Source: Alistipes sp. (GTDB taxonomy: Bacteria; Bacteroidota; Bacteroidia; Bacteroidales; Rikenellaceae). From it: DNA of 56,535 bases. The translations under genes were made by a program, and so were the position numbers. The stretch is taken from assembly GCA_017558115.1 (NCBI GenBank), contig JAFYWG010000036.1, positions 1 to 56,535 of the forward strand. Reading direction: 5' to 3'. Under the pieces are notes generated by a model that had not been told where the DNA came from, searched no databases, and worked only from the letters and a program-made list of their open reading frames with translations. Below are positions 1-56,535 of the stretch, piece by piece; the stretch's first letter is position 1, and every line of letters begins with the position of its first letter.

Positions 1-1806
1 GCTGGTGGTGTAGTCTGTAGATACGGTCTCGGGGTGGTTGTTGATGATGATAGCCTCGTAGCCTGCCTGGCGGATAGCCCAGATAGCGTGAACAGTAGAG
101 TAGTCGAACTCAACACCCTGACCAATACGGATAGGACCAGAACCGAGCACTACGATCTTCTTGCGGTCAGTAACCACAGACTCGTTCTCCTGTTCGTAAG
201 TAGAATATAGGTATGGAACCTTTGAATCGAACTCTGCTGCGCAAGTGTCAATCATCTTGTACACAGGGAAGATGTTGTTTGCCTTACGCATGAGGAATAC
301 CTCGCTCTCGGTCATGCCCCAGAGGATACCGATAAACTTGTCGCTAAAGCCCATGCGCTTAGCTTCGTACAACACCTCTGTGCTCTTGACGTTCTCCTTC
401 ACGGTGCGCTCCATCTCTACGATGTTCTTGAGCTTCTCGAGGAAGAAGAGGTCAATCTTAGTGTTGTCGTATACGTGCAAGAGGTCTACACCGCGACGGA
501 TGAGCTCTGCGATAGCGTAGATGCGGTCGTCAGTGCCCTTACGGATGTATGCGAGGATGCCCTCAACTGACATGGTGTCGAACTTCTTGTGGTATATGTG
601 ACAAACACCAGTCTCGAGTGAGCGAACAGCCTTAAGGAGACCCTCCTCGAAGGTGCGACCTACAGACATAACCTCACCCGTAGCCTTCATCTGCGTGCCG
701 AGCTCGTTTGAAGCATCGCTGAACTTATCGAAGGGGAAGCGTGCAACCTTTGTAACGATGTAGTCGAGTGTAGGCTCGAAGCTTGCAGGGGTGTTAGCAA
801 TCTGAATCTCGTCGAGGGTCATGCCCACAGCCACCTTTGCTGTAACGCGAGCGATGGGGTAGCCACTAGCCTTAGATGCGAGGGCTGAAGAGCGGCTTAC
901 GCGGGGGTTAACCTCAATGATGAAGTATTTGAATGAGAGGGGGTCGAGTGCGAACTGAACGTTGCAACCACCCTCAATCTTAAGTGCGCGGATAAGCTTC
1001 AAGGCGCTTGAGCGGAGCATATTGTACTCCTTAGCTGCGAGTGTCTGGCTGGGCGCAACAACGATAGAGTCACCAGTGTGGATACCTACGGGGTCTACGT
1101 TCTCCATAGAACAGATGGCGATAGCCGTGTCGTTCTTGTCGCGCATAACCTCGAACTCGATCTCCTTGTAACCCTTGATGCTCTTCTCTACGAGTACCTG
1201 GTGGATAGGAGACAATGCGAGGGCGTTACGCATAACGTCGCGCAACTCATCCTCGTTGTCGGCAAAACCACCACCTGTACCACCGAGTGTAAACGCGGGA
1301 CGCAAAACTACGGGGTAGCCAATCTCCTTAGCAGCCTTAACACCCTCCTCGATAGAGTTTGTGATGCGTGATGGGATGACAGGCTCGCCAATGCGTACGC
1401 AGAGGTCCTTGAACAACTCACGGTCCTCAGCCTCCTCGATAGAGGTGAACGACGTGCCGAGAATCTCTACTCCACACTCCTCTAAGATGCCCTTCTTTGC
1501 GAGCTGCACAGCGAGGTTCAAACCTGTCTGGCCACCCAAGCCGGGAACGATAGCGTCGGGACGCTCATAGCGGATAATCTTTGCCACATACTCCAATGTC
1601 AAGGGCTCCATGTAGACCTTGTCAGCGATGTGGGTATCTGTCATGATGGTTGCGGGGTTAGAGTTAACCAAGATAACCTGGTAGCCCTCCTCCTTGAGTG
1701 CGAGACACGCCTGTGTACCGGCGTAGTCAAACTCTGCAGCCTGGCCAATGACGATAGGGCCAGAGCCGATAACCATTACTTTCTTAATATCTGTTCTTTT
1801 AGGCAT
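1..1806 (-). CDS. carB: Carbamoyl-phosphate synthase large subunit, 3' end cut off
   Basis: Makes carbamoyl phosphate from bicarbonate, ATP and ammonia for pyrimidine and arginine synthesis, in complex with CarA. The frame is open from an ATG at 1806 to the window edge, giving 602 residues of a protein usually near 1,070. The N-terminus reads [20 protein letters not shown], the standard CarB opening before the first ATP-grasp half. The last residues read [14 protein letters not shown], matching the start of the second ATP-grasp half in E. coli CarB (around residue 595). The carA stop (1799-1801) lies inside the first codons of carB, an 8-base overlap that suggests translational coupling. The second carboxyphosphate/carbamate domain and the allosteric MGS domain lie outside the window. 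Identity is secure. Confidence 0.96.
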
Positions 1807-2887
1807 TTTTCTGGTCCTCCATCAATTTAATAAATTTATCAAATAGGTATGTGCTGCTTGACTCGGGAGAGCAGTCGGGCTGATACTGTACAGAGAAGGT
1901 GTGATCCTCCAATGCCTCGATGCCAGCGATTGCATTATCCAAAATGTTGCGGTGTGTAACCTTGAGTGGTGTTGCCTCGAGCGACTTCTCATCAACTGCG
2001 TAGCCATGGTTCTGCACTACGATCTCGAGCTTGCCGTTCTCCAAGTTCTTCACGGGGTGGTTAGCACCACGGTGACCAACCTTCATCTTTGTGATATCTG
2101 CGCCATAGCTCATAGCGATGAGCTGGTGACCGAGGTCTACACCAAAGATGGGGAGTTTGCCACGCAACGCCTGGAGGGTGTTGCATACAACAACTGCATC
2201 AGCAGGGTTACCAGGACCATTAGATACGAAAACACCATCGGGGTTGAATGCCATGATCTCCTCGGCTGTAGAGTTGTAAGGTACGATAGTCACGTTGCAA
2301 CCCTTGGCGTTAAGCTGGCGGATGAAGCTGTACTTAATACCGCAGTCGAGTGCTACAACATCCCACTTGTGGTTGGGTGTACGTGAGAACCAACGCTTCT
2401 TGCAGCTGATGCGCTCCAAGAGGTTGCCCTTAAGCTCTGTTGTGCGAATAAGCTCCATAGCCTCCTCGTGCGACATGTTGATGTCGACGATAGCTGCGCG
2501 CTGAGTGCCCTCGTTACGGATGATGCGAGTAATCATACGAGTGTCGACGCCGCTGATTGCGGGAATGTCCAACTCCTCAAATGTCTCGTTCATGGTCTTG
2601 GTGTAGCGGAAGTTGCTGGGTGCGTCGCAGCACTCGCGAACTACCATACCACCCATTGAGGGGAACTTACTCTCGTAGTCCTCATCCATAAATCCGTAGT
2701 TACCCATGAGAGGGTATGTCATAACTACAATCTGGTCGGTGTACGTAGGGTCGGAAACAATCTCCTGATAGCCCACCATTGAGGTGTTGAATACAATCTC
2801 GCATACCGCTACACGGTTCGAGCCGAATCCATAGCCTGGAAACTCTTTGCCGTTCTCAAGTACAAGTTTTTTGGTAAAAGGTTTCAT
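1799..2887 (-). CDS. carA: Carbamoyl-phosphate synthase small subunit with a degenerate glutaminase site
   Basis: 362 residues, usual length for CarA. The N-terminal CPSase small-chain domain and the C-terminal class I glutamine amidotransferase fold are both present (SNGPGNPAD near 218, [16 protein letters not shown]). CarA normally hydrolyses glutamine and tunnels ammonia to CarB. Here the nucleophile elbow reads GVDLGHQ, with Asp251 (GAC codon) where the family has Cys in GICLGHQ, and the family HPE motif reads QPD (Gln336, Asp338). All three triad positions are therefore replaced while the surrounding fold is kept. By analogy with ammonia-dependent CPS I, whose nucleophile is also lost, this subunit probably acts structurally and the enzyme uses free ammonia; that is inference. 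It overlaps carB by 8 bases and follows pyrC after a 159-base gap. Confidence 0.93.
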
Positions 2888-3046
2888 CTGCTGAACTGTT
2901 TATATGAGGCTGAATAAAAAGTCTATTTTGTCGTTACGCTCGCCCTCAAAATGCTCATTTACATTTTAGTAAACTCCGCTTTTTCGGGCTTCGCAAGCCT
3001 AAAACTACATCTTTTTCTTCAACCTCTTCTCATTTGTTATTTTGTT
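2888..3046 (-). promoter_or_regulatory. pyrC-carA intergenic region with a hairpin motif
   Basis: This gap between pyrC and carA (both minus) has no gene. It contains TTTAC-attttA-GTAAA (near 2970), a short inverted repeat next to a C/G-rich patch, and a long U-poor leader before carA. No clear TAnnTTTG promoter was found on the minus strand, so carAB may be read through from pyrC. The inverted motif could be an mRNA processing or regulatory hairpin. It also looks like an intergenic motif I associate with Bacteroidetes genomes, but I cannot verify that here. Confidence 0.35.
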
Positions 3047-4318
3047 TTATTTTGTTTTGTTGTCATATACAATCTCACCACGATGTAGTGTCATCACCAC
3101 GTCGCCAACCATCTCTGTGCCGTCGAACATCGTAATCTTACCCATAGAGTAGAAGTTGTTGCTATCTACGCGCCACTGCTTCTCGGTGTCGATGAGCACC
3201 ACGTCGGCACGGTCGCCAGCGTTGATGCCACCCTCGATGCGGAATACCTTGCGGGGATTGATGCTCATAAGCTCAATCAAGCGCTCGAGAGTGATGACGC
3301 CCTTACGCACCAAGTGTGTGTTGAGCGCTGCGAATGCTGTCTCGAGACCCACAATACCCATTGCGCTATCCTTCAAGCCGCGTGACTTCTCCTCAACGCT
3401 GTGTGGTGCGTGGTCGGTAGCAATCATGTCGATAGAACCATCCTTGATGCCCTCGATGAGTGCTGCGCGGTCCTCTCGTGAGCGGATGGGTGGGTTCATC
3501 TTCCAGCGTGCATCCTCCTCGAGATCCATGTCGGTGTAGATGAGGTAGTGGGGACCTGTCTCGCATGTCACCTTCACGCCACGTGCCTTAGCCTCGCGAA
3601 CAAGCTGCACAGTCTCCTTAGTTGAGATGTGACATACGTGGTAGCGGCAACCCAAGCGCTCGGCAATCTCGATGTCGCGCTTCACCTGCTCCCACTCGCT
3701 CTCCGAGCAGATGCCCTTATGGCCGTGAGACTTGGCATACTCGCCATCGTGGATGTAGCCACCCTTGAGCAACTCCTCAACTTCGCAGTGCGCTGCGATA
3801 AGCTGGTCGTGCTTTACAGCCTCGGCCATGGCGCGCTCCATCATGCCGTCAACCTGCACACCGCTGCCATCGTCGGAGAATGCGCAGACCTTACCTACCA
3901 ACGACGCCACGTCAACCAACTCCTCGCCCTTGCGGCCGATGGTGATTGCAGCGTAGGGTAGTACCTCGATTTTAGCGTCGCGGTCGATGATATCCTGCTG
4001 CTCCTTGAGGTTCTCAACACAGTCGGGAACAGGGTTTAGATTGGGCATTGAGCATACCGTAGAGTAGCCTCCGCGTGCTGCTGCCATGGTGCCCGTTGCG
4101 ATGCGCTCCTTGTAGCCGTAGCCAGGCTCGCGAAGATGTACGTGCACGTCGACAAATGCTGGTGCTACAACCAAGCCCTCAGCATCGATGACGCGGTCAA
4201 GAGCCGAAGTCTCAATGAGTTCTCGACACTCTGCGATGCGCTCGCCAATGATAGATATATCTCTTTTGCCGACTCCAGGAATGAAGCCATTTTTGATGAT
4301 TGTTCTTGTGTTAGCCAT
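3047..4318 (-). CDS. pyrC: Dihydroorotase, class I
   Basis: Catalyses reversible cyclisation of carbamoyl aspartate to dihydroorotate, the third step of pyrimidine synthesis. 423 residues, as in bacterial class I (Bacillus-type) enzymes. The metal-binding HVHLREPG motif lies near residue 59, followed by the class I pattern TGTMAAARGGYSTV and MPNLNPVPD; CHISTKE supplies a metal His, and the catalytic Asp sits in ATDHAPHS near residue 305. The ATG at 4318 is preceded by a GC-rich hairpin and T-run rather than a clear ribosome site. It is the first gene of a pyrC-carA-carB run on the minus strand and has its own promoter about 170 bases upstream. The symbol pyrC follows the enzyme; some annotations use the same name for the class II type. 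Confidence 0.94.
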   Translation of the reverse strand: MANTRTIIKNGFIPGVGKRDISIIGERIAECRELIETSALDRVIDAEGLVVAPAFVDVHVHLREPGYGYKERIATGTMAAARGGYSTVCSMPNLNPVPDCVENLKEQQDIIDRDAKIEVLPYAAITIGRKGEELVDVASLVGKVCAFSDDGSGVQVDGMMERAMAEAVKHDQLIAAHCEVEELLKGGYIHDGEYAKSHGHKGICSESEWEQVKRDIEIAERLGCRYHVCHISTKETVQLVREAKARGVKVTCETGPHYLIYTDMDLEEDARWKMNPPIRSREDRAALIEGIKDGSIDMIATDHAPHSVEEKSRGLKDSAMGIVGLETAFAALNTHLVRKGVITLERLIELMSINPRKVFRIEGGINAGDRADVVLIDTEKQWRVDSNNFYSMGKITMFDGTEMVGDVVMTLHRGEIVYDNKTK

Positions 4319-4319
4319 A

Positions 4320-4476
4320 CTATAAAAAATAAGCGGCCCAAAGAGCCGCTAAAATCAATTAAAAACAGTGAATGCCAAACCATTAAAACCTCGACGACAA
4401 CACGCCACCTGTGGGAGAGAGTGTGCATTAGAGATATGGTTATACATCGCGCGTTTCATAGTGTTATATATAATTG
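4320..4476 (-). promoter_or_regulatory. pyrC 5' leader with terminator-like hairpin (candidate attenuator)
   Basis: On the minus strand the transcript leader ends with AGCGGC-tctttgg-GCCGCT (4350 to 4332) followed at once by TTATTTTTTAT, the form of an intrinsic terminator, only 13 bases before the pyrC ATG. T-rich stretches also lie upstream of the stem (TTTTTAATTGATTTT). A hairpin and U-tract at this place could stop transcription before pyrC or mask its ribosome site. A role in sensing pyrimidine levels is inference from gene context. The leader also holds an overlapping open frame from an ATG at 4428 that runs out of frame into pyrC; it may be chance. Confidence 0.55.
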
Positions 4477-4479
4477 GCG

Positions 4480-4510
4480 CAAAGATATGAATTTTTCTTG
4501 GTTTGTGCAA
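4480..4510 (-). promoter_or_regulatory. Bacteroidetes-type promoter for pyrC
   Basis: Read on the minus strand, TTG (4510-4508) is followed after 20 bases by TATCTTTG (4487-4480), an exact TAnnTTTG -7 element. Transcription should begin near 4476, leaving a leader of about 158 bases before pyrC. Confidence 0.7.
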
Positions 4511-4620
4511 TAGTGGGAGAGAATTTTTTTCTTTGTTGTGATAAGCCGCAATCTGCTGCCGCTAACAAACTCTCTCGGCAATGGGTAGTACGCCATATTA
4601 CGCCCTCGTCGTTTTCGTCC

Positions 4621-4852
4621 CTTGCGCAAGCAGACAAGCAGACAAGCAGACAAGCAGACAAACAAACAAGCAGACAAGCAGACGAGGGAGCGAACTGCAT
4701 TTGGGAAGCGTGTTCGTATTTGTCGTTTTGTCCGTTTGTCTGTTCGTCGTAGTTTTTTTCGTCTCTATAGTCCCTATCGTCCTTATCACACTTTATCACA
4801 CTAATCACATCACCCCCACCCCCTGTGATTTTGTGATTTTGTGATTTTGTGA
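4621..4852. repeat. Left arm of a large imperfect inverted repeat, with 8-base tandem repeats
   Basis: This arm pairs with 5367-5582 as an imperfect inverted copy. It opens with CTTGCG and seven tandem 8-base units (CAAGCAGA, one variant CAAACAAA) at 4627-4682, then a unique block (CGAGGGAGCGAACTG and onward), two TTATCACACT units near 4791-4800, a C-run CCCCCACCCCC near 4812, and about three and a half TGTGATTT units to 4852. Relative to the right arm it carries an extra block of about 20 bases near 4765-4785 (TCTATAGTCCCTATCGTCC). No convincing protein is coded here. Confidence 0.85.
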
Positions 4853-5366
4853 TAAGCAAGAGCGCGTAATGGGGAAGGTTAGGGAATTTAGGGAATTTAG
4901 GGAGGGTATGCGTTCCCTAAACTCTTTAAACTCCCTAAACTCCTTAATTCGATATCAACTATGAGGTTATATGGCAATCGCTAAATAACCATATAACTAT
5001 TAATAGTGGAGTATGTGTAGCCGTTGCTACGCAGTGTTTACCATACACAATTATCACACTATATAATCATGTGTATATATAGTGATATATAGCACATTAT
5101 ATATACTACATAATGTAATACTTTATATTGATATTGGTGTGGCAAGAGCCCTCCATGTGGCGGTTGTCGCACATGGTAAAAAGAATGTATCTATACACCT
5201 AACCATATAGGTCAGGATATGCAGTGTTTTGATAAAATATTTTTACTTTGTTGTTTAGGGACCAAAGAGACCAAAGGGACGATAGGGACCAAAGGGATGG
5301 CTCGGACAACGACGCTGATAGCGACTTCTCTTCGGTCTTTTCGGTCTTTTCGGTCTCTTCGGTCGC
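4853..5366. other. Spacer between inverted-repeat arms, rich in hairpins
   Basis: The 514-base spacer has no credible gene. It holds a 9-base-period palindromic element (4871-4953), a perfect 9-base stem GTTATATGG/CCATATAAC (4966-4997), a compact hairpin TGTGTAGC-CGTT-GCTACGCA (5014-5033), a very AT-rich stretch (5040-5135), a stem with one bulge CCATGTG/CACATGG (5153-5176), tandem GGACCAAAG-like 9-mers (5257-5298) and tandem CTTTTCGGT-like 9-mers (5329-5364). The last two blocks are roughly inverted copies of each other in design. The stretch could hold a small RNA or be the decayed centre of a mobile or structural repeat. Confidence 0.6.
4871..4953. repeat. 9-base-period palindromic element, copy 1
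   Basis: TTAGGGAAT units repeated in step (4879-4905) are followed by inverted units CCCTAAACT, CTTTAAACT, CCCTAAACT, CCTTAATTC (4915-4950). The two halves can fold on each other. A second copy lies between purH and purD (15397-15487) and a half copy follows purB (19047-19090), so this is a dispersed intergenic element within this window. Confidence 0.65.
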
Positions 5367-5582
5367 CACAAAATCACAAAATCACAAAATCACAAAATCA
5401 CAGGGGGTGGGGGTGATGTGATTAGTGTGATAAAGTGTGATAAAGTGTGACGAGAAAACTACGACGAACGGACGAATGGACAAAACGACAAATACGAACA
5501 CGCTTCCCAAATTCAGTTCGCTCCCTCGTCCGCTTGTCCGCTTGTCCGCTTGTCTGCTTGTCTGCTTGTCTGCTTGCGCAAG
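5367..5582. repeat. Right arm of the large imperfect inverted repeat
   Basis: The inverted partner of 4621-4852. It begins with tandem CACAAAAT units (5367-5400), has the matching GGGGGTGGGGG run (5403-5413), tandem AGTGTGATAA units (5424-5448), the block matching CGAACACGCTTCCCAAA, and six tandem units TCCGCTTG/TCTGCTTG (5529-5576), ending CGCAAG. The arms agree closely in order and sequence with scattered substitutions and one deletion of about 20 bases. Unit number differs between arms (seven against six), as expected for slippage. Confidence 0.85.
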
Positions 5583-5678
5583 AAGGTCTATTTTGTCTCT
5601 TTTGTCTCCTTTCTGCGCCTTGTTGAAAAAAAGTTGATAAAAGTGCGTAGCACTATTTCTTATTTAAGAAATTTTCGT

Positions 5679-5686
5679 TACCTTTG
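5679..5686 (+). promoter_or_regulatory. -7 promoter element of the purine operon
   Basis: TACCTTTG is an exact TAnnTTTG element. No good TTG was found at the -33 position. Transcription should start near 5690, giving a leader of about 200 bases before purE. Confidence 0.55.
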
Positions 5687-5689
5687 TTG

Positions 5690-5860
5690 CATGAATAATC
5701 AAAGAGGATATACCCCCGCGCAACTATCAGCCCGATGCCATGAGCATGAGGTGCAGGTGAACGACGCGCTTGTGGTATGCCTAAAAAATATAGTGCAAAT
5801 TCCCTAATATAGGGCATAGACCGCTGACACATAGAGTGTTGGCGGTTGTTTTGTTTTTTG
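5690..5860 (+). promoter_or_regulatory. purE leader with intrinsic-terminator hairpin (candidate attenuator or riboswitch)
   Basis: The leader ends with ACCGCTGACAC-ataga-GTGTTGGCGGT (5820-5846), an 11-pair stem including two G-U pairs, followed by TGTTTTGTTTTTT. This is a terminator placed inside the leader of the purine operon, 46 bases before purE. Upstream, TATACC (5711-5716) can pair with GGTATG (5773-5778), GCGC can pair with GCGC inside that, and ATGC-catga-GCAT forms an inner hairpin, so the leader may be a folded sensor. I do not recognise it as a known purine, ZTP, PRPP or THF riboswitch. A 38-codon open frame begins at an ATG (5691) almost on the predicted start site and ends at 5807; it could be a leaderless leader peptide or chance. 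Confidence 0.5.
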
Positions 5861-5892
5861 AAAGTTAAATTAATACAAAAATATTGAGAATT

Positions 5893-6360
5893 ATGAAAGT
5901 AGCAGTTATTATGGGTTCTACCAGCGACTGGGACGTAATGAAGGCCGCAGTCGAGACATTGGAGGAGTTGGGTATCGAGTACGAGAAGCGAGTGATTTCA
6001 GCGCACCGCACACCCCACCTCATGGTTGAGTACGCAGAGTCAGCACGCGAGCGTGGCATTGGCGCTATCATCGCTGGTGCAGGTGGCGCAGCACACGTTG
6101 CAGGTGTTACCGCAGCGTTGACTACAGTTCCCGTTATCGGCGTGCCCATCAAGACATCGGCACTCGGTGGCATGGACTCTTTGCTCTCTATCGTTCAGAT
6201 GCCTGGTGGTATCCCTGTTTCTACCACAGCAATCAACGGTGCAAAGAATGCAGCGCTCATCGCAGCCTCAATCTTCGCACTTACCGACAAGGCGTTGGAG
6301 GAGCGTTTGATTGCCTTCCGTAAGGCTCAGACCGAGAAGGTGCTTGCTGCTGAATTGTAA
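5893..6360 (+). CDS. purE: 5-(carboxyamino)imidazole ribonucleotide mutase
   Basis: Moves or adds the carboxyl group to give CAIR in IMP synthesis. 155 residues from the ATG at 5893; an upstream TTG at 5884 adds three residues but is a poorer start. The phosphate/ribose-binding GSTSD (8-12) and the catalytic SAHRTP (36-41) are intact, as is the glycine-rich [11 protein letters not shown] region near 70. No purK was seen in this window, so whether this PurE uses N5-CAIR (class I) or CO2 directly (class II) cannot be decided here. It is the first gene of the purine operon, 36 bases ahead of purL. Confidence 0.95.
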
Positions 6361-6396
6361 TTTTCTTTTAACCCCACTAACAACAAACAAACGATT

Positions 6397-9300
6397 ATGA
6401 AGAATCGCCGCATATTTGTTGAGAAATATTCGCGTTTTCAGGTTGAGGCTGAGACATTGCGTAACGAGCTTAACACAAACCTCGGTTTGAACATCGAGCA
6501 CTTGCGTTTTGTGAATGTTTACGACCTCTTTGGTTTCTCGGATGAGCTCCTCGAGAAGAGTCGCTATAGCGTCTTTGGCGAGGTTGTTACTGACTCGGTT
6601 ACTGATGAGTGTGATGCTGAGGGTATGCCCTCGTTGGCTGTGGAGTTCCTTCCCGGTCAGTTCGATCAGCGTGCAGCTTCTGCTGTAGACTGCGTGCACC
6701 TCATCGAGCCCAATGCAGAGGTTAAGATTAAGTCATCGCGCCTCTATCTCTTCGATAAGAGCGTAGACGAGGCTGCTATGGCGCGTATCGAGAAGTATCT
6801 TATCAACGCCGTAGAGTCACGCAAGAAGAACCTCGATGTTCTTTCAGATGCTGAAAGTGCAGAGGTTAAGCCCGTAGCTATATTGGAGGGCTTCCGCGAT
6901 ATGAAGGAGGAGGATTTGGCTCCCTACTGCAAGGCAAATGGCTTGGCTATGAATGCCGACGACTTGCGCGAGGTTGTAAACTACTTCCGCACTGAGGGTC
7001 GCGACCCCATCGAGACAGAGCTTCGCATCTTGGATACATACTGGAGTGACCACTGCCGTCACACAACCTTCACTACCGAGATTGAGGAGATTACTCTCGA
7101 TGATTCGTTTATGAAGGCTGAGTTCGAGGAGTCTTTGGCGTTGATGCGTAAGATTCGTCAGGAGCTTGGTCGCCAGAATAAGAGCCTCTGCTTGATGGAA
7201 CTTGCAACAATCGGTGCTCGCTACCTCAAGAAGCAGGGTAAGCTCGACGATATGGAGCAGAGCGAGGAGAATAATGCATGCTCTATCTTCGTTAACGTCG
7301 ATGTTGACGGCGTTATGGAGAAGTGGTTGCTGCAGTTCAAGAACGAAACACACAACCACCCCACAGAGATTGAGCCCTTCGGTGGCGCATCAACATGTCT
7401 TGGCGGCGCTATCCGTGATCCATTGTCAGGCCGTAGCTACGTGTACCAGGCTATGCGTGTGACAGGTGCTGGCGACGTCTACAAGCCCGTAGACCAGACT
7501 ATGGAGGGTAAGCTTCCTCAGCGTATCATCTCTACAAAGGCTGCAGCAGGCTACTCAAGCTATGGAAACCAGATAGGTCTTGCTACAACACACGTTCGTG
7601 AGGTCTACCACCCCGACTACGTAGCAAAGCGTTTGGAGGTAGGTGCTGTTGTTGGTGCTGTCAAGGCTGACAACGTGCGCCGCGAGAGCCCCGCGCCTGG
7701 CGATGTGGTATTGTTGCTCGGTGGCCGTACAGGTCGCGATGGTGTAGGTGGTGCAACAGGTTCGTCAAAGGAGCATACTCTTACATCGTTGGAGGAGTGT
7801 AGCTCAGAGGTGCAGAAGGGTAATGCTCCCGAGGAGCGTAAGTTGGCTCGTCTGTTCCGTCGTGGCGACGTTACGCGTTTGATTAAGAAATCTAACGACT
7901 TCGGTGCAGGTGGTGTGAGCGTTGCTATCGGTGAGCTTACTGATGGCCTTGATATATACTTGGATAGAGTACCAACCAAATACAATGGATTAAACTTCTC
8001 GGAGCTCGCTATCTCAGAGTCGCAGGAGCGTATGAGCGTAGTTATCGAGCGTAAGGATATGGAGACCTTCATGGCTCTCTGTCACCAGGAGAATGTTGAG
8101 GTGACATACGTGGCTGATGTTACAGATACTCGCCGCATGCGTATGTATTGGGGTGATAAGCTTGTTGTTGACCTTTCACGCGACTTCATCGACTCGGCAG
8201 GTGCTAAGCACTACACTAAGGTCCGCATTGGCGGTGTCACTAACGAAAATCCCTTCGAGCGTAAGATTGAGGGTGCTACAACCACTAAGCGTATGAAGGT
8301 AAACCTTTCGGACGACAACGTAGTATCGCAGAAGGGCCTCGTAGAAATGTTCGACTCTACAATCGGCGCCTCTACCGTGCTTATGCCCTATGGTGGTAAG
8401 ACACAGTGCACCGAGACGCAGGTCTCTGTGCAGAAGTTGCCCGTAGGTGGCGGCTTTACAAATACGGCAAGTATCATGGCATATGGCTACAACCCCTTCA
8501 TCGCGAAGTGGAGTCCCTACCATGGTGCTGCATATGCTGTTGTTGATGCTTGCGCAAAGGTGGTGGCAGCAGGTGCTCGCTACGACAAGATGCGCTTCTC
8601 ATATCAGGAGTACTTCGAGCGCATGACCGACGACAAATCTTGGGGTAAGCCTATGGCGGCATTGCTTGGTGCTTTGAAGATGCAGGTTGAGTTGGGCTTG
8701 CCATCAATCGGTGGTAAGGACTCTATGAGCGGTACTTTCCGCGATATCAACGTGCCTCCTATGCTTATGGCATTCGGTATCACTACTGTCGATGCTCGCA
8801 CTGTTATCAGCCCAGAGTTCAAGGAGGCTGGTAATAAGATATATGTCATCCGTCACACTCCCGAGGCTAACTACATGCCTTCTACAGAGTGCTTGAAGTC
8901 TAACTTCGACTTCGTGTCGGAGAAGATTGCCGAGGGTGACATCGTTGCTGCTTGGGCTGTTGGCGCAGGTGGTGTTGCTGAGGGTGTTGCAAAGATGGCA
9001 TTCGGTAACAAGGTTGGTGCAGCGTTGGAGTGCGACGAGCAGATGTTGTACAACTACTCTTACGGCTCAATCGTTGTTGAGAGCCGCCGCACGCTTAACC
9101 ACCCCGCAGCAGAGCTTATCGGTGAGACATCGGCCGAGGAGGCTATCTTCGTAAATGGCACACGTCTTCCTCTCGAGGAGCTCTTGGAGGCAAACACTGA
9201 GCGCTACACTAAGGTCTATACAGATAAGGGTAAGGCGGGTGCTCCCACACGCGTAAGCGATGGTAAGGGTTTTATTAAGAAGTACGAGGGTGCCGCAGTG

Positions 9301-10104
9301 GATAAGGTGCGAGTATATCTCCCCGTATTCCCAGGTACAAACTGCGACTACGACACAGCTCGTGCATTCAAGCGCGCAGGTGCCGAGGTGGTAATCTCAG
9401 TATTCAAGAATCTCACTGGTGCCGACGTGTTGGAGTCTATCAAGGAGATGACCGAGAATATTGCAAAGTGTCATATCATGGCACTCAGCGGTGGTTTCTC
9501 TGCTGGTGACGAGCCTGATGGTAGTGGTAAGTTCATCGCAAACGTCCTCAATAATAAGGATGTAGCAGATGCTATCCACGCTTTGTTGGATCGCGGTGGC
9601 TTGATGTTGGGTATCTGTAACGGTTTCCAGGCATTGGTTAAGTCGGGTCTCTTGCCCTATGGCCGCCTCGGTATGGTTACTAAGGAGTCGCCCACATTGT
9701 TCCGTAACGATATCAACCGCCACATCTCGCAGATTGTGTCAACACGCGTAGGTACTACAGCTTCGCCATGGTTGAAGTCGTTCGAGGTGGGTGATGTTCA
9801 CTCTATCGCCGTGAGCCACGGTGAGGGTAAGTTCGTCGTTAGCGACGTTATGGCTGAGGAGTTGTTCCGTAATGGTCAGGTAGCGTTCCAGTATGTAGAT
9901 GCTGAGAATCGTCCTACTACCGACTCGCCTTACAATCCCAACGGCTCAAGCTTCGGTATCGAGGGTATCATCGATCCAACGGGTCAGATCCTCGGTAAGA
10001 TGGGTCACACCGAGCGTTATGAGCGCGACCTTATGAAGAACATCCATGGCGAGAAGGTTCAGGATATCTTCTCTAATGCAGTTAACTACTTCCTTAACCG
10101 ATAG
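6397..10104 (+). CDS. purL: Phosphoribosylformylglycinamidine synthase, single-chain form
   Basis: Converts FGAR, glutamine and ATP to FGAM. At 1,235 residues it is the large single-chain type in which PurS-like, PurL and PurQ parts are fused. The motif TYWSDHCRHTTF marks the linker/N-domain region, and HNHPTEIEPFGGAST (from His319) is the signature of the first AIRS-like ATP domain. The C-terminal glutaminase starts near PGTNCDYDTARAF and has its nucleophile in GICNGFQAL (Cys1074) with His1141 and Glu1143 in SHGEG, so unlike CarA this glutaminase triad is complete. The ATG at 6397 follows an A/C-rich spacer without a clear ribosome site. Only 5 bases separate its stop from purC. Confidence 0.97.
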   Translation: MKNRRIFVEKYSRFQVEAETLRNELNTNLGLNIEHLRFVNVYDLFGFSDELLEKSRYSVFGEVVTDSVTDECDAEGMPSLAVEFLPGQFDQRAASAVDCVHLIEPNAEVKIKSSRLYLFDKSVDEAAMARIEKYLINAVESRKKNLDVLSDAESAEVKPVAILEGFRDMKEEDLAPYCKANGLAMNADDLREVVNYFRTEGRDPIETELRILDTYWSDHCRHTTFTTEIEEITLDDSFMKAEFEESLALMRKIRQELGRQNKSLCLMELATIGARYLKKQGKLDDMEQSEENNACSIFVNVDVDGVMEKWLLQFKNETHNHPTEIEPFGGASTCLGGAIRDPLSGRSYVYQAMRVTGAGDVYKPVDQTMEGKLPQRIISTKAAAGYSSYGNQIGLATTHVREVYHPDYVAKRLEVGAVVGAVKADNVRRESPAPGDVVLLLGGRTGRDGVGGATGSSKEHTLTSLEECSSEVQKGNAPEERKLARLFRRGDVTRLIKKSNDFGAGGVSVAIGELTDGLDIYLDRVPTKYNGLNFSELAISESQERMSVVIERKDMETFMALCHQENVEVTYVADVTDTRRMRMYWGDKLVVDLSRDFIDSAGAKHYTKVRIGGVTNENPFERKIEGATTTKRMKVNLSDDNVVSQKGLVEMFDSTIGASTVLMPYGGKTQCTETQVSVQKLPVGGGFTNTASIMAYGYNPFIAKWSPYHGAAYAVVDACAKVVAAGARYDKMRFSYQEYFERMTDDKSWGKPMAALLGALKMQVELGLPSIGGKDSMSGTFRDINVPPMLMAFGITTVDARTVISPEFKEAGNKIYVIRHTPEANYMPSTECLKSNFDFVSEKIAEGDIVAAWAVGAGGVAEGVAKMAFGNKVGAALECDEQMLYNYSYGSIVVESRRTLNHPAAELIGETSAEEAIFVNGTRLPLEELLEANTERYTKVYTDKGKAGAPTRVSDGKGFIKKYEGAAVDKVRVYLPVFPGTNCDYDTARAFKRAGAEVVISVFKNLTGADVLESIKEMTENIAKCHIMALSGGFSAGDEPDGSGKFIANVLNNKDVADAIHALLDRGGLMLGICNGFQALVKSGLLPYGRLGMVTKESPTLFRNDINRHISQIVSTRVGTTASPWLKSFEVGDVHSIAVSHGEGKFVVSDVMAEELFRNGQVAFQYVDAENRPTTDSPYNPNGSSFGIEGIIDPTGQILGKMGHTERYERDLMKNIHGEKVQDIFSNAVNYFLNR

Positions 10105-10109
10105 AGTCT

Positions 10110-10826
10110 ATGAGAGAGTTAGAGTTACTCTACGAGGGTAAGAGTAAGCAGATATACAAAACCGATAGTGACGACAGAGTTGTTATACGCTTCAAGGATG
10201 ACACCTCTGCCTTCTACGGCATCAAGCGCGCCAACATCGAGCAGAAGGGTCGCATCACTTGCGATATCTCTTCTATGGTACTTGAGTATTTGAACGCCAA
10301 CAACATCAACACGCACTTTATTGAGCGTGTTGGTGATGATGGCCAGTTGTGCCGCGTTGTTGAGCACATTCCCGTGGAGGTTATCGTGCGCAATGTTGTT
10401 GCAGGCTCTATGGCAAAGCGCTTGGGTATGGATGAGGGTATCATCCCCGAAAATACCATCTTCGACCTCGTGTTGCGTCGTAGCGACTTGGGCGATCCCC
10501 TTATCAACGACCACCATGCTGTGGCTATTGGCTTGTTGAGCTACGATGAGCTTGCTAAGATGTATGAGATGTCGGCGGCAATCAACAACCGCCTTATCGA
10601 GTTGTACGAGAAGGCGGGTATTACGGTTGTCGACTTTAAGATTGAGTTTGGTCGTGCTGCAGATGGCACTCTCGTTTTGGCCGATGAGCTCTCACCCGAC
10701 ACTTGTCGCCTTTGGGATAAGGAGACTGGCGAGCGCATGGATAAGGATCGTTTCCGCCGCGACTTGGGTCGTGTGCGCGAGACCTACGAGGAGGTTGCCC
10801 AGCGACTACACAATGTACTTAAATAA
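10110..10826 (+). CDS. purC: SAICAR synthetase
   Basis: Joins CAIR and aspartate using ATP to give SAICAR. 238 residues, as for the usual bacterial enzyme. It opens with ELLYEGKSKQIY, the ATP-binding signature, and keeps the conserved VEVIVRNVVAGS segment near residue 90 and VDFKIEFGR and LADELSPDTCRLWD toward the C-terminus. The gene starts 5 bases after purL and stops 8 bases before purF, so it is plainly part of the operon. Confidence 0.96.
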   Translation: MRELELLYEGKSKQIYKTDSDDRVVIRFKDDTSAFYGIKRANIEQKGRITCDISSMVLEYLNANNINTHFIERVGDDGQLCRVVEHIPVEVIVRNVVAGSMAKRLGMDEGIIPENTIFDLVLRRSDLGDPLINDHHAVAIGLLSYDELAKMYEMSAAINNRLIELYEKAGITVVDFKIEFGRAADGTLVLADELSPDTCRLWDKETGERMDKDRFRRDLGRVRETYEEVAQRLHNVLK

Positions 10827-10834
10827 ATATAGGT

Positions 10835-12235
10835 ATGCTTAAGGATTCATTAGATATATATGGCGACGATCTGCACGAGGAGTGCGGTGTGTTTGGTATT
10901 TTTGGCGTTGACGATGCCCCAAATCTCGCATACTACGGCTTGCACGCATTGCAGCACCGTGGTCAGGAGGCGTGTGGTATCTCGGCGTTCGATGGCGACA
11001 CGCTCAACACTGTTAAGGGTGAGGGTCTCGTAACTGAGGTATTCAACCAGCAGAAGCTCTCGAAGCTTAAGGGTCGCATCGCTATTGGCCATGTGCGCTA
11101 TGCAACTACGGGTGGCGGTGGCGCGAATAATGTTCAGCCCTTCTCGTTCAACCACCACACGGGCGATTTTGCCTTGGCACACAACGGTAACCTCGTTAAC
11201 TCGCGCGAGTTGGCCGAGTACCTCGAGGTGCGTGGCAGTCTGTTCCACTCTACTTCGGACAGCGAACTTTTAGCACACCTTGTGAAGAAGGATAACCGCG
11301 AGGATAAGCGCATCGACAACATCATCGAGGCGTTGAACATGATTGAGGGAGCCTTCGCATTCCTTATCATGACCAAGAACCGCATCTATGCTTGCCGCGA
11401 TAAGCATGGCTTGCGCCCCTTAGCTATCGGTAAGCTCGGCGATGGTTATGTCATCAGCTCGGAGACTTGCGCTTTGGATATCGTAGGTGCTGAGTATATC
11501 CGCGATGTTGAGCCAGGAGAGGTTATCACTATCGACCACCACGGCATTCGCTCAAGCCGCTACTCTCAATATCAGCGTCACTTGATGTGTGCGATGGAGT
11601 ATATCTACTTCGCGCGCCCAGATAGCGATATCGAGGGTTGCAACGTACACTCATTCCGTAAGCTCTCGGGTCGTTACCTCTACGAGCAGTGCCCCACAAA
11701 GGCCGATGTCGTAATTGGTGTTCCCGACTCAAGTATCAGCGCCGCTATTGGTTACTCTGAGGCGAGTGGCATCCCTTACGAGATGGGTCTTATCAAGAAT
11801 AAGTATATCGCACGTACCTTCATTCAGCCCTCGCAGGAGATGCGCGAGAAGGGCGTGCGCATGAAGCTTTCGGCCGTACGCTCGTTGGTTAAGGATAAGT
11901 CCGTGGTGCTTATTGACGACTCTATCGTGCGCGGTACCACATCGTTGCGCATCGTGCGCCTGTTGAAGGAGGCGGGCGCCAAGGAGGTGCATGTACGCAT
12001 CGCGAGCCCCGCAATCACCAACCCCTGCTTCTACGGCATCGACATGTCAACACGCGAGGAGTTGCTCTGCGCGCGTATGTCGAAGGAGGAGGCTTGCAAG
12101 GCTATTGAGGCCGATTCGTTGGAGTTCTTGTCGGAGGAGTCGTTGCTCAAGTCGGGTAACCGCTCGGAGTTGTGTATGGCATGTTTCAACGGCTGCTATC
12201 CTACGTCGTTGTACCACAATAAGTTGAATAAATAA
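10835..12235 (+). CDS. purF: Amidophosphoribosyltransferase, iron-sulfur type
   Basis: First committed step of purine synthesis: PRPP plus glutamine to phosphoribosylamine. 466 residues. The N-terminal nucleophile is Cys17 in [11 protein letters not shown], which implies removal of a 16-residue propeptide as in Bacillus PurF. The PRPP-binding loop [14 protein letters not shown] lies near 352-365. Cysteines in GCNVHSF, NPCFYG and CMACFNGC fit the pattern of the 4Fe-4S ligands of the Bacillus-type enzyme, which makes it oxygen sensitive and suits an anaerobe. It lies between purC and purM with short gaps. Confidence 0.96.
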
Positions 12236-12254
12236 TAAAAAACAGTATATAATT

Positions 12255-13283
12255 ATGGCAAAAAGTTACGAAGCAGCCGGCGTAAATCTCGAGGCTGGTT
12301 ACGAAGTTGTTCGACGCATCAAGTCGCACGTATCATCTACAAAGCGCGTAGGCTCAATGGGTAACATTGGTGCTTTCGGCGGCATGTTTGACCTCGCAGC
12401 TCTCAACATCAAGGAGCCCGTATTGGTTAGCGGTACTGATGGTGTTGGTACAAAGCTTAAGTTGGCGTTCGAGATGGATAAGCACGATACTATCGGTATC
12501 GACGCTGTTGCAATGTGCGTTAACGACGTGTTGGCACAGGGTGCAGAGCCTTTGGTATTCTTGGATTATGTTGCTGTAGGCCACAATGAGCCCGCAAAGG
12601 TCGAGGCTATCGTTGCAGGTGTTGCAGAGGGATGCCGTCAGGCAGGTTGCGCACTCGTAGGTGGCGAGACTGCCGAGATGCCCGGTATGTACCAGGATGG
12701 TGAGTACGACATCGCGGGCTTTACCGTGGGTGTTGTAGAGCGCTCGAAGCTTATTGACGCTGGTGAGCGTGTTAAGGTGGGTGACGTATTGGTGGGTATC
12801 GCATCAAGCGGTGTTCACTCAAATGGTTTCAGCCTTGTGCGTAAGGTGGTTAGCGACAATAACCTCAAGCTCGACGAGACATATCCCGAGATCGAGGGTC
12901 GCAAGCTTGGTGAGGTGCTTCTCACTCCCACACGTATCTACGTTAAGCAGGTGTTGAAGGTTATCGCAGAGTGCGATGTTCACGGCATTAGCCACATCAC
13001 TGGTGGTGGCTTCGACGAGAATATTCCTCGTATCCTGAAGGATGGCCAGGGCGTAGAGGTTAAGGAGGGCTCATGGGAGATTTTGCCCGTATTCCGCCTC
13101 TTGGAGAAGTATGGTAAGGTTTCTCACCGCGAGATGTTCAACATCTTCAACATGGGTATCGGTATGGTTATCGCATTGCCAGAGGCTGATGCCGAGAAGG
13201 CTATCTCTATTCTTGCTGAGTGTGGCGAGCGTGCTTCGGTTATCGGTCGCGTAGTTGAGGGTGAGGGCGTAACTATCATCTAA
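12255..13283 (+). CDS. purM: Phosphoribosylformylglycinamidine cyclo-ligase (AIR synthetase)
   Basis: Closes the imidazole ring: FGAM plus ATP to AIR. 342 residues, standard for the family. [14 protein letters not shown] near residue 58 and [14 protein letters not shown] near 133 are the family signatures for nucleotide and substrate binding, and the C-terminal [14 protein letters not shown] segment is typical. It starts 19 bases after purF and ends 3 bases before purN. Confidence 0.96.
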
Positions 13284-13286
13284 GCC

Positions 13287-13862
13287 ATGAAAAAGACACG
13301 TTTGGCTGTATTTGCCAGCGGCAGTGGCAGCAACTATGAAGCTATTGCCAAGGCGTGTAGCGAGGGCTTTATCGATGCTGAGGTGGTGCTCTTGGTGTGT
13401 GATAAGCCAGGTGCTTATGTGCTTGAGCGTGCTAAACGCTACGGCACAGAGTGCTTCGCTTTCAACCCCAAGGAGTATGATTCACGCGAGGCATACGAGA
13501 CTATGTTGGCTACGATGCTCGACGAGCGTGGGGTAGACTTTGTCTGCCTTGCGGGCTATATGCGTATCGTGGGCAAGGTGTTGCTTGAGCGCTATGAGCG
13601 TCGCATTGTCAATATCCACCCCTCGTTGTTACCCTCGTTCAAGGGTGCACACGCCATTCAGGATGCGGTGGACTACGGCGTGAAGCTCTTTGGTGTCACC
13701 ACACACTTCGTTGACGAGACTCTCGACGGCGGTCGCATCATCGACCAGGCGGGCATCGTCTATGAGGGTAGCGATATTGAGGAGTTGACAAACCTCATCC
13801 ATAGCATTGAGCATAAGCTCTATGTAAAGACTATTAACAAATTGATAAATAAGAAGTTTTAA
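13287..13862 (+). CDS. purN: Phosphoribosylglycinamide formyltransferase, folate dependent
   Basis: Transfers formyl from 10-formyl-THF to GAR. 191 residues. ASGSGSNYEAI (10-20) is the phosphate-binding loop and NIHPSLLPSFKGAHAIQDA the folate-site signature with catalytic Asn and His; the catalytic Asp lies in the following VTTHFVDE segment. It sits 3 bases after purM and 3 bases before purH, and its cofactor can be supplied by FolD encoded later in the same operon. Confidence 0.95.
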   Translation: MKKTRLAVFASGSGSNYEAIAKACSEGFIDAEVVLLVCDKPGAYVLERAKRYGTECFAFNPKEYDSREAYETMLATMLDERGVDFVCLAGYMRIVGKVLLERYERRIVNIHPSLLPSFKGAHAIQDAVDYGVKLFGVTTHFVDETLDGGRIIDQAGIVYEGSDIEELTNLIHSIEHKLYVKTINKLINKKF

Positions 13863-13865
13863 GAT

Positions 13866-15395
13866 ATGAGAGCATTAGTTAGTGTTAGCGACAAGTGCGG
13901 CGTTGTGGAGTTCTGTCAGAACTTGCGTCGCCTTGGATGGGAGATTATCGCTACAGGAGGTACTCAGAAGCTCCTCGAGGATAGAGGCGTTGAGACCATA
14001 GGTATCAGCGATGTTACGGGCTTCCCCGAGATCTGCGATGGCCGCGTTAAGACGCTTCACCCCAAGGTGCATGGTGGTTTGTTGGCACGCCGTGACGACG
14101 AGAGCCACTTACAGGCGTTGCGCGATAACTCTATCGAGTTCATAGACATGGTTTGCGTCAACCTCTATCCCTTTCGTCAGACTATCGCTAAGCCCGATGT
14201 TAAGATGGAGGATGCTATCGAGAATATAGACATCGGTGGTCCCTCAATGTTGCGCTCTGCAGCTAAGAACTACCGCGATGTAACCGTTGTGTGCGATCCT
14301 ACAGACTACGCGCGCATCATTGCAGAGATCGAGGAGGGTGGCAACACTACTCTTAAGACACGTCTCGAGCTCTCGGCAAAGGCTTATACCCACACCGCAG
14401 AGTACGATATGTGCATCGCAACATATATGCGTAAGCAGGCGGAGTTGAACGAGAAACTCTTTGCGTCGTTTGACCTCGTGCAGTCTTTGCGCTATGGCGA
14501 GAATCCTCATCAGTCGGCTAAGTTCTATGCTTCGGCAGATAAGGTGCCCTATTCGTTGGCTACAGCAAAGCAGCTCAACGGTAAGGAGATGTCGTATAAC
14601 AACATCCAGGATGCTAATGCAGCACTTAACATCGTGCGAGAGTTCAGTGAGCCTTTCGCTGTGGGTCTCAAGCATATGAACCCTTGTGGTGCTGCTATTG
14701 GTAAGGATATCAAGGAGGCATGGCAGAAGGCATATGAGGCTGACACGGTGAGCATCTTTGGCGGTATTGTAGCCGTAAACCGCGAGATTACTAAGGAGGT
14801 TGCAGAGCTCATGAAGCCTATCTTCTTGGAGATTATCATGGCGCCTTCGTTCTCAGACGAGGCACTTGAAATTCTATACACAAAGAAGAACTTGCGCCTC
14901 TTGCAGGTGGATATGTCGGCAAGCGACATGGAGCAGATGCAGTATGTTACGGTAAATGGTGGCCTCTTGGTGCAGAAGCTCGACACTGATACTAAGGAGG
15001 TTGTAGCAGATATGTGCGTAACAGAGCGTAAGCCCTCTGCAGCGGAGATTGAGGATATGAACTTCGGCTGGCGCATAGTTAAGCATGTTAAGTCTAACGC
15101 TATTGTCGTTGTTAAGGATGGCCATACCGTAGGCGTTGGTGCAGGCCAGATGAACCGCGTGGGTTCGGCAGAGATTGCTCTTAAGCAGGCTCAGGCTGCA
15201 GGCTTCACCGAGGGTCTTGTACTTGCATCAGATGGCTTCTTCCCCTTCGACGACACAGTAACTCTTGCACAGCAGTATGGTGTAACAGCACTCGTACAGC
15301 CCGGTGGTAGCGTGCGCGATGAGGACTCTGTAGTTAAGGCCAACGAGTTCGGTATGACGATGACCGTAACAGGTATGCGTCATTTTAAGCATTAG
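13866..15395 (+). CDS. purH: Bifunctional AICAR transformylase / IMP cyclohydrolase
   Basis: Carries out the last two steps to IMP. 509 residues, close to Bacillus PurH. The N-terminal MGS-fold cyclohydrolase (about 1-195) has ATGGTQKLLEDRG and GRVKTLHPKVHGGLLARR. The C-terminal transformylase has LRYGENPHQSA, the central KHMNPCGAA with its conserved His, and the VKSNAIVVVKDGHTVGVGAGQ signature. It needs 10-formyl-THF. The start is 3 bases after purN. It is followed by a 103-base gap with a palindromic repeat before purD. Confidence 0.97.
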   Translation: MRALVSVSDKCGVVEFCQNLRRLGWEIIATGGTQKLLEDRGVETIGISDVTGFPEICDGRVKTLHPKVHGGLLARRDDESHLQALRDNSIEFIDMVCVNLYPFRQTIAKPDVKMEDAIENIDIGGPSMLRSAAKNYRDVTVVCDPTDYARIIAEIEEGGNTTLKTRLELSAKAYTHTAEYDMCIATYMRKQAELNEKLFASFDLVQSLRYGENPHQSAKFYASADKVPYSLATAKQLNGKEMSYNNIQDANAALNIVREFSEPFAVGLKHMNPCGAAIGKDIKEAWQKAYEADTVSIFGGIVAVNREITKEVAELMKPIFLEIIMAPSFSDEALEILYTKKNLRLLQVDMSASDMEQMQYVTVNGGLLVQKLDTDTKEVVADMCVTERKPSAAEIEDMNFGWRIVKHVKSNAIVVVKDGHTVGVGAGQMNRVGSAEIALKQAQAAGFTEGLVLASDGFFPFDDTVTLAQQYGVTALVQPGGSVRDEDSVVKANEFGMTMTVTGMRHFKH

Positions 15396-15498
15396 AATAG
15401 AGTGAATTTAGTGAATTTAGGGAATATAGTGAGTTTAGTCTATCCCTAATCTCCCTAAATTCATTAACTTCCTTAAACTCCTTATAATTTTGTAAGTT
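15396..15498 (+). repeat. 9-base-period palindromic element between purH and purD, with a possible promoter
   Basis: In-step 9-mers AGTGAATTT, AGTGAATTT, AGGGAATAT, AGTGAGTTT (from 15402) are followed by inverted 9-mers such as CTAATCTCC, CTAAATTCA, TTAACTTCC, TTAAACTCC (to about 15480), so the gap can fold into one long hairpin. It resembles the element at 4871-4953. Just after it TAATTTTG (15485-15492) fits the TAnnTTTG -7 form 6 bases before the purD ATG, but there is no -33 TTG. The element may end or process the upstream mRNA. Confidence 0.6.
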
Positions 15499-16746
15499 AT
15501 GAAAGTATTAGTTGTTGGTTCGGGTGGCCGAGAGCATGCTATTGTAGAGGCTATTTCACGCTCACCCAAAGCATCAAAGATATATGCAGCACCCGGTAAT
15601 GCTGGTATCGCGGCGTTGGCGGAGTGCGTGGCAATCAAGGATACGGAGGTTGAGAAGCTCCTTGAGTTCGCTAAGGCTAACGAGGTGGATCTCACCGTGG
15701 TGGGTCCTGAGGCTTCGTTGGCAGTGGGTATTGTAGACCGCTTCCGCGAGGAGGGTCTCAAGATCTTCGGCCCTACAAAGGCTGCGGCACAGCTTGAGGC
15801 GAGCAAGGACTTCGCAAAGCGTCTTATGGTGAAGTACGACGTGCCCACAGCAGGTTATGAGACATTCACCGACTTCGAGGAGGCTTTGGCATACGTTAAG
15901 AAGGGCTCACTTCCCACAGTATTGAAGTATGATGGTTTGGCTGCTGGTAAGGGCGTAGTGATCGCTACAACCATGGAGGAGGCTGAGGCTACATTGCGCG
16001 ATATGCTCCTCGATACTAAGTTTGGCGAGGGTCGTGTGGTTATCGAGGAGTTCCTCACAGGTGAGGAGTTCTCGTTGATGTGCTTTGTGGCAGGCAATAA
16101 GATTTGTGCTATGCCCGTGGCTCAGGATCACAAGCGTGCCTACGACAACGATGAGGGCCCCAACACTGGTGGTATGGGTGCATACACTGAGTTGCCCTTC
16201 GTGACTGAGCAGGACCATGCATATGCCATGGAGAAGATTATGCAGCGCGTAGCTGATGCTATGGTGGAGGAGGGTACTCCCTTTACGGGTGTTCTCTACG
16301 GTGGCTTGATGAAGACGCCTAACGGCATCAAGGTTATCGAGTTTAACGCTCGCTTTGGTGACCCCGAGACCGAGGTTGTATTGCCACGTTTGAAGAGCGA
16401 TGCTATCGACCTATTCATGGCCGTAGCATCTAACGAGCAGCCCGAGGCTGAGTGGTCGGAGGGTGCAACATTGGGCATTGTACTTGCATCAAAAGGCTAT
16501 CCTGGTGACTATGCTAAGGGCTTCGCTATTCGTGGCACGGAGAGTGTTGCAGATTCAAAGATTTACCACATGGGTACAGCAATGAAGGATGGCGAGCTCG
16601 TTACAGCGGGTGGCCGTGTGATGATTGTGGTCGCGTCAGCACCTACGCTACGCGAGGCACAGCAGAAAGCGGAGGCAGATGTTCGCCGCATAGAGTGCGA
16701 CAACCTATTCCACCGTACGGACATAGGTGCTAAGGCCTTTCGCTAG
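15499..16746 (+). CDS. purD: Phosphoribosylamine-glycine ligase
   Basis: Makes GAR from phosphoribosylamine, glycine and ATP. 415 residues with the ATP-grasp layout: N-domain opening MKVLVVGSGGREHAIVEAI, ATP lid YDGLAAGKGVVIA near 139, and the signature RFGDPETEVVLPRL near 285-298 with its metal and substrate ligands. It is set off from purH by a repeat-bearing gap, so its expression may be partly uncoupled; folD follows 24 bases later. Confidence 0.96.
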   Translation: MKVLVVGSGGREHAIVEAISRSPKASKIYAAPGNAGIAALAECVAIKDTEVEKLLEFAKANEVDLTVVGPEASLAVGIVDRFREEGLKIFGPTKAAAQLEASKDFAKRLMVKYDVPTAGYETFTDFEEALAYVKKGSLPTVLKYDGLAAGKGVVIATTMEEAEATLRDMLLDTKFGEGRVVIEEFLTGEEFSLMCFVAGNKICAMPVAQDHKRAYDNDEGPNTGGMGAYTELPFVTEQDHAYAMEKIMQRVADAMVEEGTPFTGVLYGGLMKTPNGIKVIEFNARFGDPETEVVLPRLKSDAIDLFMAVASNEQPEAEWSEGATLGIVLASKGYPGDYAKGFAIRGTESVADSKIYHMGTAMKDGELVTAGGRVMIVVASAPTLREAQQKAEADVRRIECDNLFHRTDIGAKAFR

Positions 16747-16770
16747 TTGTATAATTTAAAAGATTATTGT

Positions 16771-17622
16771 ATGATTATAAGTGGTAAAGAACTTTCAAAG
16801 TCGCTCAAGGAGGAGCTCAAGGTGAGGGTTGCGGCACTCGACAAGGAGTATGGTCGCACACCAAACCTCGTGGTTATCCTTGTGGGTGATGACCCTGGTA
16901 GCGTATCGTACGTTACGGGTAAGGCTAAGGCTGCTGATGAGGTAGGTATCCGCAATACGACACTTCGTCGTGAGGCTACCATCACCGAGGATGAACTCTT
17001 GGCACTCGTAGAGGAGCTAAACAATGATAATGACGTTGATGGCATTCTCGTGCAGTTGCCCTTGCCTAAGCATATCGATGAGAATAAGGTCATCGCAACC
17101 ATCTCGCCTGAGAAGGATGTCGATGCCTTCCATCCCATGAACGTGGCTAAATTGTGGCTCAAGCAGCCATGCGTCCTCCCATGTACTCCTAAGGGCATCA
17201 TCAAACTATTGCACTTCGCAGGCGTGGAGATTGCGGGCAAGGAGGCTGTGGTAGTGGGTCGTAGCAACATCGTGGGTCAGCCCGTGGCAAAGTTGCTTTT
17301 GGATCAGAATGCAACGGTTACTGTGGCGCACTCACGCACTAAGAATCTTGCGGAGGTGACACGTCGTGCCGATATCCTCGTTGTGGCTATTGGTCGTGAA
17401 CGCTTCCTTACAGCAGATATGATTAAGCCTGGTGCTGTGGTTATCGACGTGGGTGTAAACCGCGATAGTCGCAATGGTAAGCTCTGTGGCGATGTGGACT
17501 ACGAGGAGGCACAGCATGTTGCATCGGCAATCACTCCCGTGCCTGGTGGTGTAGGTCCTATGACCATCACATGCCTTATGGAGAACACCGTGGAGGCCTT
17601 CCTAAACAGAATGAACAAGTAA
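16771..17622 (+). CDS. folD: Methylenetetrahydrofolate dehydrogenase / methenyltetrahydrofolate cyclohydrolase
   Basis: Converts 5,10-methylene-THF to 10-formyl-THF using NADP. 283 residues from the ATG at 16771; an in-frame TTG right after the purD stop would add eight residues (MYNLKDYC) that the family lacks. The substrate site SYVTGKAKAADEVGI carries the catalytic Lys, VDGILVQLPLPKH is the usual signature, and VVVGRSNIVGQPVAKLL is the nucleotide-binding loop; PGGVGPMTITCLMENT closes the domain. Its place in the purine operon fits supply of formyl groups to PurN and PurH. Confidence 0.95.
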   Translation: MIISGKELSKSLKEELKVRVAALDKEYGRTPNLVVILVGDDPGSVSYVTGKAKAADEVGIRNTTLRREATITEDELLALVEELNNDNDVDGILVQLPLPKHIDENKVIATISPEKDVDAFHPMNVAKLWLKQPCVLPCTPKGIIKLLHFAGVEIAGKEAVVVGRSNIVGQPVAKLLLDQNATVTVAHSRTKNLAEVTRRADILVVAIGRERFLTADMIKPGAVVIDVGVNRDSRNGKLCGDVDYEEAQHVASAITPVPGGVGPMTITCLMENTVEAFLNRMNK

Positions 17623-17650
17623 TAACATAAAAACATAACTAACCTGCCTT

Positions 17651-18946
17651 ATGATTGAGAGATACAGCAGAGAGATTATGCGCAAGGTGTGGACCGAGCA
17701 GAACAAGTTCGACGCATACCTTCGTGTAGAGATTTTGGCTTCGGAGGCTTGGAGCCAGTTGGGCGTAGTACCCAAGGAGGATGTGGAGAAGCTCTGGAAG
17801 AGCGCATCGTTCGACATCAACCGCATCTATGAGATTGAGCAGCAGACACGCCACGACATTGTAGCCTTCACACGTGCCGTGAGCGAGACACTTGGCGAGG
17901 AGCGTAAGTGGGTGCACTATGGTCTCACCAGCACCGACGTTGTAGACACTGCAAACGGCTACTTGCTCAAGCAGGCTAACTCTATCCTTTTGGAGGATAT
18001 CGAGAAGATGCTCGAGGTGTTGCGTCAGCGCGCTATAGAGTTCAAGGCTACTCCTTGCATCGGCCGTACACACGGCATTCATGCCGACATCACCTGCTTC
18101 GGTCTTAAGTGGGCGTTGTGGTACGAGGAGATGAAGCGTAACCTCACTCGCTTCGTAGCTGCGGCACGCGGCGTAGAGGTGGGTAAGATCTCGGGTGCTG
18201 TGGGTAACTTCGCTAACATCCCTCCATTCATTCAGGACTACGTATGTGAGAAGCTTGGTATCGAGAGCGCAAATATCTCTACTCAGGTTATCCAGCGCGA
18301 CCGCCACGCTTACTACATGGCAACTCTCGCTTGCATCGCTTCAAGCATTGAGCAGATGGCTATGGAGATTCGTAACCTCCAGCGTACAGAGGTTCACGAG
18401 GTGGAGGAGTCGTTCGGTAAGGGTCAGAAGGGCTCGAGCGCTATGCCCCACAAGCGTAACCCCATCTCAAGCGAGAATATGTGTGGCTGTGCACGTGTTA
18501 TGCGTGGCTACATGGCTACATTCTATGAGAACGTGGCACTTTGGCACGAGCGCGATATATCGCACTCTGCAACCGAGCGTATCATCCTTCCCGATGCTAC
18601 AATGCTCCTCGATTATATGCTCAACCGCTTCCGTGGCATCCTCGAGAACCTCGTAGTATTCAAGGATGTGATGATGGAGAACATCTACCGCACACGCAAG
18701 GTTATCTTCGCGCAGCGCGTGATGAACGCCCTCATCGAGAAGGGCTTCTCTCGTGAGCAGGCTTACGACACTGTGCAGCCCGTGGCTATGCGTGCTATGA
18801 GCGAGCGTGCCGACTACCAGGAGCTTCTTGCAGAGACTCCCGCAGTCATGGATGTGCTCACACGTGAGGAGCTTGATGCTTGCTTCACCCTCGAGTATTA
18901 CCTCAAGAATGTGGATTTCATATTCGACCGCGTAGGCATTGAGTAA
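17651..18946 (+). CDS. purB: Adenylosuccinate lyase
   Basis: Cleaves SAICAR to AICAR and adenylosuccinate to AMP, releasing fumarate. 431 residues, the Bacillus-type length. [13 protein letters not shown] near residue 88, [10 protein letters not shown] with its catalytic His, and the fumarase-superfamily signature [15 protein letters not shown] near 262 are all intact. It is the last gene of the operon and is followed by a hairpin terminator. Confidence 0.96.
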
Positions 18947-18983
18947 TTTCGCATGACAAGAGGTCATCCTCGGCCTATTGCAA

Positions 18984-19040
18984 AAGTAAGACCCCTCGGG
19001 CTGTACTATTCGTACTATCCCGGGGGGATCTTCTTTTACT
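18984..19040 (+). terminator. Terminator of the purine operon
   Basis: AAGACCCCTCGGG (18988-19000) pairs with CCCGGGGGGATCTT (19019-19032), with an inner GTAC-tattc-GTAC, followed by TTTTACTT. It lies 41 bases after the purB stop. Confidence 0.7.
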
Positions 19041-19302
19041 TCGTACCTTTAACTCCTTAAATTCCATACTCCCTATTTACTCCCTCAATAGAGCCCCAAA
19101 GAAGCCATAGTCCCTATTGTATTTTTCTCCCTTATATACCGCTCTGTATGAACCTACCTAACTATATAACAATCTGTAACTAATTCTCCGATTTTTTCTT
19201 TGTTGGTTCAGTTTTTTTTTATACCTTTACATAAAATATGGGCATACTATCCCAATGCCTATTATAGGATCGATTTACAACATAAAATAAGATATACACA
19301 CT
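19041..19302 (+). promoter_or_regulatory. Upstream region and promoter of the Srf-like unit
   Basis: No gene. 19047-19090 is a half copy of the 9-base-period element (TTAACTCCT, TAAATTCCA, TACTCCCTA, TTTACTCCC). TTTG (19199-19202), a 19-base spacer and TACCTTTA (19222-19229) make a near-consensus Bacteroidetes promoter, with a start near 19233. The mRNA would then begin with a 7-pair hairpin TGGGCAT/ATGCCTA (19239-19261), a form that often protects 5' ends. The leader is about 70 bases long. Confidence 0.65.
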
Positions 19303-22300
19303 ATGGAGAACCTAACACTGATTGCTAACTCGGGTATCCAGATGCTTACGTTTAGACTTAAGCTAAATACCCAGGATAAATTTAAGATGTGGTTCCGCGA
19401 GTGGTACGACACGAGCAATGGACAGTGGCGCTTGGAGCTTGCCCACGAGGTAAACACTGAGGATAGCGTGCTCTTCTACGATAAGCACGAACTCTTCGAT
19501 GGCGGTTATCTGAACGACCCATCCATAGAGTACGACCCCGTAGAACTTCGCAACGAGGGCATCAACCCCTTGCGCATTGACGACGAGATGTGCGAGAATG
19601 TAAGAGGCGAGCTCTACAAGATGACGTTTGCCGATAAGCACAACGCCTTCCGCAGCTTAGAGAATAAGTGGTTGCCCATACCATACTTCTTCAAACGCAC
19701 TGAGAAGCGCTTTAAGTTCAGCCCTATGAACTGGTCGCGCGTGAAGTTTGTGCCCCGCGCAACATCTACCACAGAGATGGAGTACGATGTAATCCTCGCC
19801 TTCGACACGCGTGCAGGCTATGAGTCGGATAAGTACAACGAGTTCCCCGTATTCCCCGATCAGTATTGCTCGGAGATGAGTTTCGCGCTTTGCGATAACG
19901 AGTTCTTCCTTATGGACTACTGCTCATCGCAGGAGAATTGGAGCTACATCAACGAGTATATCTTTAAGCTCATTCACCCAACGCTCAACAATGTATCGCA
20001 GATTAAGGGTGCCAATGTGCATAAGATGTCGTACATTGCATCGTACATCTTCTTTGTCAACTACTTGGCGCAGAATAAGCTTCTGCCAATGGTTAAGTTG
20101 TACAAGGATAAGGATGTCGAGATTCGTAATGTGGATATGGTTATCGACATCGGTAACTCACGCACTACGGCGCTCGTCATCGAGGATAACTCAAACTTCA
20201 ATCAGGTTAAGCCTCTTAGCCTCATAGATTTCACAGACCTCTTGCAGGAGGGCGACCAGGGTAGCATAATCCGCACATACAACGAGCCATTCGATATGCG
20301 CTTAGCATTTAGAAAGGTGGACTTTGGAGCCTTTGGCATCAACGACAGTAAGCAGTTTGTGTACCCCAGCTTTATTCGTCTTGGCCAGGAGGCAAGCACT
20401 CTTATCCACCGCGCTTGTAGCTCGGCATGGGAGGAGGAGACGCTCTCTACATACTCAAGCCCCAAGCGCTATCTTTGGGATGGCAAGCCAAGCAAGAAGG
20501 AGTGGGAGTTTATGGTGTTGCCTGGTGAGGAGAACGACCATATCCTCAATATCCGTGGCATCAGCTCACTGCTTATGAGCGATGGTAGGTTAGATATTAC
20601 TGGCGCAAGTGGAGGCCGCACTTCGCACTACTCGCGTCGCAGCCTTATGACATTCGCCTTCTTGGAGATGCTTACGCAGGCAAATACTCAGATTAATAGC
20701 GAGCCATATCGCACTGATGTGGGTTGGAAGACACAACCTCGCAAGCTAAAGCGTATCATCGTGACATGTCCTACGGCGATGTCTAAGATTGAGCGCGAGG
20801 CACTTGTTAAGTGTGCTAAGGATGCTGTTACACTCTACGGCAGATTTATCTATGGCGATAACGCCCCAGTCATCGATATCATACCCGCTGTGCGCTCGAT
20901 GAGGGATAGCGACGGCTCGTGGTACTACGATGAGGCAACATGCGCGCAGCTCGTATATATCTATGGCGAGATTGGCCATAAGTACAAGGGCGTGTGCAGC
21001 GAGTTCTTCAATCTCTACGGCAAAGTGACCGAGGGTAGTGCCCTTCCAACGCTCACCGTAGGTTCGTTGGATATCGGTGCGGGTACCTCTGACCTTATGA
21101 TAAGTGAGTACTCATATGTTAAGAGCGATCTGACTACCATCACTCCAGATCCAAAGTTCTACGACAGCTTCTACTTCGCGGGTGACGACATGATGAAGGC
21201 CCTTGTGAAGAATGTTATGTTGCTCGATGAGAAGCATAGTGCCTTTAGAAAGGCTCTGCGCCACCTCGATGCTGTGGAGTACCGCCAGAAGATTAAGAAC
21301 TTCTTTGGTCTCGACTACAATGGTCAGACCATCGCCGACCGCATTGCGCGCCGCGACTTTAACATACAGTACTCTGTGCCGCTTATGACCCACTTCTTGG
21401 AGCTGGCGTCAAACGATAGCGGCAGTTGCATTGTGCGCTACGAGGATGTGTTCAAGAAGAATCAGCCTAACCCACGTGTTGTTGAGGACTTCAAAAAGCG
21501 TGTGGGCATCGACATCACAACGCTCAGCTGGGAGTACAACAAGGAGTTTGTTGCCGACATCATCTCGAAGGAGTTTGAGCCTCTGTTGAAGAAGATTGCA
21601 GCGATGTTCTTCGCATACTCGTGCGATGTTATCCTTCTCTCGGGACGTCCATCGTCGCTGCCAGCTATTCGCAATATCTTCCTCAAGTACTACCCCGTAT
21701 CGCCCAATAGGCTTATCACGCTCAACAACTACTATGTTGGCGACTGGTATCCCTTCTGCCAGAATACGGGATATATCACCAACCCAAAGACAATCGTGGC
21801 TATGGGTGGCGTCATTGGCCACTATGCCTCGGAGTTCTCCAACCTCGACAAGTTCTCTATCGACTTGGAGAAGCTTAAGAACAACCTTAAGTCTACGGTA
21901 AACTACATCGAGGCATCGCGCGATGGCCAGCCTATCGAGTACCTCATCACTCCCGAGAAGATGCAGGGCGAGCTCACCGTTAGCCGCATGCCCGATATGC
22001 TCACCGTACGCCAGTTTGGCTTGGCTACATACCCCTCGCGTGCACTCTACTCCATCGACTTCAACTATATGAAGCTCGTAAATAAGATTCGCAACCGCGC
22101 GTTGGATGCTGGCGAAAACCCCTCGGATGCTGCGGTGCAGTCTATGGCAAACGAGGAGATTGAGGGCTTGAAGAAGCGTATGCCCTTCAAGATCACTATC
22201 GATCGCGACCCCGATAACAAGGAGGAACTCTCGATAAGTGCTATTGTAGATAGAAATGGCACTGAGCTCTCGGATAGCAGCATCGAGATAAACATCCAGA

Positions 22301-22353
22301 GCTTGGGTATCGACGATCAGTATTGGTTGGACTCTGGTGCCTTCGATTTTTAA
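19303..22353 (+). CDS. SrfB-like actin/Hsp70-fold ATPase
   Basis: 1,016 residues, close to the length of the SrfB 'virulence factor' family (Pfam SrfB). It has the marks of an actin/Hsp70-fold ATPase: phosphate loop 1 DIGNSRTTALVIE (from Asp282), phosphate loop 2 SLDIGAGTSDLM (from Asp590) and an adenosine motif LLSGRPSSLP (778-787) followed by NYYVGDWYPF and NPKTIVAMGG, which match the SrfB C-terminal pattern. The first 280 residues form an extra domain without TM segments or signal peptide, so it should be cytosolic. It heads a seven-gene unit and is followed 27 bases later by the SrfC-like gene, the same B-C order as in enterobacterial srfABC. Family assignment is firm; function is not known. 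Confidence 0.85.
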   Translation: MENLTLIANSGIQMLTFRLKLNTQDKFKMWFREWYDTSNGQWRLELAHEVNTEDSVLFYDKHELFDGGYLNDPSIEYDPVELRNEGINPLRIDDEMCENVRGELYKMTFADKHNAFRSLENKWLPIPYFFKRTEKRFKFSPMNWSRVKFVPRATSTTEMEYDVILAFDTRAGYESDKYNEFPVFPDQYCSEMSFALCDNEFFLMDYCSSQENWSYINEYIFKLIHPTLNNVSQIKGANVHKMSYIASYIFFVNYLAQNKLLPMVKLYKDKDVEIRNVDMVIDIGNSRTTALVIEDNSNFNQVKPLSLIDFTDLLQEGDQGSIIRTYNEPFDMRLAFRKVDFGAFGINDSKQFVYPSFIRLGQEASTLIHRACSSAWEEETLSTYSSPKRYLWDGKPSKKEWEFMVLPGEENDHILNIRGISSLLMSDGRLDITGASGGRTSHYSRRSLMTFAFLEMLTQANTQINSEPYRTDVGWKTQPRKLKRIIVTCPTAMSKIEREALVKCAKDAVTLYGRFIYGDNAPVIDIIPAVRSMRDSDGSWYYDEATCAQLVYIYGEIGHKYKGVCSEFFNLYGKVTEGSALPTLTVGSLDIGAGTSDLMISEYSYVKSDLTTITPDPKFYDSFYFAGDDMMKALVKNVMLLDEKHSAFRKALRHLDAVEYRQKIKNFFGLDYNGQTIADRIARRDFNIQYSVPLMTHFLELASNDSGSCIVRYEDVFKKNQPNPRVVEDFKKRVGIDITTLSWEYNKEFVADIISKEFEPLLKKIAAMFFAYSCDVILLSGRPSSLPAIRNIFLKYYPVSPNRLITLNNYYVGDWYPFCQNTGYITNPKTIVAMGGVIGHYASEFSNLDKFSIDLEKLKNNLKSTVNYIEASRDGQPIEYLITPEKMQGELTVSRMPDMLTVRQFGLATYPSRALYSIDFNYMKLVNKIRNRALDAGENPSDAAVQSMANEEIEGLKKRMPFKITIDRDPDNKEELSISAIVDRNGTELSDSSIEINIQSLGIDDQYWLDSGAFDF

Positions 22354-22380
22354 TGGTGGAACAATTTGAATTTGGTGTAT

Positions 22381-25197
22381 ATGACTAAAGATATTATCAC
22401 TAACCTCGACGTTATTAAGAGTTCTGTCGCATGGGCCGACAGATATGGTAAGGACTCCTTCCCACGCGAGGTATTTAAGAACTATCGTCGTAAGCTTAAG
22501 CGTATTGGCGAGGCCCTCTCGGAGAACTGCTCGGCTGCAGCCTATGGCGAGAGCCAGGTGGGTAAGTCCTACCTTATGAGCAGCCTGCTATCTACGCCCG
22601 ATGCCCCCTTTGTCATCGAGAATAATGGCGTGCGCTACAGCTTTATCGACCAGATAAACCCCAGTGGTGGTAACAACACTAAGCAGGAGTCTACAGGTGT
22701 CATCACACGCTTTACTATTCGACAGTCAAATGCTAATATGGCAGATTACGTGAGGGTTACAAACCTCTCGGTAGTAGATATCATCTTGCTCTTGGCCGAC
22801 TCCTACTACAACGATGTTAAGATACAGACCGATAGCGTGATGCTAAGCAGCGATATTGACAACGCTCTATCGCAGATGACAGACCTGTGGAGTTCTAAGT
22901 CGGTACTTTCGGAGACAATTACAGAGGATGACGTACGCGATATATGCGACTACCTCAACGAAATTATAGGTAACAATGCTGCCAACATCTGCAAGTCGAA
23001 CTTCTGCAAGGTTGTGGCTCCCGTGATCACGCATGTCGCGAGTGAAAACTGGGTTAACATCTTCGGTCTTATCTGGAATAACAACCCCGAGCTAAATCGC
23101 CTCTTTAGTACGCTTATCAACGAGTATCGCAAGCTCAACTTCGCAACAGAGGTATATGTGCCTTTCGATGCTGTGCTTAGAGATAAGGGTACGTTGCTTA
23201 AGATTGATTGGCTCGACTCGGTATGTGGTATCCACAAGGAGACTAACGATGATGTGCTCTACACCGACGTCTACGACGGCCAGGGCAATATCCTTGCAAA
23301 TGACTTTAGCAAGGCATATCTCTCGGCTTTGGTCGGTGAGCTTACGTTTGTGCTACCTGAGGATATCGCTGCGGAGCGTAAGTTTCTGAAAAAGATTGAC
23401 TTGTTGGATTTCCCAGGTGCTCGTTCGCGTGAGAAGATCAATGAGCAGCAGCTCGGCGAGGTGCTTCCCACTATTCTTCGCCGTGGTAAGGTAGCCTATC
23501 TCTTTAACAAGTATTCGCGCTCGTTAAAGATTAGCTCGGTGCTCTTCTGTCACCACAACGACCAGAAGACTGAGCCTACCATCGGTGCATCTATCCACAA
23601 CTGGATTGAGAACAACATAGGCGAGACTCCTGAGGTACGTGCAGGTATTCTCTCGCGTACGAATGGCATTGCGCCCCTATTCCTCATCTGCACAAAGTTT
23701 AATATCGACTTGGAGAAGACCAAGAATGATACACCCGATACTATCTCGAAGTTGGACGACCACTGGGCACGCTTCAATACCACCATCCCAAAGATTATTG
23801 AGCCCGAGAAGTGGCTTGATGAGTGGGTTACTGTGGGTGGTATGTTCACCTCGCCATGCTTCCAGAATGTATATTTGTTGCGCGACTTCTACTGGTCGGC
23901 AAAGAATCGTGTGTTCGATGGCTACAGCGAGCAACTTGGCACGGTGGAGAGTGCTGTGCACACATTCCCAGAGTACCCCAACTTCTTCTCAGACCTAAGA
24001 GATAGCTTCCTCGCTAATAGCTTTGTGCGCAAACACTTCGCTACGCCTCAGCAGGCATGGGATGATGTTGCAACGATTAATAACGATGGCTCAAAGGCTA
24101 TTATCCGCAATCTCGATGCGATTGCTGAGGTGCTCGATGATGCCCGCAAGGAGCGTTATATGCAGCAACTTAGAGAGATACGTAATGAGATAGTAAGCCG
24201 CCTTAGTGTATACTACGAGTCGGAGGATAAGGGTGATAACAACGTCAAGATTCGTAAGATTACGGGCGACATAAAGCTTAAGACGGAGTTTGCCTTTGGT
24301 GAGAAGCCCGAGCTCTTTGGTCGCATTATAGACAACCTTATGGTGTCGTCTACAGATATTCGTAGTATCGCCTACGATATCATGGTGCGCCATATCGAGG
24401 AGCCTCAGAGCGTTTCGTCAATAAAGATGATTCGTGCCTTCTGCGATATCGATATCAACGATCCACGCTCGGTAAATATCGACAAGTTGTGCAAGCGATA
24501 CAACAAGGAGGAGGGCGAACTTAAGAGTCTCTTTGAGGAGATGGGTGTTATGCTCGATGACATTATTTCGGATGAAAGCGAACTCCTTGCCACCATCCCA
24601 GATGTCATTGCTAAGCATATCATCGAGTACTGGAACAACCATATCAACGAGCAGGTTAAGCTTATGAGCGACGTGTTGCCACATGCCGACGAGATAGCAT
24701 TTATGATACTCACGTTGCTGAATAAGTTGGGTGTAAGACGTGCCATTGCCGACAAGATCAATACCTACTACGCTATCTTTGATATGAATGGTCTGCCCAA
24801 TGCCATTGCTGACTACGCCTCACTCACGCTCAACAACTTCGTGAGCACCGTAGGTCGTGATTACATGTCGGAGAGCGACATGGCAAACATCGCTCAGAAG
24901 GCTAAGAGTTGCCACCTCGACATCGACCTCTCGCCTGCGGCATCGAGCTCAAGCATCAAGCCACAGCCTCTGTTGGAGGTGCTCACGGCGCTCGACCAGT
25001 CGCGTGACGAGATGAATAGCTCGCGAATAGACCTCACTACGTTGAAGAAGTTGCCATTCTGGGATAGCTATCAGCGTTGGGAGAACTTCATCACCATTGG
25101 TCTATTGTATGCAAGCGACATCTCGCATGTAGACCCCGTGGCAAATGCTGCAATCAAGGAGATAATCGACACAAGTAGTAACCTTTATACAAGATAG
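22381..25197 (+). CDS. SrfC-like P-loop GTPase (putative virulence factor family)
   Basis: 938 residues from the ATG at 22381 (a TTG at 22366 would add five). The Walker A loop GESQVGKS is at 56-63, the switch II/Walker B motif LLDFPGARSR at 341-350 and a G4-like CTKFNID near residue 446, so it probably binds GTP. The long helical remainder recalls dynamin-like proteins, and the SrfC family (Virul_Fac in Pfam) is of this size. No TM or signal peptide. It ends 4 bases before the protease gene, so the two are probably translationally coupled. What it acts on is unknown. Confidence 0.82.
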   Translation: MTKDIITNLDVIKSSVAWADRYGKDSFPREVFKNYRRKLKRIGEALSENCSAAAYGESQVGKSYLMSSLLSTPDAPFVIENNGVRYSFIDQINPSGGNNTKQESTGVITRFTIRQSNANMADYVRVTNLSVVDIILLLADSYYNDVKIQTDSVMLSSDIDNALSQMTDLWSSKSVLSETITEDDVRDICDYLNEIIGNNAANICKSNFCKVVAPVITHVASENWVNIFGLIWNNNPELNRLFSTLINEYRKLNFATEVYVPFDAVLRDKGTLLKIDWLDSVCGIHKETNDDVLYTDVYDGQGNILANDFSKAYLSALVGELTFVLPEDIAAERKFLKKIDLLDFPGARSREKINEQQLGEVLPTILRRGKVAYLFNKYSRSLKISSVLFCHHNDQKTEPTIGASIHNWIENNIGETPEVRAGILSRTNGIAPLFLICTKFNIDLEKTKNDTPDTISKLDDHWARFNTTIPKIIEPEKWLDEWVTVGGMFTSPCFQNVYLLRDFYWSAKNRVFDGYSEQLGTVESAVHTFPEYPNFFSDLRDSFLANSFVRKHFATPQQAWDDVATINNDGSKAIIRNLDAIAEVLDDARKERYMQQLREIRNEIVSRLSVYYESEDKGDNNVKIRKITGDIKLKTEFAFGEKPELFGRIIDNLMVSSTDIRSIAYDIMVRHIEEPQSVSSIKMIRAFCDIDINDPRSVNIDKLCKRYNKEEGELKSLFEEMGVMLDDIISDESELLATIPDVIAKHIIEYWNNHINEQVKLMSDVLPHADEIAFMILTLLNKLGVRRAIADKINTYYAIFDMNGLPNAIADYASLTLNNFVSTVGRDYMSESDMANIAQKAKSCHLDIDLSPAASSSSIKPQPLLEVLTALDQSRDEMNSSRIDLTTLKKLPFWDSYQRWENFITIGLLYASDISHVDPVANAAIKEIIDTSSNLYTR

Positions 25198-25201
25198 GCG
25201 T

Positions 25202-28105
25202 ATGGCTGAACATACTCTCTATGGTAAAAGAAAACTCTGTTATACAGAGGTTACAGATTTCACCGATTTCCAGGGAATCGGTCGAGATCCACTATATAAG
25301 CGATTCGATAGTGTCTACGCTGTAATAGAGCGACATATAGCTCCCGAGTACAGAGACTTCCTCGCTCACCCCATCTATTCGGATGAGGACCAGATATTAT
25401 GGTATGTGCGCGAGTGGCATGGTACGCCAAGCCAGTATAACGAACTGTCCGACGCGGAGAGAGTGCGCTACGACGCTATCAAGCAAAAGACGATTGAGGT
25501 CTATAAGAAGGTACGTAACGAACTTTCGGGAGAGGATAAACAGATCCTCACTGGTGCCTTGCGCTTCATCGACGAGGACTTCATGTTCTGCTATGACGAT
25601 AAGGTTGTTTTGGTGGCGTGGGGCATGGTGCCCGACACCAATAAGCATATTGTCAAGGGCGCCGTTATGCACGACCTTAAGATTCAGAGCAGCCACAAGA
25701 TTAAGTTCATGGTGGGCGAGCATGGTACGCTTAAGGATAGACTCTCGGGCGTCGTAAGCCGCCCCGATGGCTCTACTCTCTCGTTTATAGACATTCCAGA
25801 GGTTAAACCAAATCGTGGCTATGCCTTCAAGTGCTGGGAGCCAAACCCTATAGGTGTGAAGGTGACAAGTGCCCTTACCTTCGTGGCGCAGTATGATGCT
25901 GTAGATGTTGAGGAGGAGGTCGTTGTGGAGCGTGCAAACGTGACGTTTGTGGCAGAAGAGGGTGGTGTGCTCGATGGTGAGTGCTCCATCAAGGTAGATA
26001 AGGGTTTGTGTATCGACCCCATGCTCATACCTCGTGTTGTGCCCAATCCTGGCTACTCGTTTGCAGGTTGGAATATAGAGCCTTATGGCGCTATCAACGA
26101 GGATGTGACATTCCGAGCAGAGTTTAAGCGCGATGATGTCACATGCCGCTTTATTGCTGGCGATGAGGGTGTACTTAATGGTAACTCTATTGTCACACTC
26201 CCATATGGTACCGTGCTTACAAGTGAGCATGTGCCCACGGTAGAGCCCAAGCGTGCCTATGAGTTCCTTGGCTGGGATAGGACGCCCGTAGGCATGGAAC
26301 TGACTGGTGAGGAGTGCTTCAAGGCGCAGTATAAGAAGATACCATGGTATAAGCGCTTCTGGCGTTGGCTAACACGCAATGGTTGCCTATGGTGGCTGTT
26401 GTGGATATTGTTGGCAATACTCCTTACATGGTTGTGCATCTATCTGTTTGATGGTTGTGAGCGACGTCGTAGTGTATCGAAAACAGATGTGATTGAACTT
26501 CCTAAAAAGAAGACCCCAGATGGAGATATCATCGACGACAATGGCCCAATTAAGGGTATTGTGGATGATGAAGGTAACCTCCCTGATGAGGTTATCGTAG
26601 CACCTATCGTGGGTGATGACGGCGAGCAGCCTCCAATAATTACAAATCCAGGTGCTCCCGACATCATCGCTAACCGCTTGAATGTATACTTTGAGAAAGC
26701 CGATGTCAACCTTGACCAGTTTGTTAAGGATATGAAGAGCTTCTATGATGAGGAGCAGTGCAAGGCCATCGGTGTGGATAGGCATGTGCCTATGATACAG
26801 CTGCTTATCGATGAACGTCTACGTGATAAAATCCGAGAGGAACTTCCTCAACACCTTAGTGGCTACGAGTTCTTTATCGTTGACGAGGCTATCTTCTCGT
26901 TGGTAGGTAGCCATAGTAGTGATGTTGTAAGTGCTGGCTGGCACCTCGATGCAATCGACGTTGAGGAGGGTTGGGAGATAACGAAGGGTGATCCCAATCT
27001 TATCGTTGCAGTTGTTGACGACGGCATCGACGCTACGCACGAGATACTCAAGGGTAGAATCGTAAAACCCTACAACGTCTTTACTAAGGATAATAGATTG
27101 AGCACAGGTTCGGGCCATGGTACTCACGTAGCAGGCTTGGCTGTGGGTTCGGATATAAAGTTCGATGAGGGTGTGTCAGGCGTTGCGCCCAACTGTAAGC
27201 TTATGCCTGTTCAGGTATTCGACAACGAGTACTGCACATTCTCGTCTTTAACAAGCGGTATCATGTATGCCATCCACAATGGTGCAAGCGTGGTGAACGT
27301 GTCGGTAGGACCCAACTTCAATGGTCTCGATATGTTGCCTGACTCACAGCAGCGTGGCATCGCAGATACGATGTTTAAGAACGAGGAGGCTGTGTGGCGT
27401 CGCATTATCAATGTGGCGAACGAGCATAACGTTATCATCGTATTCGCCGTAGGTAACAACCATATCTTGGCTACGATACCTCCCGAGAACCGCACAAACT
27501 ACACCATAAATGTTGCGGCCGTAGATAGCAACATTCGCGAAACGGACTTCACAAACCACGGTGAGGGATCTAACATATCTGCTCCAGGTCAAGGTATTCT
27601 AAGTTCAGTGCCACGCAGTGACTATGCTGTATTTGATGGCACCAGCATGGCGGCGCCTATCGTGGCGGGTACTGTGGCGTTGATGAGAAGCTGTGACCCC
27701 GATATCACTGTCAGCGAGGTTTTGTCCATCTTGCAGAGGACGGGTGAATTGGTGTCAAATCGCATACCCCCTATGGTTCAGGTAGACGATGCACTTATAG
27801 CTCTTACAACTGGTGTCTTCCCCGATCGTTCAAGGGATGTAGGTAATGGTGGTGTTACGCCGGGTAATGGTGGTAGTACCCCAGGTACTGGTATCGGCAC
27901 AGCACCAGGCAATGGTAGCGGTGTAGTTCCAGGCAATGGTGGTGGTTGCGCCCCAGGTAATGGAACTGTTGTCACTCCTGGCAATGGCACTACAATACCA
28001 GTAGACCCAGGTGCAGGTGACGACTACGAACGCATCCGACGCCTTATCGAGGAGTATAAGCGCAAGATTGCAGAATTAGAGAAACTACTTCCTGAAAATA
28101 AATAA
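25202..28105 (+). CDS. Membrane-anchored subtilisin-like protease with a possible SrfA-like N-terminus
   Basis: 967 residues. Residues 1-160 are a soluble domain ending in a strand-WG motif (VVLVAWGM) that resembles the start of SrfA-family proteins; this match is tentative. Three repeats of about 65 residues (166-232, 245-310, 313-377) each end in a GYxFxxW and FxAxYK/F pattern like InlB B-type repeats. A TM segment lies at 394-416, after a basic KRFWRWLTRN. The S8 peptidase domain follows at about 570-870, with the complete set Asp606 (VVDDGID), His639 (GHGTHVAG), Asn752 (VGNN) and Ser815 (GTSMAAP). A tail of PGNG repeats (about 882-935) leads to a short coiled coil. No N-terminal signal peptide, so the TM is probably the anchor, with the protease outside the cytoplasm. 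Confidence 0.85.
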   Translation: MAEHTLYGKRKLCYTEVTDFTDFQGIGRDPLYKRFDSVYAVIERHIAPEYRDFLAHPIYSDEDQILWYVREWHGTPSQYNELSDAERVRYDAIKQKTIEVYKKVRNELSGEDKQILTGALRFIDEDFMFCYDDKVVLVAWGMVPDTNKHIVKGAVMHDLKIQSSHKIKFMVGEHGTLKDRLSGVVSRPDGSTLSFIDIPEVKPNRGYAFKCWEPNPIGVKVTSALTFVAQYDAVDVEEEVVVERANVTFVAEEGGVLDGECSIKVDKGLCIDPMLIPRVVPNPGYSFAGWNIEPYGAINEDVTFRAEFKRDDVTCRFIAGDEGVLNGNSIVTLPYGTVLTSEHVPTVEPKRAYEFLGWDRTPVGMELTGEECFKAQYKKIPWYKRFWRWLTRNGCLWWLLWILLAILLTWLCIYLFDGCERRRSVSKTDVIELPKKKTPDGDIIDDNGPIKGIVDDEGNLPDEVIVAPIVGDDGEQPPIITNPGAPDIIANRLNVYFEKADVNLDQFVKDMKSFYDEEQCKAIGVDRHVPMIQLLIDERLRDKIREELPQHLSGYEFFIVDEAIFSLVGSHSSDVVSAGWHLDAIDVEEGWEITKGDPNLIVAVVDDGIDATHEILKGRIVKPYNVFTKDNRLSTGSGHGTHVAGLAVGSDIKFDEGVSGVAPNCKLMPVQVFDNEYCTFSSLTSGIMYAIHNGASVVNVSVGPNFNGLDMLPDSQQRGIADTMFKNEEAVWRRIINVANEHNVIIVFAVGNNHILATIPPENRTNYTINVAAVDSNIRETDFTNHGEGSNISAPGQGILSSVPRSDYAVFDGTSMAAPIVAGTVALMRSCDPDITVSEVLSILQRTGELVSNRIPPMVQVDDALIALTTGVFPDRSRDVGNGGVTPGNGGSTPGTGIGTAPGNGSGVVPGNGGGCAPGNGTVVTPGNGTTIPVDPGAGDDYERIRRLIEEYKRKIAELEKLLPENK

Positions 28106-28116
28106 AAGAGAGAGAT

Positions 28117-29124
28117 ATGGCAATTAATGAAACACTAAAATTTTCGTGGGGACATATCATAGCCTTCGTGGCGCTGATATTTATCAGTTATGTCTCATTT
28201 ATGGGTATTACATACCTTACCGATGGTAATTTTATCTTTGCAGGTATTGGTGTAGTGGTTATAGACCTGATACTCATCCTATTCTTTATCGTGCCCCAGA
28301 TTCTCAAAGCTACAGATGCTAAGTTCGACCGTAGGATAATCTTCGAGCGTATACTCATCTGTGCTGCTCCCATATTCTTTGTGGTGGTTATGGTCCCCTA
28401 CGCACACTTCTGGACAGTCTTTAAGAATAGAGAGGTAATCGAGAAGACCTTCTCGGAGTCGTTGGAGACAACTAAGGGCATGTTCGACTCTTACGAGGAG
28501 TATGCCGAGGCTCGTGTTAGGGCATACAGCGACTCGCTCACCGTAAGATATTACGACACTGTGGCTATGCGCAATCCTCAGGAGATGCGTTGCTTGAACC
28601 AGGTAGAGGCGTTGAGCCTCCAGCTCAAGTCCGATAACTTCGACAATCTCAAGGCTACAGCAGTAGAGTGGGTAGATGACGCTGCAGGTACTACCGTGTG
28701 GAACGTATTTAAGATTGGTAACCTTAAGACCATCGAGAAGTCTCTCGATGATTGGAATAGCTCGTTGACAGAGTTCTCGAAGAAGAAGATGACGGATGAG
28801 AGCGCAAATGTCAAGGCTTTCACATCAGAAGATAAGAGCGTGATGGCAGCGAAGGAGAAGTTTAACACACTTCGCTCGATTTACACCTCGGTGAAGGTAC
28901 CTACAATTATTGCTATTGGCGTAGCGGTGTTGCTCTATGCAATGCTTATGTTCCCCTACTTTATTCAGAACCGTAATACCAAGAGTATATATAGCCTCTT
29001 TGGCAATGAGCGCAGTAAGAAATCAGCAAAGAGTGCAAAGCCTAAAAAGGAGGGCAATGAAATCACATTTGTAGAGGATGGCTCATCATCTAACAAGGGA
29101 GACTACGACTCATTTACAATATAA
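28117..29124 (+). CDS. Four-TM membrane protein of the Srf-like unit
   Basis: 335 residues, family not recognised. Three TM segments lie near 13-35, 40-63 and 76-98; a soluble loop of about 160 residues rich in Glu, Lys and Ser follows, then a fourth TM near 262-284 and a basic, serine-rich tail (KSAKSAKPKKEG). With three N-terminal crossings and one more, both ends would lie on the same side, and the positive tail suggests the cytoplasm, leaving the big loop outside. It starts 11 bases after the protease gene. A scaffold or partner of the protease is plausible but unproven. Confidence 0.75.
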   Translation: MAINETLKFSWGHIIAFVALIFISYVSFMGITYLTDGNFIFAGIGVVVIDLILILFFIVPQILKATDAKFDRRIIFERILICAAPIFFVVVMVPYAHFWTVFKNREVIEKTFSESLETTKGMFDSYEEYAEARVRAYSDSLTVRYYDTVAMRNPQEMRCLNQVEALSLQLKSDNFDNLKATAVEWVDDAAGTTVWNVFKIGNLKTIEKSLDDWNSSLTEFSKKKMTDESANVKAFTSEDKSVMAAKEKFNTLRSIYTSVKVPTIIAIGVAVLLYAMLMFPYFIQNRNTKSIYSLFGNERSKKSAKSAKPKKEGNEITFVEDGSSSNKGDYDSFTI

Positions 29125-29151
29125 CTAACGCAAACACACTAACACAACAAT

Positions 29152-30780
29152 ATGAGTAACTTAGATACTATATTTGATAACATCGATCAGTATAGCAACA
29201 ATATCGATGATCTGGTAGCGGCCTTAAAGCAGGCTGGTATCAATGATTTTGACGAGTTTAAGCGAGCAGCACGTGAGTTGGGCCTACCAGTTAAGAAGTC
29301 TATTCAGGATCAGGTGGCAGAGAAGTTTGCATCTGGCGATTCTGATGCTTGGGCTGAGGCGACAAGCCTCGACACAGAGGATGCCTACTGGAAATATCTC
29401 GATGCCAACCCAGAGGGTGAGCACCGCGAGGAGGCACGCACACGCATTGATGAGTTGAAGCAGCAGAGTAAGGCAGAGGTGAGTGTAGATATTTGGGAGT
29501 GCCTCGATAAAAGTAATATTGCCGAGGTGCAGCGCTTTATCGATACATATCCCGATAGCGCTTTCCGTGATGATGCTGCCAGGATTCTAAAGGAACTTCG
29601 TAAGGATCAGTATCTTGGCGTCGATATCAAGGCGTTGGAGCGTCAGATGAAGGCAATTAGAACCGATGCTCAGGTAATTAACCCCGAGAAGGCAATATAT
29701 GAGCGCATCGTAAGCTTTATTAATAGCGGTAAGATAAAGGTAAATGATCTTCTCGATGCACTTGCTGAGGATAATAACTTTATTAGTGGTACCGTAGCCA
29801 ACCTCTTGTGGGAGAATAATGTTATTACAGACTTCTCGCGTGCAGGCATTGACAGCGACTTTATCGCTCACATGATGTCGAATATCACTCCTCAGAAGTT
29901 TATGGCTCCCGAGCCTATGACAAGGATTACAAAGAACCCATGTACTGAGGTCTACTTCTGGGGTATTCCATCATCGGGTAAGAGTTGTGCGTTGGGAGCA
30001 ATTCTCAGTGCGGCAAATAGCGGTAAGATAGCACGAAGCATGCAGCGCGATCCCGACTGTCAGGGTTATGGCTACATGAACCGCTTGGCTAACCTCTTTA
30101 AGACTAATGGTTCGGTGGGTACACTTCCTGCGGGTACGGCAATTTCGTCGACATATGAGATGGGCTTTAACCTTGAGGCTGAGGATGGTAAGGTGCATCC
30201 AATCACATGTATCGACTTGGCGGGTGAGCTTGTAAGATGTATGTATAAGCATGATGCTAGAGAGCCTCTTACCGATGAGCAGCAGAATGTGTTGCAGACG
30301 CTCACCGATGTCCTTATTGATAATCGTACAGATAATCGCAAGATTCACTTCTTCGTCATAGAGTATGGCGCTGAGGATAGACTCTATGAGAACTTGCCCC
30401 AGAGCGTATATCTCGATGCTGCTGTAGCCTATATCCAGCGTACAGGTATCTTCAAGAAGGATACCGATGGTCTATACCTTCTTATCACTAAGGTAGATAA
30501 GGCTCATGCTGTTGGTGAAGAACTTAGGGAAAAGCTTCGCGCATATATTTCGGATAACTATCAGGGCTTCTACAATGGTTTGTGTAAGATTTGTAAGGAT
30601 AACGAGATTAATGGAGGTAAGGTTGAGATTCAGCCCTTTACCTTGGGCTCGGTATGCTTCCAGAACTATTGCAAGTTTAAGGATGAAACAGCAGCCACTG
30701 TTGTCAGAACACTTATAAATAGATCGTACGGCTACAAGACAGGTAAGCTTAGTAGCATTGTAAACAAATTCAAGAAGTAA
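29152..30780 (+). CDS. GTPase-like P-loop protein with N-terminal helical repeats
   Basis: 542 residues, no TM or signal peptide. The first 160 residues are helical, with two repeats of the form W-x-E-A/C ... Y/F-I/L-x-x-x-P-x-G/S-x-x-R-x-D/E-A (around 64-102 and 117-150) that look like TPR-type protein-binding repeats. The P-loop GIPSSGKS is at 271-278, a switch-like CIDLAGE (Asp355) and TKVD at 446-449 fit G1, G3 and G4 of a Ras-fold GTPase. The C-terminal part reads like a partner or effector surface. It is unlike the SrfC-like protein, so the unit encodes two different GTPase-like proteins. Specific family not recognised. Confidence 0.75.
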   Translation: MSNLDTIFDNIDQYSNNIDDLVAALKQAGINDFDEFKRAARELGLPVKKSIQDQVAEKFASGDSDAWAEATSLDTEDAYWKYLDANPEGEHREEARTRIDELKQQSKAEVSVDIWECLDKSNIAEVQRFIDTYPDSAFRDDAARILKELRKDQYLGVDIKALERQMKAIRTDAQVINPEKAIYERIVSFINSGKIKVNDLLDALAEDNNFISGTVANLLWENNVITDFSRAGIDSDFIAHMMSNITPQKFMAPEPMTRITKNPCTEVYFWGIPSSGKSCALGAILSAANSGKIARSMQRDPDCQGYGYMNRLANLFKTNGSVGTLPAGTAISSTYEMGFNLEAEDGKVHPITCIDLAGELVRCMYKHDAREPLTDEQQNVLQTLTDVLIDNRTDNRKIHFFVIEYGAEDRLYENLPQSVYLDAAVAYIQRTGIFKKDTDGLYLLITKVDKAHAVGEELREKLRAYISDNYQGFYNGLCKICKDNEINGGKVEIQPFTLGSVCFQNYCKFKDETAATVVRTLINRSYGYKTGKLSSIVNKFKK

Positions 30781-30786
30781 AGAGAT

Positions 30787-32499
30787 ATGAACGAAAATAT
30801 GTTAGGACTAAAAGTAGTCCGTGTTTATGATGGATATACTGACTTGTTGGAAATTAATGGTAACAAGTCATGGATTTCAAATGTGCGCGATATCCGAACA
30901 GAACTCGAGAATGTAACCAATCTTGATGGCACATCAGCTGCGTTGATGCTCACAAGCCTCGAGACAGGTCATCTTATTACGGTTGCTTCGTGGATCGGTG
31001 GCCGCATTGGTGATTGTATTAGTGCATGGATATATGTTCCTGCAACGATTAACGTTAGTGGTAAGGAGCTCGTAGACATTATAGATGCTGTGAAGAGTGG
31101 AATCCTTGCCGATAGACTCAATGATGAGCAGCTCCGCGAGATATTCGCTAAGAGCTATCCTATGGCTCAGGCTAAGAAGATTACCGTGCAGAGTAGTGGC
31201 GATAAGTGTGCTTTCAGATACTATGGTCAGCGCACTAAGTACACTTTGGCTGAATTGTTGGCCGAGATGTGCCAGCGCGAGTACAAGGAGTATAAGAATG
31301 TTTTCCTTCTCGACAATGCCTCTAACCTAAAGTGCCGAGTGGGAGATAACCTCACCGACCAGAATGTGCGCCCAATGATTGTTATTCCAGTACCTGGTGT
31401 TGTCGATAACTTCGTGCCCCACATCAACAGTGAGATCTTCGATAAGGCAATATGTGCTATCGAGGGTGATGAGTTGTTGGTAGAGTGGAAGCGCCCGGGA
31501 TATTCTACAATCAAAAAGCAAATTAAGGCTGCAAAGGATGTGAAGTGCCCAGTGCCTACTCGAAATGAGCATGCTATTATCATTAAGTACGACTTAATCC
31601 AAGTATTTGATGATACTACAGGTAATCGCCTTGAAAACTATACGTTGTCTATTAATAATCAGGTTATTCCCGAGGGTAAGAAGGTGTCGATTAGTGCTGA
31701 CATTATATCTAAGTCTAAGGTTGAGATTAAAGCAGATGGCTTTGATACATATAAGGGGGAACTCGATTTGCGCAGAGAGCAGTCTGTATATTTACGCAAG
31801 AAGCGTCATGCTTATAAGTTCGTTGTAGTATCAAAGAGTGGCGAGAAAATTTGTCTCGAGTATCAGATTAAGGGTGAGTTGGAGACATGTCCTATTCAGG
31901 GTTATGTCCCAATTGGTAAGGAGTTAAATCCAAATATCGAAAATGGCCTCAAATATCGACCATATTCAACGACATTCAAATCAGTATTGGCAATTGCAAT
32001 GGTCATTATGTTGGGGCTTGGTTTTGCAGGTGGCTGGTTTATGAATAGCTATCTAAATGTAGATGGTAAGAAAGAGACAGCTAACCAAGAAGAAACGAAT
32101 AATGTTAAAGATGAGCCTAAGGAGGAAAATCAAGAAGCACAACTTGTTTTAGCGCCTGAGGTTTGGAAACAGCTTATCCAATATCTTGATACCCATAAAA
32201 ACGATGAAGGTAACATTGTGTGGTATAGATCTGATATGGAGGCTTACGGGGCTGTTGCTCTGTGGGATTACCTTAATGAGTATAAGTTCGATGAAATCCT
32301 CAAGTACAAGGAAGAACTCAATGAATCAGAGAATTTTGCAAAGATAATTATTGAGCTAGAGAAGAGTAAAGATGCTACGAATCTTGAAAAGTTTAATCCC
32401 GAGGGAGATTTAAAGATAACACTTGAAAATTATCTGAAAAAGATTGCATCTTTGAAAGAGAAGCCTCAGGGTGATGGCCCAGATGCAGTGAATCCTTGA
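30787..32499 (+). CDS. Single-TM protein with a PEGA-like domain
   Basis: 570 residues, family not recognised. The N-terminal 260 residues are soluble with no signal peptide. Residues about 270-345 (FDDTTGNRLENYTLSIN, KVEIKADGFDTYKGELDL) look like a PEGA or related beta-sandwich. One TM segment lies near 397-420 (SVLAIAMVIMLGLGFAGGWF), followed by an acidic, helical tail to the end. This gives N-in/C-out topology, with most mass in the cytosol. It starts 6 bases after the second GTPase gene. Its second half is richer in A+T than the upstream genes of the unit. Confidence 0.7.
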   Translation: MNENMLGLKVVRVYDGYTDLLEINGNKSWISNVRDIRTELENVTNLDGTSAALMLTSLETGHLITVASWIGGRIGDCISAWIYVPATINVSGKELVDIIDAVKSGILADRLNDEQLREIFAKSYPMAQAKKITVQSSGDKCAFRYYGQRTKYTLAELLAEMCQREYKEYKNVFLLDNASNLKCRVGDNLTDQNVRPMIVIPVPGVVDNFVPHINSEIFDKAICAIEGDELLVEWKRPGYSTIKKQIKAAKDVKCPVPTRNEHAIIIKYDLIQVFDDTTGNRLENYTLSINNQVIPEGKKVSISADIISKSKVEIKADGFDTYKGELDLRREQSVYLRKKRHAYKFVVVSKSGEKICLEYQIKGELETCPIQGYVPIGKELNPNIENGLKYRPYSTTFKSVLAIAMVIMLGLGFAGGWFMNSYLNVDGKKETANQEETNNVKDEPKEENQEAQLVLAPEVWKQLIQYLDTHKNDEGNIVWYRSDMEAYGAVALWDYLNEYKFDEILKYKEELNESENFAKIIIELEKSKDATNLEKFNPEGDLKITLENYLKKIASLKEKPQGDGPDAVNP

Positions 32500-32519
32500 A
32501 ATAATTAAATGCTAATATT

Positions 32520-33821
32520 ATGAAAAATATTGGATCTAAAATATTGATTCTCGGATTTGTTATCGCAGTAGCTGTAGCGGGCGTACTCGTGTTCTATCCG
32601 ACCATTGTAAAGCCTCCTGTGGATGTCGCTATGAATAATCCTCATACCGCTAATGCCGAGGCTACTATAGGCGATTTCGTGGAGAATGTCAATGATTTTG
32701 CACATAATGACTCGCTCTTCTATGCTATGGTAGATAAGCTCGAGGTCTATAGACTCGAGAAGTATCTCACCGAGGACGAGCTCGACAAGCAGACACTCTC
32801 ACTTGTGCGTAGCTATGTGCCCATCTTTATAAAGTGGTGTAACTCAAAGTTTGGCGAAAGCACTTGGAATGCTAAAGAAGACCATCCACGCATGCAGAAG
32901 CGTATTGCAGATGTCAGAGCCTTGACTATTGGTCCTGAGAATGCGCGAGTAACCGCTGTCTCCGATACCCACGAGGATGATTTGGAGTATGTGGAGACAG
33001 TTATTAGAGACTATAATAAGGCTACAGAAGTTGCAAAATCCTCTTCATTTGTATCGGTTGATAAGGCTAAAAAGACCATCGACGAGGCTAACAGATACTA
33101 CAACACCGAGCCATTGGATAATTGTAAGGATTTGAGGACTAAACTCTCGGAGGTTAAGGTTAAGATTGGCAAATCACACTATGCAAAAGTGGAGGCTAAG
33201 GTCGAGGAGATGGCGCGATATCGCTATATGACAGAGGATAGCTTCAACGCACTCAAGGAGACAGCTAAGTCAATGATTGATGAGTACGACTCAAATCGCT
33301 ACAACTATGGCCGTGATGCAAAGACATCTGATGACTTGCTTATAAAGTTTGATGAGTATAGTGCAGCTGCTGAGGATTATTACAGCGTGAAGTCAATTTA
33401 TATTGGACACAATTATGAATGGGAATACATTGATTCACCTGATAGTTCCTATCGTGCATTGCAATCATACTATAACAAGGGACGCGATGGTTATAATGCG
33501 ACTATGTATTTCGATATTAGTGGTTATGATGAGTTTACTTTCTATATTAGAAGCTATGGTGAGTCTAATTATGACTATGTTAAGGTTTGTAAGGTGCTTA
33601 AAACTAATAGTATAGGATCTTATCCTCCTGCATCAAGTTATTATAGCGACAGTACTTATGGTAAATCAACTAGCGGAACATCAATATATTCTTATACGCC
33701 TGTAACGTATACTGATTTGGATAGAAATCAGACGTATAGAATATATGTTGTCTATCAAAAAGATAACACAAATTCTTATAATGATGACCGTGGTTATGTG
33801 CTAATCCCTTATGCTAACTAA
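32520..33821 (+). CDS. N-terminally anchored extracytoplasmic protein
   Basis: 433 residues. A signal-anchor (residues 6-28, ILILGFVIAVAVAGVLVFY) is followed by a long helical, charged stretch to about 290, probably coiled coil, and a beta-rich C-terminal domain (about 295-433) full of Tyr and Ser (GYNATMYFDISGYDEFTFYI near 325-344). The domain looks like a beta-sandwich of the kind used for binding, but no family was recognised. No lipobox was seen. Its coding sequence is more A+T rich than the srfB-like gene. It closes the unit and is followed by a strong terminator. Confidence 0.7.
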   Translation: MKNIGSKILILGFVIAVAVAGVLVFYPTIVKPPVDVAMNNPHTANAEATIGDFVENVNDFAHNDSLFYAMVDKLEVYRLEKYLTEDELDKQTLSLVRSYVPIFIKWCNSKFGESTWNAKEDHPRMQKRIADVRALTIGPENARVTAVSDTHEDDLEYVETVIRDYNKATEVAKSSSFVSVDKAKKTIDEANRYYNTEPLDNCKDLRTKLSEVKVKIGKSHYAKVEAKVEEMARYRYMTEDSFNALKETAKSMIDEYDSNRYNYGRDAKTSDDLLIKFDEYSAAAEDYYSVKSIYIGHNYEWEYIDSPDSSYRALQSYYNKGRDGYNATMYFDISGYDEFTFYIRSYGESNYDYVKVCKVLKTNSIGSYPPASSYYSDSTYGKSTSGTSIYSYTPVTYTDLDRNQTYRIYVVYQKDNTNSYNDDRGYVLIPYAN

Positions 33822-33841
33822 TAGATAGCGCACACAGCAGC

Positions 33842-33884
33842 AGAGAGACCTCAAAGTTCAGGCTTTGGGGTCTCTCTTTGTTTG
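33842..33884 (+). terminator. Terminator of the Srf-like unit
   Basis: AGAGAGACCTCAAAG-ttcagg-CTTTGGGGTCTCTCT (33842-33877) is a 15-pair stem with one T-G pair, followed by TTGTTTG. It also lies just past the stop of the converging AraC gene, so it may serve both. Confidence 0.85.
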
Positions 33885-33891
33885 TAGGGTC

Positions 33892-34548
33892 CTACTTCGT
33901 GGTCTCTTGCGTTAGTTCCTCTTGCTCTTTGCGCTGCTGGCGGCGTAGTGAGGCAGGGGTGATGTTGTAGCGGCGCTTGAAGGCGGCAATGAAGTGCGAC
34001 GAATTGGTGAAGCCACTTAGACGTGCTACCTCGGTGACGGCGACGTCGGTAGCGAGAATCATGCGATAGGCCAAGTCGAGTTTGCGTACGATAAACCACT
34101 TGTGTGGCGGGAGGCTGAAGCGCTTGCGGAAGCGGCGCTTGAAGGTAGACACCGATACGAAGCAACGCTCAGCCAGCTCCTCGAGTGTGAGGTTCTCGGC
34201 TACTGCGCCCATCACCACACTCTCTAAGCGTTTGTCGTCAACCTCGGCGGTGGCGCCCACAGCCACATCGCTCCTATCGAGGTGCATCACTATCTGCTCG
34301 AAGACGCCGTTGCAGTCGGGATTGTTGCGAATAATATGCTTGCCGCGCTCCAAGACATAGAGACACTGCTCGGGGATGTCGAAGCTGCGGCTCTCGGAGT
34401 GCACACGGCAGTTGCCATGGATGATGTAGCCTATAGCGTAGTGCTCGGTAGATATGGATGATGTGGAGGTCGAACTACTCTTTATATACTCAAATAGGAG
34501 CGCTGTATTATGTTGCCTATCGTATGTTTCGTCATGTTGTTCACTCAT
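33892..34548 (-). CDS. AraC-family transcriptional regulator
   Basis: 218 residues from the ATG at 34548 (MSEQHDETYD); a farther start would fall upstream of the likely transcription start. The N-terminal 110 residues look like a cupin-type sensing domain (HYAIGYIIHGNCRVHSESRS, FDIPEQCLYVLERGKH), without a known ligand. The C-terminal domain has the two helix-turn-helix motifs of AraC (LTLEELAERCFVSVSTFKRRF and the later VTEVARLSGFTNSSHFIAAF). It converges on the Srf-like unit and shares a terminator; whether it controls that unit or a nearby gene cannot be told. Confidence 0.88.
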   Translation of the reverse strand: MSEQHDETYDRQHNTALLFEYIKSSSTSTSSISTEHYAIGYIIHGNCRVHSESRSFDIPEQCLYVLERGKHIIRNNPDCNGVFEQIVMHLDRSDVAVGATAEVDDKRLESVVMGAVAENLTLEELAERCFVSVSTFKRRFRKRFSLPPHKWFIVRKLDLAYRMILATDVAVTEVARLSGFTNSSHFIAAFKRRYNITPASLRRQQRKEQEELTQETTK

Positions 34549-34580
34549 AATGATAAGTGTTATATGGTTGTTTGCATAGA

Positions 34581-34611
34581 CAAAAGTATAACGATAAAAC
34601 CTAATATGCAA
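34581..34611 (-). promoter_or_regulatory. Promoter of the AraC-family gene
   Basis: On the minus strand TTG (34611-34609), a 20-base spacer and TACTTTTG (34588-34581) match the Bacteroidetes promoter. The start would be near 34577, leaving a 29-base leader. Confidence 0.65.
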
Positions 34612-34617
34612 CTTCAA

Positions 34618-34809
34618 AAATAAGAATGAACTTTTTACAATATAAATTATATATTAAAATACAATAAAAGGGTAGAATATTATTGTATTGTGTCTATGTT
34701 ATTGCGAGTTAATGGTTTTGATATGGATGTGAGTATCAATATAGTGTGGTAAATTATTATGGTGATATTGGTTGATTTATTGTGTAAGTTTGTGAGTTGA
34801 ACTTTTTTT
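34618..34809. promoter_or_regulatory. AT-rich intergenic stretch with an inverted repeat
   Basis: No gene. A perfect 10-base inverted repeat AATACAATAA (34658-34667) and TTATTGTATT (34680-34689) with a 12-base spacer lies about 47 bases upstream of the AraC gene's -33 element. It could be a binding site for the AraC protein itself or a hairpin. Nothing else stands out. Confidence 0.4.
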
Positions 34810-34847
34810 GAAAACAAAAAACGAGGGATATGCCATGCAATCCCTCG
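34810..34847 (-). terminator. Terminator of the M28 peptidase gene
   Basis: Read on the minus strand, CGAGGGAT-tgcatggcat-ATCCCTCG (34847-34822) is followed by TTTTTTGTTTTC. It lies 32 bases past the stop codon. Confidence 0.85.
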
Positions 34848-34879
34848 TCAGTCAAATAGTATGCTAATATCGTCTTGGT

Positions 34880-36136
34880 CTACTCGTAACGCTCGACGAA
34901 ATCTACGATAAGCTTGAATGTAGGCTCGTAGAAGTCGAAGATAGCATTCTCCCATGTGTCGTACACCGTGTGGTAGTACTTAAATGCATCGCCATTCTCA
35001 TTCATAAAGAAGATGCAGGGAACGTTTCGTACGGCAAAGGGGTAGTGGTCGCTATTGTCGGCAAGTTCAGCTCTATCCAATGCGTTGAAGTAACCCTTCT
35101 CGCTGTTTATCTCCTCGAATAGTGGGTAGCCCGCCATGCCCTCGTTGCTAACCTCGCAATATAGGTTGGCGTTGTTGTCGCCAATCATGTCGAGGTTGAA
35201 GAGGTACTTAATATCGCTAAGTGGAGCAACGGGGTGCTCGGCATACCACTCAGAACCGCGAAGGTTAGCATCCTCGCCCGAGAAGGCGATGAAGTACATG
35301 TCGTACTCGGGGGTGTGCTTAGCGTAGTGTGCCGCGAGTGTGATGATGGCAGCAGTGCCTGAGGCGTTGTCGTGCGCACCAGGGTAGTAGGTCTTCTTGC
35401 CGAGTATGCCGAGGTGGTCGTAGTGAGCGGTGAAGACGTAGCACTTGTCGTGGTTCTTACCCTCTACCTTAGCAATAACGTTGAAGCACTCGCAGTCCTC
35501 GAGAAACTCGTTCTCGATGTCGAGCTTCACGCTCTTGGCATCGCGAGGGAAGTCGGGTGTCACCCAGATGATGGGCTTCTCGCTAACTTTGTCGCCGTAG
35601 GCCTTATAGAACTTAAGAGGTGCCTCCCATGTGTAGATGAAGCCGGCATTGCTGCAACCCTCCTTCGTCTGCATACGCTTGAAGTCGGCACCATGCATGA
35701 AGGTGAACATAAAGTCGCACACTACAATAGCGCCCTCCCACTCGGGTAATGCGAGGTCCGTAAACATCTTCTCGGCATCGTAGTTCTCCATATCAACGTA
35801 GTAGAGCTTGAACTCTCCCTTTATAGATGGGTTGAACTCGCGGAGTGTGAAGTCTACGCCTGGGGTCTGTCTCTTGCCGTCTACGGCGAACTCCATCTTA
35901 CCAGGGAAGGTGTTTATGTTGTGTGTAAAGGGCTGGCATATGACCTCGTCGGCGCCCACCTTCGTAAACTCCTTAGCAATCCACTTGCCTGCCTTGTTAG
36001 CACCCTCTAAGGCATATCCGCGACCGTGATACTTCTCCGAGCTAAGCTCCTTGATAATCTTCTTGTAGTGGCTCAAATCCTGCGCACTAACCTGCACCGC
36101 CGCCAATACAAAAAGTAGTAGAAATAATCTTTTCAT
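34880..36136 (-). CDS. Secreted M28-family zinc metallopeptidase
   Basis: 418 residues from the ATG at 36136, which opens the signal peptide MKRLFLLLFVLAAVQVSA-Q; an ATG nine codons upstream would bury it. The M28 zinc ligands and catalytic acid are visible in order: FTAHYDHLG (His), GAHDNASGTAA (Asp), FSGEDANLRGSEWYA (Glu base next to an Asp where many relatives have Glu), NLDMIGDN (Asp) and SDHYPF (His). The fold is that of di-zinc aminopeptidases. It should act in the periplasm or outside. The gene stands alone with its own promoter and terminator. Confidence 0.9.
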   Translation of the reverse strand: MKRLFLLLFVLAAVQVSAQDLSHYKKIIKELSSEKYHGRGYALEGANKAGKWIAKEFTKVGADEVICQPFTHNINTFPGKMEFAVDGKRQTPGVDFTLREFNPSIKGEFKLYYVDMENYDAEKMFTDLALPEWEGAIVVCDFMFTFMHGADFKRMQTKEGCSNAGFIYTWEAPLKFYKAYGDKVSEKPIIWVTPDFPRDAKSVKLDIENEFLEDCECFNVIAKVEGKNHDKCYVFTAHYDHLGILGKKTYYPGAHDNASGTAAIITLAAHYAKHTPEYDMYFIAFSGEDANLRGSEWYAEHPVAPLSDIKYLFNLDMIGDNNANLYCEVSNEGMAGYPLFEEINSEKGYFNALDRAELADNSDHYPFAVRNVPCIFFMNENGDAFKYYHTVYDTWENAIFDFYEPTFKLIVDFVERYE

Positions 36137-36160
36137 AGCGTTCAAAATATTGGTATAGCA

Positions 36161-36168
36161 CAAAGTTA
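36161..36168 (-). promoter_or_regulatory. -7 promoter element of the M28 peptidase gene
   Basis: TAACTTTG on the minus strand (36168-36161), an exact TAnnTTTG, 25 bases from the chosen ATG. No -33 TTG at the usual spacing. Confidence 0.5.
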
Positions 36169-36209
36169 CGAAATATTCTGTAATAAAAAAATAGACGCAT
36201 TCCGTAAAA

Positions 36210-36241
36210 TTTGGATATAAGTACTGAATACCTTATATTTG
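36210..36241 (+). promoter_or_regulatory. Promoter of the patatin-like gene
   Basis: TTTG (36210-36213), 20 bases, then TATATTTG (36234-36241): a full consensus Bacteroidetes promoter. The start would be near 36248, 24 bases ahead of the ATG. It is back to back with the M28 peptidase promoter. Confidence 0.75.
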
Positions 36242-36271
36242 TAAAAATACTAATCCCAAACTTAGATTACT

Positions 36272-38650
36272 ATGCGAAGAATAATTATTATATGCAGCCT
36301 GCTACTACTGCTAATCCCATTTGCTGCCTATGCTGAAGAGACACCGCAAGAGGAGAGTCGTCCAAAGATAGGCCTCGTGTTGTCGGGTGGTGGTGCTAAG
36401 GGTGCAGCGCATATTGGTGTGTTGAAATATATCGAGGAGGCGGGAATACCTATCGACTACATCGCTGGTACGAGCATGGGCTCTATCGTGGGCGGTATGT
36501 ATGCGTTGGGGTATTCGGCCGATGAGATTCTCGACATTATCAGCAGCGTAGATTGGAATCGTCTTATAAGCAACGAGGTGGATAGGCGCGAGACATCGTT
36601 CTCACTCAAGTCGCGAAAGGAGACGCAACTCATTACCATCCCGTTCTCGTTAAGTACGCATAAGGAGGATTTTAAGGCAAATTCGTTCAGAAACTCCCTG
36701 CCTAAGGGCATCGTGTCGGGCGATAACCTAATCAATCTATTCAACTCGCTTGCGGTGGGCTACTCCGATAATATCGCTTTCGAGGAGTTGCCCATACCAT
36801 TTATCTGTATCGCTACGAATATGATAAGCGGCGAGGCCGATGTGTTGGATGATGGTGAGTTTACGAAGGCACTACGTGCCTCGATGGCTATTCCCATTCT
36901 GTTCGACCCTATTAAGATGAACGAGACGCTATATGCCGATGGCGGCCTTACGAGCAACTTCCCCGCAGAGCAGTGTAGGGCTATGGGTGCTGACTACATC
37001 ATCGGAGTAAGTATGTCGCCAGGTTTGGAGGATAACCCAGAAAAACTCACCTCGATTCTCTCTCAGGTTAAGCAGCTTAAGGAGATTATCACAGATAAGG
37101 AGTTTGAACAATACCATGAGCATTGCGATATCTTCATCAGTCCCGACTTGAAGGGTGTGGGTATGCTAAGTTTCAACGCTGAGAGCGTAGCACGAGTGAC
37201 GCAGAGCGGTTACGAGGCTGCAGCGGCTCAAAAGGATAAGTTCGTGTGGTTGAGGGAGTTGGTATATTCTGGTACGGCAGAGTCTGCGCCCATCGCTTCG
37301 TCGAAGCCTAAGGCGGTGAACATCCTCAATAACATAGTGCAGATCTCGAAGATAGAGATGGTAGGCGTGGAGGATGAGATTGAGCGCTGGATGCGTCGTG
37401 TGAGCACGGTGAGCGTAGGCGACTACGTATGCAAGGATGATATAGACGAGACGGTATCTATATACTATGGTACGGGTAGCTATAAGAGTGTGACATACTC
37501 TCTGCATAATGACCCCGATACTCCAGATGGCTATATCCTACGTTATAACTTTGTGGAGAAGCCCCCTCACGACCTCGGCTTTGGCGCTAGGTTCGATTCA
37601 CAGGATATGCTCTCGGTACTGTTGCATGTGGGCGTGAATAGCAACCGCTTGAGTGGCTTTAAGGCCGACTTGGATGCTAAGTTGGGTGGTAACCAGTGGC
37701 TAAAACTGAATATGTCGTACGGACACCATCTGCTCTTTCCGAAGATAAATTTTGCATATCAATTCCGAAATTCGGAGCTCGATGTCTACGATATGGATGA
37801 ACTTGTGATGAACGAGAAGTTCTTGCAGCATAAGTTTAGACTCTACCTATCGGAGAGCTATTCGCGAACTATAAGCATGGGCTTAGGCTTCGAGACCGAG
37901 GTGCTTACGCCGAGAAAGGTTATGTATATGGATTATGATATTGCCGATGTGGATTTCAAGTCAGTGAATACCTTGGGTGCATTTGCATACTTTAGCTTCG
38001 ACAATTGTAATAAGAGCCGCTTCGCAACGCGAGGCGTAAAGGGTAGGATAGACTTCACGTGGAAGGATTGTACGTTTAACTCTAAGGGGGTGCAGAAACT
38101 TCACTACGGATCGGCGGTGTTCGGCTTCGAGGGCTATGTGCCCGTTGTGGAGAATAGGTTTGTTATCATACCTCAGCTCTATGGTAGCTTCCTGTTTGGT
38201 GCGGGTGCTACAAATGGCACACATAGTGGCTGGAACCAGTTGTTTCAGGGTCCTGTGCCTATGTATTCATATATGAATAACGTGCTTGGCGGCGTAGAGA
38301 TGGGACGATATATCGACCAGCAGTTGCCCTTTATTGGCATGAATAAGACGTCGTTTGCGTTCAATAACCTGGCAATTCTCCGCGCTGATTTTCGTGTTAG
38401 AGTCTATAAGAACCACTATTTGACGGCTATGGTCAACTATGGCCGCTCGAGCATAAGCCTCAATAACTTCTTCAAGGAGCGCGATGTGCTGGAGTGGAGC
38501 GAACTCTACGATTACAACGCTTCGAATTGGTGGGGTGCCGGCATCAGATACTCTCTCGATACGAAAGTAGGTCCCATAAATTTCGATATTAGTTCATCGA
38601 ATATTTCCAAAACGGTAAACCTATACTTCAGCTTTGGATACTACTTCTAA
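36272..38650 (+). CDS. Patatin-like phospholipase with C-terminal outer-membrane beta-barrel
   Basis: 792 residues. Signal peptide MRRIIIICSLLLLLIPFAAYA-E. The patatin domain (about 32-330) has the oxyanion loop GGGAKGAAH, the nucleophile Ser68 in GTSMG and the Asp of the dyad (Asp223) in DGGLTSNFP, so it should be an active lipase. A POTRA-like segment (about 350-435) leads to a beta-barrel of the BamA/Omp85 type (about 440-792) ending in aromatic-rich strands and FSFGYYF. The layout matches the PlpD-type (type Vd) autotransporters. It should sit in the outer membrane and act on phospholipid; whether the lipase faces outside or the periplasm cannot be told. Confidence 0.88.
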   Translation: MRRIIIICSLLLLLIPFAAYAEETPQEESRPKIGLVLSGGGAKGAAHIGVLKYIEEAGIPIDYIAGTSMGSIVGGMYALGYSADEILDIISSVDWNRLISNEVDRRETSFSLKSRKETQLITIPFSLSTHKEDFKANSFRNSLPKGIVSGDNLINLFNSLAVGYSDNIAFEELPIPFICIATNMISGEADVLDDGEFTKALRASMAIPILFDPIKMNETLYADGGLTSNFPAEQCRAMGADYIIGVSMSPGLEDNPEKLTSILSQVKQLKEIITDKEFEQYHEHCDIFISPDLKGVGMLSFNAESVARVTQSGYEAAAAQKDKFVWLRELVYSGTAESAPIASSKPKAVNILNNIVQISKIEMVGVEDEIERWMRRVSTVSVGDYVCKDDIDETVSIYYGTGSYKSVTYSLHNDPDTPDGYILRYNFVEKPPHDLGFGARFDSQDMLSVLLHVGVNSNRLSGFKADLDAKLGGNQWLKLNMSYGHHLLFPKINFAYQFRNSELDVYDMDELVMNEKFLQHKFRLYLSESYSRTISMGLGFETEVLTPRKVMYMDYDIADVDFKSVNTLGAFAYFSFDNCNKSRFATRGVKGRIDFTWKDCTFNSKGVQKLHYGSAVFGFEGYVPVVENRFVIIPQLYGSFLFGAGATNGTHSGWNQLFQGPVPMYSYMNNVLGGVEMGRYIDQQLPFIGMNKTSFAFNNLAILRADFRVRVYKNHYLTAMVNYGRSSISLNNFFKERDVLEWSELYDYNASNWWGAGIRYSLDTKVGPINFDISSSNISKTVNLYFSFGYYF

Positions 38651-38677
38651 ATGGTGGACTGATGCAGTTATAAGACA

Positions 38678-38705
38678 AGAAAAGGCGGAGTAATCCGCCT
38701 TTTCT
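38678..38705. terminator. Bidirectional terminator between the patatin gene and mnmE
   Basis: AGAAAAGGCGGA-gtaa-TCCGCCTTTTCT is a perfect 12-pair stem with A/T-rich flanks on both sides. It lies 27 bases after the patatin stop and 19 bases past the mnmE stop on the other strand. Confidence 0.88.
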
Positions 38706-38724
38706 GTTGTCGCCTATTGGGGTG

Positions 38725-40074
38725 TTACTTGCCGATGCAGAAGTGGGAGAAGATGGAGTGGAGGATATCGTCGGAGGTGATTTCGCCGGTGATTTCACCT
38801 AAGTAGTGGACCACTCTGCGGATGTCTTCGCTCAAAAGGTCCGAGGGAAGACCATTATCCATCGCCGTGCGGGCAGAGGTAAGCGCCGTATAGGCCTCGC
38901 GCAAGGCAGCGTAGTGGCGCATATTAGATACTACAACACTACCCGTGCCGAGCTTAGAGGTGTCGATAGTGGCTGCCAATCTCTCGCGCAACGCCTCGAT
39001 GCCGATGCCACTCTTGGCAGATATGCAGAGGGTGTCGGGCGAAAGTGTCGCGGGGGCTGGCGTGGTGTCTATCTTATTGACCACGCGGATGTGGTGTTGT
39101 GTGTCGCTATCCTCCACGGCGTCGAACGTCGGGTTGTCGGCCGTAGTGAGGTGGATGACGATACTGGCATTGGCAATGGCGCGGTGTGTGCGGTCGATGC
39201 CCATTTGCTCGAGCTTGTCGGCCGTGGTGTGGATGCCCGCGGTGTCGACAAAGCGGTAGCGCACGCCGTTAATCGTAGTTGTAGCCTCGATGGTGTCGCG
39301 GGTGGTGCCGGCGATATCCGAGACCATAGCTCTATCTTCCTCTACGAGGGCGTTAAGCAGAGTGCTCTTGCCTACGTTGGGCTTACCGACAATTGCCACA
39401 TTAACACCATTTTTGAGTGCCTTACCTAAGGCAAAGGATGATGTCAATTGCTCTATCTGTGAGCCTATGGCGTCGAGGGTAGTGCGTAGCGTTGTGCGGT
39501 CAGCAAACTCCACGTCCTCCTCCGAGAAGTCGAGTTCCAACTCCAGGAGTGAGCATAGGCGTAGAAGCTCATCGCGAAGCGAAGTGAGTCGCTCTGAGTA
39601 GCCTCCACGCATCTGCGTTGATGCCACGTTGTGTGACCACATAGAGTCTGAAGCGATGATGTCGGCAACGGCCTCGGCACGGCTGAGGTCCATCTTGCCA
39701 GCAAGGAAGGCGCGGCGGGTGAACTCACCAGGCATGGCCATCTTGGCACCGCGGTTGATGGCGAGGCGCAGTAGCTCCGAGGTGATATACTCCGAGCCGT
39801 GTAGTGTAATCTCTACGGTGTCATCACCCGTATAGGAGTGAGGGGCGCGGAAGAGTGCCACTACAACATCGTCTATAGTACGTTCGCTCTCGTCTACGAT
39901 ACGGCCATAGTGTAGGGTATAGCCCTCGCAGTTGCGAAGGGGCTTCTTGCCACGAAAGAGGCCATCGGCAATATCTATTGCACGGTTGCCACTTAGGCGC
40001 ACGACCATGACTGCACCACCCGCAACTGTGGCTGGGGCGATGATGGTGGTATCCGTATCGAGGTGGTTGTACAT
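38725..40074 (-). CDS. mnmE: tRNA modification GTPase MnmE
   Basis: With MnmG it adds the aminomethyl-type group to wobble uridine 34 of certain tRNAs. 449 residues. The N-terminal folate-binding domain is followed by a helical domain interrupted by the G domain: GKPNVGKSTLLNAL (G1), DIAGTTRD (G2), DTAGIHTTADKLE (G3) and NKID (G4). The C-terminal CIGK carries the catalytic Cys. It lies 17 bases after the lytic transglycosylase gene, so it is probably the last gene of the par operon. Confidence 0.95.
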   Translation of the reverse strand: MYNHLDTDTTIIAPATVAGGAVMVVRLSGNRAIDIADGLFRGKKPLRNCEGYTLHYGRIVDESERTIDDVVVALFRAPHSYTGDDTVEITLHGSEYITSELLRLAINRGAKMAMPGEFTRRAFLAGKMDLSRAEAVADIIASDSMWSHNVASTQMRGGYSERLTSLRDELLRLCSLLELELDFSEEDVEFADRTTLRTTLDAIGSQIEQLTSSFALGKALKNGVNVAIVGKPNVGKSTLLNALVEEDRAMVSDIAGTTRDTIEATTTINGVRYRFVDTAGIHTTADKLEQMGIDRTHRAIANASIVIHLTTADNPTFDAVEDSDTQHHIRVVNKIDTTPAPATLSPDTLCISAKSGIGIEALRERLAATIDTSKLGTGSVVVSNMRHYAALREAYTALTSARTAMDNGLPSDLLSEDIRRVVHYLGEITGEITSDDILHSIFSHFCIGK

Positions 40075-40091
40075 GAGTCAGTTATGTGTGA

Positions 40092-41498
40092 TTATCTGCT
40101 GCTAACCTTTAGCTTCTGGCCAATGCGGAGCGAGTTAGCATTCTTGAGGTTGTTCCACTTCATAAGCTGCTGCACGCTGCATCCATACTTCTTAGCAATA
40201 GCGCTGAGCGTGTCGCCCTTCTTCACGGTGTGGGTAGTGACGGGAGGTGCTTCGTGCTTCTTTTTCTCGATATTAGCATGCACGACGTACTCCTTCAAGT
40301 AGAGGCTATCCTTCGCAAAGATGCTATCGCGCTGGCGGTCGAACTCCGTGAATAGCTCTACGGGTAGTGTGAGGGGGTAGCTCTTGGTTGTAGCTGGGAT
40401 AATCTGCAAGGTGTACTCGGGGTTGAGCATCTTGAGTACCTCGAGGTCGATGTCGAGGGTTGAAGATACCTGCTCGAGGTGGAGTGGGCGATCAATCATG
40501 ATTGTATCCACGGCGATAGGCATGGGAGGTGTGGGCACGGTAACGCCATGTGCGCGATGGTATGCAAAGGCGTAGGTAGCACCCATATATAGGGGTACGT
40601 AGCCACGCGTCTCGGTGGGTAGATACTCGTATATGTCCCAGAAGAGCTGTCCTGCATCCTCGAGGCTCACGCCGCTGTTGCTTAGGGCGCGGTTAACGCG
40701 TCCAGGACCGCAGTTGTATGCTGCGATGGCAAGGGTCCAGTCACCGTAGATGTTATACATGCGCTTGAGGTACTGCGCTGCAGCACGCGAGGCGAGGCGT
40801 GGGTTGCAACGCTCGTCGACCATGGAGTTGATCTCAAGGCCGAACTCCTTACCTGTGGCTGGCATAAACTGCCAGATGCCCACGGCGCTCTTACCTGACT
40901 TTGCAATGGGGCTGAGACCCGACTCTACGATGGCGAGAGTGCGTATCTCGATAGGGATGCCTGCGTTGGTGAACTCCTCCTCGATGATGGGGAAGTAGTA
41001 GTAGGCATAGCTGAAGGTGTTGGCATAGTTGGGTGAGCAGAAGCGCTCGATGGCACTACGCACCTCGTAGTTGTAGGTGAGGGGTACGGGGGTCATGATA
41101 CCTTGTAGGCGTGCTATGTAGAGCGAGTCGGTGTTGTTGTATGTGCCCGTAGCGGTGAGAGCATCGCTATAGCCATTGAAACTTGCGAAGTAGTTGTCGT
41201 AGTACTCCTTAGAGCTGCTTGCGCGCCATAGTGCCAGCACAGAGTCTATCTGCTCGGGGCGATTAGTGGGGCGAGACTCCATGGTTTCGGTAGTGATGGG
41301 GGGCATGGTGCTAAACATCAATGTGTCGCCGCTATGACTCTGCTTGATGCTATCTTGACGGCGCTGAATCTCCTCGGGAGAGGTGTAGCGCTTGTTGACG
41401 CCACGGCGCTGACGCTGGGCGTATAGTGAGCTGTCTAACGACGCAATGACGATTAATGACGCAACGAGAAGTAGCGTCTTTATAAATCCTGTCTTCAT
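40092..41498 (-). CDS. MltD-like lytic transglycosylase with LysM domain
   Basis: Cuts peptidoglycan glycan strands to anhydro-muropeptides. 468 residues with an N-terminal signal segment ([17 protein letters not shown]). The SLT domain has the catalytic Glu in [23 protein letters not shown], then [21 protein letters not shown], the GEWL/MltD pattern. One LysM repeat closes the protein ([19 protein letters not shown] to the C-terminus). It acts in the periplasm. The gene sits 9 bases after the DUF5683 gene in the parAB run, an order seen in other Bacteroidetes. The symbol is not assigned because the E. coli mltD name may not transfer. Confidence 0.92.
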
Positions 41499-41507
41499 TC
41501 TCTATGC

Positions 41508-42725
41508 TTAAAATTTCAGACTCATATTGACGCCCATAAGCGGGGTGGAGCCTACGGGAGAGTAGTCGAAGTATGGTTCGAGGTTCATGGTTAGGTCGTC
41601 CGAGATATCGTAGTCCTGGAGGTGAGCATCTACGTGTGCATCGATAATTTGCAAGATGTAGACACCCGCAGTAAGCAGGATACAGAGGTCTCGGTTACGA
41701 CGATAGCTATCCTTGAGGTTCTTCAAGAAGGTGGCAGAGTATGCGCCACGGAACTCGTCGGCAGCACCTCCAGGGTACTTATCGGGGTTCTTATCGTAGT
41801 CGACACGTAGGGCATATGCCGTCTTGAAGCGCTTGTAGCCACGGTTATTCCAGTCGATGGTATAGATGGTCGAGGCCAAGCCACCGATGACGATGGGCAC
41901 GCGCCAGTAGCTCTTGTTGTATATCTGTCCGGCACCTGGACATATGGTCGAGAGGGTAGTGGCCTTCTTTACGTGCGACACGTCGTTTGTTGAGTAGTTG
42001 ATAGCAGCATCGCCAATGAAGTAGAGATATGTGGCGATAGCAACACCTGCATATATCTGCTGGCGGGTGTTGTGGCGTATCATCTTCTCTTGTATAGCAT
42101 CCAACTCGGGGGTACGCATATATCCGTGGTCGACAAGATACTGGTCGTACTGCTTCTTGAGAGGTTTGTATTGCTTATTCTCGTAGGCAAACATACCTAC
42201 CGAGGCGCCAACAACGGGGTAGAGAATGCTGAGCTTCCAGTACTGCTTGTTGTATATCTGTCCGAAGCCAGGGAGGGGTACAGACAAGAAGCACACCTTC
42301 GAGAGACCCATGGAGTCGCTGATGAAGGGCTTACGCACCTCGCCATGCTTATTTAGGCGTATGCGCTTGCCGTCGGGTGAGATGCTATCACCGCGGCCAC
42401 GTGCTGCAGAGTCGCGCTTGAGTGTTGCGGCAATGGCGCTACGCATAGAGTCACGAGCGCTATCTGGGAGGTTGTCGTAGAGCTCGTTTGTCGCACGACC
42501 GAGAGAGTCGAGGTGACGGAAGTAGAGCGAGTCGCGGCGTGCTGCAGCCTCGGCCTTAGCCTTAAGCAGAGCTGCCGAGTCGATGGGTACAAGACCTCCA
42601 TTGCTGATGGTGCGGACATTGCCACGCAGCCTCTCGCGGTCATACTCCTGAGCAGAGACACCCTCGGCAACTGCAAAAATAGCAATCACCGCCATGATCA
42701 TGGCTATGGATATCCGTTTAATCAT
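41508..42725 (-). CDS. DUF5683 envelope protein
   Basis: 405 residues from the ATG at 42725; a TTG five codons earlier is less likely. The signal peptide MIKRISIAMIMAVIAIFAVAEGVSA leads to a variable region, then the DUF5683 core with two copies of a PGxGQIYNKxYW motif (near 160 and 268). These short hydrophobic-aromatic repeats and nearby TM-like stretches suggest a membrane protein. Function is not known. It lies between parB (20 bases upstream) and the transglycosylase, which hints at a link to wall or division work, but that is only context. Confidence 0.85.
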   Translation of the reverse strand: MIKRISIAMIMAVIAIFAVAEGVSAQEYDRERLRGNVRTISNGGLVPIDSAALLKAKAEAAARRDSLYFRHLDSLGRATNELYDNLPDSARDSMRSAIAATLKRDSAARGRGDSISPDGKRIRLNKHGEVRKPFISDSMGLSKVCFLSVPLPGFGQIYNKQYWKLSILYPVVGASVGMFAYENKQYKPLKKQYDQYLVDHGYMRTPELDAIQEKMIRHNTRQQIYAGVAIATYLYFIGDAAINYSTNDVSHVKKATTLSTICPGAGQIYNKSYWRVPIVIGGLASTIYTIDWNNRGYKRFKTAYALRVDYDKNPDKYPGGAADEFRGAYSATFLKNLKDSYRRNRDLCILLTAGVYILQIIDAHVDAHLQDYDISDDLTMNLEPYFDYSPVGSTPLMGVNMSLKF

Positions 42726-42745
42726 ACCTATACTCACCAACGTAC

Positions 42746-43627
42746 TTAGTTGTTATTTATTTTGTGAAGCTTCTCGATGAGCATATCGACCTCCGCGTCG
42801 TTAGCGCACTCTATGGTGATGCGGCTGGCGCCACTCTTTGTGCGCTTGATGGAGATATTGTCGCTGAAGAGGCGCTCGAGCTCGTCTACAAGTTTCGAGA
42901 ATGACTCGGGATACTCCTCCTCTAACTCGGTCTCCAAACTGCGGGGCTCGCTCATCTTGCGTGCCAAAGCCTCGGCCTGGCGCACAGACATACCCTTCTT
43001 CACGCAGCGCTTCATAGCCTTAATCTGCTCGGCGGGGTCGAGGGCGGCGATAGCCTTAGCGTGACCCATGGTGATGACACCCTCCTTGAGGGCCAACTGC
43101 ACCTCTGAGGGCTGGCTAAGTAGGCGCATGTAGTTCGATACGGTAGAGCGCTTCTTACCTACCTTGTCGGCCATAGCCTCCTGTGTGAGACCGCACTCCT
43201 CGATAAGACGTTGCATGCCCAAGGCAATCTCTATGGCGTTAAGGTCCTGGCGCTGGATGTTCTCCACGAGGGCCATGGCGTGGAGGTCCTCATCCTCCAC
43301 CTCGCGGATATATGCTGGGAGGGTCTCGAGGCCTGCCATCTGCGAAGCACGCCAGCGGCGCTCACCGCTGATGATGGTAAACTTGCCATCGTTGCGGCGA
43401 CGTAGCGTGATGGGCTGGATGACGCCGAGTGTAGCGATAGATGCCGAGAGCTCTGCGAGGGCCTCGGTGTCGAAGTCGTGACGGGGCTGCAAGGGGTTGG
43501 GTACGATGTCGGCAATAGCCACCTCTGCCATCTCGGACATGGGCTTAGCGCTCTGTGCGGGATTGACATCGCCAAAAAGGGCGTCGAGGCCACGGCCCAA
43601 TCCTCTCTTATTCTTTACGGTAGTCAT
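42746..43627 (-). CDS. parB: Chromosome partition protein ParB
   Basis: 293 residues. Binds parS sites and spreads as a CTP-dependent clamp, working with ParA. NPLQPRHDFDTEALAELSASI and the CTP-binding ISGERRWRASQMAG motif (near 95) are intact, followed by the helix-turn-helix GLTQEAMADKVGKKRSTVSNYM and a C-terminal dimer domain. The N-terminus has the short basic patch KRGLGRGLDALFG typical of chromosomal ParB. It starts 16 bases after parA. A parS site was not found by eye. Confidence 0.94.
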   Translation of the reverse strand: MTTVKNKRGLGRGLDALFGDVNPAQSAKPMSEMAEVAIADIVPNPLQPRHDFDTEALAELSASIATLGVIQPITLRRRNDGKFTIISGERRWRASQMAGLETLPAYIREVEDEDLHAMALVENIQRQDLNAIEIALGMQRLIEECGLTQEAMADKVGKKRSTVSNYMRLLSQPSEVQLALKEGVITMGHAKAIAALDPAEQIKAMKRCVKKGMSVRQAEALARKMSEPRSLETELEEEYPESFSKLVDELERLFSDNISIKRTKSGASRITIECANDAEVDMLIEKLHKINNN

Positions 43628-43643
43628 ATCTCTTGTTTATCTT

Positions 43644-44414
43644 TTATTCTCGCTTTGTCTTATTGCGCTTGAGGAACTCGCGGGCAAGGCTCAGGTAGTT
43701 GGCAGCACCCACAGCTGCTGCGTCGTAGAGCATGATGGGCTTACCGTGTGAGGGGGCCTCGCCAAGGCGTATGTTGCGCTGGATGATGGTCTCGTATGCC
43801 AACTCGCCAAAGTGCTCGCGTACCTCGCTTACAACCTGGTTGTTGAGTTTGTTGCGCATATACATTGTGAGCACGAATCCCTCGATGGCCAGTGCGGGGT
43901 TGAGACGGCTCTTAACCATCTTGATGGAGTTCAAAAGTTTGCTCAAGCCCTCCAACGCCAAGTACTCACACTGTACAGGTACGAGCACCGAGTCAACGGC
44001 TGTGAGGATGTTGACGGTGGTGAAACCCAACGATGGTGAGCAGTCGATGAATATGTAGTCGTAGTCGCCGCGCACGGAGTCTACGATGCCCTTGATGATG
44101 TGGTGGGCATTCTCCATCTGCGAGAGGTCGGTATCTGCCGCTACAAGGTTGATTGACGAGGGGAGCAACCACAACTTCTTGATGTCTGCCGAGTGGAGGA
44201 TGACATCACGCGCCTGGACGTCGCCCACGATGCACTCGTAGAGGCCCTGCTGGTTGATGTCGAAGCCCAATCCTGAGGTAGCATTTGCCTGGGGGTCGGC
44301 ATCTATAAGCAGCACCTTCTTGCCCAGCAGGGCGACAGATGCCGCGAGGTTTATAGCTGTGGTGGTCTTACCTACGCCACCCTTCTGGTTTGCTAAAGCA
44401 ACAACTTTTGCCAT
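43644..44414 (-). CDS. parA: Chromosome partition ATPase ParA
   Basis: 256 residues. Deviant Walker A KGGVGKTTTAINLA (10-23), Walker A' LIDADPQANAT and the DCSPSLG motif identify the ParA/Soj type. It lacks the N-terminal DNA-binding domain of plasmid ParA type Ia, as expected for a chromosomal copy. First gene of the parA-parB-DUF5683-transglycosylase-mnmE run. Chromosomal parAB is often near oriC, though no origin was seen here. Confidence 0.94.
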   Translation of the reverse strand: MAKVVALANQKGGVGKTTTAINLAASVALLGKKVLLIDADPQANATSGLGFDINQQGLYECIVGDVQARDVILHSADIKKLWLLPSSINLVAADTDLSQMENAHHIIKGIVDSVRGDYDYIFIDCSPSLGFTTVNILTAVDSVLVPVQCEYLALEGLSKLLNSIKMVKSRLNPALAIEGFVLTMYMRNKLNNQVVSEVREHFGELAYETIIQRNIRLGEAPSHGKPIMLYDAAAVGAANYLSLAREFLKRNKTKRE

Positions 44415-44453
44415 CTATATTTTCTCCTATTATTCACAAATAAATTAATCGGA

Positions 44454-44483
44454 CAAAAATAGTAAATTTTATCCTATTTTCAG
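44454..44483 (-). promoter_or_regulatory. Promoter of the parAB operon
   Basis: TATTTTTG on the minus strand (44461-44454) fits TAnnTTTG; a CTG at 44483-44481 stands where TTG is usual, after 19 bases. The leader would be about 36 bases. Confidence 0.5.
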
Positions 44484-44504
44484 CCTCGATAATTGAAAAA
44501 TTAC

Positions 44505-44512
44505 TACCTTTG
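44505..44512 (+). promoter_or_regulatory. -7 promoter element of the CPBP gene
   Basis: TACCTTTG, exact TAnnTTTG, facing away from the parAB promoter. The start would be near 44517, leaving about 80 bases before the ATG. No -33 TTG at the normal spacing. Confidence 0.5.
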
Positions 44513-44595
44513 TTTGAATTTTGTTGCTCTGCGCCTCAGTATGTTTGAGTTGTGTGGGTGTGGGGTAGTGCCGTAAACCAAAATTATGTGGCTCT

Positions 44596-45426
44596 ATGAA
44601 GCGATTTTTTAAGAGCGTGGGACTTACCACGATGTTTATATTTGTCTTTGTTTTAACGCTCGTGATAGTGGGGGTGTTGGATGCTTTCGCGTTTGATTCA
44701 TTGCCCGGCGACGGACGTTTTATGCTTAGTTATTTCTGCTCAATGATTGCTATATATGGCATAGTAATATTCATTGAGCGTAAGGCATTTAAGCAAGTGC
44801 TTCCTGTCTATAACTCTAAGGCGGGCTTTGACCCCATTGCACTGCTTGCAGGAGTTGTTCTAATCATTGCTATCTCGGTGGTTTTGTTGCCTTTGGAGCA
44901 GGTGTTATCGCCCGATAGTCGCACCTTCGCAAATGGCCCTTGCACGCTCCTTACAGTGGTGCTCATTGCCCCCATTTTCGAGGAGATGATATTCCGTGCG
45001 CGACTATTCAATATCCTTAGTCGTAACACCTCACCCCTTATGTCGGCATCGCTCTCGGCTGCCGCTTTTGGTGCTGTACACATGGAGCCTATCGTCGTTG
45101 TCGAGGCCCTTGTTGTGGGCGTCGTGCTCAGCTACTTCTACCTCTCGAAGCGCTCTATTTTCGCGCCTATAGTCCTACATATATTTAATAATGCTGTGGC
45201 CTACGCCCTTGTTGTGCTGTCGTATCGTGGCGAGTCGTTGCGTGCTATAGTTGGCGGTGGAAAGATGGAGTTTGTGGTATATGCTGTGGCGGTGCTTATC
45301 GTGCTTGTGGGCGCTGTGGTCATCGTGCGCTTCTTTATTAAGGAGAAGGGGCGTATGCGTGGTGTAGAGTGTCAGGATGTGGAGACTCTTACAGACCATC
45401 ATAGTGCAACACAGTTGCCTGAGTAG
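44596..45426 (+). CDS. CPBP-family intramembrane glutamic endopeptidase
   Basis: 276 residues with about seven TM segments. The family motifs are present: EEMIFRARLF (EExxxR, near 137), FGAVHMEPI (FxxxH) and HIFNNAVAY (HxxxN). These residues form the active site in Rce1-type proteases. The substrate is not known; family members cut membrane substrates, process prenylated proteins or give bacteriocin immunity. The C-terminal tail (after 250) is soluble and charged. It stands alone between two divergent/convergent partners. Confidence 0.9.
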   Translation: MKRFFKSVGLTTMFIFVFVLTLVIVGVLDAFAFDSLPGDGRFMLSYFCSMIAIYGIVIFIERKAFKQVLPVYNSKAGFDPIALLAGVVLIIAISVVLLPLEQVLSPDSRTFANGPCTLLTVVLIAPIFEEMIFRARLFNILSRNTSPLMSASLSAAAFGAVHMEPIVVVEALVVGVVLSYFYLSKRSIFAPIVLHIFNNAVAYALVVLSYRGESLRAIVGGGKMEFVVYAVAVLIVLVGAVVIVRFFIKEKGRMRGVECQDVETLTDHHSATQLPE

Positions 45427-45440
45427 TGTATAAATTGAGA

Positions 45441-45489
45441 CATGGAGAATCCCCGCGGCGTAGTACGTTGTGGGGATTTTCCATTTTTG
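45441..45489 (+). terminator. Terminator of the CPBP gene
   Basis: GGAGAATCCCC (45444-45454) pairs with GGGGATTTTCC (45472-45482), one G-T pair, followed by ATTTTT. Confidence 0.8.
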
Positions 45490-45511
45490 GCATTATTACC
45501 CCAAATATAAG

Positions 45512-45550
45512 AATACCCCACGGGAAGTTGTATACAACCCGTGGGGTATT
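45512..45550 (-). terminator. Terminator of korAB
   Basis: AATACCCCACGGG (45512-45524) and CCCGTGGGGTATT (45538-45550) form a perfect 13-pair stem with a loop that is itself palindromic (TTGTATACAA). On the minus strand it is followed by CTTATATTTGG. It lies 35 bases after the korB stop. Confidence 0.75.
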
Positions 45551-45584
45551 GCTTTGCGGTGTAATATCGCTACGCGAAGCGAAA

Positions 45585-46616
45585 TTACTTAATCTCCCAA
45601 GTCTGGCCTGAACGGAGGAGGTCGTCTACGCACTTAATCTTAGCGGCAGCCTTAACCTGCTCTACCTGCTCGGCAACCTTGATGTCGTAAACGTTCTCGT
45701 CGTCAACATCGCGGATAACGCCTACTGCTACGGGGTACTCGGGGTACTTCATAGCTGCGAGCATAGAGTGGAGAGTGGTGTCTGCGCACTTAGCGTCGTG
45801 TGTCAACACGTCGTCCATAGTGTAGCCATCCTCACCGATAGTAACGGCCTTGAGGCGCATGTTCTCGAATACGAGACCCTTGTTCTTATCCTTGCCGAAC
45901 AACATCTTCTCGCCATGCTTCAAGGTGATTGTGTGCTCCTCGCGAGTAGCCTTGTCACCTGCAAACAATGCGTGAGTCTTATCGTTGAAGATCATGCAAT
46001 TAACTAACGCCTCAGTAACAGCCATACCCTTGTGCTTAGCAGCTGCCAACAAGCACTCCTTAGTGAGCATAACCTCCTGGTCGATAGTACGAGCGAAGAA
46101 TGTACCCTTAGCGCCGATTACCAACTCACCAGGTGTGAAGGGCTTCTCCACAGTACCGAAGGGTGAAGTCTTAGTAATCTTACCGAGCTTAGTAGTAGGA
46201 GAGTACTGACCCTTAGTCAAACCGTAGATCTCGTTGTTGAACAAGATAACGTTAAGGTCGATGTTACGACGGATGGCGTGGATGAAGTGGTTACCACCGA
46301 TAGCCAATGAGTCGCCATCACCAGTACATACCCATACTGAGAGGTCGGGATTCGCAGTCTTGATACCTGTTGCAATGGCGTTAGCACGACCGTGGATGGT
46401 GTGGAAGCCAAAGGTCTTCATGTAGTAGATGAAGCGTGAAGAGCAACCGATACCCGACACGAAAGTAAACTTATTGTGGGGCTTGCCAAGAGCGTCTGCC
46501 ACCTCGGGCATAGCACGCTGCACAGCGTTAAGGATGGCGTGGTCGCCACAACCGGGACACCACTTTACCTGTTGATCGCTTTTGAAATCAGCGGGTGTAT
46601 ACTTAAATTCTGCCAT
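45585..46616 (-). CDS. korB: 2-oxoacid:ferredoxin oxidoreductase, beta subunit
   Basis: With the alpha-gamma subunit it oxidatively decarboxylates a 2-oxoacid (probably 2-oxoglutarate) to acyl-CoA, or runs in reverse, with ferredoxin. 343 residues. WCPGCGDH at 19-26 gives Cys20 and Cys23 as cluster ligands; VCTGDGDSLAIGGNH and NNEIYGLTKGQYSPTT are the TPP/Mg binding motifs. It starts 36 bases after korA. Substrate choice cannot be read from sequence; the kor name is by overall similarity to the 2-oxoglutarate type. Confidence 0.92.
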   Translation of the reverse strand: MAEFKYTPADFKSDQQVKWCPGCGDHAILNAVQRAMPEVADALGKPHNKFTFVSGIGCSSRFIYYMKTFGFHTIHGRANAIATGIKTANPDLSVWVCTGDGDSLAIGGNHFIHAIRRNIDLNVILFNNEIYGLTKGQYSPTTKLGKITKTSPFGTVEKPFTPGELVIGAKGTFFARTIDQEVMLTKECLLAAAKHKGMAVTEALVNCMIFNDKTHALFAGDKATREEHTITLKHGEKMLFGKDKNKGLVFENMRLKAVTIGEDGYTMDDVLTHDAKCADTTLHSMLAAMKYPEYPVAVGVIRDVDDENVYDIKVAEQVEQVKAAAKIKCVDDLLRSGQTWEIK

Positions 46617-46652
46617 AGTTTTTCTCGTTTTAAGTTATTTGTGGTGTTACAG

Positions 46653-48500
46653 TTACAACATTGAATTAACCTTATCCTTGATCTCGATAACGGTGAAAGG
46701 CTGACCCTCAGTCTTGCCGTAAGACTCGATTACGACATCCTGGAACTGCTGACGCAAGTAACCAGCAAACTGACCCTCGTTCAACTCGCATACCACGATG
46801 CGCTTGTAGCGCTTCAAGGTCTCGGCTACGCCCTTCTGCAAGGGGTAGATGTAGTTGAAGTGGAGGTGAGCAACGCTCTTGCCCTCATCCTGAAGCTGCT
46901 TAACTGCGCTGTGGAGGTGACCGCGTGTACCGCCCCAACCTACAACGAGTACGTCAGCCTCGTTAGCACCAAATACCTCCAACTCGGGCAACTCCTCTGC
47001 CACGAGCTCCACCTTCTTGCGACGTGTAGTGACCATCTCCTGGTGGTTCTTAGGATCGTGTGAAATTGTACCGCGGAGCTTATCCTTCTCCAAACCACCG
47101 ATGCGGTGCTCGAGACCCTCCTTGCCGGGGAATGCCCAACCACGAGCCAACTTCTCGTTACGCTCGTAAGGCAAGAACTCGCCCTCACCCTCGCCGCGAG
47201 GTGCTACGATAGGAGGCACGATTGCGGGATACTCGCTCATTGAAGGAATCTTCCAAGGCTCCGAGCCGTTAGCGATGAAGCCGTCGGTAAGCAACATAAC
47301 GGGAGTCATGTGCTCCATAGCGATCTTACTTGCCATGAATGCGTAGTGGAAGCAGTCGCTGGGTGAAGATGCTGCAACAACAACCATAGGACACTCACCA
47401 TTACGGCCATAGAGTGCCTGGTTAAGGTCGCTCTGCTCAGTCTTTGTAGGAAGACCTGTTGAAGGACCACCACGCTGAACGTCAACAACAACCAAAGGAA
47501 GCTCTGCCATAACTGCAAGACCCATAGCCTCGCTCTTGAGTGAAATACCAGGACCAGATGTTGTAGTCACTGCGAAGTTGCCAGCATATGCTGCACCGAT
47601 TGAAGTACAGATACCTGCAATCTCATCCTCAGCCTGTACGGTCTTAACACCGAGGTCACGACGCTTAGCAAGCTCCTCGAGGATTACGGTAGCGGGAGTG
47701 ATGGGGTATGAGCCACAGAAGAGGGGAAGACCAGACTTCTCAGACGCTGCGCAGAAGCCCCATGCAGTAGCTGTGTTACCGTTGATTGAGCGGTATACGC
47801 CCTTCTCCAACTCGGCGGGAGCTACAGTATAGTTGTTAGCAAACTGGTGTGTGTTAGCTGCATAGTTGTAACCAGCCTCGATAACCTTCTTGTTAGCCTC
47901 AGCTACGAGAGGGTTCTTCTTCGCGAACTTAGAGTCGAGGTAGTTCTTAGCGTAGTCATCAGGACGGTTGTACATCCAGAATACGATACCGAGGGCAAAC
48001 ATATTCTTGCACTTTACAACAGCCTTGTTGTCCATACCAGAGTCCTTGAGGGCCTCCTTAGTCATGGTTGTGATGTCTGGAATAACTACGTTGTAGTCCT
48101 GGAGGTTAAGCTCAGTGATGGGATCCAAAGTCTTGAAGCCCGCCTTAGTGATGTTGTCCTCGGTCATGGTGTCGCCATCGATGATAACGGTAGCCGAGGG
48201 CTTAAGCCACTTGCGGTTAGCAATAAGTGCTGCGGGGTTCATAGCCACGAGCACATCGCAGTAGTCGCCAGGGTTATCTACACGTGAAGAGCCGATGTGC
48301 ACCTGGAAGCCAGATACACCTGCTACAGTTCCCTGTGGAGCGCGAATCTCCGCTGGGTAGTCGGGGAAGGTAGAAATACCGTTTCCGAGCAGTGCTGAAG
48401 TGTCCGAGAAGAGCGTACCGGTGAGCTGCATACCGTCACCTGAGTCACCCGAGAATCGGATAACCACATCCTGCAACTGCATAGCGTTTACATTGTCCAT
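46653..48500 (-). CDS. korA: 2-oxoacid:ferredoxin oxidoreductase, fused gamma-alpha subunit
   Basis: 615 residues. Residues about 10-190 are the gamma domain (RFSGDSGDGMQLTGTLF at the start); the alpha part begins near 210 with NGNTATAWGFCAASEKSGL and YPITPATVILEEL, the POR alpha pattern, then GICTSIGAAYAGNFAVTTTSGPG. The C-terminal transketolase-like domain (about 505-600) ends in ALP-type strands (VGWGGTRGHLHSAV). This fused form is common in Bacteroidetes and other anaerobes. It is transcribed ahead of korB from the promoter at 48594. Confidence 0.92.
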   Translation of the reverse strand: MDNVNAMQLQDVVIRFSGDSGDGMQLTGTLFSDTSALLGNGISTFPDYPAEIRAPQGTVAGVSGFQVHIGSSRVDNPGDYCDVLVAMNPAALIANRKWLKPSATVIIDGDTMTEDNITKAGFKTLDPITELNLQDYNVVIPDITTMTKEALKDSGMDNKAVVKCKNMFALGIVFWMYNRPDDYAKNYLDSKFAKKNPLVAEANKKVIEAGYNYAANTHQFANNYTVAPAELEKGVYRSINGNTATAWGFCAASEKSGLPLFCGSYPITPATVILEELAKRRDLGVKTVQAEDEIAGICTSIGAAYAGNFAVTTTSGPGISLKSEAMGLAVMAELPLVVVDVQRGGPSTGLPTKTEQSDLNQALYGRNGECPMVVVAASSPSDCFHYAFMASKIAMEHMTPVMLLTDGFIANGSEPWKIPSMSEYPAIVPPIVAPRGEGEGEFLPYERNEKLARGWAFPGKEGLEHRIGGLEKDKLRGTISHDPKNHQEMVTTRRKKVELVAEELPELEVFGANEADVLVVGWGGTRGHLHSAVKQLQDEGKSVAHLHFNYIYPLQKGVAETLKRYKRIVVCELNEGQFAGYLRQQFQDVVIESYGKTEGQPFTVIEIKDKVNSML

Positions 48501-48547
48501 GTTCAGTAAGTTTGTAGTTTTGTATAATTGTTTAATTGTCTTATTTC

Positions 48548-48627
48548 AATGGGTGTATAGTGCACCCATTACGGGGTACACCATAATTTCTTACAAATAT
48601 AGTAAAAAATGTGGTACGCTGTATCAA
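48548..48627 (-). promoter_or_regulatory. Promoter and 5' hairpin of korAB
   Basis: On the minus strand TTG (48627-48625) and TATATTTG (48601-48594) are 23 bases apart. The mRNA would start near 48590 and soon form a perfect 8-pair hairpin, AATGGGTG-cactata-CACCCATT (48570-48548), with no T-run, so it is more likely a stabiliser or binding site than a terminator. Confidence 0.6.
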
Positions 48628-48904
48628 AAAACCGAAATAAATTTCCTAAAACTGCAAAATTGAGGGAAGTGCATGTGGTTTTAGGGAAAAATAGATAGGG
48701 TACAGAGAATAAAGAAAGCAAAAATAAGAGATGACAAGCAGAAAATGCATCAACGCATTGTCCGCCACCTTCTGCTTGTATGTTCGTCGAAAAACGTATG
48801 CGCTCCCTTTTTTCGAATCCTTTAGAGCTCCTGCCTGCGACAAGGTTTCATCGAAATCATCGAACTCATTGACCCCAGTCCGCCTAAAGGTATTGCATAC
48901 AAAA
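48628..48904. other. Non-coding stretch between korA and the NifX-like gene
   Basis: No credible gene. A 10-base perfect inverted repeat ACAAGCAGAA (48734-48743) and TTCTGCTTGT (48770-48779) encloses a smaller one (AATGC-atcaac-GCATT, 48744-48759). Minus-strand translation of 48843 downward gives a 65-residue open frame, and the plus strand another, but both lie across the inverted repeat and lack supporting signals. It may be a dispersed repeat or a small RNA. Confidence 0.4.
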
Positions 48905-48937
48905 AAGAGAGACTTAATGGCCCTCTAAGTCTCTCTT
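48905..48937 (-). terminator. Terminator of the NifX-like gene
   Basis: AAGAGAGACTTA (48905-48916) pairs perfectly with TAAGTCTCTCTT (48926-48937). On the minus strand a TTTTTT run follows. It lies 21 bases past the stop codon. Confidence 0.85.
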
Positions 48938-48958
48938 CTATTTTGCGTTCGCCTATCG

Positions 48959-49306
48959 CTATTTGCACTCGTGATGGTGGCAAGCCTCGCCCGAGTCCAT
49001 GACAAAACCGAGGAGGTAGCCCTTGACTACTGCCTCGATGTCGCCCTTGCAGCCGCGAATAACCTTGATGTTGTGGCTCTGAAGCTTGTTCTTTGCGCCC
49101 TCGCCCATATTACCCGCGAGCATAACCTCGATGCCCATCGCCTCCATATCGGCAGCGATGCCTGACTTGCAACCACAACCCTCGGGAGAGTCGAGGCGCG
49201 AGGTTGAGATAATCTTGCCATCCTCAATCTCGAAGATGGTGTAGTAGGCGCAGTGGCCGAAGTGGTCGTCGATGTGTCCATCGCGTGTAGGAACTGCGAT
49301 CTTCAT
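48959..49306 (-). CDS. NifX/NifB-associated dinitrogenase cofactor-like protein
   Basis: 115 residues of the Fe-Mo cofactor biosynthesis family (Nitro_FeMo-Co). It opens MKIAVPTRDGHIDDHFGHC, the family N-terminus with its conserved His pair, and holds CGCKSG and a tail CHHHECK rich in Cys and His. No nif gene was seen nearby, so it is not evidence for nitrogen fixation; stand-alone members in anaerobes are thought to bind metal or Fe-S clusters. Its own terminator separates it from korAB and mdh. Confidence 0.85.
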   Translation of the reverse strand: MKIAVPTRDGHIDDHFGHCAYYTIFEIEDGKIISTSRLDSPEGCGCKSGIAADMEAMGIEVMLAGNMGEGAKNKLQSHNIKVIRGCKGDIEAVVKGYLLGFVMDSGEACHHHECK

Positions 49307-49351
49307 AAATAATTAGTAATGAGCAATTAGTAATTCGTAGTCATTGTAAAA

Positions 49352-49385
49352 ATCCCGACGATGAGCGTTTGCTCATTGTCGGGAT
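49352..49385 (-). terminator. Terminator of mdh
   Basis: ATCCCGACGATGAGC-gttt-GCTCATTGTCGGGAT is a 15-pair stem with one wobble. Read on the minus strand it is followed by a TTTTT run. It lies 34 bases after the mdh stop. Confidence 0.88.
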
Positions 49386-49418
49386 ATTTTTGTTAGCGCA
49401 GTATCTGCTTGCTAATAA

Positions 49419-50411
49419 TTACAAGTTGGGGTTGATCTTTGACCACTCCTCGATTGCGGGAACGATGCCGAGAGTAACCAACTCGTCACGCATCTTGCAG
49501 AGGTGTGCGTATGAAGCGTCAAGCTTAGCAATCTCCTCCTCAGTGCCTACAGGCATCTTGTATGAGCAGCCGTTCTGGTCGAGAACAGTGTCCATAGCCA
49601 TCATGATGTGGTTGTAGCGCTCGTTAGATACGTATGTGCCAGAGGGGAAGCGGAATGCCTCGCCACCCATCACAGAGCGAATCATCTCAACTGAGAGGTA
49701 TGAGGGGCTCTGGAATGATGAACGACCGCGGAGCTTGATGATAGCAGCACCACCCTGTGTTACATCCTTCTTCATCTGCTCCCACTCCTCTGCGGGGAAC
49801 TCCTCTGTGCCGATGATGTCAGTGAGCTTGCGGCCAGCGATCTTTACTGCGCTGCCGAATACTGCCATCTGCTCGCCGTGGCCACCGTAAGTAGCGCAAC
49901 CTGTAACCTCGTTCTGCATTACGCCGAACTTCTTGGCCAATGCGCTCTGCAAACGTGTAGAGTCGAGACCTGCGAGTGTTGTCACCTGACCGGGTTTCAA
50001 GCCTGAGTAAAGCAATGTTACAAGACCTGTCAAGTCAGCGGGGTTGAAGATGATAACAACGTGCTTAACGTCGGGGCAGTAAGTCTTGATGTTCTTACCG
50101 AGTTCCTCGGCGATTTTACAGTTACCTGCAAGAAGATCCTCACGTGTCATGCCCTCTTTACGGGGAGCACCACCTGAAGAAATAATATATTTTGCATCTT
50201 TAAAAGCCTCGGCAACATCGGTTGTTGCTGTAATGTTCACTCCGTCGAAACCACTCTGACGCATCTCCTCGGCAACGCCCTCGGGTGAGAATACATCATA
50301 AAGACAAAGGTTGGTTGTCAAGCCCATCATCAATGCACACTGAGCCATGTTTGAACCAATCATTCCGGCAGCGCCGACAATCACCAATTTTTCGTTTGTT
50401 AGATACTGCAT
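49419..50411 (-). CDS. mdh: Malate dehydrogenase
   Basis: Interconverts malate and oxaloacetate with NAD. 330 residues, lactate/malate dehydrogenase fold. The Rossmann loop is VIVGAAGMIGSNMA (10-23), substrate residues lie in GGAPRKEGMTREDLL (near 81-95, two Arg), and the catalytic His is in YGGHGEQM near 176, paired with an Asp in LDSTRLQ. It feeds the reductive branch of the citric acid cycle, common in Bacteroidales. The protein lies in the Bacteroidetes branch of the family, judged by the insert around 200-230; the gene may also be called a lactate/malate dehydrogenase. Confidence 0.9.
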   Translation of the reverse strand: MQYLTNEKLVIVGAAGMIGSNMAQCALMMGLTTNLCLYDVFSPEGVAEEMRQSGFDGVNITATTDVAEAFKDAKYIISSGGAPRKEGMTREDLLAGNCKIAEELGKNIKTYCPDVKHVVIIFNPADLTGLVTLLYSGLKPGQVTTLAGLDSTRLQSALAKKFGVMQNEVTGCATYGGHGEQMAVFGSAVKIAGRKLTDIIGTEEFPAEEWEQMKKDVTQGGAAIIKLRGRSSFQSPSYLSVEMIRSVMGGEAFRFPSGTYVSNERYNHIMMAMDTVLDQNGCSYKMPVGTEEEIAKLDASYAHLCKMRDELVTLGIVPAIEEWSKINPNL

Positions 50412-50523
50412 AATATTCTATTATTAAATAAGGTTGAAAAATCTTTCGTTAGTCAAAAAATATTGCAAACGAGCACAACGCAAGCCCTGCTTATATATTG
50501 CACGGCGATTGCAGCCTATTTTC

Positions 50524-50566
50524 GCAACATTCATGTTGCAAAGTTAATAATATTCCTTAAAAGCAA
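50524..50566 (-). promoter_or_regulatory. mdh promoter with an overlapping palindrome
   Basis: On the minus strand TTG (50566-50564), a 17-base spacer and TAACTTTG (50546-50539) form the promoter. GCAACAT-tc-ATGTTGC (50524-50539), a perfect 7+7 palindrome, overlaps the end of the -7 element and the start site, the classical place for a repressor operator; in RNA it would be a 5' hairpin. The leader is about 124 bases. Confidence 0.6.
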
Positions 50567-50629
50567 CACATTATTAACAATGTTTTTAAAAAGCCATCCT
50601 GTTTTTGCAGACAGTAGGCAAAATTGCGG

Positions 50630-51856
50630 CTACAGCAGCTTCAGTGCCTTGAGCAATTTATGCGTAGCACCGCTGTTGCCTGCAACATATTTTCCGGCAG
50701 CGTCGCCGGCCTTCTTCAAGGCAGCCGCGTCGGATGTAAAGGTATCCATCGTGCTCTCAAAGCCCACGTAGTCGAAAATCTCGATACCTCCGCCACACTC
50801 TTTCAGCATCTGCGCCTCCTGGAACTTCTTGTTGTTGGGGCCAAAGAAGACGGGCATCGCATAGACAGCCGCCTCGAGCAGATTGTGTACACCCACTCCG
50901 AAGCCTCCACCAACGTAAGCAACCTCTCCGTATCTGTATATAGAAGAGAGGAGTCCGAAACAGTCGATAAGCAGACAGTCGGCACCCTTCACGTCGTCCA
51001 TCGAAGCCTGAGTGTAGCGCACGCACTTACCCTTGAACTTGCTCTGAATGTCGGCGAGCCTTGCCTCGGTAACCTCGTGCGAAGCGATTATCAGCTTCCA
51101 CTCGCCAAGATGCTCATTGAAGTAGCGCAGGAAAATATCCTCGTCGGGGCCCCACGAGCTTCCGGCAACAAACACTCTGTTACCCTGGGCAAAAGCCTCG
51201 ACAAGCGCCAGCTGCTTGGCATCCGAAGCAATCTTCACCACGCGATCGAAGCGGGTGTCGCCAATAACGGTGACATTATCGACGCCGATGGTCGCAAGCA
51301 ACTCCTTGGACTTTCTATTCTGCACGAACAGATGGTTGAAGCAGCGCAGAGTCTTGCGGTAGCCCCAATCGAATTTCTTGAAGAAAGCCTGATTCTCGCT
51401 GAAGATAGAAGAAACGCTGTACACGGGAATGTTTCTGCGTTTCAGCCCGCGCAGGAAGTTGGGCCAGAATTCATATTTTATAAAGAACGCCTTCTGCGGC
51501 TTCACGATATTCAGGAAGCGCGCCACGTTGCGACGCGTGTCGAAAGGCAGATAGCAGATAACATCGGCACCCTGATACTTTTTCGCAGCCTCGTAGCCCG
51601 AGGGAGAGAAAAATGTAAGCACAATTCTGTACTCGGGATGCGTCTCGCGCAGACGCTCGATAATGGGACGTCCCTGCTCGAACTCGCCCAACGACGATAC
51701 GTGGAACCAAAGATATTTCTCCCCGCTACGCAGACGCTCTGAAAGCAAAGGGTATATATTCTTGTGGCCCTCAATCATCAGCTTCGCCTTGCGGTGTCCG
51801 CACAGAGCAGCCAATTTGATGCCGGCTATATATAAATATATAAGTAAACTATACAT
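50630..51856 (-). CDS. waaA: 3-deoxy-D-manno-octulosonic acid (Kdo) transferase
   Basis: Adds Kdo to the lipid A precursor at the inner membrane. 408 residues. The N-terminal hydrophobic stretch (SLLIYLYIAGIKLAAL) is the membrane anchor; HVSSLGEFEQGRP carries the catalytic Glu near 57, and the GT-B C-domain has VAGSSWGPDED and EAAVYAMPVFFGP for sugar nucleotide binding. It follows gltX on the same strand after 71 bases with no promoter of the usual form in the gap, so they may be co-transcribed. Leucine CTG codons are common here, unlike in mdh next door. The number of Kdo residues added cannot be told. Confidence 0.92.
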   Translation of the reverse strand: MYSLLIYLYIAGIKLAALCGHRKAKLMIEGHKNIYPLLSERLRSGEKYLWFHVSSLGEFEQGRPIIERLRETHPEYRIVLTFFSPSGYEAAKKYQGADVICYLPFDTRRNVARFLNIVKPQKAFFIKYEFWPNFLRGLKRRNIPVYSVSSIFSENQAFFKKFDWGYRKTLRCFNHLFVQNRKSKELLATIGVDNVTVIGDTRFDRVVKIASDAKQLALVEAFAQGNRVFVAGSSWGPDEDIFLRYFNEHLGEWKLIIASHEVTEARLADIQSKFKGKCVRYTQASMDDVKGADCLLIDCFGLLSSIYRYGEVAYVGGGFGVGVHNLLEAAVYAMPVFFGPNNKKFQEAQMLKECGGGIEIFDYVGFESTMDTFTSDAAALKKAGDAAGKYVAGNSGATHKLLKALKLL

Positions 51857-51927
51857 CGTTCAAAAGATGTTTTTAACAACATTCAATTCCTAAACACTCC
51901 GTCGGCGACGGGGAGAAAGAGTGTGCC

Positions 51928-53445
51928 CTACCCGAGCACCTCTATTGCTCTGCGCAGACGTGCAAGAGTCTCTTCCTTGCCCAGAATGCCCGAAATGTCG
52001 AACATCTGCGGGCCCTTACCCTCGCCCACAAGCGCCAGACGGAAAGCATTCATAATCTCGCCCAAAGAGTAGCCTTTGCTCTCTATCCACTCCTTCACGC
52101 GCGCCTCCTGATTCTCGATAGAGAAGTCATCGAGCGCCTCGAGAACAGCAGCAAGCTCGCCCATCTTTGTGGCAGAGTCCTCTTTCCAACGTTTCTTCGC
52201 AGTCTTTTCGTCGTAGGCCTCGGGAGCGACAAAGTAGAAGCTCGATGCCTCCCAAAGCTCGTGAACAAAGTTCACGCGTCCCTTCATCAGCGACACAATC
52301 TTTGTGAGAGTAGCCATGTCCACCGACACTCCGTGCGACTCAACGACGGGAGCAAAGAGAGCAGCAATCTCGGCATCGTCCTTTTTAATTATATATTCGT
52401 GGTTGAACCACATCATCTTCTTGTAGTCGAAGCGTGCACCGGCCTTGCTGCAGTGCGAAAGGTCGAACTTCTGCACAAGCTCGTCGAGACTCATAAGCTC
52501 CACGTCGTCGCCGGGGTTCCAGCCAAGCAGAGCAAGGAAGTTGATTACAGCCTCGGGAAGATAATCGGCCTCGCGGTAGCCCGAAGAGATTGCACCCGTT
52601 GCAGGGTCTTTCCATTCGAGGGGGAAGACAGGGAATCCCAGACGGTCGCCGTCGCGCTTGCTGAGTTTGCCGTTACCCTCGGGCTTCAGCAGAAGCGACA
52701 GATGGGCAAAAGCGGGCATTGTATCCTCCCAGCCAAAGGCTCTGTAGAGAAGTACGTGCAGGGGAGCCGAAGGCAACCACTCCTCGCCGCGGATAACGTG
52801 AGAGACCTCCATCAGATGGTCGTCCACGATGTTCGCAAGGTGGTAGGTGGGAAGTTCGTCGGCAGATTTATAAAGCACCTTATCGTCGAGGATAGACGAG
52901 TCGATGGTTACCGCGCCGCGGATAATGTCGTTAACGACAACCTTTTCGCCCGGCTCAATCTTGAAGCGCACCACATATTTGTGGCCGCCGTCGATAAGCT
53001 GCTGCACCTCTTCGGCAGGCATCGAGAGAGAGTTGCGCATCATCATACGGGTAGATGCATCGTACTGGAAATTCTCAATCTCGGCACGTTTCTTGTCGAG
53101 CTCCTCGGGGGTGTCGAAAGCAATATAGGCCTTTCCGCTGTCGAGCAGAATCTTAACATATTTTTTATAAATTTCCCTTCTCTCGGACTGTCTGTAGGGG
53201 CCATACTCGCCGCCGAAGGAGACACCCTCGTCGAACTTTATTCCGAGCCATCTGAAAGATTCGAGTATATACTCCTCGGCACCCTCGACGAAACGGTTGG
53301 AATCGGTATCTTCGAGACGGAAAATAAAATCTCCACCATGCTGTTTGGCAAACAGATAATTATACAACGCAGTTCTTACGCCGCCAATGTGCAGCGGGCC
53401 TGTGGGGCTGGGTGCGAAGCGCACTCTTACTCTTCGGTTATTCAT
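51928..53445 (-). CDS. gltX: Glutamate-tRNA ligase
   Basis: Charges tRNA-Glu. 505 residues. [19 protein letters not shown] near 10 is the HIGH motif, [10 protein letters not shown] near 258 the KMSKS equivalent, and the class I Rossmann fold and C-terminal anticodon-binding domain (helical, from about 330) are in place. It is the only gltX here; whether it also charges tRNA-Gln cannot be told. The promoter is at 53591-53621, with a leader of about 140 bases. Confidence 0.94.
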
Positions 53446-53590
53446 AAATTATATACGAATTTTATATTAACATTTGTGCCATTGTGCCGTCACGTCAATT
53501 TTGTTTCCTTTATGGAGTGAAAATATTTTTAACTGTCGGTTGCCTGTTATCAATTAAAAACCGAACAAAAATAACGGTACAATTCCGAAA

Positions 53591-53621
53591 CAAAGGTACA
53601 AAAGTTTTTAAAAACAACAAA
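53591..53621 (-). promoter_or_regulatory. Promoter of gltX
   Basis: On the minus strand TTTG (53621-53618), 19 bases, then TACCTTTG (53598-53591): a full consensus. The leader of about 140 bases (53446-53587) has no gene and no clear hairpin. Confidence 0.7.
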
Positions 53622-53669
53622 AAACAAGCATGTTTTACAGCATCCTTATACTATTTATCTATTTTTTTG

Positions 53670-53677
53670 TACTTTTG
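53670..53677 (+). promoter_or_regulatory. -7 promoter element of the 7TM-HD gene
   Basis: TACTTTTG, exact TAnnTTTG, about 64 bases before the ATG and facing away from gltX. No -33 TTG at the usual place. Confidence 0.5.
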
Positions 53678-53740
53678 GGAGTTGAAAATAGATAATCGAC
53701 GCACAGACATTTTCCCACCAAGCAAAAAAAGAGAGAATAT

Positions 53741-55780
53741 ATGTTCAAACTGAGACAACGAACCATCATCGAGACACTGTTGATAGTAGGCTGCATAGCA
53801 CTCATAGTCTATTTTATGCCTCGCGACACAAATTTCAACTACCACTTCAGCATAAACACCCCCTGGGGTTACGGCCAGCTGATGTCCGACTTCGACTTTC
53901 CCATCTACAAAAGCGACGAGGATATTGCAGCCGAGCGCGACAGCTTGCTGAAGAGTTTCCAGCCCTACTTCAACATGGATAGTTCGGCAACGGAGAAGGC
54001 ACTCGACAAGTTCGCACGCGACTACAACAGAAGTTTCATCGAAGTTATTACTCCGCAGCAGTACAACACCTACCGCCAGCGTCTGATAAATGCCTACAAG
54101 CGAGGCATCGTGTCGCTCGAAAGCTCCGAGAAGATGAAACGCGACAGTCTGAACAACATCAAGATAATAAGCGGAAACATTGCCCTGTCGTCGGACATCA
54201 ACAACCTGAACACCATAAAGTCGGTGTACGAACAGCTGACCTACAACGACACACTGCCCAAAGAGACACTGCGCCAGCTGAAGCTCGAGGAGTACATACA
54301 GCCCAACATCATCTACGACTCCATAAAGACCAATCTGGCGCTTAAAGAGCTGAAAGCATCGGTGTCGCTGAGCGACGGCATTGTACAGAAGGGACAGAAA
54401 ATCATCAGCCGCGGCGACATTGTCGACGAAAAGCTGTACCAGACGCTGCACTCGTACCAGTATGAGTGGAACAAACGCACCAACGAGAAGCGCCACACGG
54501 GACTCACCCTTCTGGGACAGATTCTCATTACCACAATGGCACTGCTGGGAATGGTGGCCTTCATAAATGTCTACCGCCCCATGTACCTGAGACAGCAAAA
54601 TAGATTCATTCTTATATTCCTGCTCATCACCATCTTCTGCATCATCGTGGGAGCAATGGTACACACGCACACAGGCAACGTATTCATGGTGCCCTTTGCC
54701 ATGGTGCCCCTGCTGCTGTGTCTCTTCGTAGACTCGCGCACAGCCTTCATGGCCCACATAATACAGACATTCATCTGCTCTACGATGCTGTCGGCACCGC
54801 ACGTATTCATCCTCGTGCAGATAGCCGGAGGCGCGGCAGCCATATTCAGTCTGCGCGAACTCACGGCCCGCTCGCAGCTCTTCCGCACAATGTTCATAAT
54901 TCTCATCTGCCACGCACTTACATACTTTGCCTATGAGCTTATTGCCGAGAACAGCATAGAGAAAATATACCTGAGCACATACATCTACTTTCTTATAAGC
55001 GGAGGACTGCTGCTCATCGCCTACCCGCTGATGTTCGCCATCGAGAAGATATTTGGATTCACGTCGGCCGTGACACTCATCGAGCTCTCGAACATCAATA
55101 ACGAGCTTCTAAACAAGCTGTCGCAGGACGCACCGGGCACCTTCCAACACTCTATGCAGGTGGGCAACCTCGCAGCCGAGGCGGCGCGACGCATAGGAGC
55201 CAACAGCATCGAAGTGCGTACGGGTGCCCTGTACCACGACATTGGCAAGATAAAGAACCCCATCTATTTTACCGAAAACCAGAGTGGAGGCATAAGCCCG
55301 CACAAGAGCCTGCAGCCCGAAGAGAGCGCAAAGATTATTCTGCAGCATGTGAAGGACGGCATTGCAATCGCACGCGCCCACCATCTGCCGCAGAGCATCA
55401 AGGACTTCATCACCACCCACCACGGCACCTCAAAGACAGGATATTTCTACATCACATACAAGAATGCCCACCCCGACGAAGAGATCGACGAAAAGCTCTT
55501 CACATACGAGGGGCCGCAGCCCAAGACCCGCGAGCAGGCAATCCTGATGATGGCCGACAGTGTGGAGGCAGCTTCGCACAGCCTCGAGGAGTACACCGAG
55601 AGCAACATCCACGCGCTTGTTGACAAGATAATCGACGCGCAGCTGGAGAACGGACAGTTTGCCCTTGCACCGCTCACCTTCAAGGATATCGACACCATAA
55701 AGACAACCTTCAAGGAGCGTCTCAAGGCAATCTACCACACACGCATCAGCTACCCCGAAGCAGCAAAGGCAAAAAACTAA
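53741..55780 (+). CDS. 7TM-HD phosphodiesterase (PgpH/YqfF family)
   Basis: 679 residues. A first TM (11-28) is followed by an extracytoplasmic 7TMR-HDED-type domain to about 265, then seven TM segments (about 265-450), then a cytosolic HD domain with HSMQVGNLAAEAARRIG, LYHDIGKIKNP and AHHLPQSIKDFITTHHG, carrying the metal-binding His and Asp residues. Relatives such as Listeria PgpH degrade cyclic di-AMP. Here that role is inference by family. The next gene starts 18 bases after its stop. Confidence 0.88.
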   Translation: MFKLRQRTIIETLLIVGCIALIVYFMPRDTNFNYHFSINTPWGYGQLMSDFDFPIYKSDEDIAAERDSLLKSFQPYFNMDSSATEKALDKFARDYNRSFIEVITPQQYNTYRQRLINAYKRGIVSLESSEKMKRDSLNNIKIISGNIALSSDINNLNTIKSVYEQLTYNDTLPKETLRQLKLEEYIQPNIIYDSIKTNLALKELKASVSLSDGIVQKGQKIISRGDIVDEKLYQTLHSYQYEWNKRTNEKRHTGLTLLGQILITTMALLGMVAFINVYRPMYLRQQNRFILIFLLITIFCIIVGAMVHTHTGNVFMVPFAMVPLLLCLFVDSRTAFMAHIIQTFICSTMLSAPHVFILVQIAGGAAAIFSLRELTARSQLFRTMFIILICHALTYFAYELIAENSIEKIYLSTYIYFLISGGLLLIAYPLMFAIEKIFGFTSAVTLIELSNINNELLNKLSQDAPGTFQHSMQVGNLAAEAARRIGANSIEVRTGALYHDIGKIKNPIYFTENQSGGISPHKSLQPEESAKIILQHVKDGIAIARAHHLPQSIKDFITTHHGTSKTGYFYITYKNAHPDEEIDEKLFTYEGPQPKTREQAILMMADSVEAASHSLEEYTESNIHALVDKIIDAQLENGQFALAPLTFKDIDTIKTTFKERLKAIYHTRISYPEAAKAKN

Positions 55781-55798
55781 CAATAAAGTAACCGAAGA

Positions 55799-56535
55799 AT
55801 GAAGAAGAGAGACATCCTGCACTATATTTGGAAATACAGGATGGTGGCGCACGACAAGCTGCGCACCCCATCGGGCAAGAATATAGAAATATTAAACATA
55901 GGCGAGGAGGATGGCAACATCTTCAGAAACGGCTGCGTAAGAATCGACGGCTGCGAGCGCGAGGGTGACATCCTCGTCGAGCCGTCCGAGGGCGACGGCA
56001 GCGCAGCACTCTGCGTAGTGTCGCCCGAGAGCCCCTGCCCCACCGACCCCGATGCCACATTGGTAATAGAGCCCGGCAAGCACTTCGAGGACGAATTTCT
56101 TGCAATAAGCTGCGGCAAGCGCCCCTGCGAGGAGACGATAAACGCCACCGACACCCTGCACACAAACAGCTACCTCTCGCGTCTGCTCATAGAGCGCATA
56201 GAGGACAAGGCGCGCCGCATAACCGCCACCCACAACCTGAGCGACAAACGCTGGGAAGAGACACTCTTCCGCACCCTCGCCCGCAATTTCGGATTCGGAA
56301 TACAGGGCGAAGCCTTCGAGCAGTGGGCAAGCATTCTCGACCTTACAGCGCTGGGCAAGCACCGCGACAACCTTATGCAGATAGAGGCAGTCTTTTTCGG
56401 ACAGGCGGGATTGCTGGAGCCCGAGAGTATCCCCGAATACTACCGAGTGGAGGCCGAGAGAACACCCTACTACACAGAACTCAGAAAAGAGTACCGATTC
56501 CTCGCAACGAAGTTCAACCTGCAGCAGGTCGACCA
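55799..56535 (+). CDS. DUF2851 family protein, 3' end cut off
   Basis: Open from the ATG at 55799 to the window edge, 245 complete codons. It begins MKKRDILHYIWKYRM, and IWKYRM with the following LRTPSGKNIEIL fits the N-terminus of the Bacteroidetes DUF2851 family. The usual segment with the DW-x-x-H-x-H-x-D pattern after the first 60 residues is not seen; instead the stretch reads GDILVEPSEGDGSAALCVV, so this member is diverged. No function is known. It lies 18 bases after the 7TM-HD gene and is likely co-transcribed. Confidence 0.65.
   Translation, partial: MKKRDILHYIWKYRMVAHDKLRTPSGKNIEILNIGEEDGNIFRNGCVRIDGCEREGDILVEPSEGDGSAALCVVSPESPCPTDPDATLVIEPGKHFEDEFLAISCGKRPCEETINATDTLHTNSYLSRLLIERIEDKARRITATHNLSDKRWEETLFRTLARNFGFGIQGEAFEQWASILDLTALGKHRDNLMQIEAVFFGQAGLLEPESIPEYYRVEAERTPYYTELRKEYRFLATKFNLQQVD

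What the first reader, a model, noticed from the sequence alone, without database searches (positions are those of the whole stretch)
19303..33821. Seven-gene Srf-like unit linking an actin-fold ATPase, two GTPases and a membrane-anchored protease
The genes run head to tail with gaps of 4-27 bases, a promoter before the first and a strong terminator after the last, so they look like one 14.5 kb transcript. SrfB-like and SrfC-like proteins are known from enterobacterial srfABC operons. Here they are joined to a complete subtilisin-like protease on a TM anchor, a four-TM protein, a second GTPase-like protein and two single-TM proteins. Three nucleotide-binding proteins in the cytosol and a protease likely outside suggest an envelope-spanning machine in which nucleotide hydrolysis controls proteolysis. 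Roles to consider are secretion, interbacterial or phage defence, or envelope stress response. The function is my hypothesis; the domain content is read directly.
Basis: partly seen in the sequence, partly recalled or inferred. Interest (0 to 1): 0.88.

Follow-up and report, generated by a model that had tools for sequence, protein, structure and literature searches.

The report
Srf operon with membrane-anchored protease
A seven-gene operon in a gut-type Bacteroidales genome joins the two nucleotide-binding Srf proteins to a membrane-anchored subtilisin protease whose front part turns out to be the third Srf partner (SrfA), which turns a long-unexplained 'virulence' operon into a testable switch-and-protease machine.

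Summary
In detail: seven same-strand genes with gaps of 4-27 bases, a promoter-like site and a strong terminator. SrfB and SrfC are certain. The new result is the third gene: its N-terminal domain is that of SrfA (profile-profile probability 99.8%, E 7.6e-28; controls 0.3% or less), followed by a TM helix and an intact subtilisin domain predicted periplasmic. So this is a srfBCA operon with SrfA fused to a protease, plus a four-TM protein, a GTPase distantly like DO-GTPases and two membrane-anchored proteins. Of 32 Bacteroidota srfB loci examined, many cut by contig ends, 14 keep the SrfB-SrfC-third gene-4TM-GTPase order, 13 of them with a subtilase. The four-TM gene has strong matches in 8 of 344 genomes of the order, all among the 20 with SrfB. 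Elsewhere SrfA-N carries trypsin, papain-like, transglutaminase-like or vWA domains, but over half of 65 SrfA-N proteins have no recognised enzyme. Best explanation: an NTP-gated switch for exchangeable effectors, here a periplasmic protease, answering envelope damage or attack. The role is inferred; anti-phage defence is possible but unsupported. Structure prediction could not be completed. New variant of a known kind.

The parts
19199..19229 (+). Bacteroidetes-type promoter-like site TTTG-N19-TACCTTTA (one mismatch)
   Evidence: found in 10% of shuffled copies of the intergenic stretch, so weak
19303..22353 (+). SrfB, 1016 aa; actin/Hsp70-type ATPase motifs DIGNS (from residue 282), DIGAGTSD (590), LLSGRPSS (778)
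   Evidence: PF07520 E 6.5e-216; phosphate-1 and phosphate-2 motifs kept in 31 of 31 aligned sequences; no PDB relative by phmmer at E 1
22366..25197 (+). SrfC, 943 aa; GTPase-like: P-loop GESQVGKS, RF(T/S) switch-like region, DFPG; fourth motif (TKFN here) degenerate in several relatives
   Evidence: PF10139 E 4.1e-99; GKS and DFPG in 26 of 26 aligned sequences; fold not confirmed
25202..28105 (+). SrfA fused to subtilase, 967 aa: SrfA-N domain, InlB/Flg_new-like repeats, TM, linker, Peptidase_S8
   Evidence: hhalign to proteobacterial SrfA 99.8%, E 7.6e-28; PF00082 3.5e-44; triad intact
25223..25687 (+). SrfA N-terminal domain (residues 8-162), predicted cytosolic
26369..26440 (+). transmembrane helix (about residues 390-413), N-in/C-out by charge
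26996..27742 (+). subtilisin catalytic domain (residues 599-847), Asp606 His639 Ser815
   Evidence: PDB 1dbi E 8.3e-32
28117..29124 (+). P4, 335 aa, four TM helices with a domain of about 160 aa between TM3 and TM4 predicted periplasmic; no named family
   Evidence: all 8 strong matches in 344 genomes lie in SrfB-positive genomes
29152..30780 (+). P5, 542 aa, GTPase-like, family distantly related to DO-GTPases; P-loop GIPSSGKS, Walker B DLAGE, TKVD
   Evidence: no Pfam match better than E 0.037 for the window protein; 4 of 15 aligned members match DO-GTPase2 and 4 DO-GTPase1, best 5.6e-8; motifs
30787..32499 (+). P6, 570 aa, N part predicted cytosolic, TM at 400-418, C part periplasmic; least conserved of the seven
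   Evidence: N-in charge bias in 9 of the 9 tested, of 11 P6-like proteins
32520..33821 (+). P7, 433 aa, N-terminal TM (8-26), rest predicted periplasmic
33842..33877 (+). intrinsic terminator, 16-pair stem

Best explanation
The operon is a Bacteroidota form of srfABC in which SrfA carries a periplasmic subtilase. SHOWN by sequence: SrfB with actin/Hsp70 ATPase motifs; SrfC with GTPase motifs; SrfA-N domain, TM and a catalytically complete S8 domain in one protein; linkage to a four-TM protein, a GTPase distantly like DO-GTPases and membrane-anchored proteins; other output domains on the same SrfA-N domain elsewhere. INFERRED: SrfB and SrfC bind the cytosolic SrfA-N domain and form an NTP-dependent platform under the inner membrane. 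P4, P6 and P7 sense damage or an attacker in the envelope, and P5 relays this. NTP binding or hydrolysis by SrfB and SrfC clusters or releases the anchored protease, which matures and cleaves periplasmic or surface targets. The most likely role is a response to envelope damage or to attack by neighbours, with the protease as effector.
For: SrfA identity: an HMM of seven Bacteroidota N-termini finds the gene just upstream of srfB in all 5 proteobacterial loci first examined (annotated SrfA in two) and in 4 of 4 later loci (annotated SrfA in three). hhalign: 12 S8-protein N-termini against those 9, 99.8%, E 7.6e-28; against four other SrfA-N proteins encoded beside SrfA (two annotated serine or trypsin-like protease, one vWA, one unannotated), 99.4%, E 5.9e-21; against N-termini of P4, P5 and P7, 0.0-0.3%. 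The nine SrfA score 29.0-67.9 bits, the best of 20 shuffled ORF sets 11.1. S8 triad intact in 16 of 16 and 8 of 8 further proteins (one read by eye after the script's pattern missed it). Outputs: of 34 SrfA-N proteins S8 12, trypsin 2, vWA 2, transglutaminase-like 1; of 31 others S8 8, papain C1 1, TerF-type vWA 1. SrfA, SrfB and SrfC of Xenorhabdus bind each other in co-immunoprecipitation (PMC6950479, abstract and passages). P4 only with SrfB: 8 of 8 strong matches, Fisher p 2.8e-11. Identity to the three nearest loci falls from SrfB/SrfC (77-88%) to P4 (52-58%), P7 (48%, one locus) and P6 (31-40%). vWA, ABC ATPase, FtsX-like permease and SUMF1 genes lie beside srfABC in 4 of 9 proteobacterial plasmid loci. 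PMC3608642 (section 16 read) names tagQ, ppkA and often tagRST plus a Hap-like gene at srfABC of host-associated Deltaproteobacteria, only one of which has T6SS machinery. TagQRST-PpkA senses outer-membrane damage (PMC11881912, passages).
Against: No experiment links NTP hydrolysis to proteolysis. In 4 of the 13 S8 loci of this type (G914, G1111, G1224, G560) the S8 protein has an N-terminal TM and no recognised SrfA-N; in G554 SrfA-N/TM lacks the protease. Over half of 65 SrfA-N proteins have no recognised enzyme, and a class of about 390 aa has no TM. SrfB stands without SrfC nearby in G1074, G1162 and G961. SrfA-N occurs without detected SrfB in 4 of 21 positive genomes. The InlB/Ig-like repeats between SrfA-N and the TM would lie in the cytosol, unusual for such repeats (recalled). 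The Tag-like genes are absent from this operon and NCBIfam does not name their relatives as Tag proteins. Gene order is B-C-A, and the full SrfA model scores 16 bits against a cut-off of 150.
Confidence: 0.42

Rival explanations
1. Anti-phage defence by abortive infection: sensing of phage entry at the envelope triggers the NTPase switch and the subtilase kills or disables the cell.
For: Patchy presence with very different SrfB in one genus (about 87%, 37%, 33% to the window), as for mobile defence systems; the Runella plasmid operon lies next after a BREX operon; DO-GTPase systems are proposed conflict systems (PMC7159879, section 27); a caspase-family gene precedes srfB in G721.
Against: PADLOC: nothing for SrfB, P4 and P6 at E 1, only E 0.009 or worse for SrfC, P5 and P7, and generic subtilase or IetS matches for the protease; no SrfB match in 50,697 phage records; the protease is predicted periplasmic, unusual for abortive infection (recalled). 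119 neighbouring ORFs matched 51 PADLOC models at E 1e-8, many redundant, without a control set, so no enrichment can be claimed.
Confidence: 0.22
2. An envelope quality-control or surface-protein-processing machine, with the Hsp70/actin-like SrfB as chaperone and the subtilase as maturation or degradation protease.
For: SrfB carries Hsp70/actin motifs; the other parts are predicted cytosolic or membrane-bound.
Against: Present in only 20 of 344 genomes of the order and 5 of 180 of the genus, own genome included, and broken by an IS in G481, unlike a core quality-control function; output domains are exchanged.
Confidence: 0.2
3. A secreted or injected toxin or virulence complex, as claimed for Xenorhabdus SrfABC.
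For: SrfABC lysates and purified proteins are cytotoxic to cultured animal cells (PMC6950479, abstract and passages).
Against: The SrfA homologue is an inner-membrane type protein; window SrfB and SrfC have no hydrophobic N-terminal segment (no signal predictor was run); relatives occur in freshwater and soil isolates.
Confidence: 0.06
4. Chance neighbourhood: the last four genes are unrelated passengers.
For: P6 and P7 are poorly conserved; homology of the P6-like proteins outside the nearest loci is not shown (10-17% identity).
Against: Same order through P5 in 14 Bacteroidota loci down to about 33% SrfB identity; P4 strong matches only with SrfB.
Confidence: 0.03

Closest known systems
srfABC operon of Enterobacterales and other proteobacteria (PF07520, PF10139, NF040486)
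   Same: Homologous SrfB, SrfC and SrfA N-terminal domain; SrfA of L028 and L031 also has a TM after that domain
   Different: Gene order B-C-A; SrfA ends in a subtilase; four extra membrane and GTPase genes; no vWA, ABC, SUMF1 genes
DO-GTPase/GAP1 conflict systems (Kaur et al. 2020, PMC7159879; section 27 and passages seen)
   Same: P5 family is distantly DO-GTPase-like with the Walker B glutamate; the GTPase gene is followed by a fast-evolving protein; an Hsp70 partner occurs in some
   Different: No GAP1 match; no GASH or FNIII match among the seven proteins; 'Srf' does not occur in the paper's text
TagQRST-PpkA envelope-damage sensing of the T6SS
   Same: Reported beside srfABC in Deltaproteobacteria (PMC3608642); similar genes beside srfABC in 4 of 9 plasmid loci here
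   Different: Absent from this operon; no kinase and no T6SS gene among the seven
Type VII secretion mycosin
   Same: Best NCBIfam subtilase match (143 bits)
   Different: Below its cut-off of 279 bits; TM is N-terminal to the protease; no T7SS family among the other six proteins

Membership tests
srfABC operon | SrfB (PF07520) | tested here: met
   720 bits, cut-off 27.1, profile positions 10-991 of 992
srfABC operon | SrfC (PF10139) | tested here: met
   333.5 bits, cut-off 28.1
srfABC operon | SrfA N-terminal domain followed by TM | tested here: met
   hhalign 99.8%, E 7.6e-28; TM
srfABC operon | whole-length SrfA model NF040486 | tested here: not met
   16 bits, cut-off 150; the C-terminal part is a subtilase
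srfABC operon | order srfA-srfB-srfC | tested here: not met
   order is B-C-A
DO-GTPase/GAP1 system | DO-GTPase with Walker B glutamate | tested here: inconclusive
   window P5 has the Gly-Glu motif but no Pfam match; 4 of 15 aligned members match, best 5.6e-8
DO-GTPase/GAP1 system | GAP1 protein | tested here: not met
   no GAP1 model among the families matched by 11 P6-like proteins at E 0.05
known anti-phage systems (PADLOC-DB 2.0.0) | hit to a system's proteins | tested here: not met
   only subtilase and partial IetS matches for the protease (best 7.6e-19); NF042956 24.3 bits against 900
Type VII mycosin | TIGR03921 cut-off | tested here: not met
   143.2 bits against 278.75
TagQRST-PpkA pathway | ABC transporter, SUMF1 protein and kinase in the operon | tested here: not met
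   none among the seven proteins in Pfam
actin/Hsp70 ATPase fold (SrfB) | phosphate-1, phosphate-2 and adenosine motifs | tested here: met
   phosphate motifs in 31 of 31 aligned sequences; fold itself not modelled
dynamin-like GTPase (SrfC) | dynamin fold and stalk | not tested

The most novel reading that the evidence does not exclude
SrfA-N is a general docking tag of an undescribed envelope immune system: one SrfB/SrfC NTPase core serves several exchangeable SrfA-N proteins per cell (up to 10 matches in one genome), among them membrane-anchored proteases of at least three unrelated families, which it unleashes in the periplasm on attack, a bacterial counterpart of inflammasome-type protease activation.
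Probability: 0.22. Interest if true: 0.9.

Novelty: new variant of a known kind. Interest (0 to 1): 0.67.

Why it matters
srfB and srfC carry a 'virulence factor' label, two papers seen here call the operon's function unclear (PMC3608642 section 16; PMC2869309 passages), and srfB occurs on 142 plasmid records, 114 of them Klebsiella. Recognising SrfA as an adaptor that carries proteases in other genomes gives a concrete catalytic output and a direct test: mutate the subtilase serine or the SrfB/SrfC nucleotide sites and look for cleavage. It also ties Srf to DO-GTPase-like proteins and to envelope-damage sensing genes.

Tried and rejected
Considered and dropped: a T7SS link (mycosin match below cut-off); IetAS (partial S8 match only); P6 as GAP1 (no match); defence-island enrichment (119 neighbouring ORFs scanned, of 237 candidates; one very long selected ORF left out; no control set, so not used). 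A clean empty site was not found: the purine operon upstream is shared with relatives, but in the three relatives readable beyond it (L095, L097, L098) the following genes did not match the window, and in two others the contig ends. A P5-profile hit in G721 (caspase protein, L063:1013-3355) lacks a P-loop and is a false member; it is still among the 15 rows, and the caspase match is that row. P7 is recognised by sequence in only a few loci. The PDB profile search with SrfC gave chiefly nanobody-type chance hits, with SrfA-N nothing significant. Literature: searches joining SrfB/SrfC with subtilase, defence or actin/Hsp70 terms gave no relevant paper in the rows shown (of 58 and 913 papers only the top 10 and 6 were listed; one found none). 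No Rfam match at gathering score in the window. After re-checking, two odds were lowered (best explanation 0.45 to 0.42, novel case 0.25 to 0.22), because the SrfA-N proteins are not mostly proteases.


Full report
OBSERVATION. The seven ORFs lie as described, with gaps of 12, 4, 11, 27, 6 and 20 bases. Pfam confirms SrfB, SrfC and a subtilase; the last four proteins have no match at a family cut-off. A promoter-like site lies 74 bases before the first gene and a 16-pair terminator follows the last. The operon has lower G+C (46.5%) than its flanks (51.5% and 51.0%), falling from 49.9% in srfB to 40.1% in P7. It sits between purine-biosynthesis genes (purH, purD, folD and a purB-like lyase) and an AraC-type regulator. 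The window is contig 15 of a genome given as 85% complete.

THE PROTEASE IS SrfA. The NCBIfam SrfA model gave a weak hit to residues 50-149 of the subtilase protein (E 0.006). I built an HMM from the N-terminal 165 residues of seven Bacteroidota proteins and searched 286 ORFs of the loci then held. Above the inclusion threshold, apart from the seeds, were nine ORFs: the gene just upstream of srfB in all five proteobacterial plasmid loci (annotated SrfA in L028 and L029), and four proteins encoded just before it with trypsin-like, vWA or unassigned output. In four later loci it found the gene upstream of srfB in all four (annotated SrfA in three). Profile against profile: 12 S8-protein N-termini against those nine, 99.8%, E 7.6e-28; against the four neighbours, 99.4%, E 5.9e-21; N-termini of P4, P5 and P7 as controls, 0.0-0.3%. 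The domain has an F(A/S)xP...W...WG signature.

ONE ADAPTOR, SEVERAL OUTPUTS. Of 34 SrfA-N proteins, 12 match a subtilase, 2 a trypsin, 2 a vWA and 1 a transglutaminase-like model. Of 31 others, 8 match a subtilase, one a papain-type peptidase, one a TerF-type vWA, and 20 a carboxypeptidase-regulatory-like (transthyretin-type) repeat. So at most 27 of 65 carry a recognised enzyme or vWA domain. In Bacteroidales three layouts recur: SrfA-N/TM/S8 (about 800 aa), SrfA-N/Ig-like repeats/TM/C-terminal domain (about 750 aa) and SrfA-N/Ig-like without TM (about 390 aa). One genome (G920) has 10 matches. The S8 triad is intact in 16 of 16 and 8 of 8 others. Charge bias puts the N-terminus inside and the protease outside in 13 of 13 tested, narrowly in several. 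About 100 residues before the catalytic domain are conserved with it (Runella match 488-874, 39%), as expected of a prodomain; no inhibitor family was matched.

CO-CONSERVATION. I looked at 32 Bacteroidota srfB loci, many cut by contig ends (at least L004, G561, G920a, G959, G969, G973, G1154, G1165) and one truncated (L005). Fourteen have SrfC, third gene, P4 and P5 in the same order: window, L002, L003, G481 (srfB interrupted by an IS), G158, Runella L027, G1067, G930, G914, G1111, G1224, G560, G554, and G1011 over two contigs with SrfC cut. Thirteen of these have S8 as third gene, nine of them with SrfA-N; G914, G1111, G1224 and G560 have S8 without it; G554 has SrfA-N/TM without S8. All seven proteins are recognised by tblastn only in G481 and G1011 besides the window; L002 and L003 were fetched only as far as P6. 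Elsewhere proteins of like layout stand in the place of P6 and P7, homology not shown except for P7 in a few loci. Other loci have SrfB, a protein of 287-351 aa, then SrfC, with SrfA-N/S8 next (G920b, G960, G987, G721) or on another contig (G940, G959, G1154). In G1074, G1162 and G961 no SrfC lies near SrfB. Of the 20 SrfB-positive genomes among 344 of the order, 13 showed SrfA-N/S8 in the DNA I fetched, 3 S8 without SrfA-N, and 4 none, one of them (G1165) because the contig ends at the start of the S8 domain; I fetched only parts of these genomes. P4 had matches below E 1e-10 in 8 of 344 genomes (same request, taken as the same draw), all 8 SrfB-positive (Fisher p 2.8e-11; with only the two genomes not in the query alignment p 0.0016). 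Two weak hits (E 1.9e-4 and 6.0e-4) include one SrfB-negative genome. SrfA-N was found in 21 of 277 genomes, 17 of them SrfB-positive; the other four are three of one genus and G1071.

DISTRIBUTION (own genome included). SrfB: 2 of 395 in the phylum sample, 2 of 150 in the family over the cut-off (5 at E 0.001), 5 of 180 in the genus, 20 of 344 in the order; 2 of 248 in the family of G158. In one genus SrfB ranges from about 87% to 33% identity to the window, no closer at the low end than another family (36%) or Runella (34%), so I infer horizontal movement; no tree was made. On plasmids SrfB is found in 142 of 72,556 records, in phages in none of 50,697.

MECHANISM. SrfB keeps the phosphate motifs of actin/Hsp70 ATPases in 31 of 31 and SrfC keeps GKS and DFPG in 26 of 26; SrfC's fourth GTPase motif is degenerate in several. 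SrfA, SrfB and SrfC of Xenorhabdus form a heteromeric complex (PMC6950479, abstract and passages). I infer that SrfA-N is where SrfB and SrfC bind and that NTP turnover gates the effector across the membrane. The sensing side is inferred from P4, P6 and P7 (membrane-anchored and the least conserved: 52-58%, 31-40% and 48% where SrfB is 80-88%) and from proteobacterial contexts. Of nine plasmid loci that I chose from the 40 listed, four (L028, L031, L032, L104) have vWA, ABC ATPase, permease and SUMF1 genes (in L031 the vWA, permease and SUMF1 by similarity to L032), three have SrfABC without them (L029, L102, L105) and two other genes (L030, L103). NCBIfam did not name these as Tag proteins in L028 and L032. 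The Tag reading rests on PMC3608642 section 16, which reports tagQ and ppkA, in most also tagR, tagS and tagT, and a Hap-like gene at srfABC of host-associated Deltaproteobacteria, and on PMC11881912 (passages), that this pathway senses outer-membrane damage.

KNOWN AND NEW. Kaur et al. (PMC7159879, section 27 and passages) describe DO-GTPase conflict systems, effector-associated adaptor domains and, in another system, trypsin with S8 peptidases; 'Srf' does not occur in the text. P5 is distantly DO-GTPase-like. In my searches (openly licensed PMC papers only, listings capped) I saw no paper joining SrfB/SrfC to a subtilase, to phage defence, or to actin/Hsp70 with proteases. Srf components are known, and the Runella protease is annotated as an S8 peptidase; the SrfA identity of the protease, the exchanged outputs and the seven-gene form appear new.

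Noticed in passing
L015:12491-13594; L005:641-2203: srfB of G481 is interrupted by an IS4-type transposase ORF near residue 515; the copy in L005 also ends near residue 515 with no remainder in the following 6.7 kb, perhaps a shared insertion hotspot (transposase type judged by eye).
   Followed up: partly
window 36272-38650: Patatin-like phospholipase joined to an Omp85-type domain (type Vd autotransporter-like) downstream of the operon.
   Followed up: no
window 15069-15158: ARAGORN calls a tRNA-Asn (att) inside the purH ORF; probably spurious.
   Followed up: no
L027:1-14000: On the Runella sp. SP2 plasmid the Srf operon starts about 1.3 kb after a BREX operon (brxC to brxL).
   Followed up: partly
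L063:1013-3355 and L062:7594-8538: In G721 a caspase-family gene ends about 150 bases before srfB, and an AAA-type ATPase gene (MoxR-like by eye) lies beyond the SrfA-S8 gene.
   Followed up: partly
L065:4-11541: In G1223 a 3847-residue protein with one TM follows srfC, where other genomes have the SrfA-S8 gene.
   Followed up: no
L016:11390-13417: In G481 a TPR protein with a C-terminal retropepsin-like aspartyl protease domain lies downstream of the seven genes.
   Followed up: no
plasmid collection: 142 plasmid records carry srfB, 114 from Klebsiella, 125 of 142 typed non-mobilizable.
   Followed up: partly
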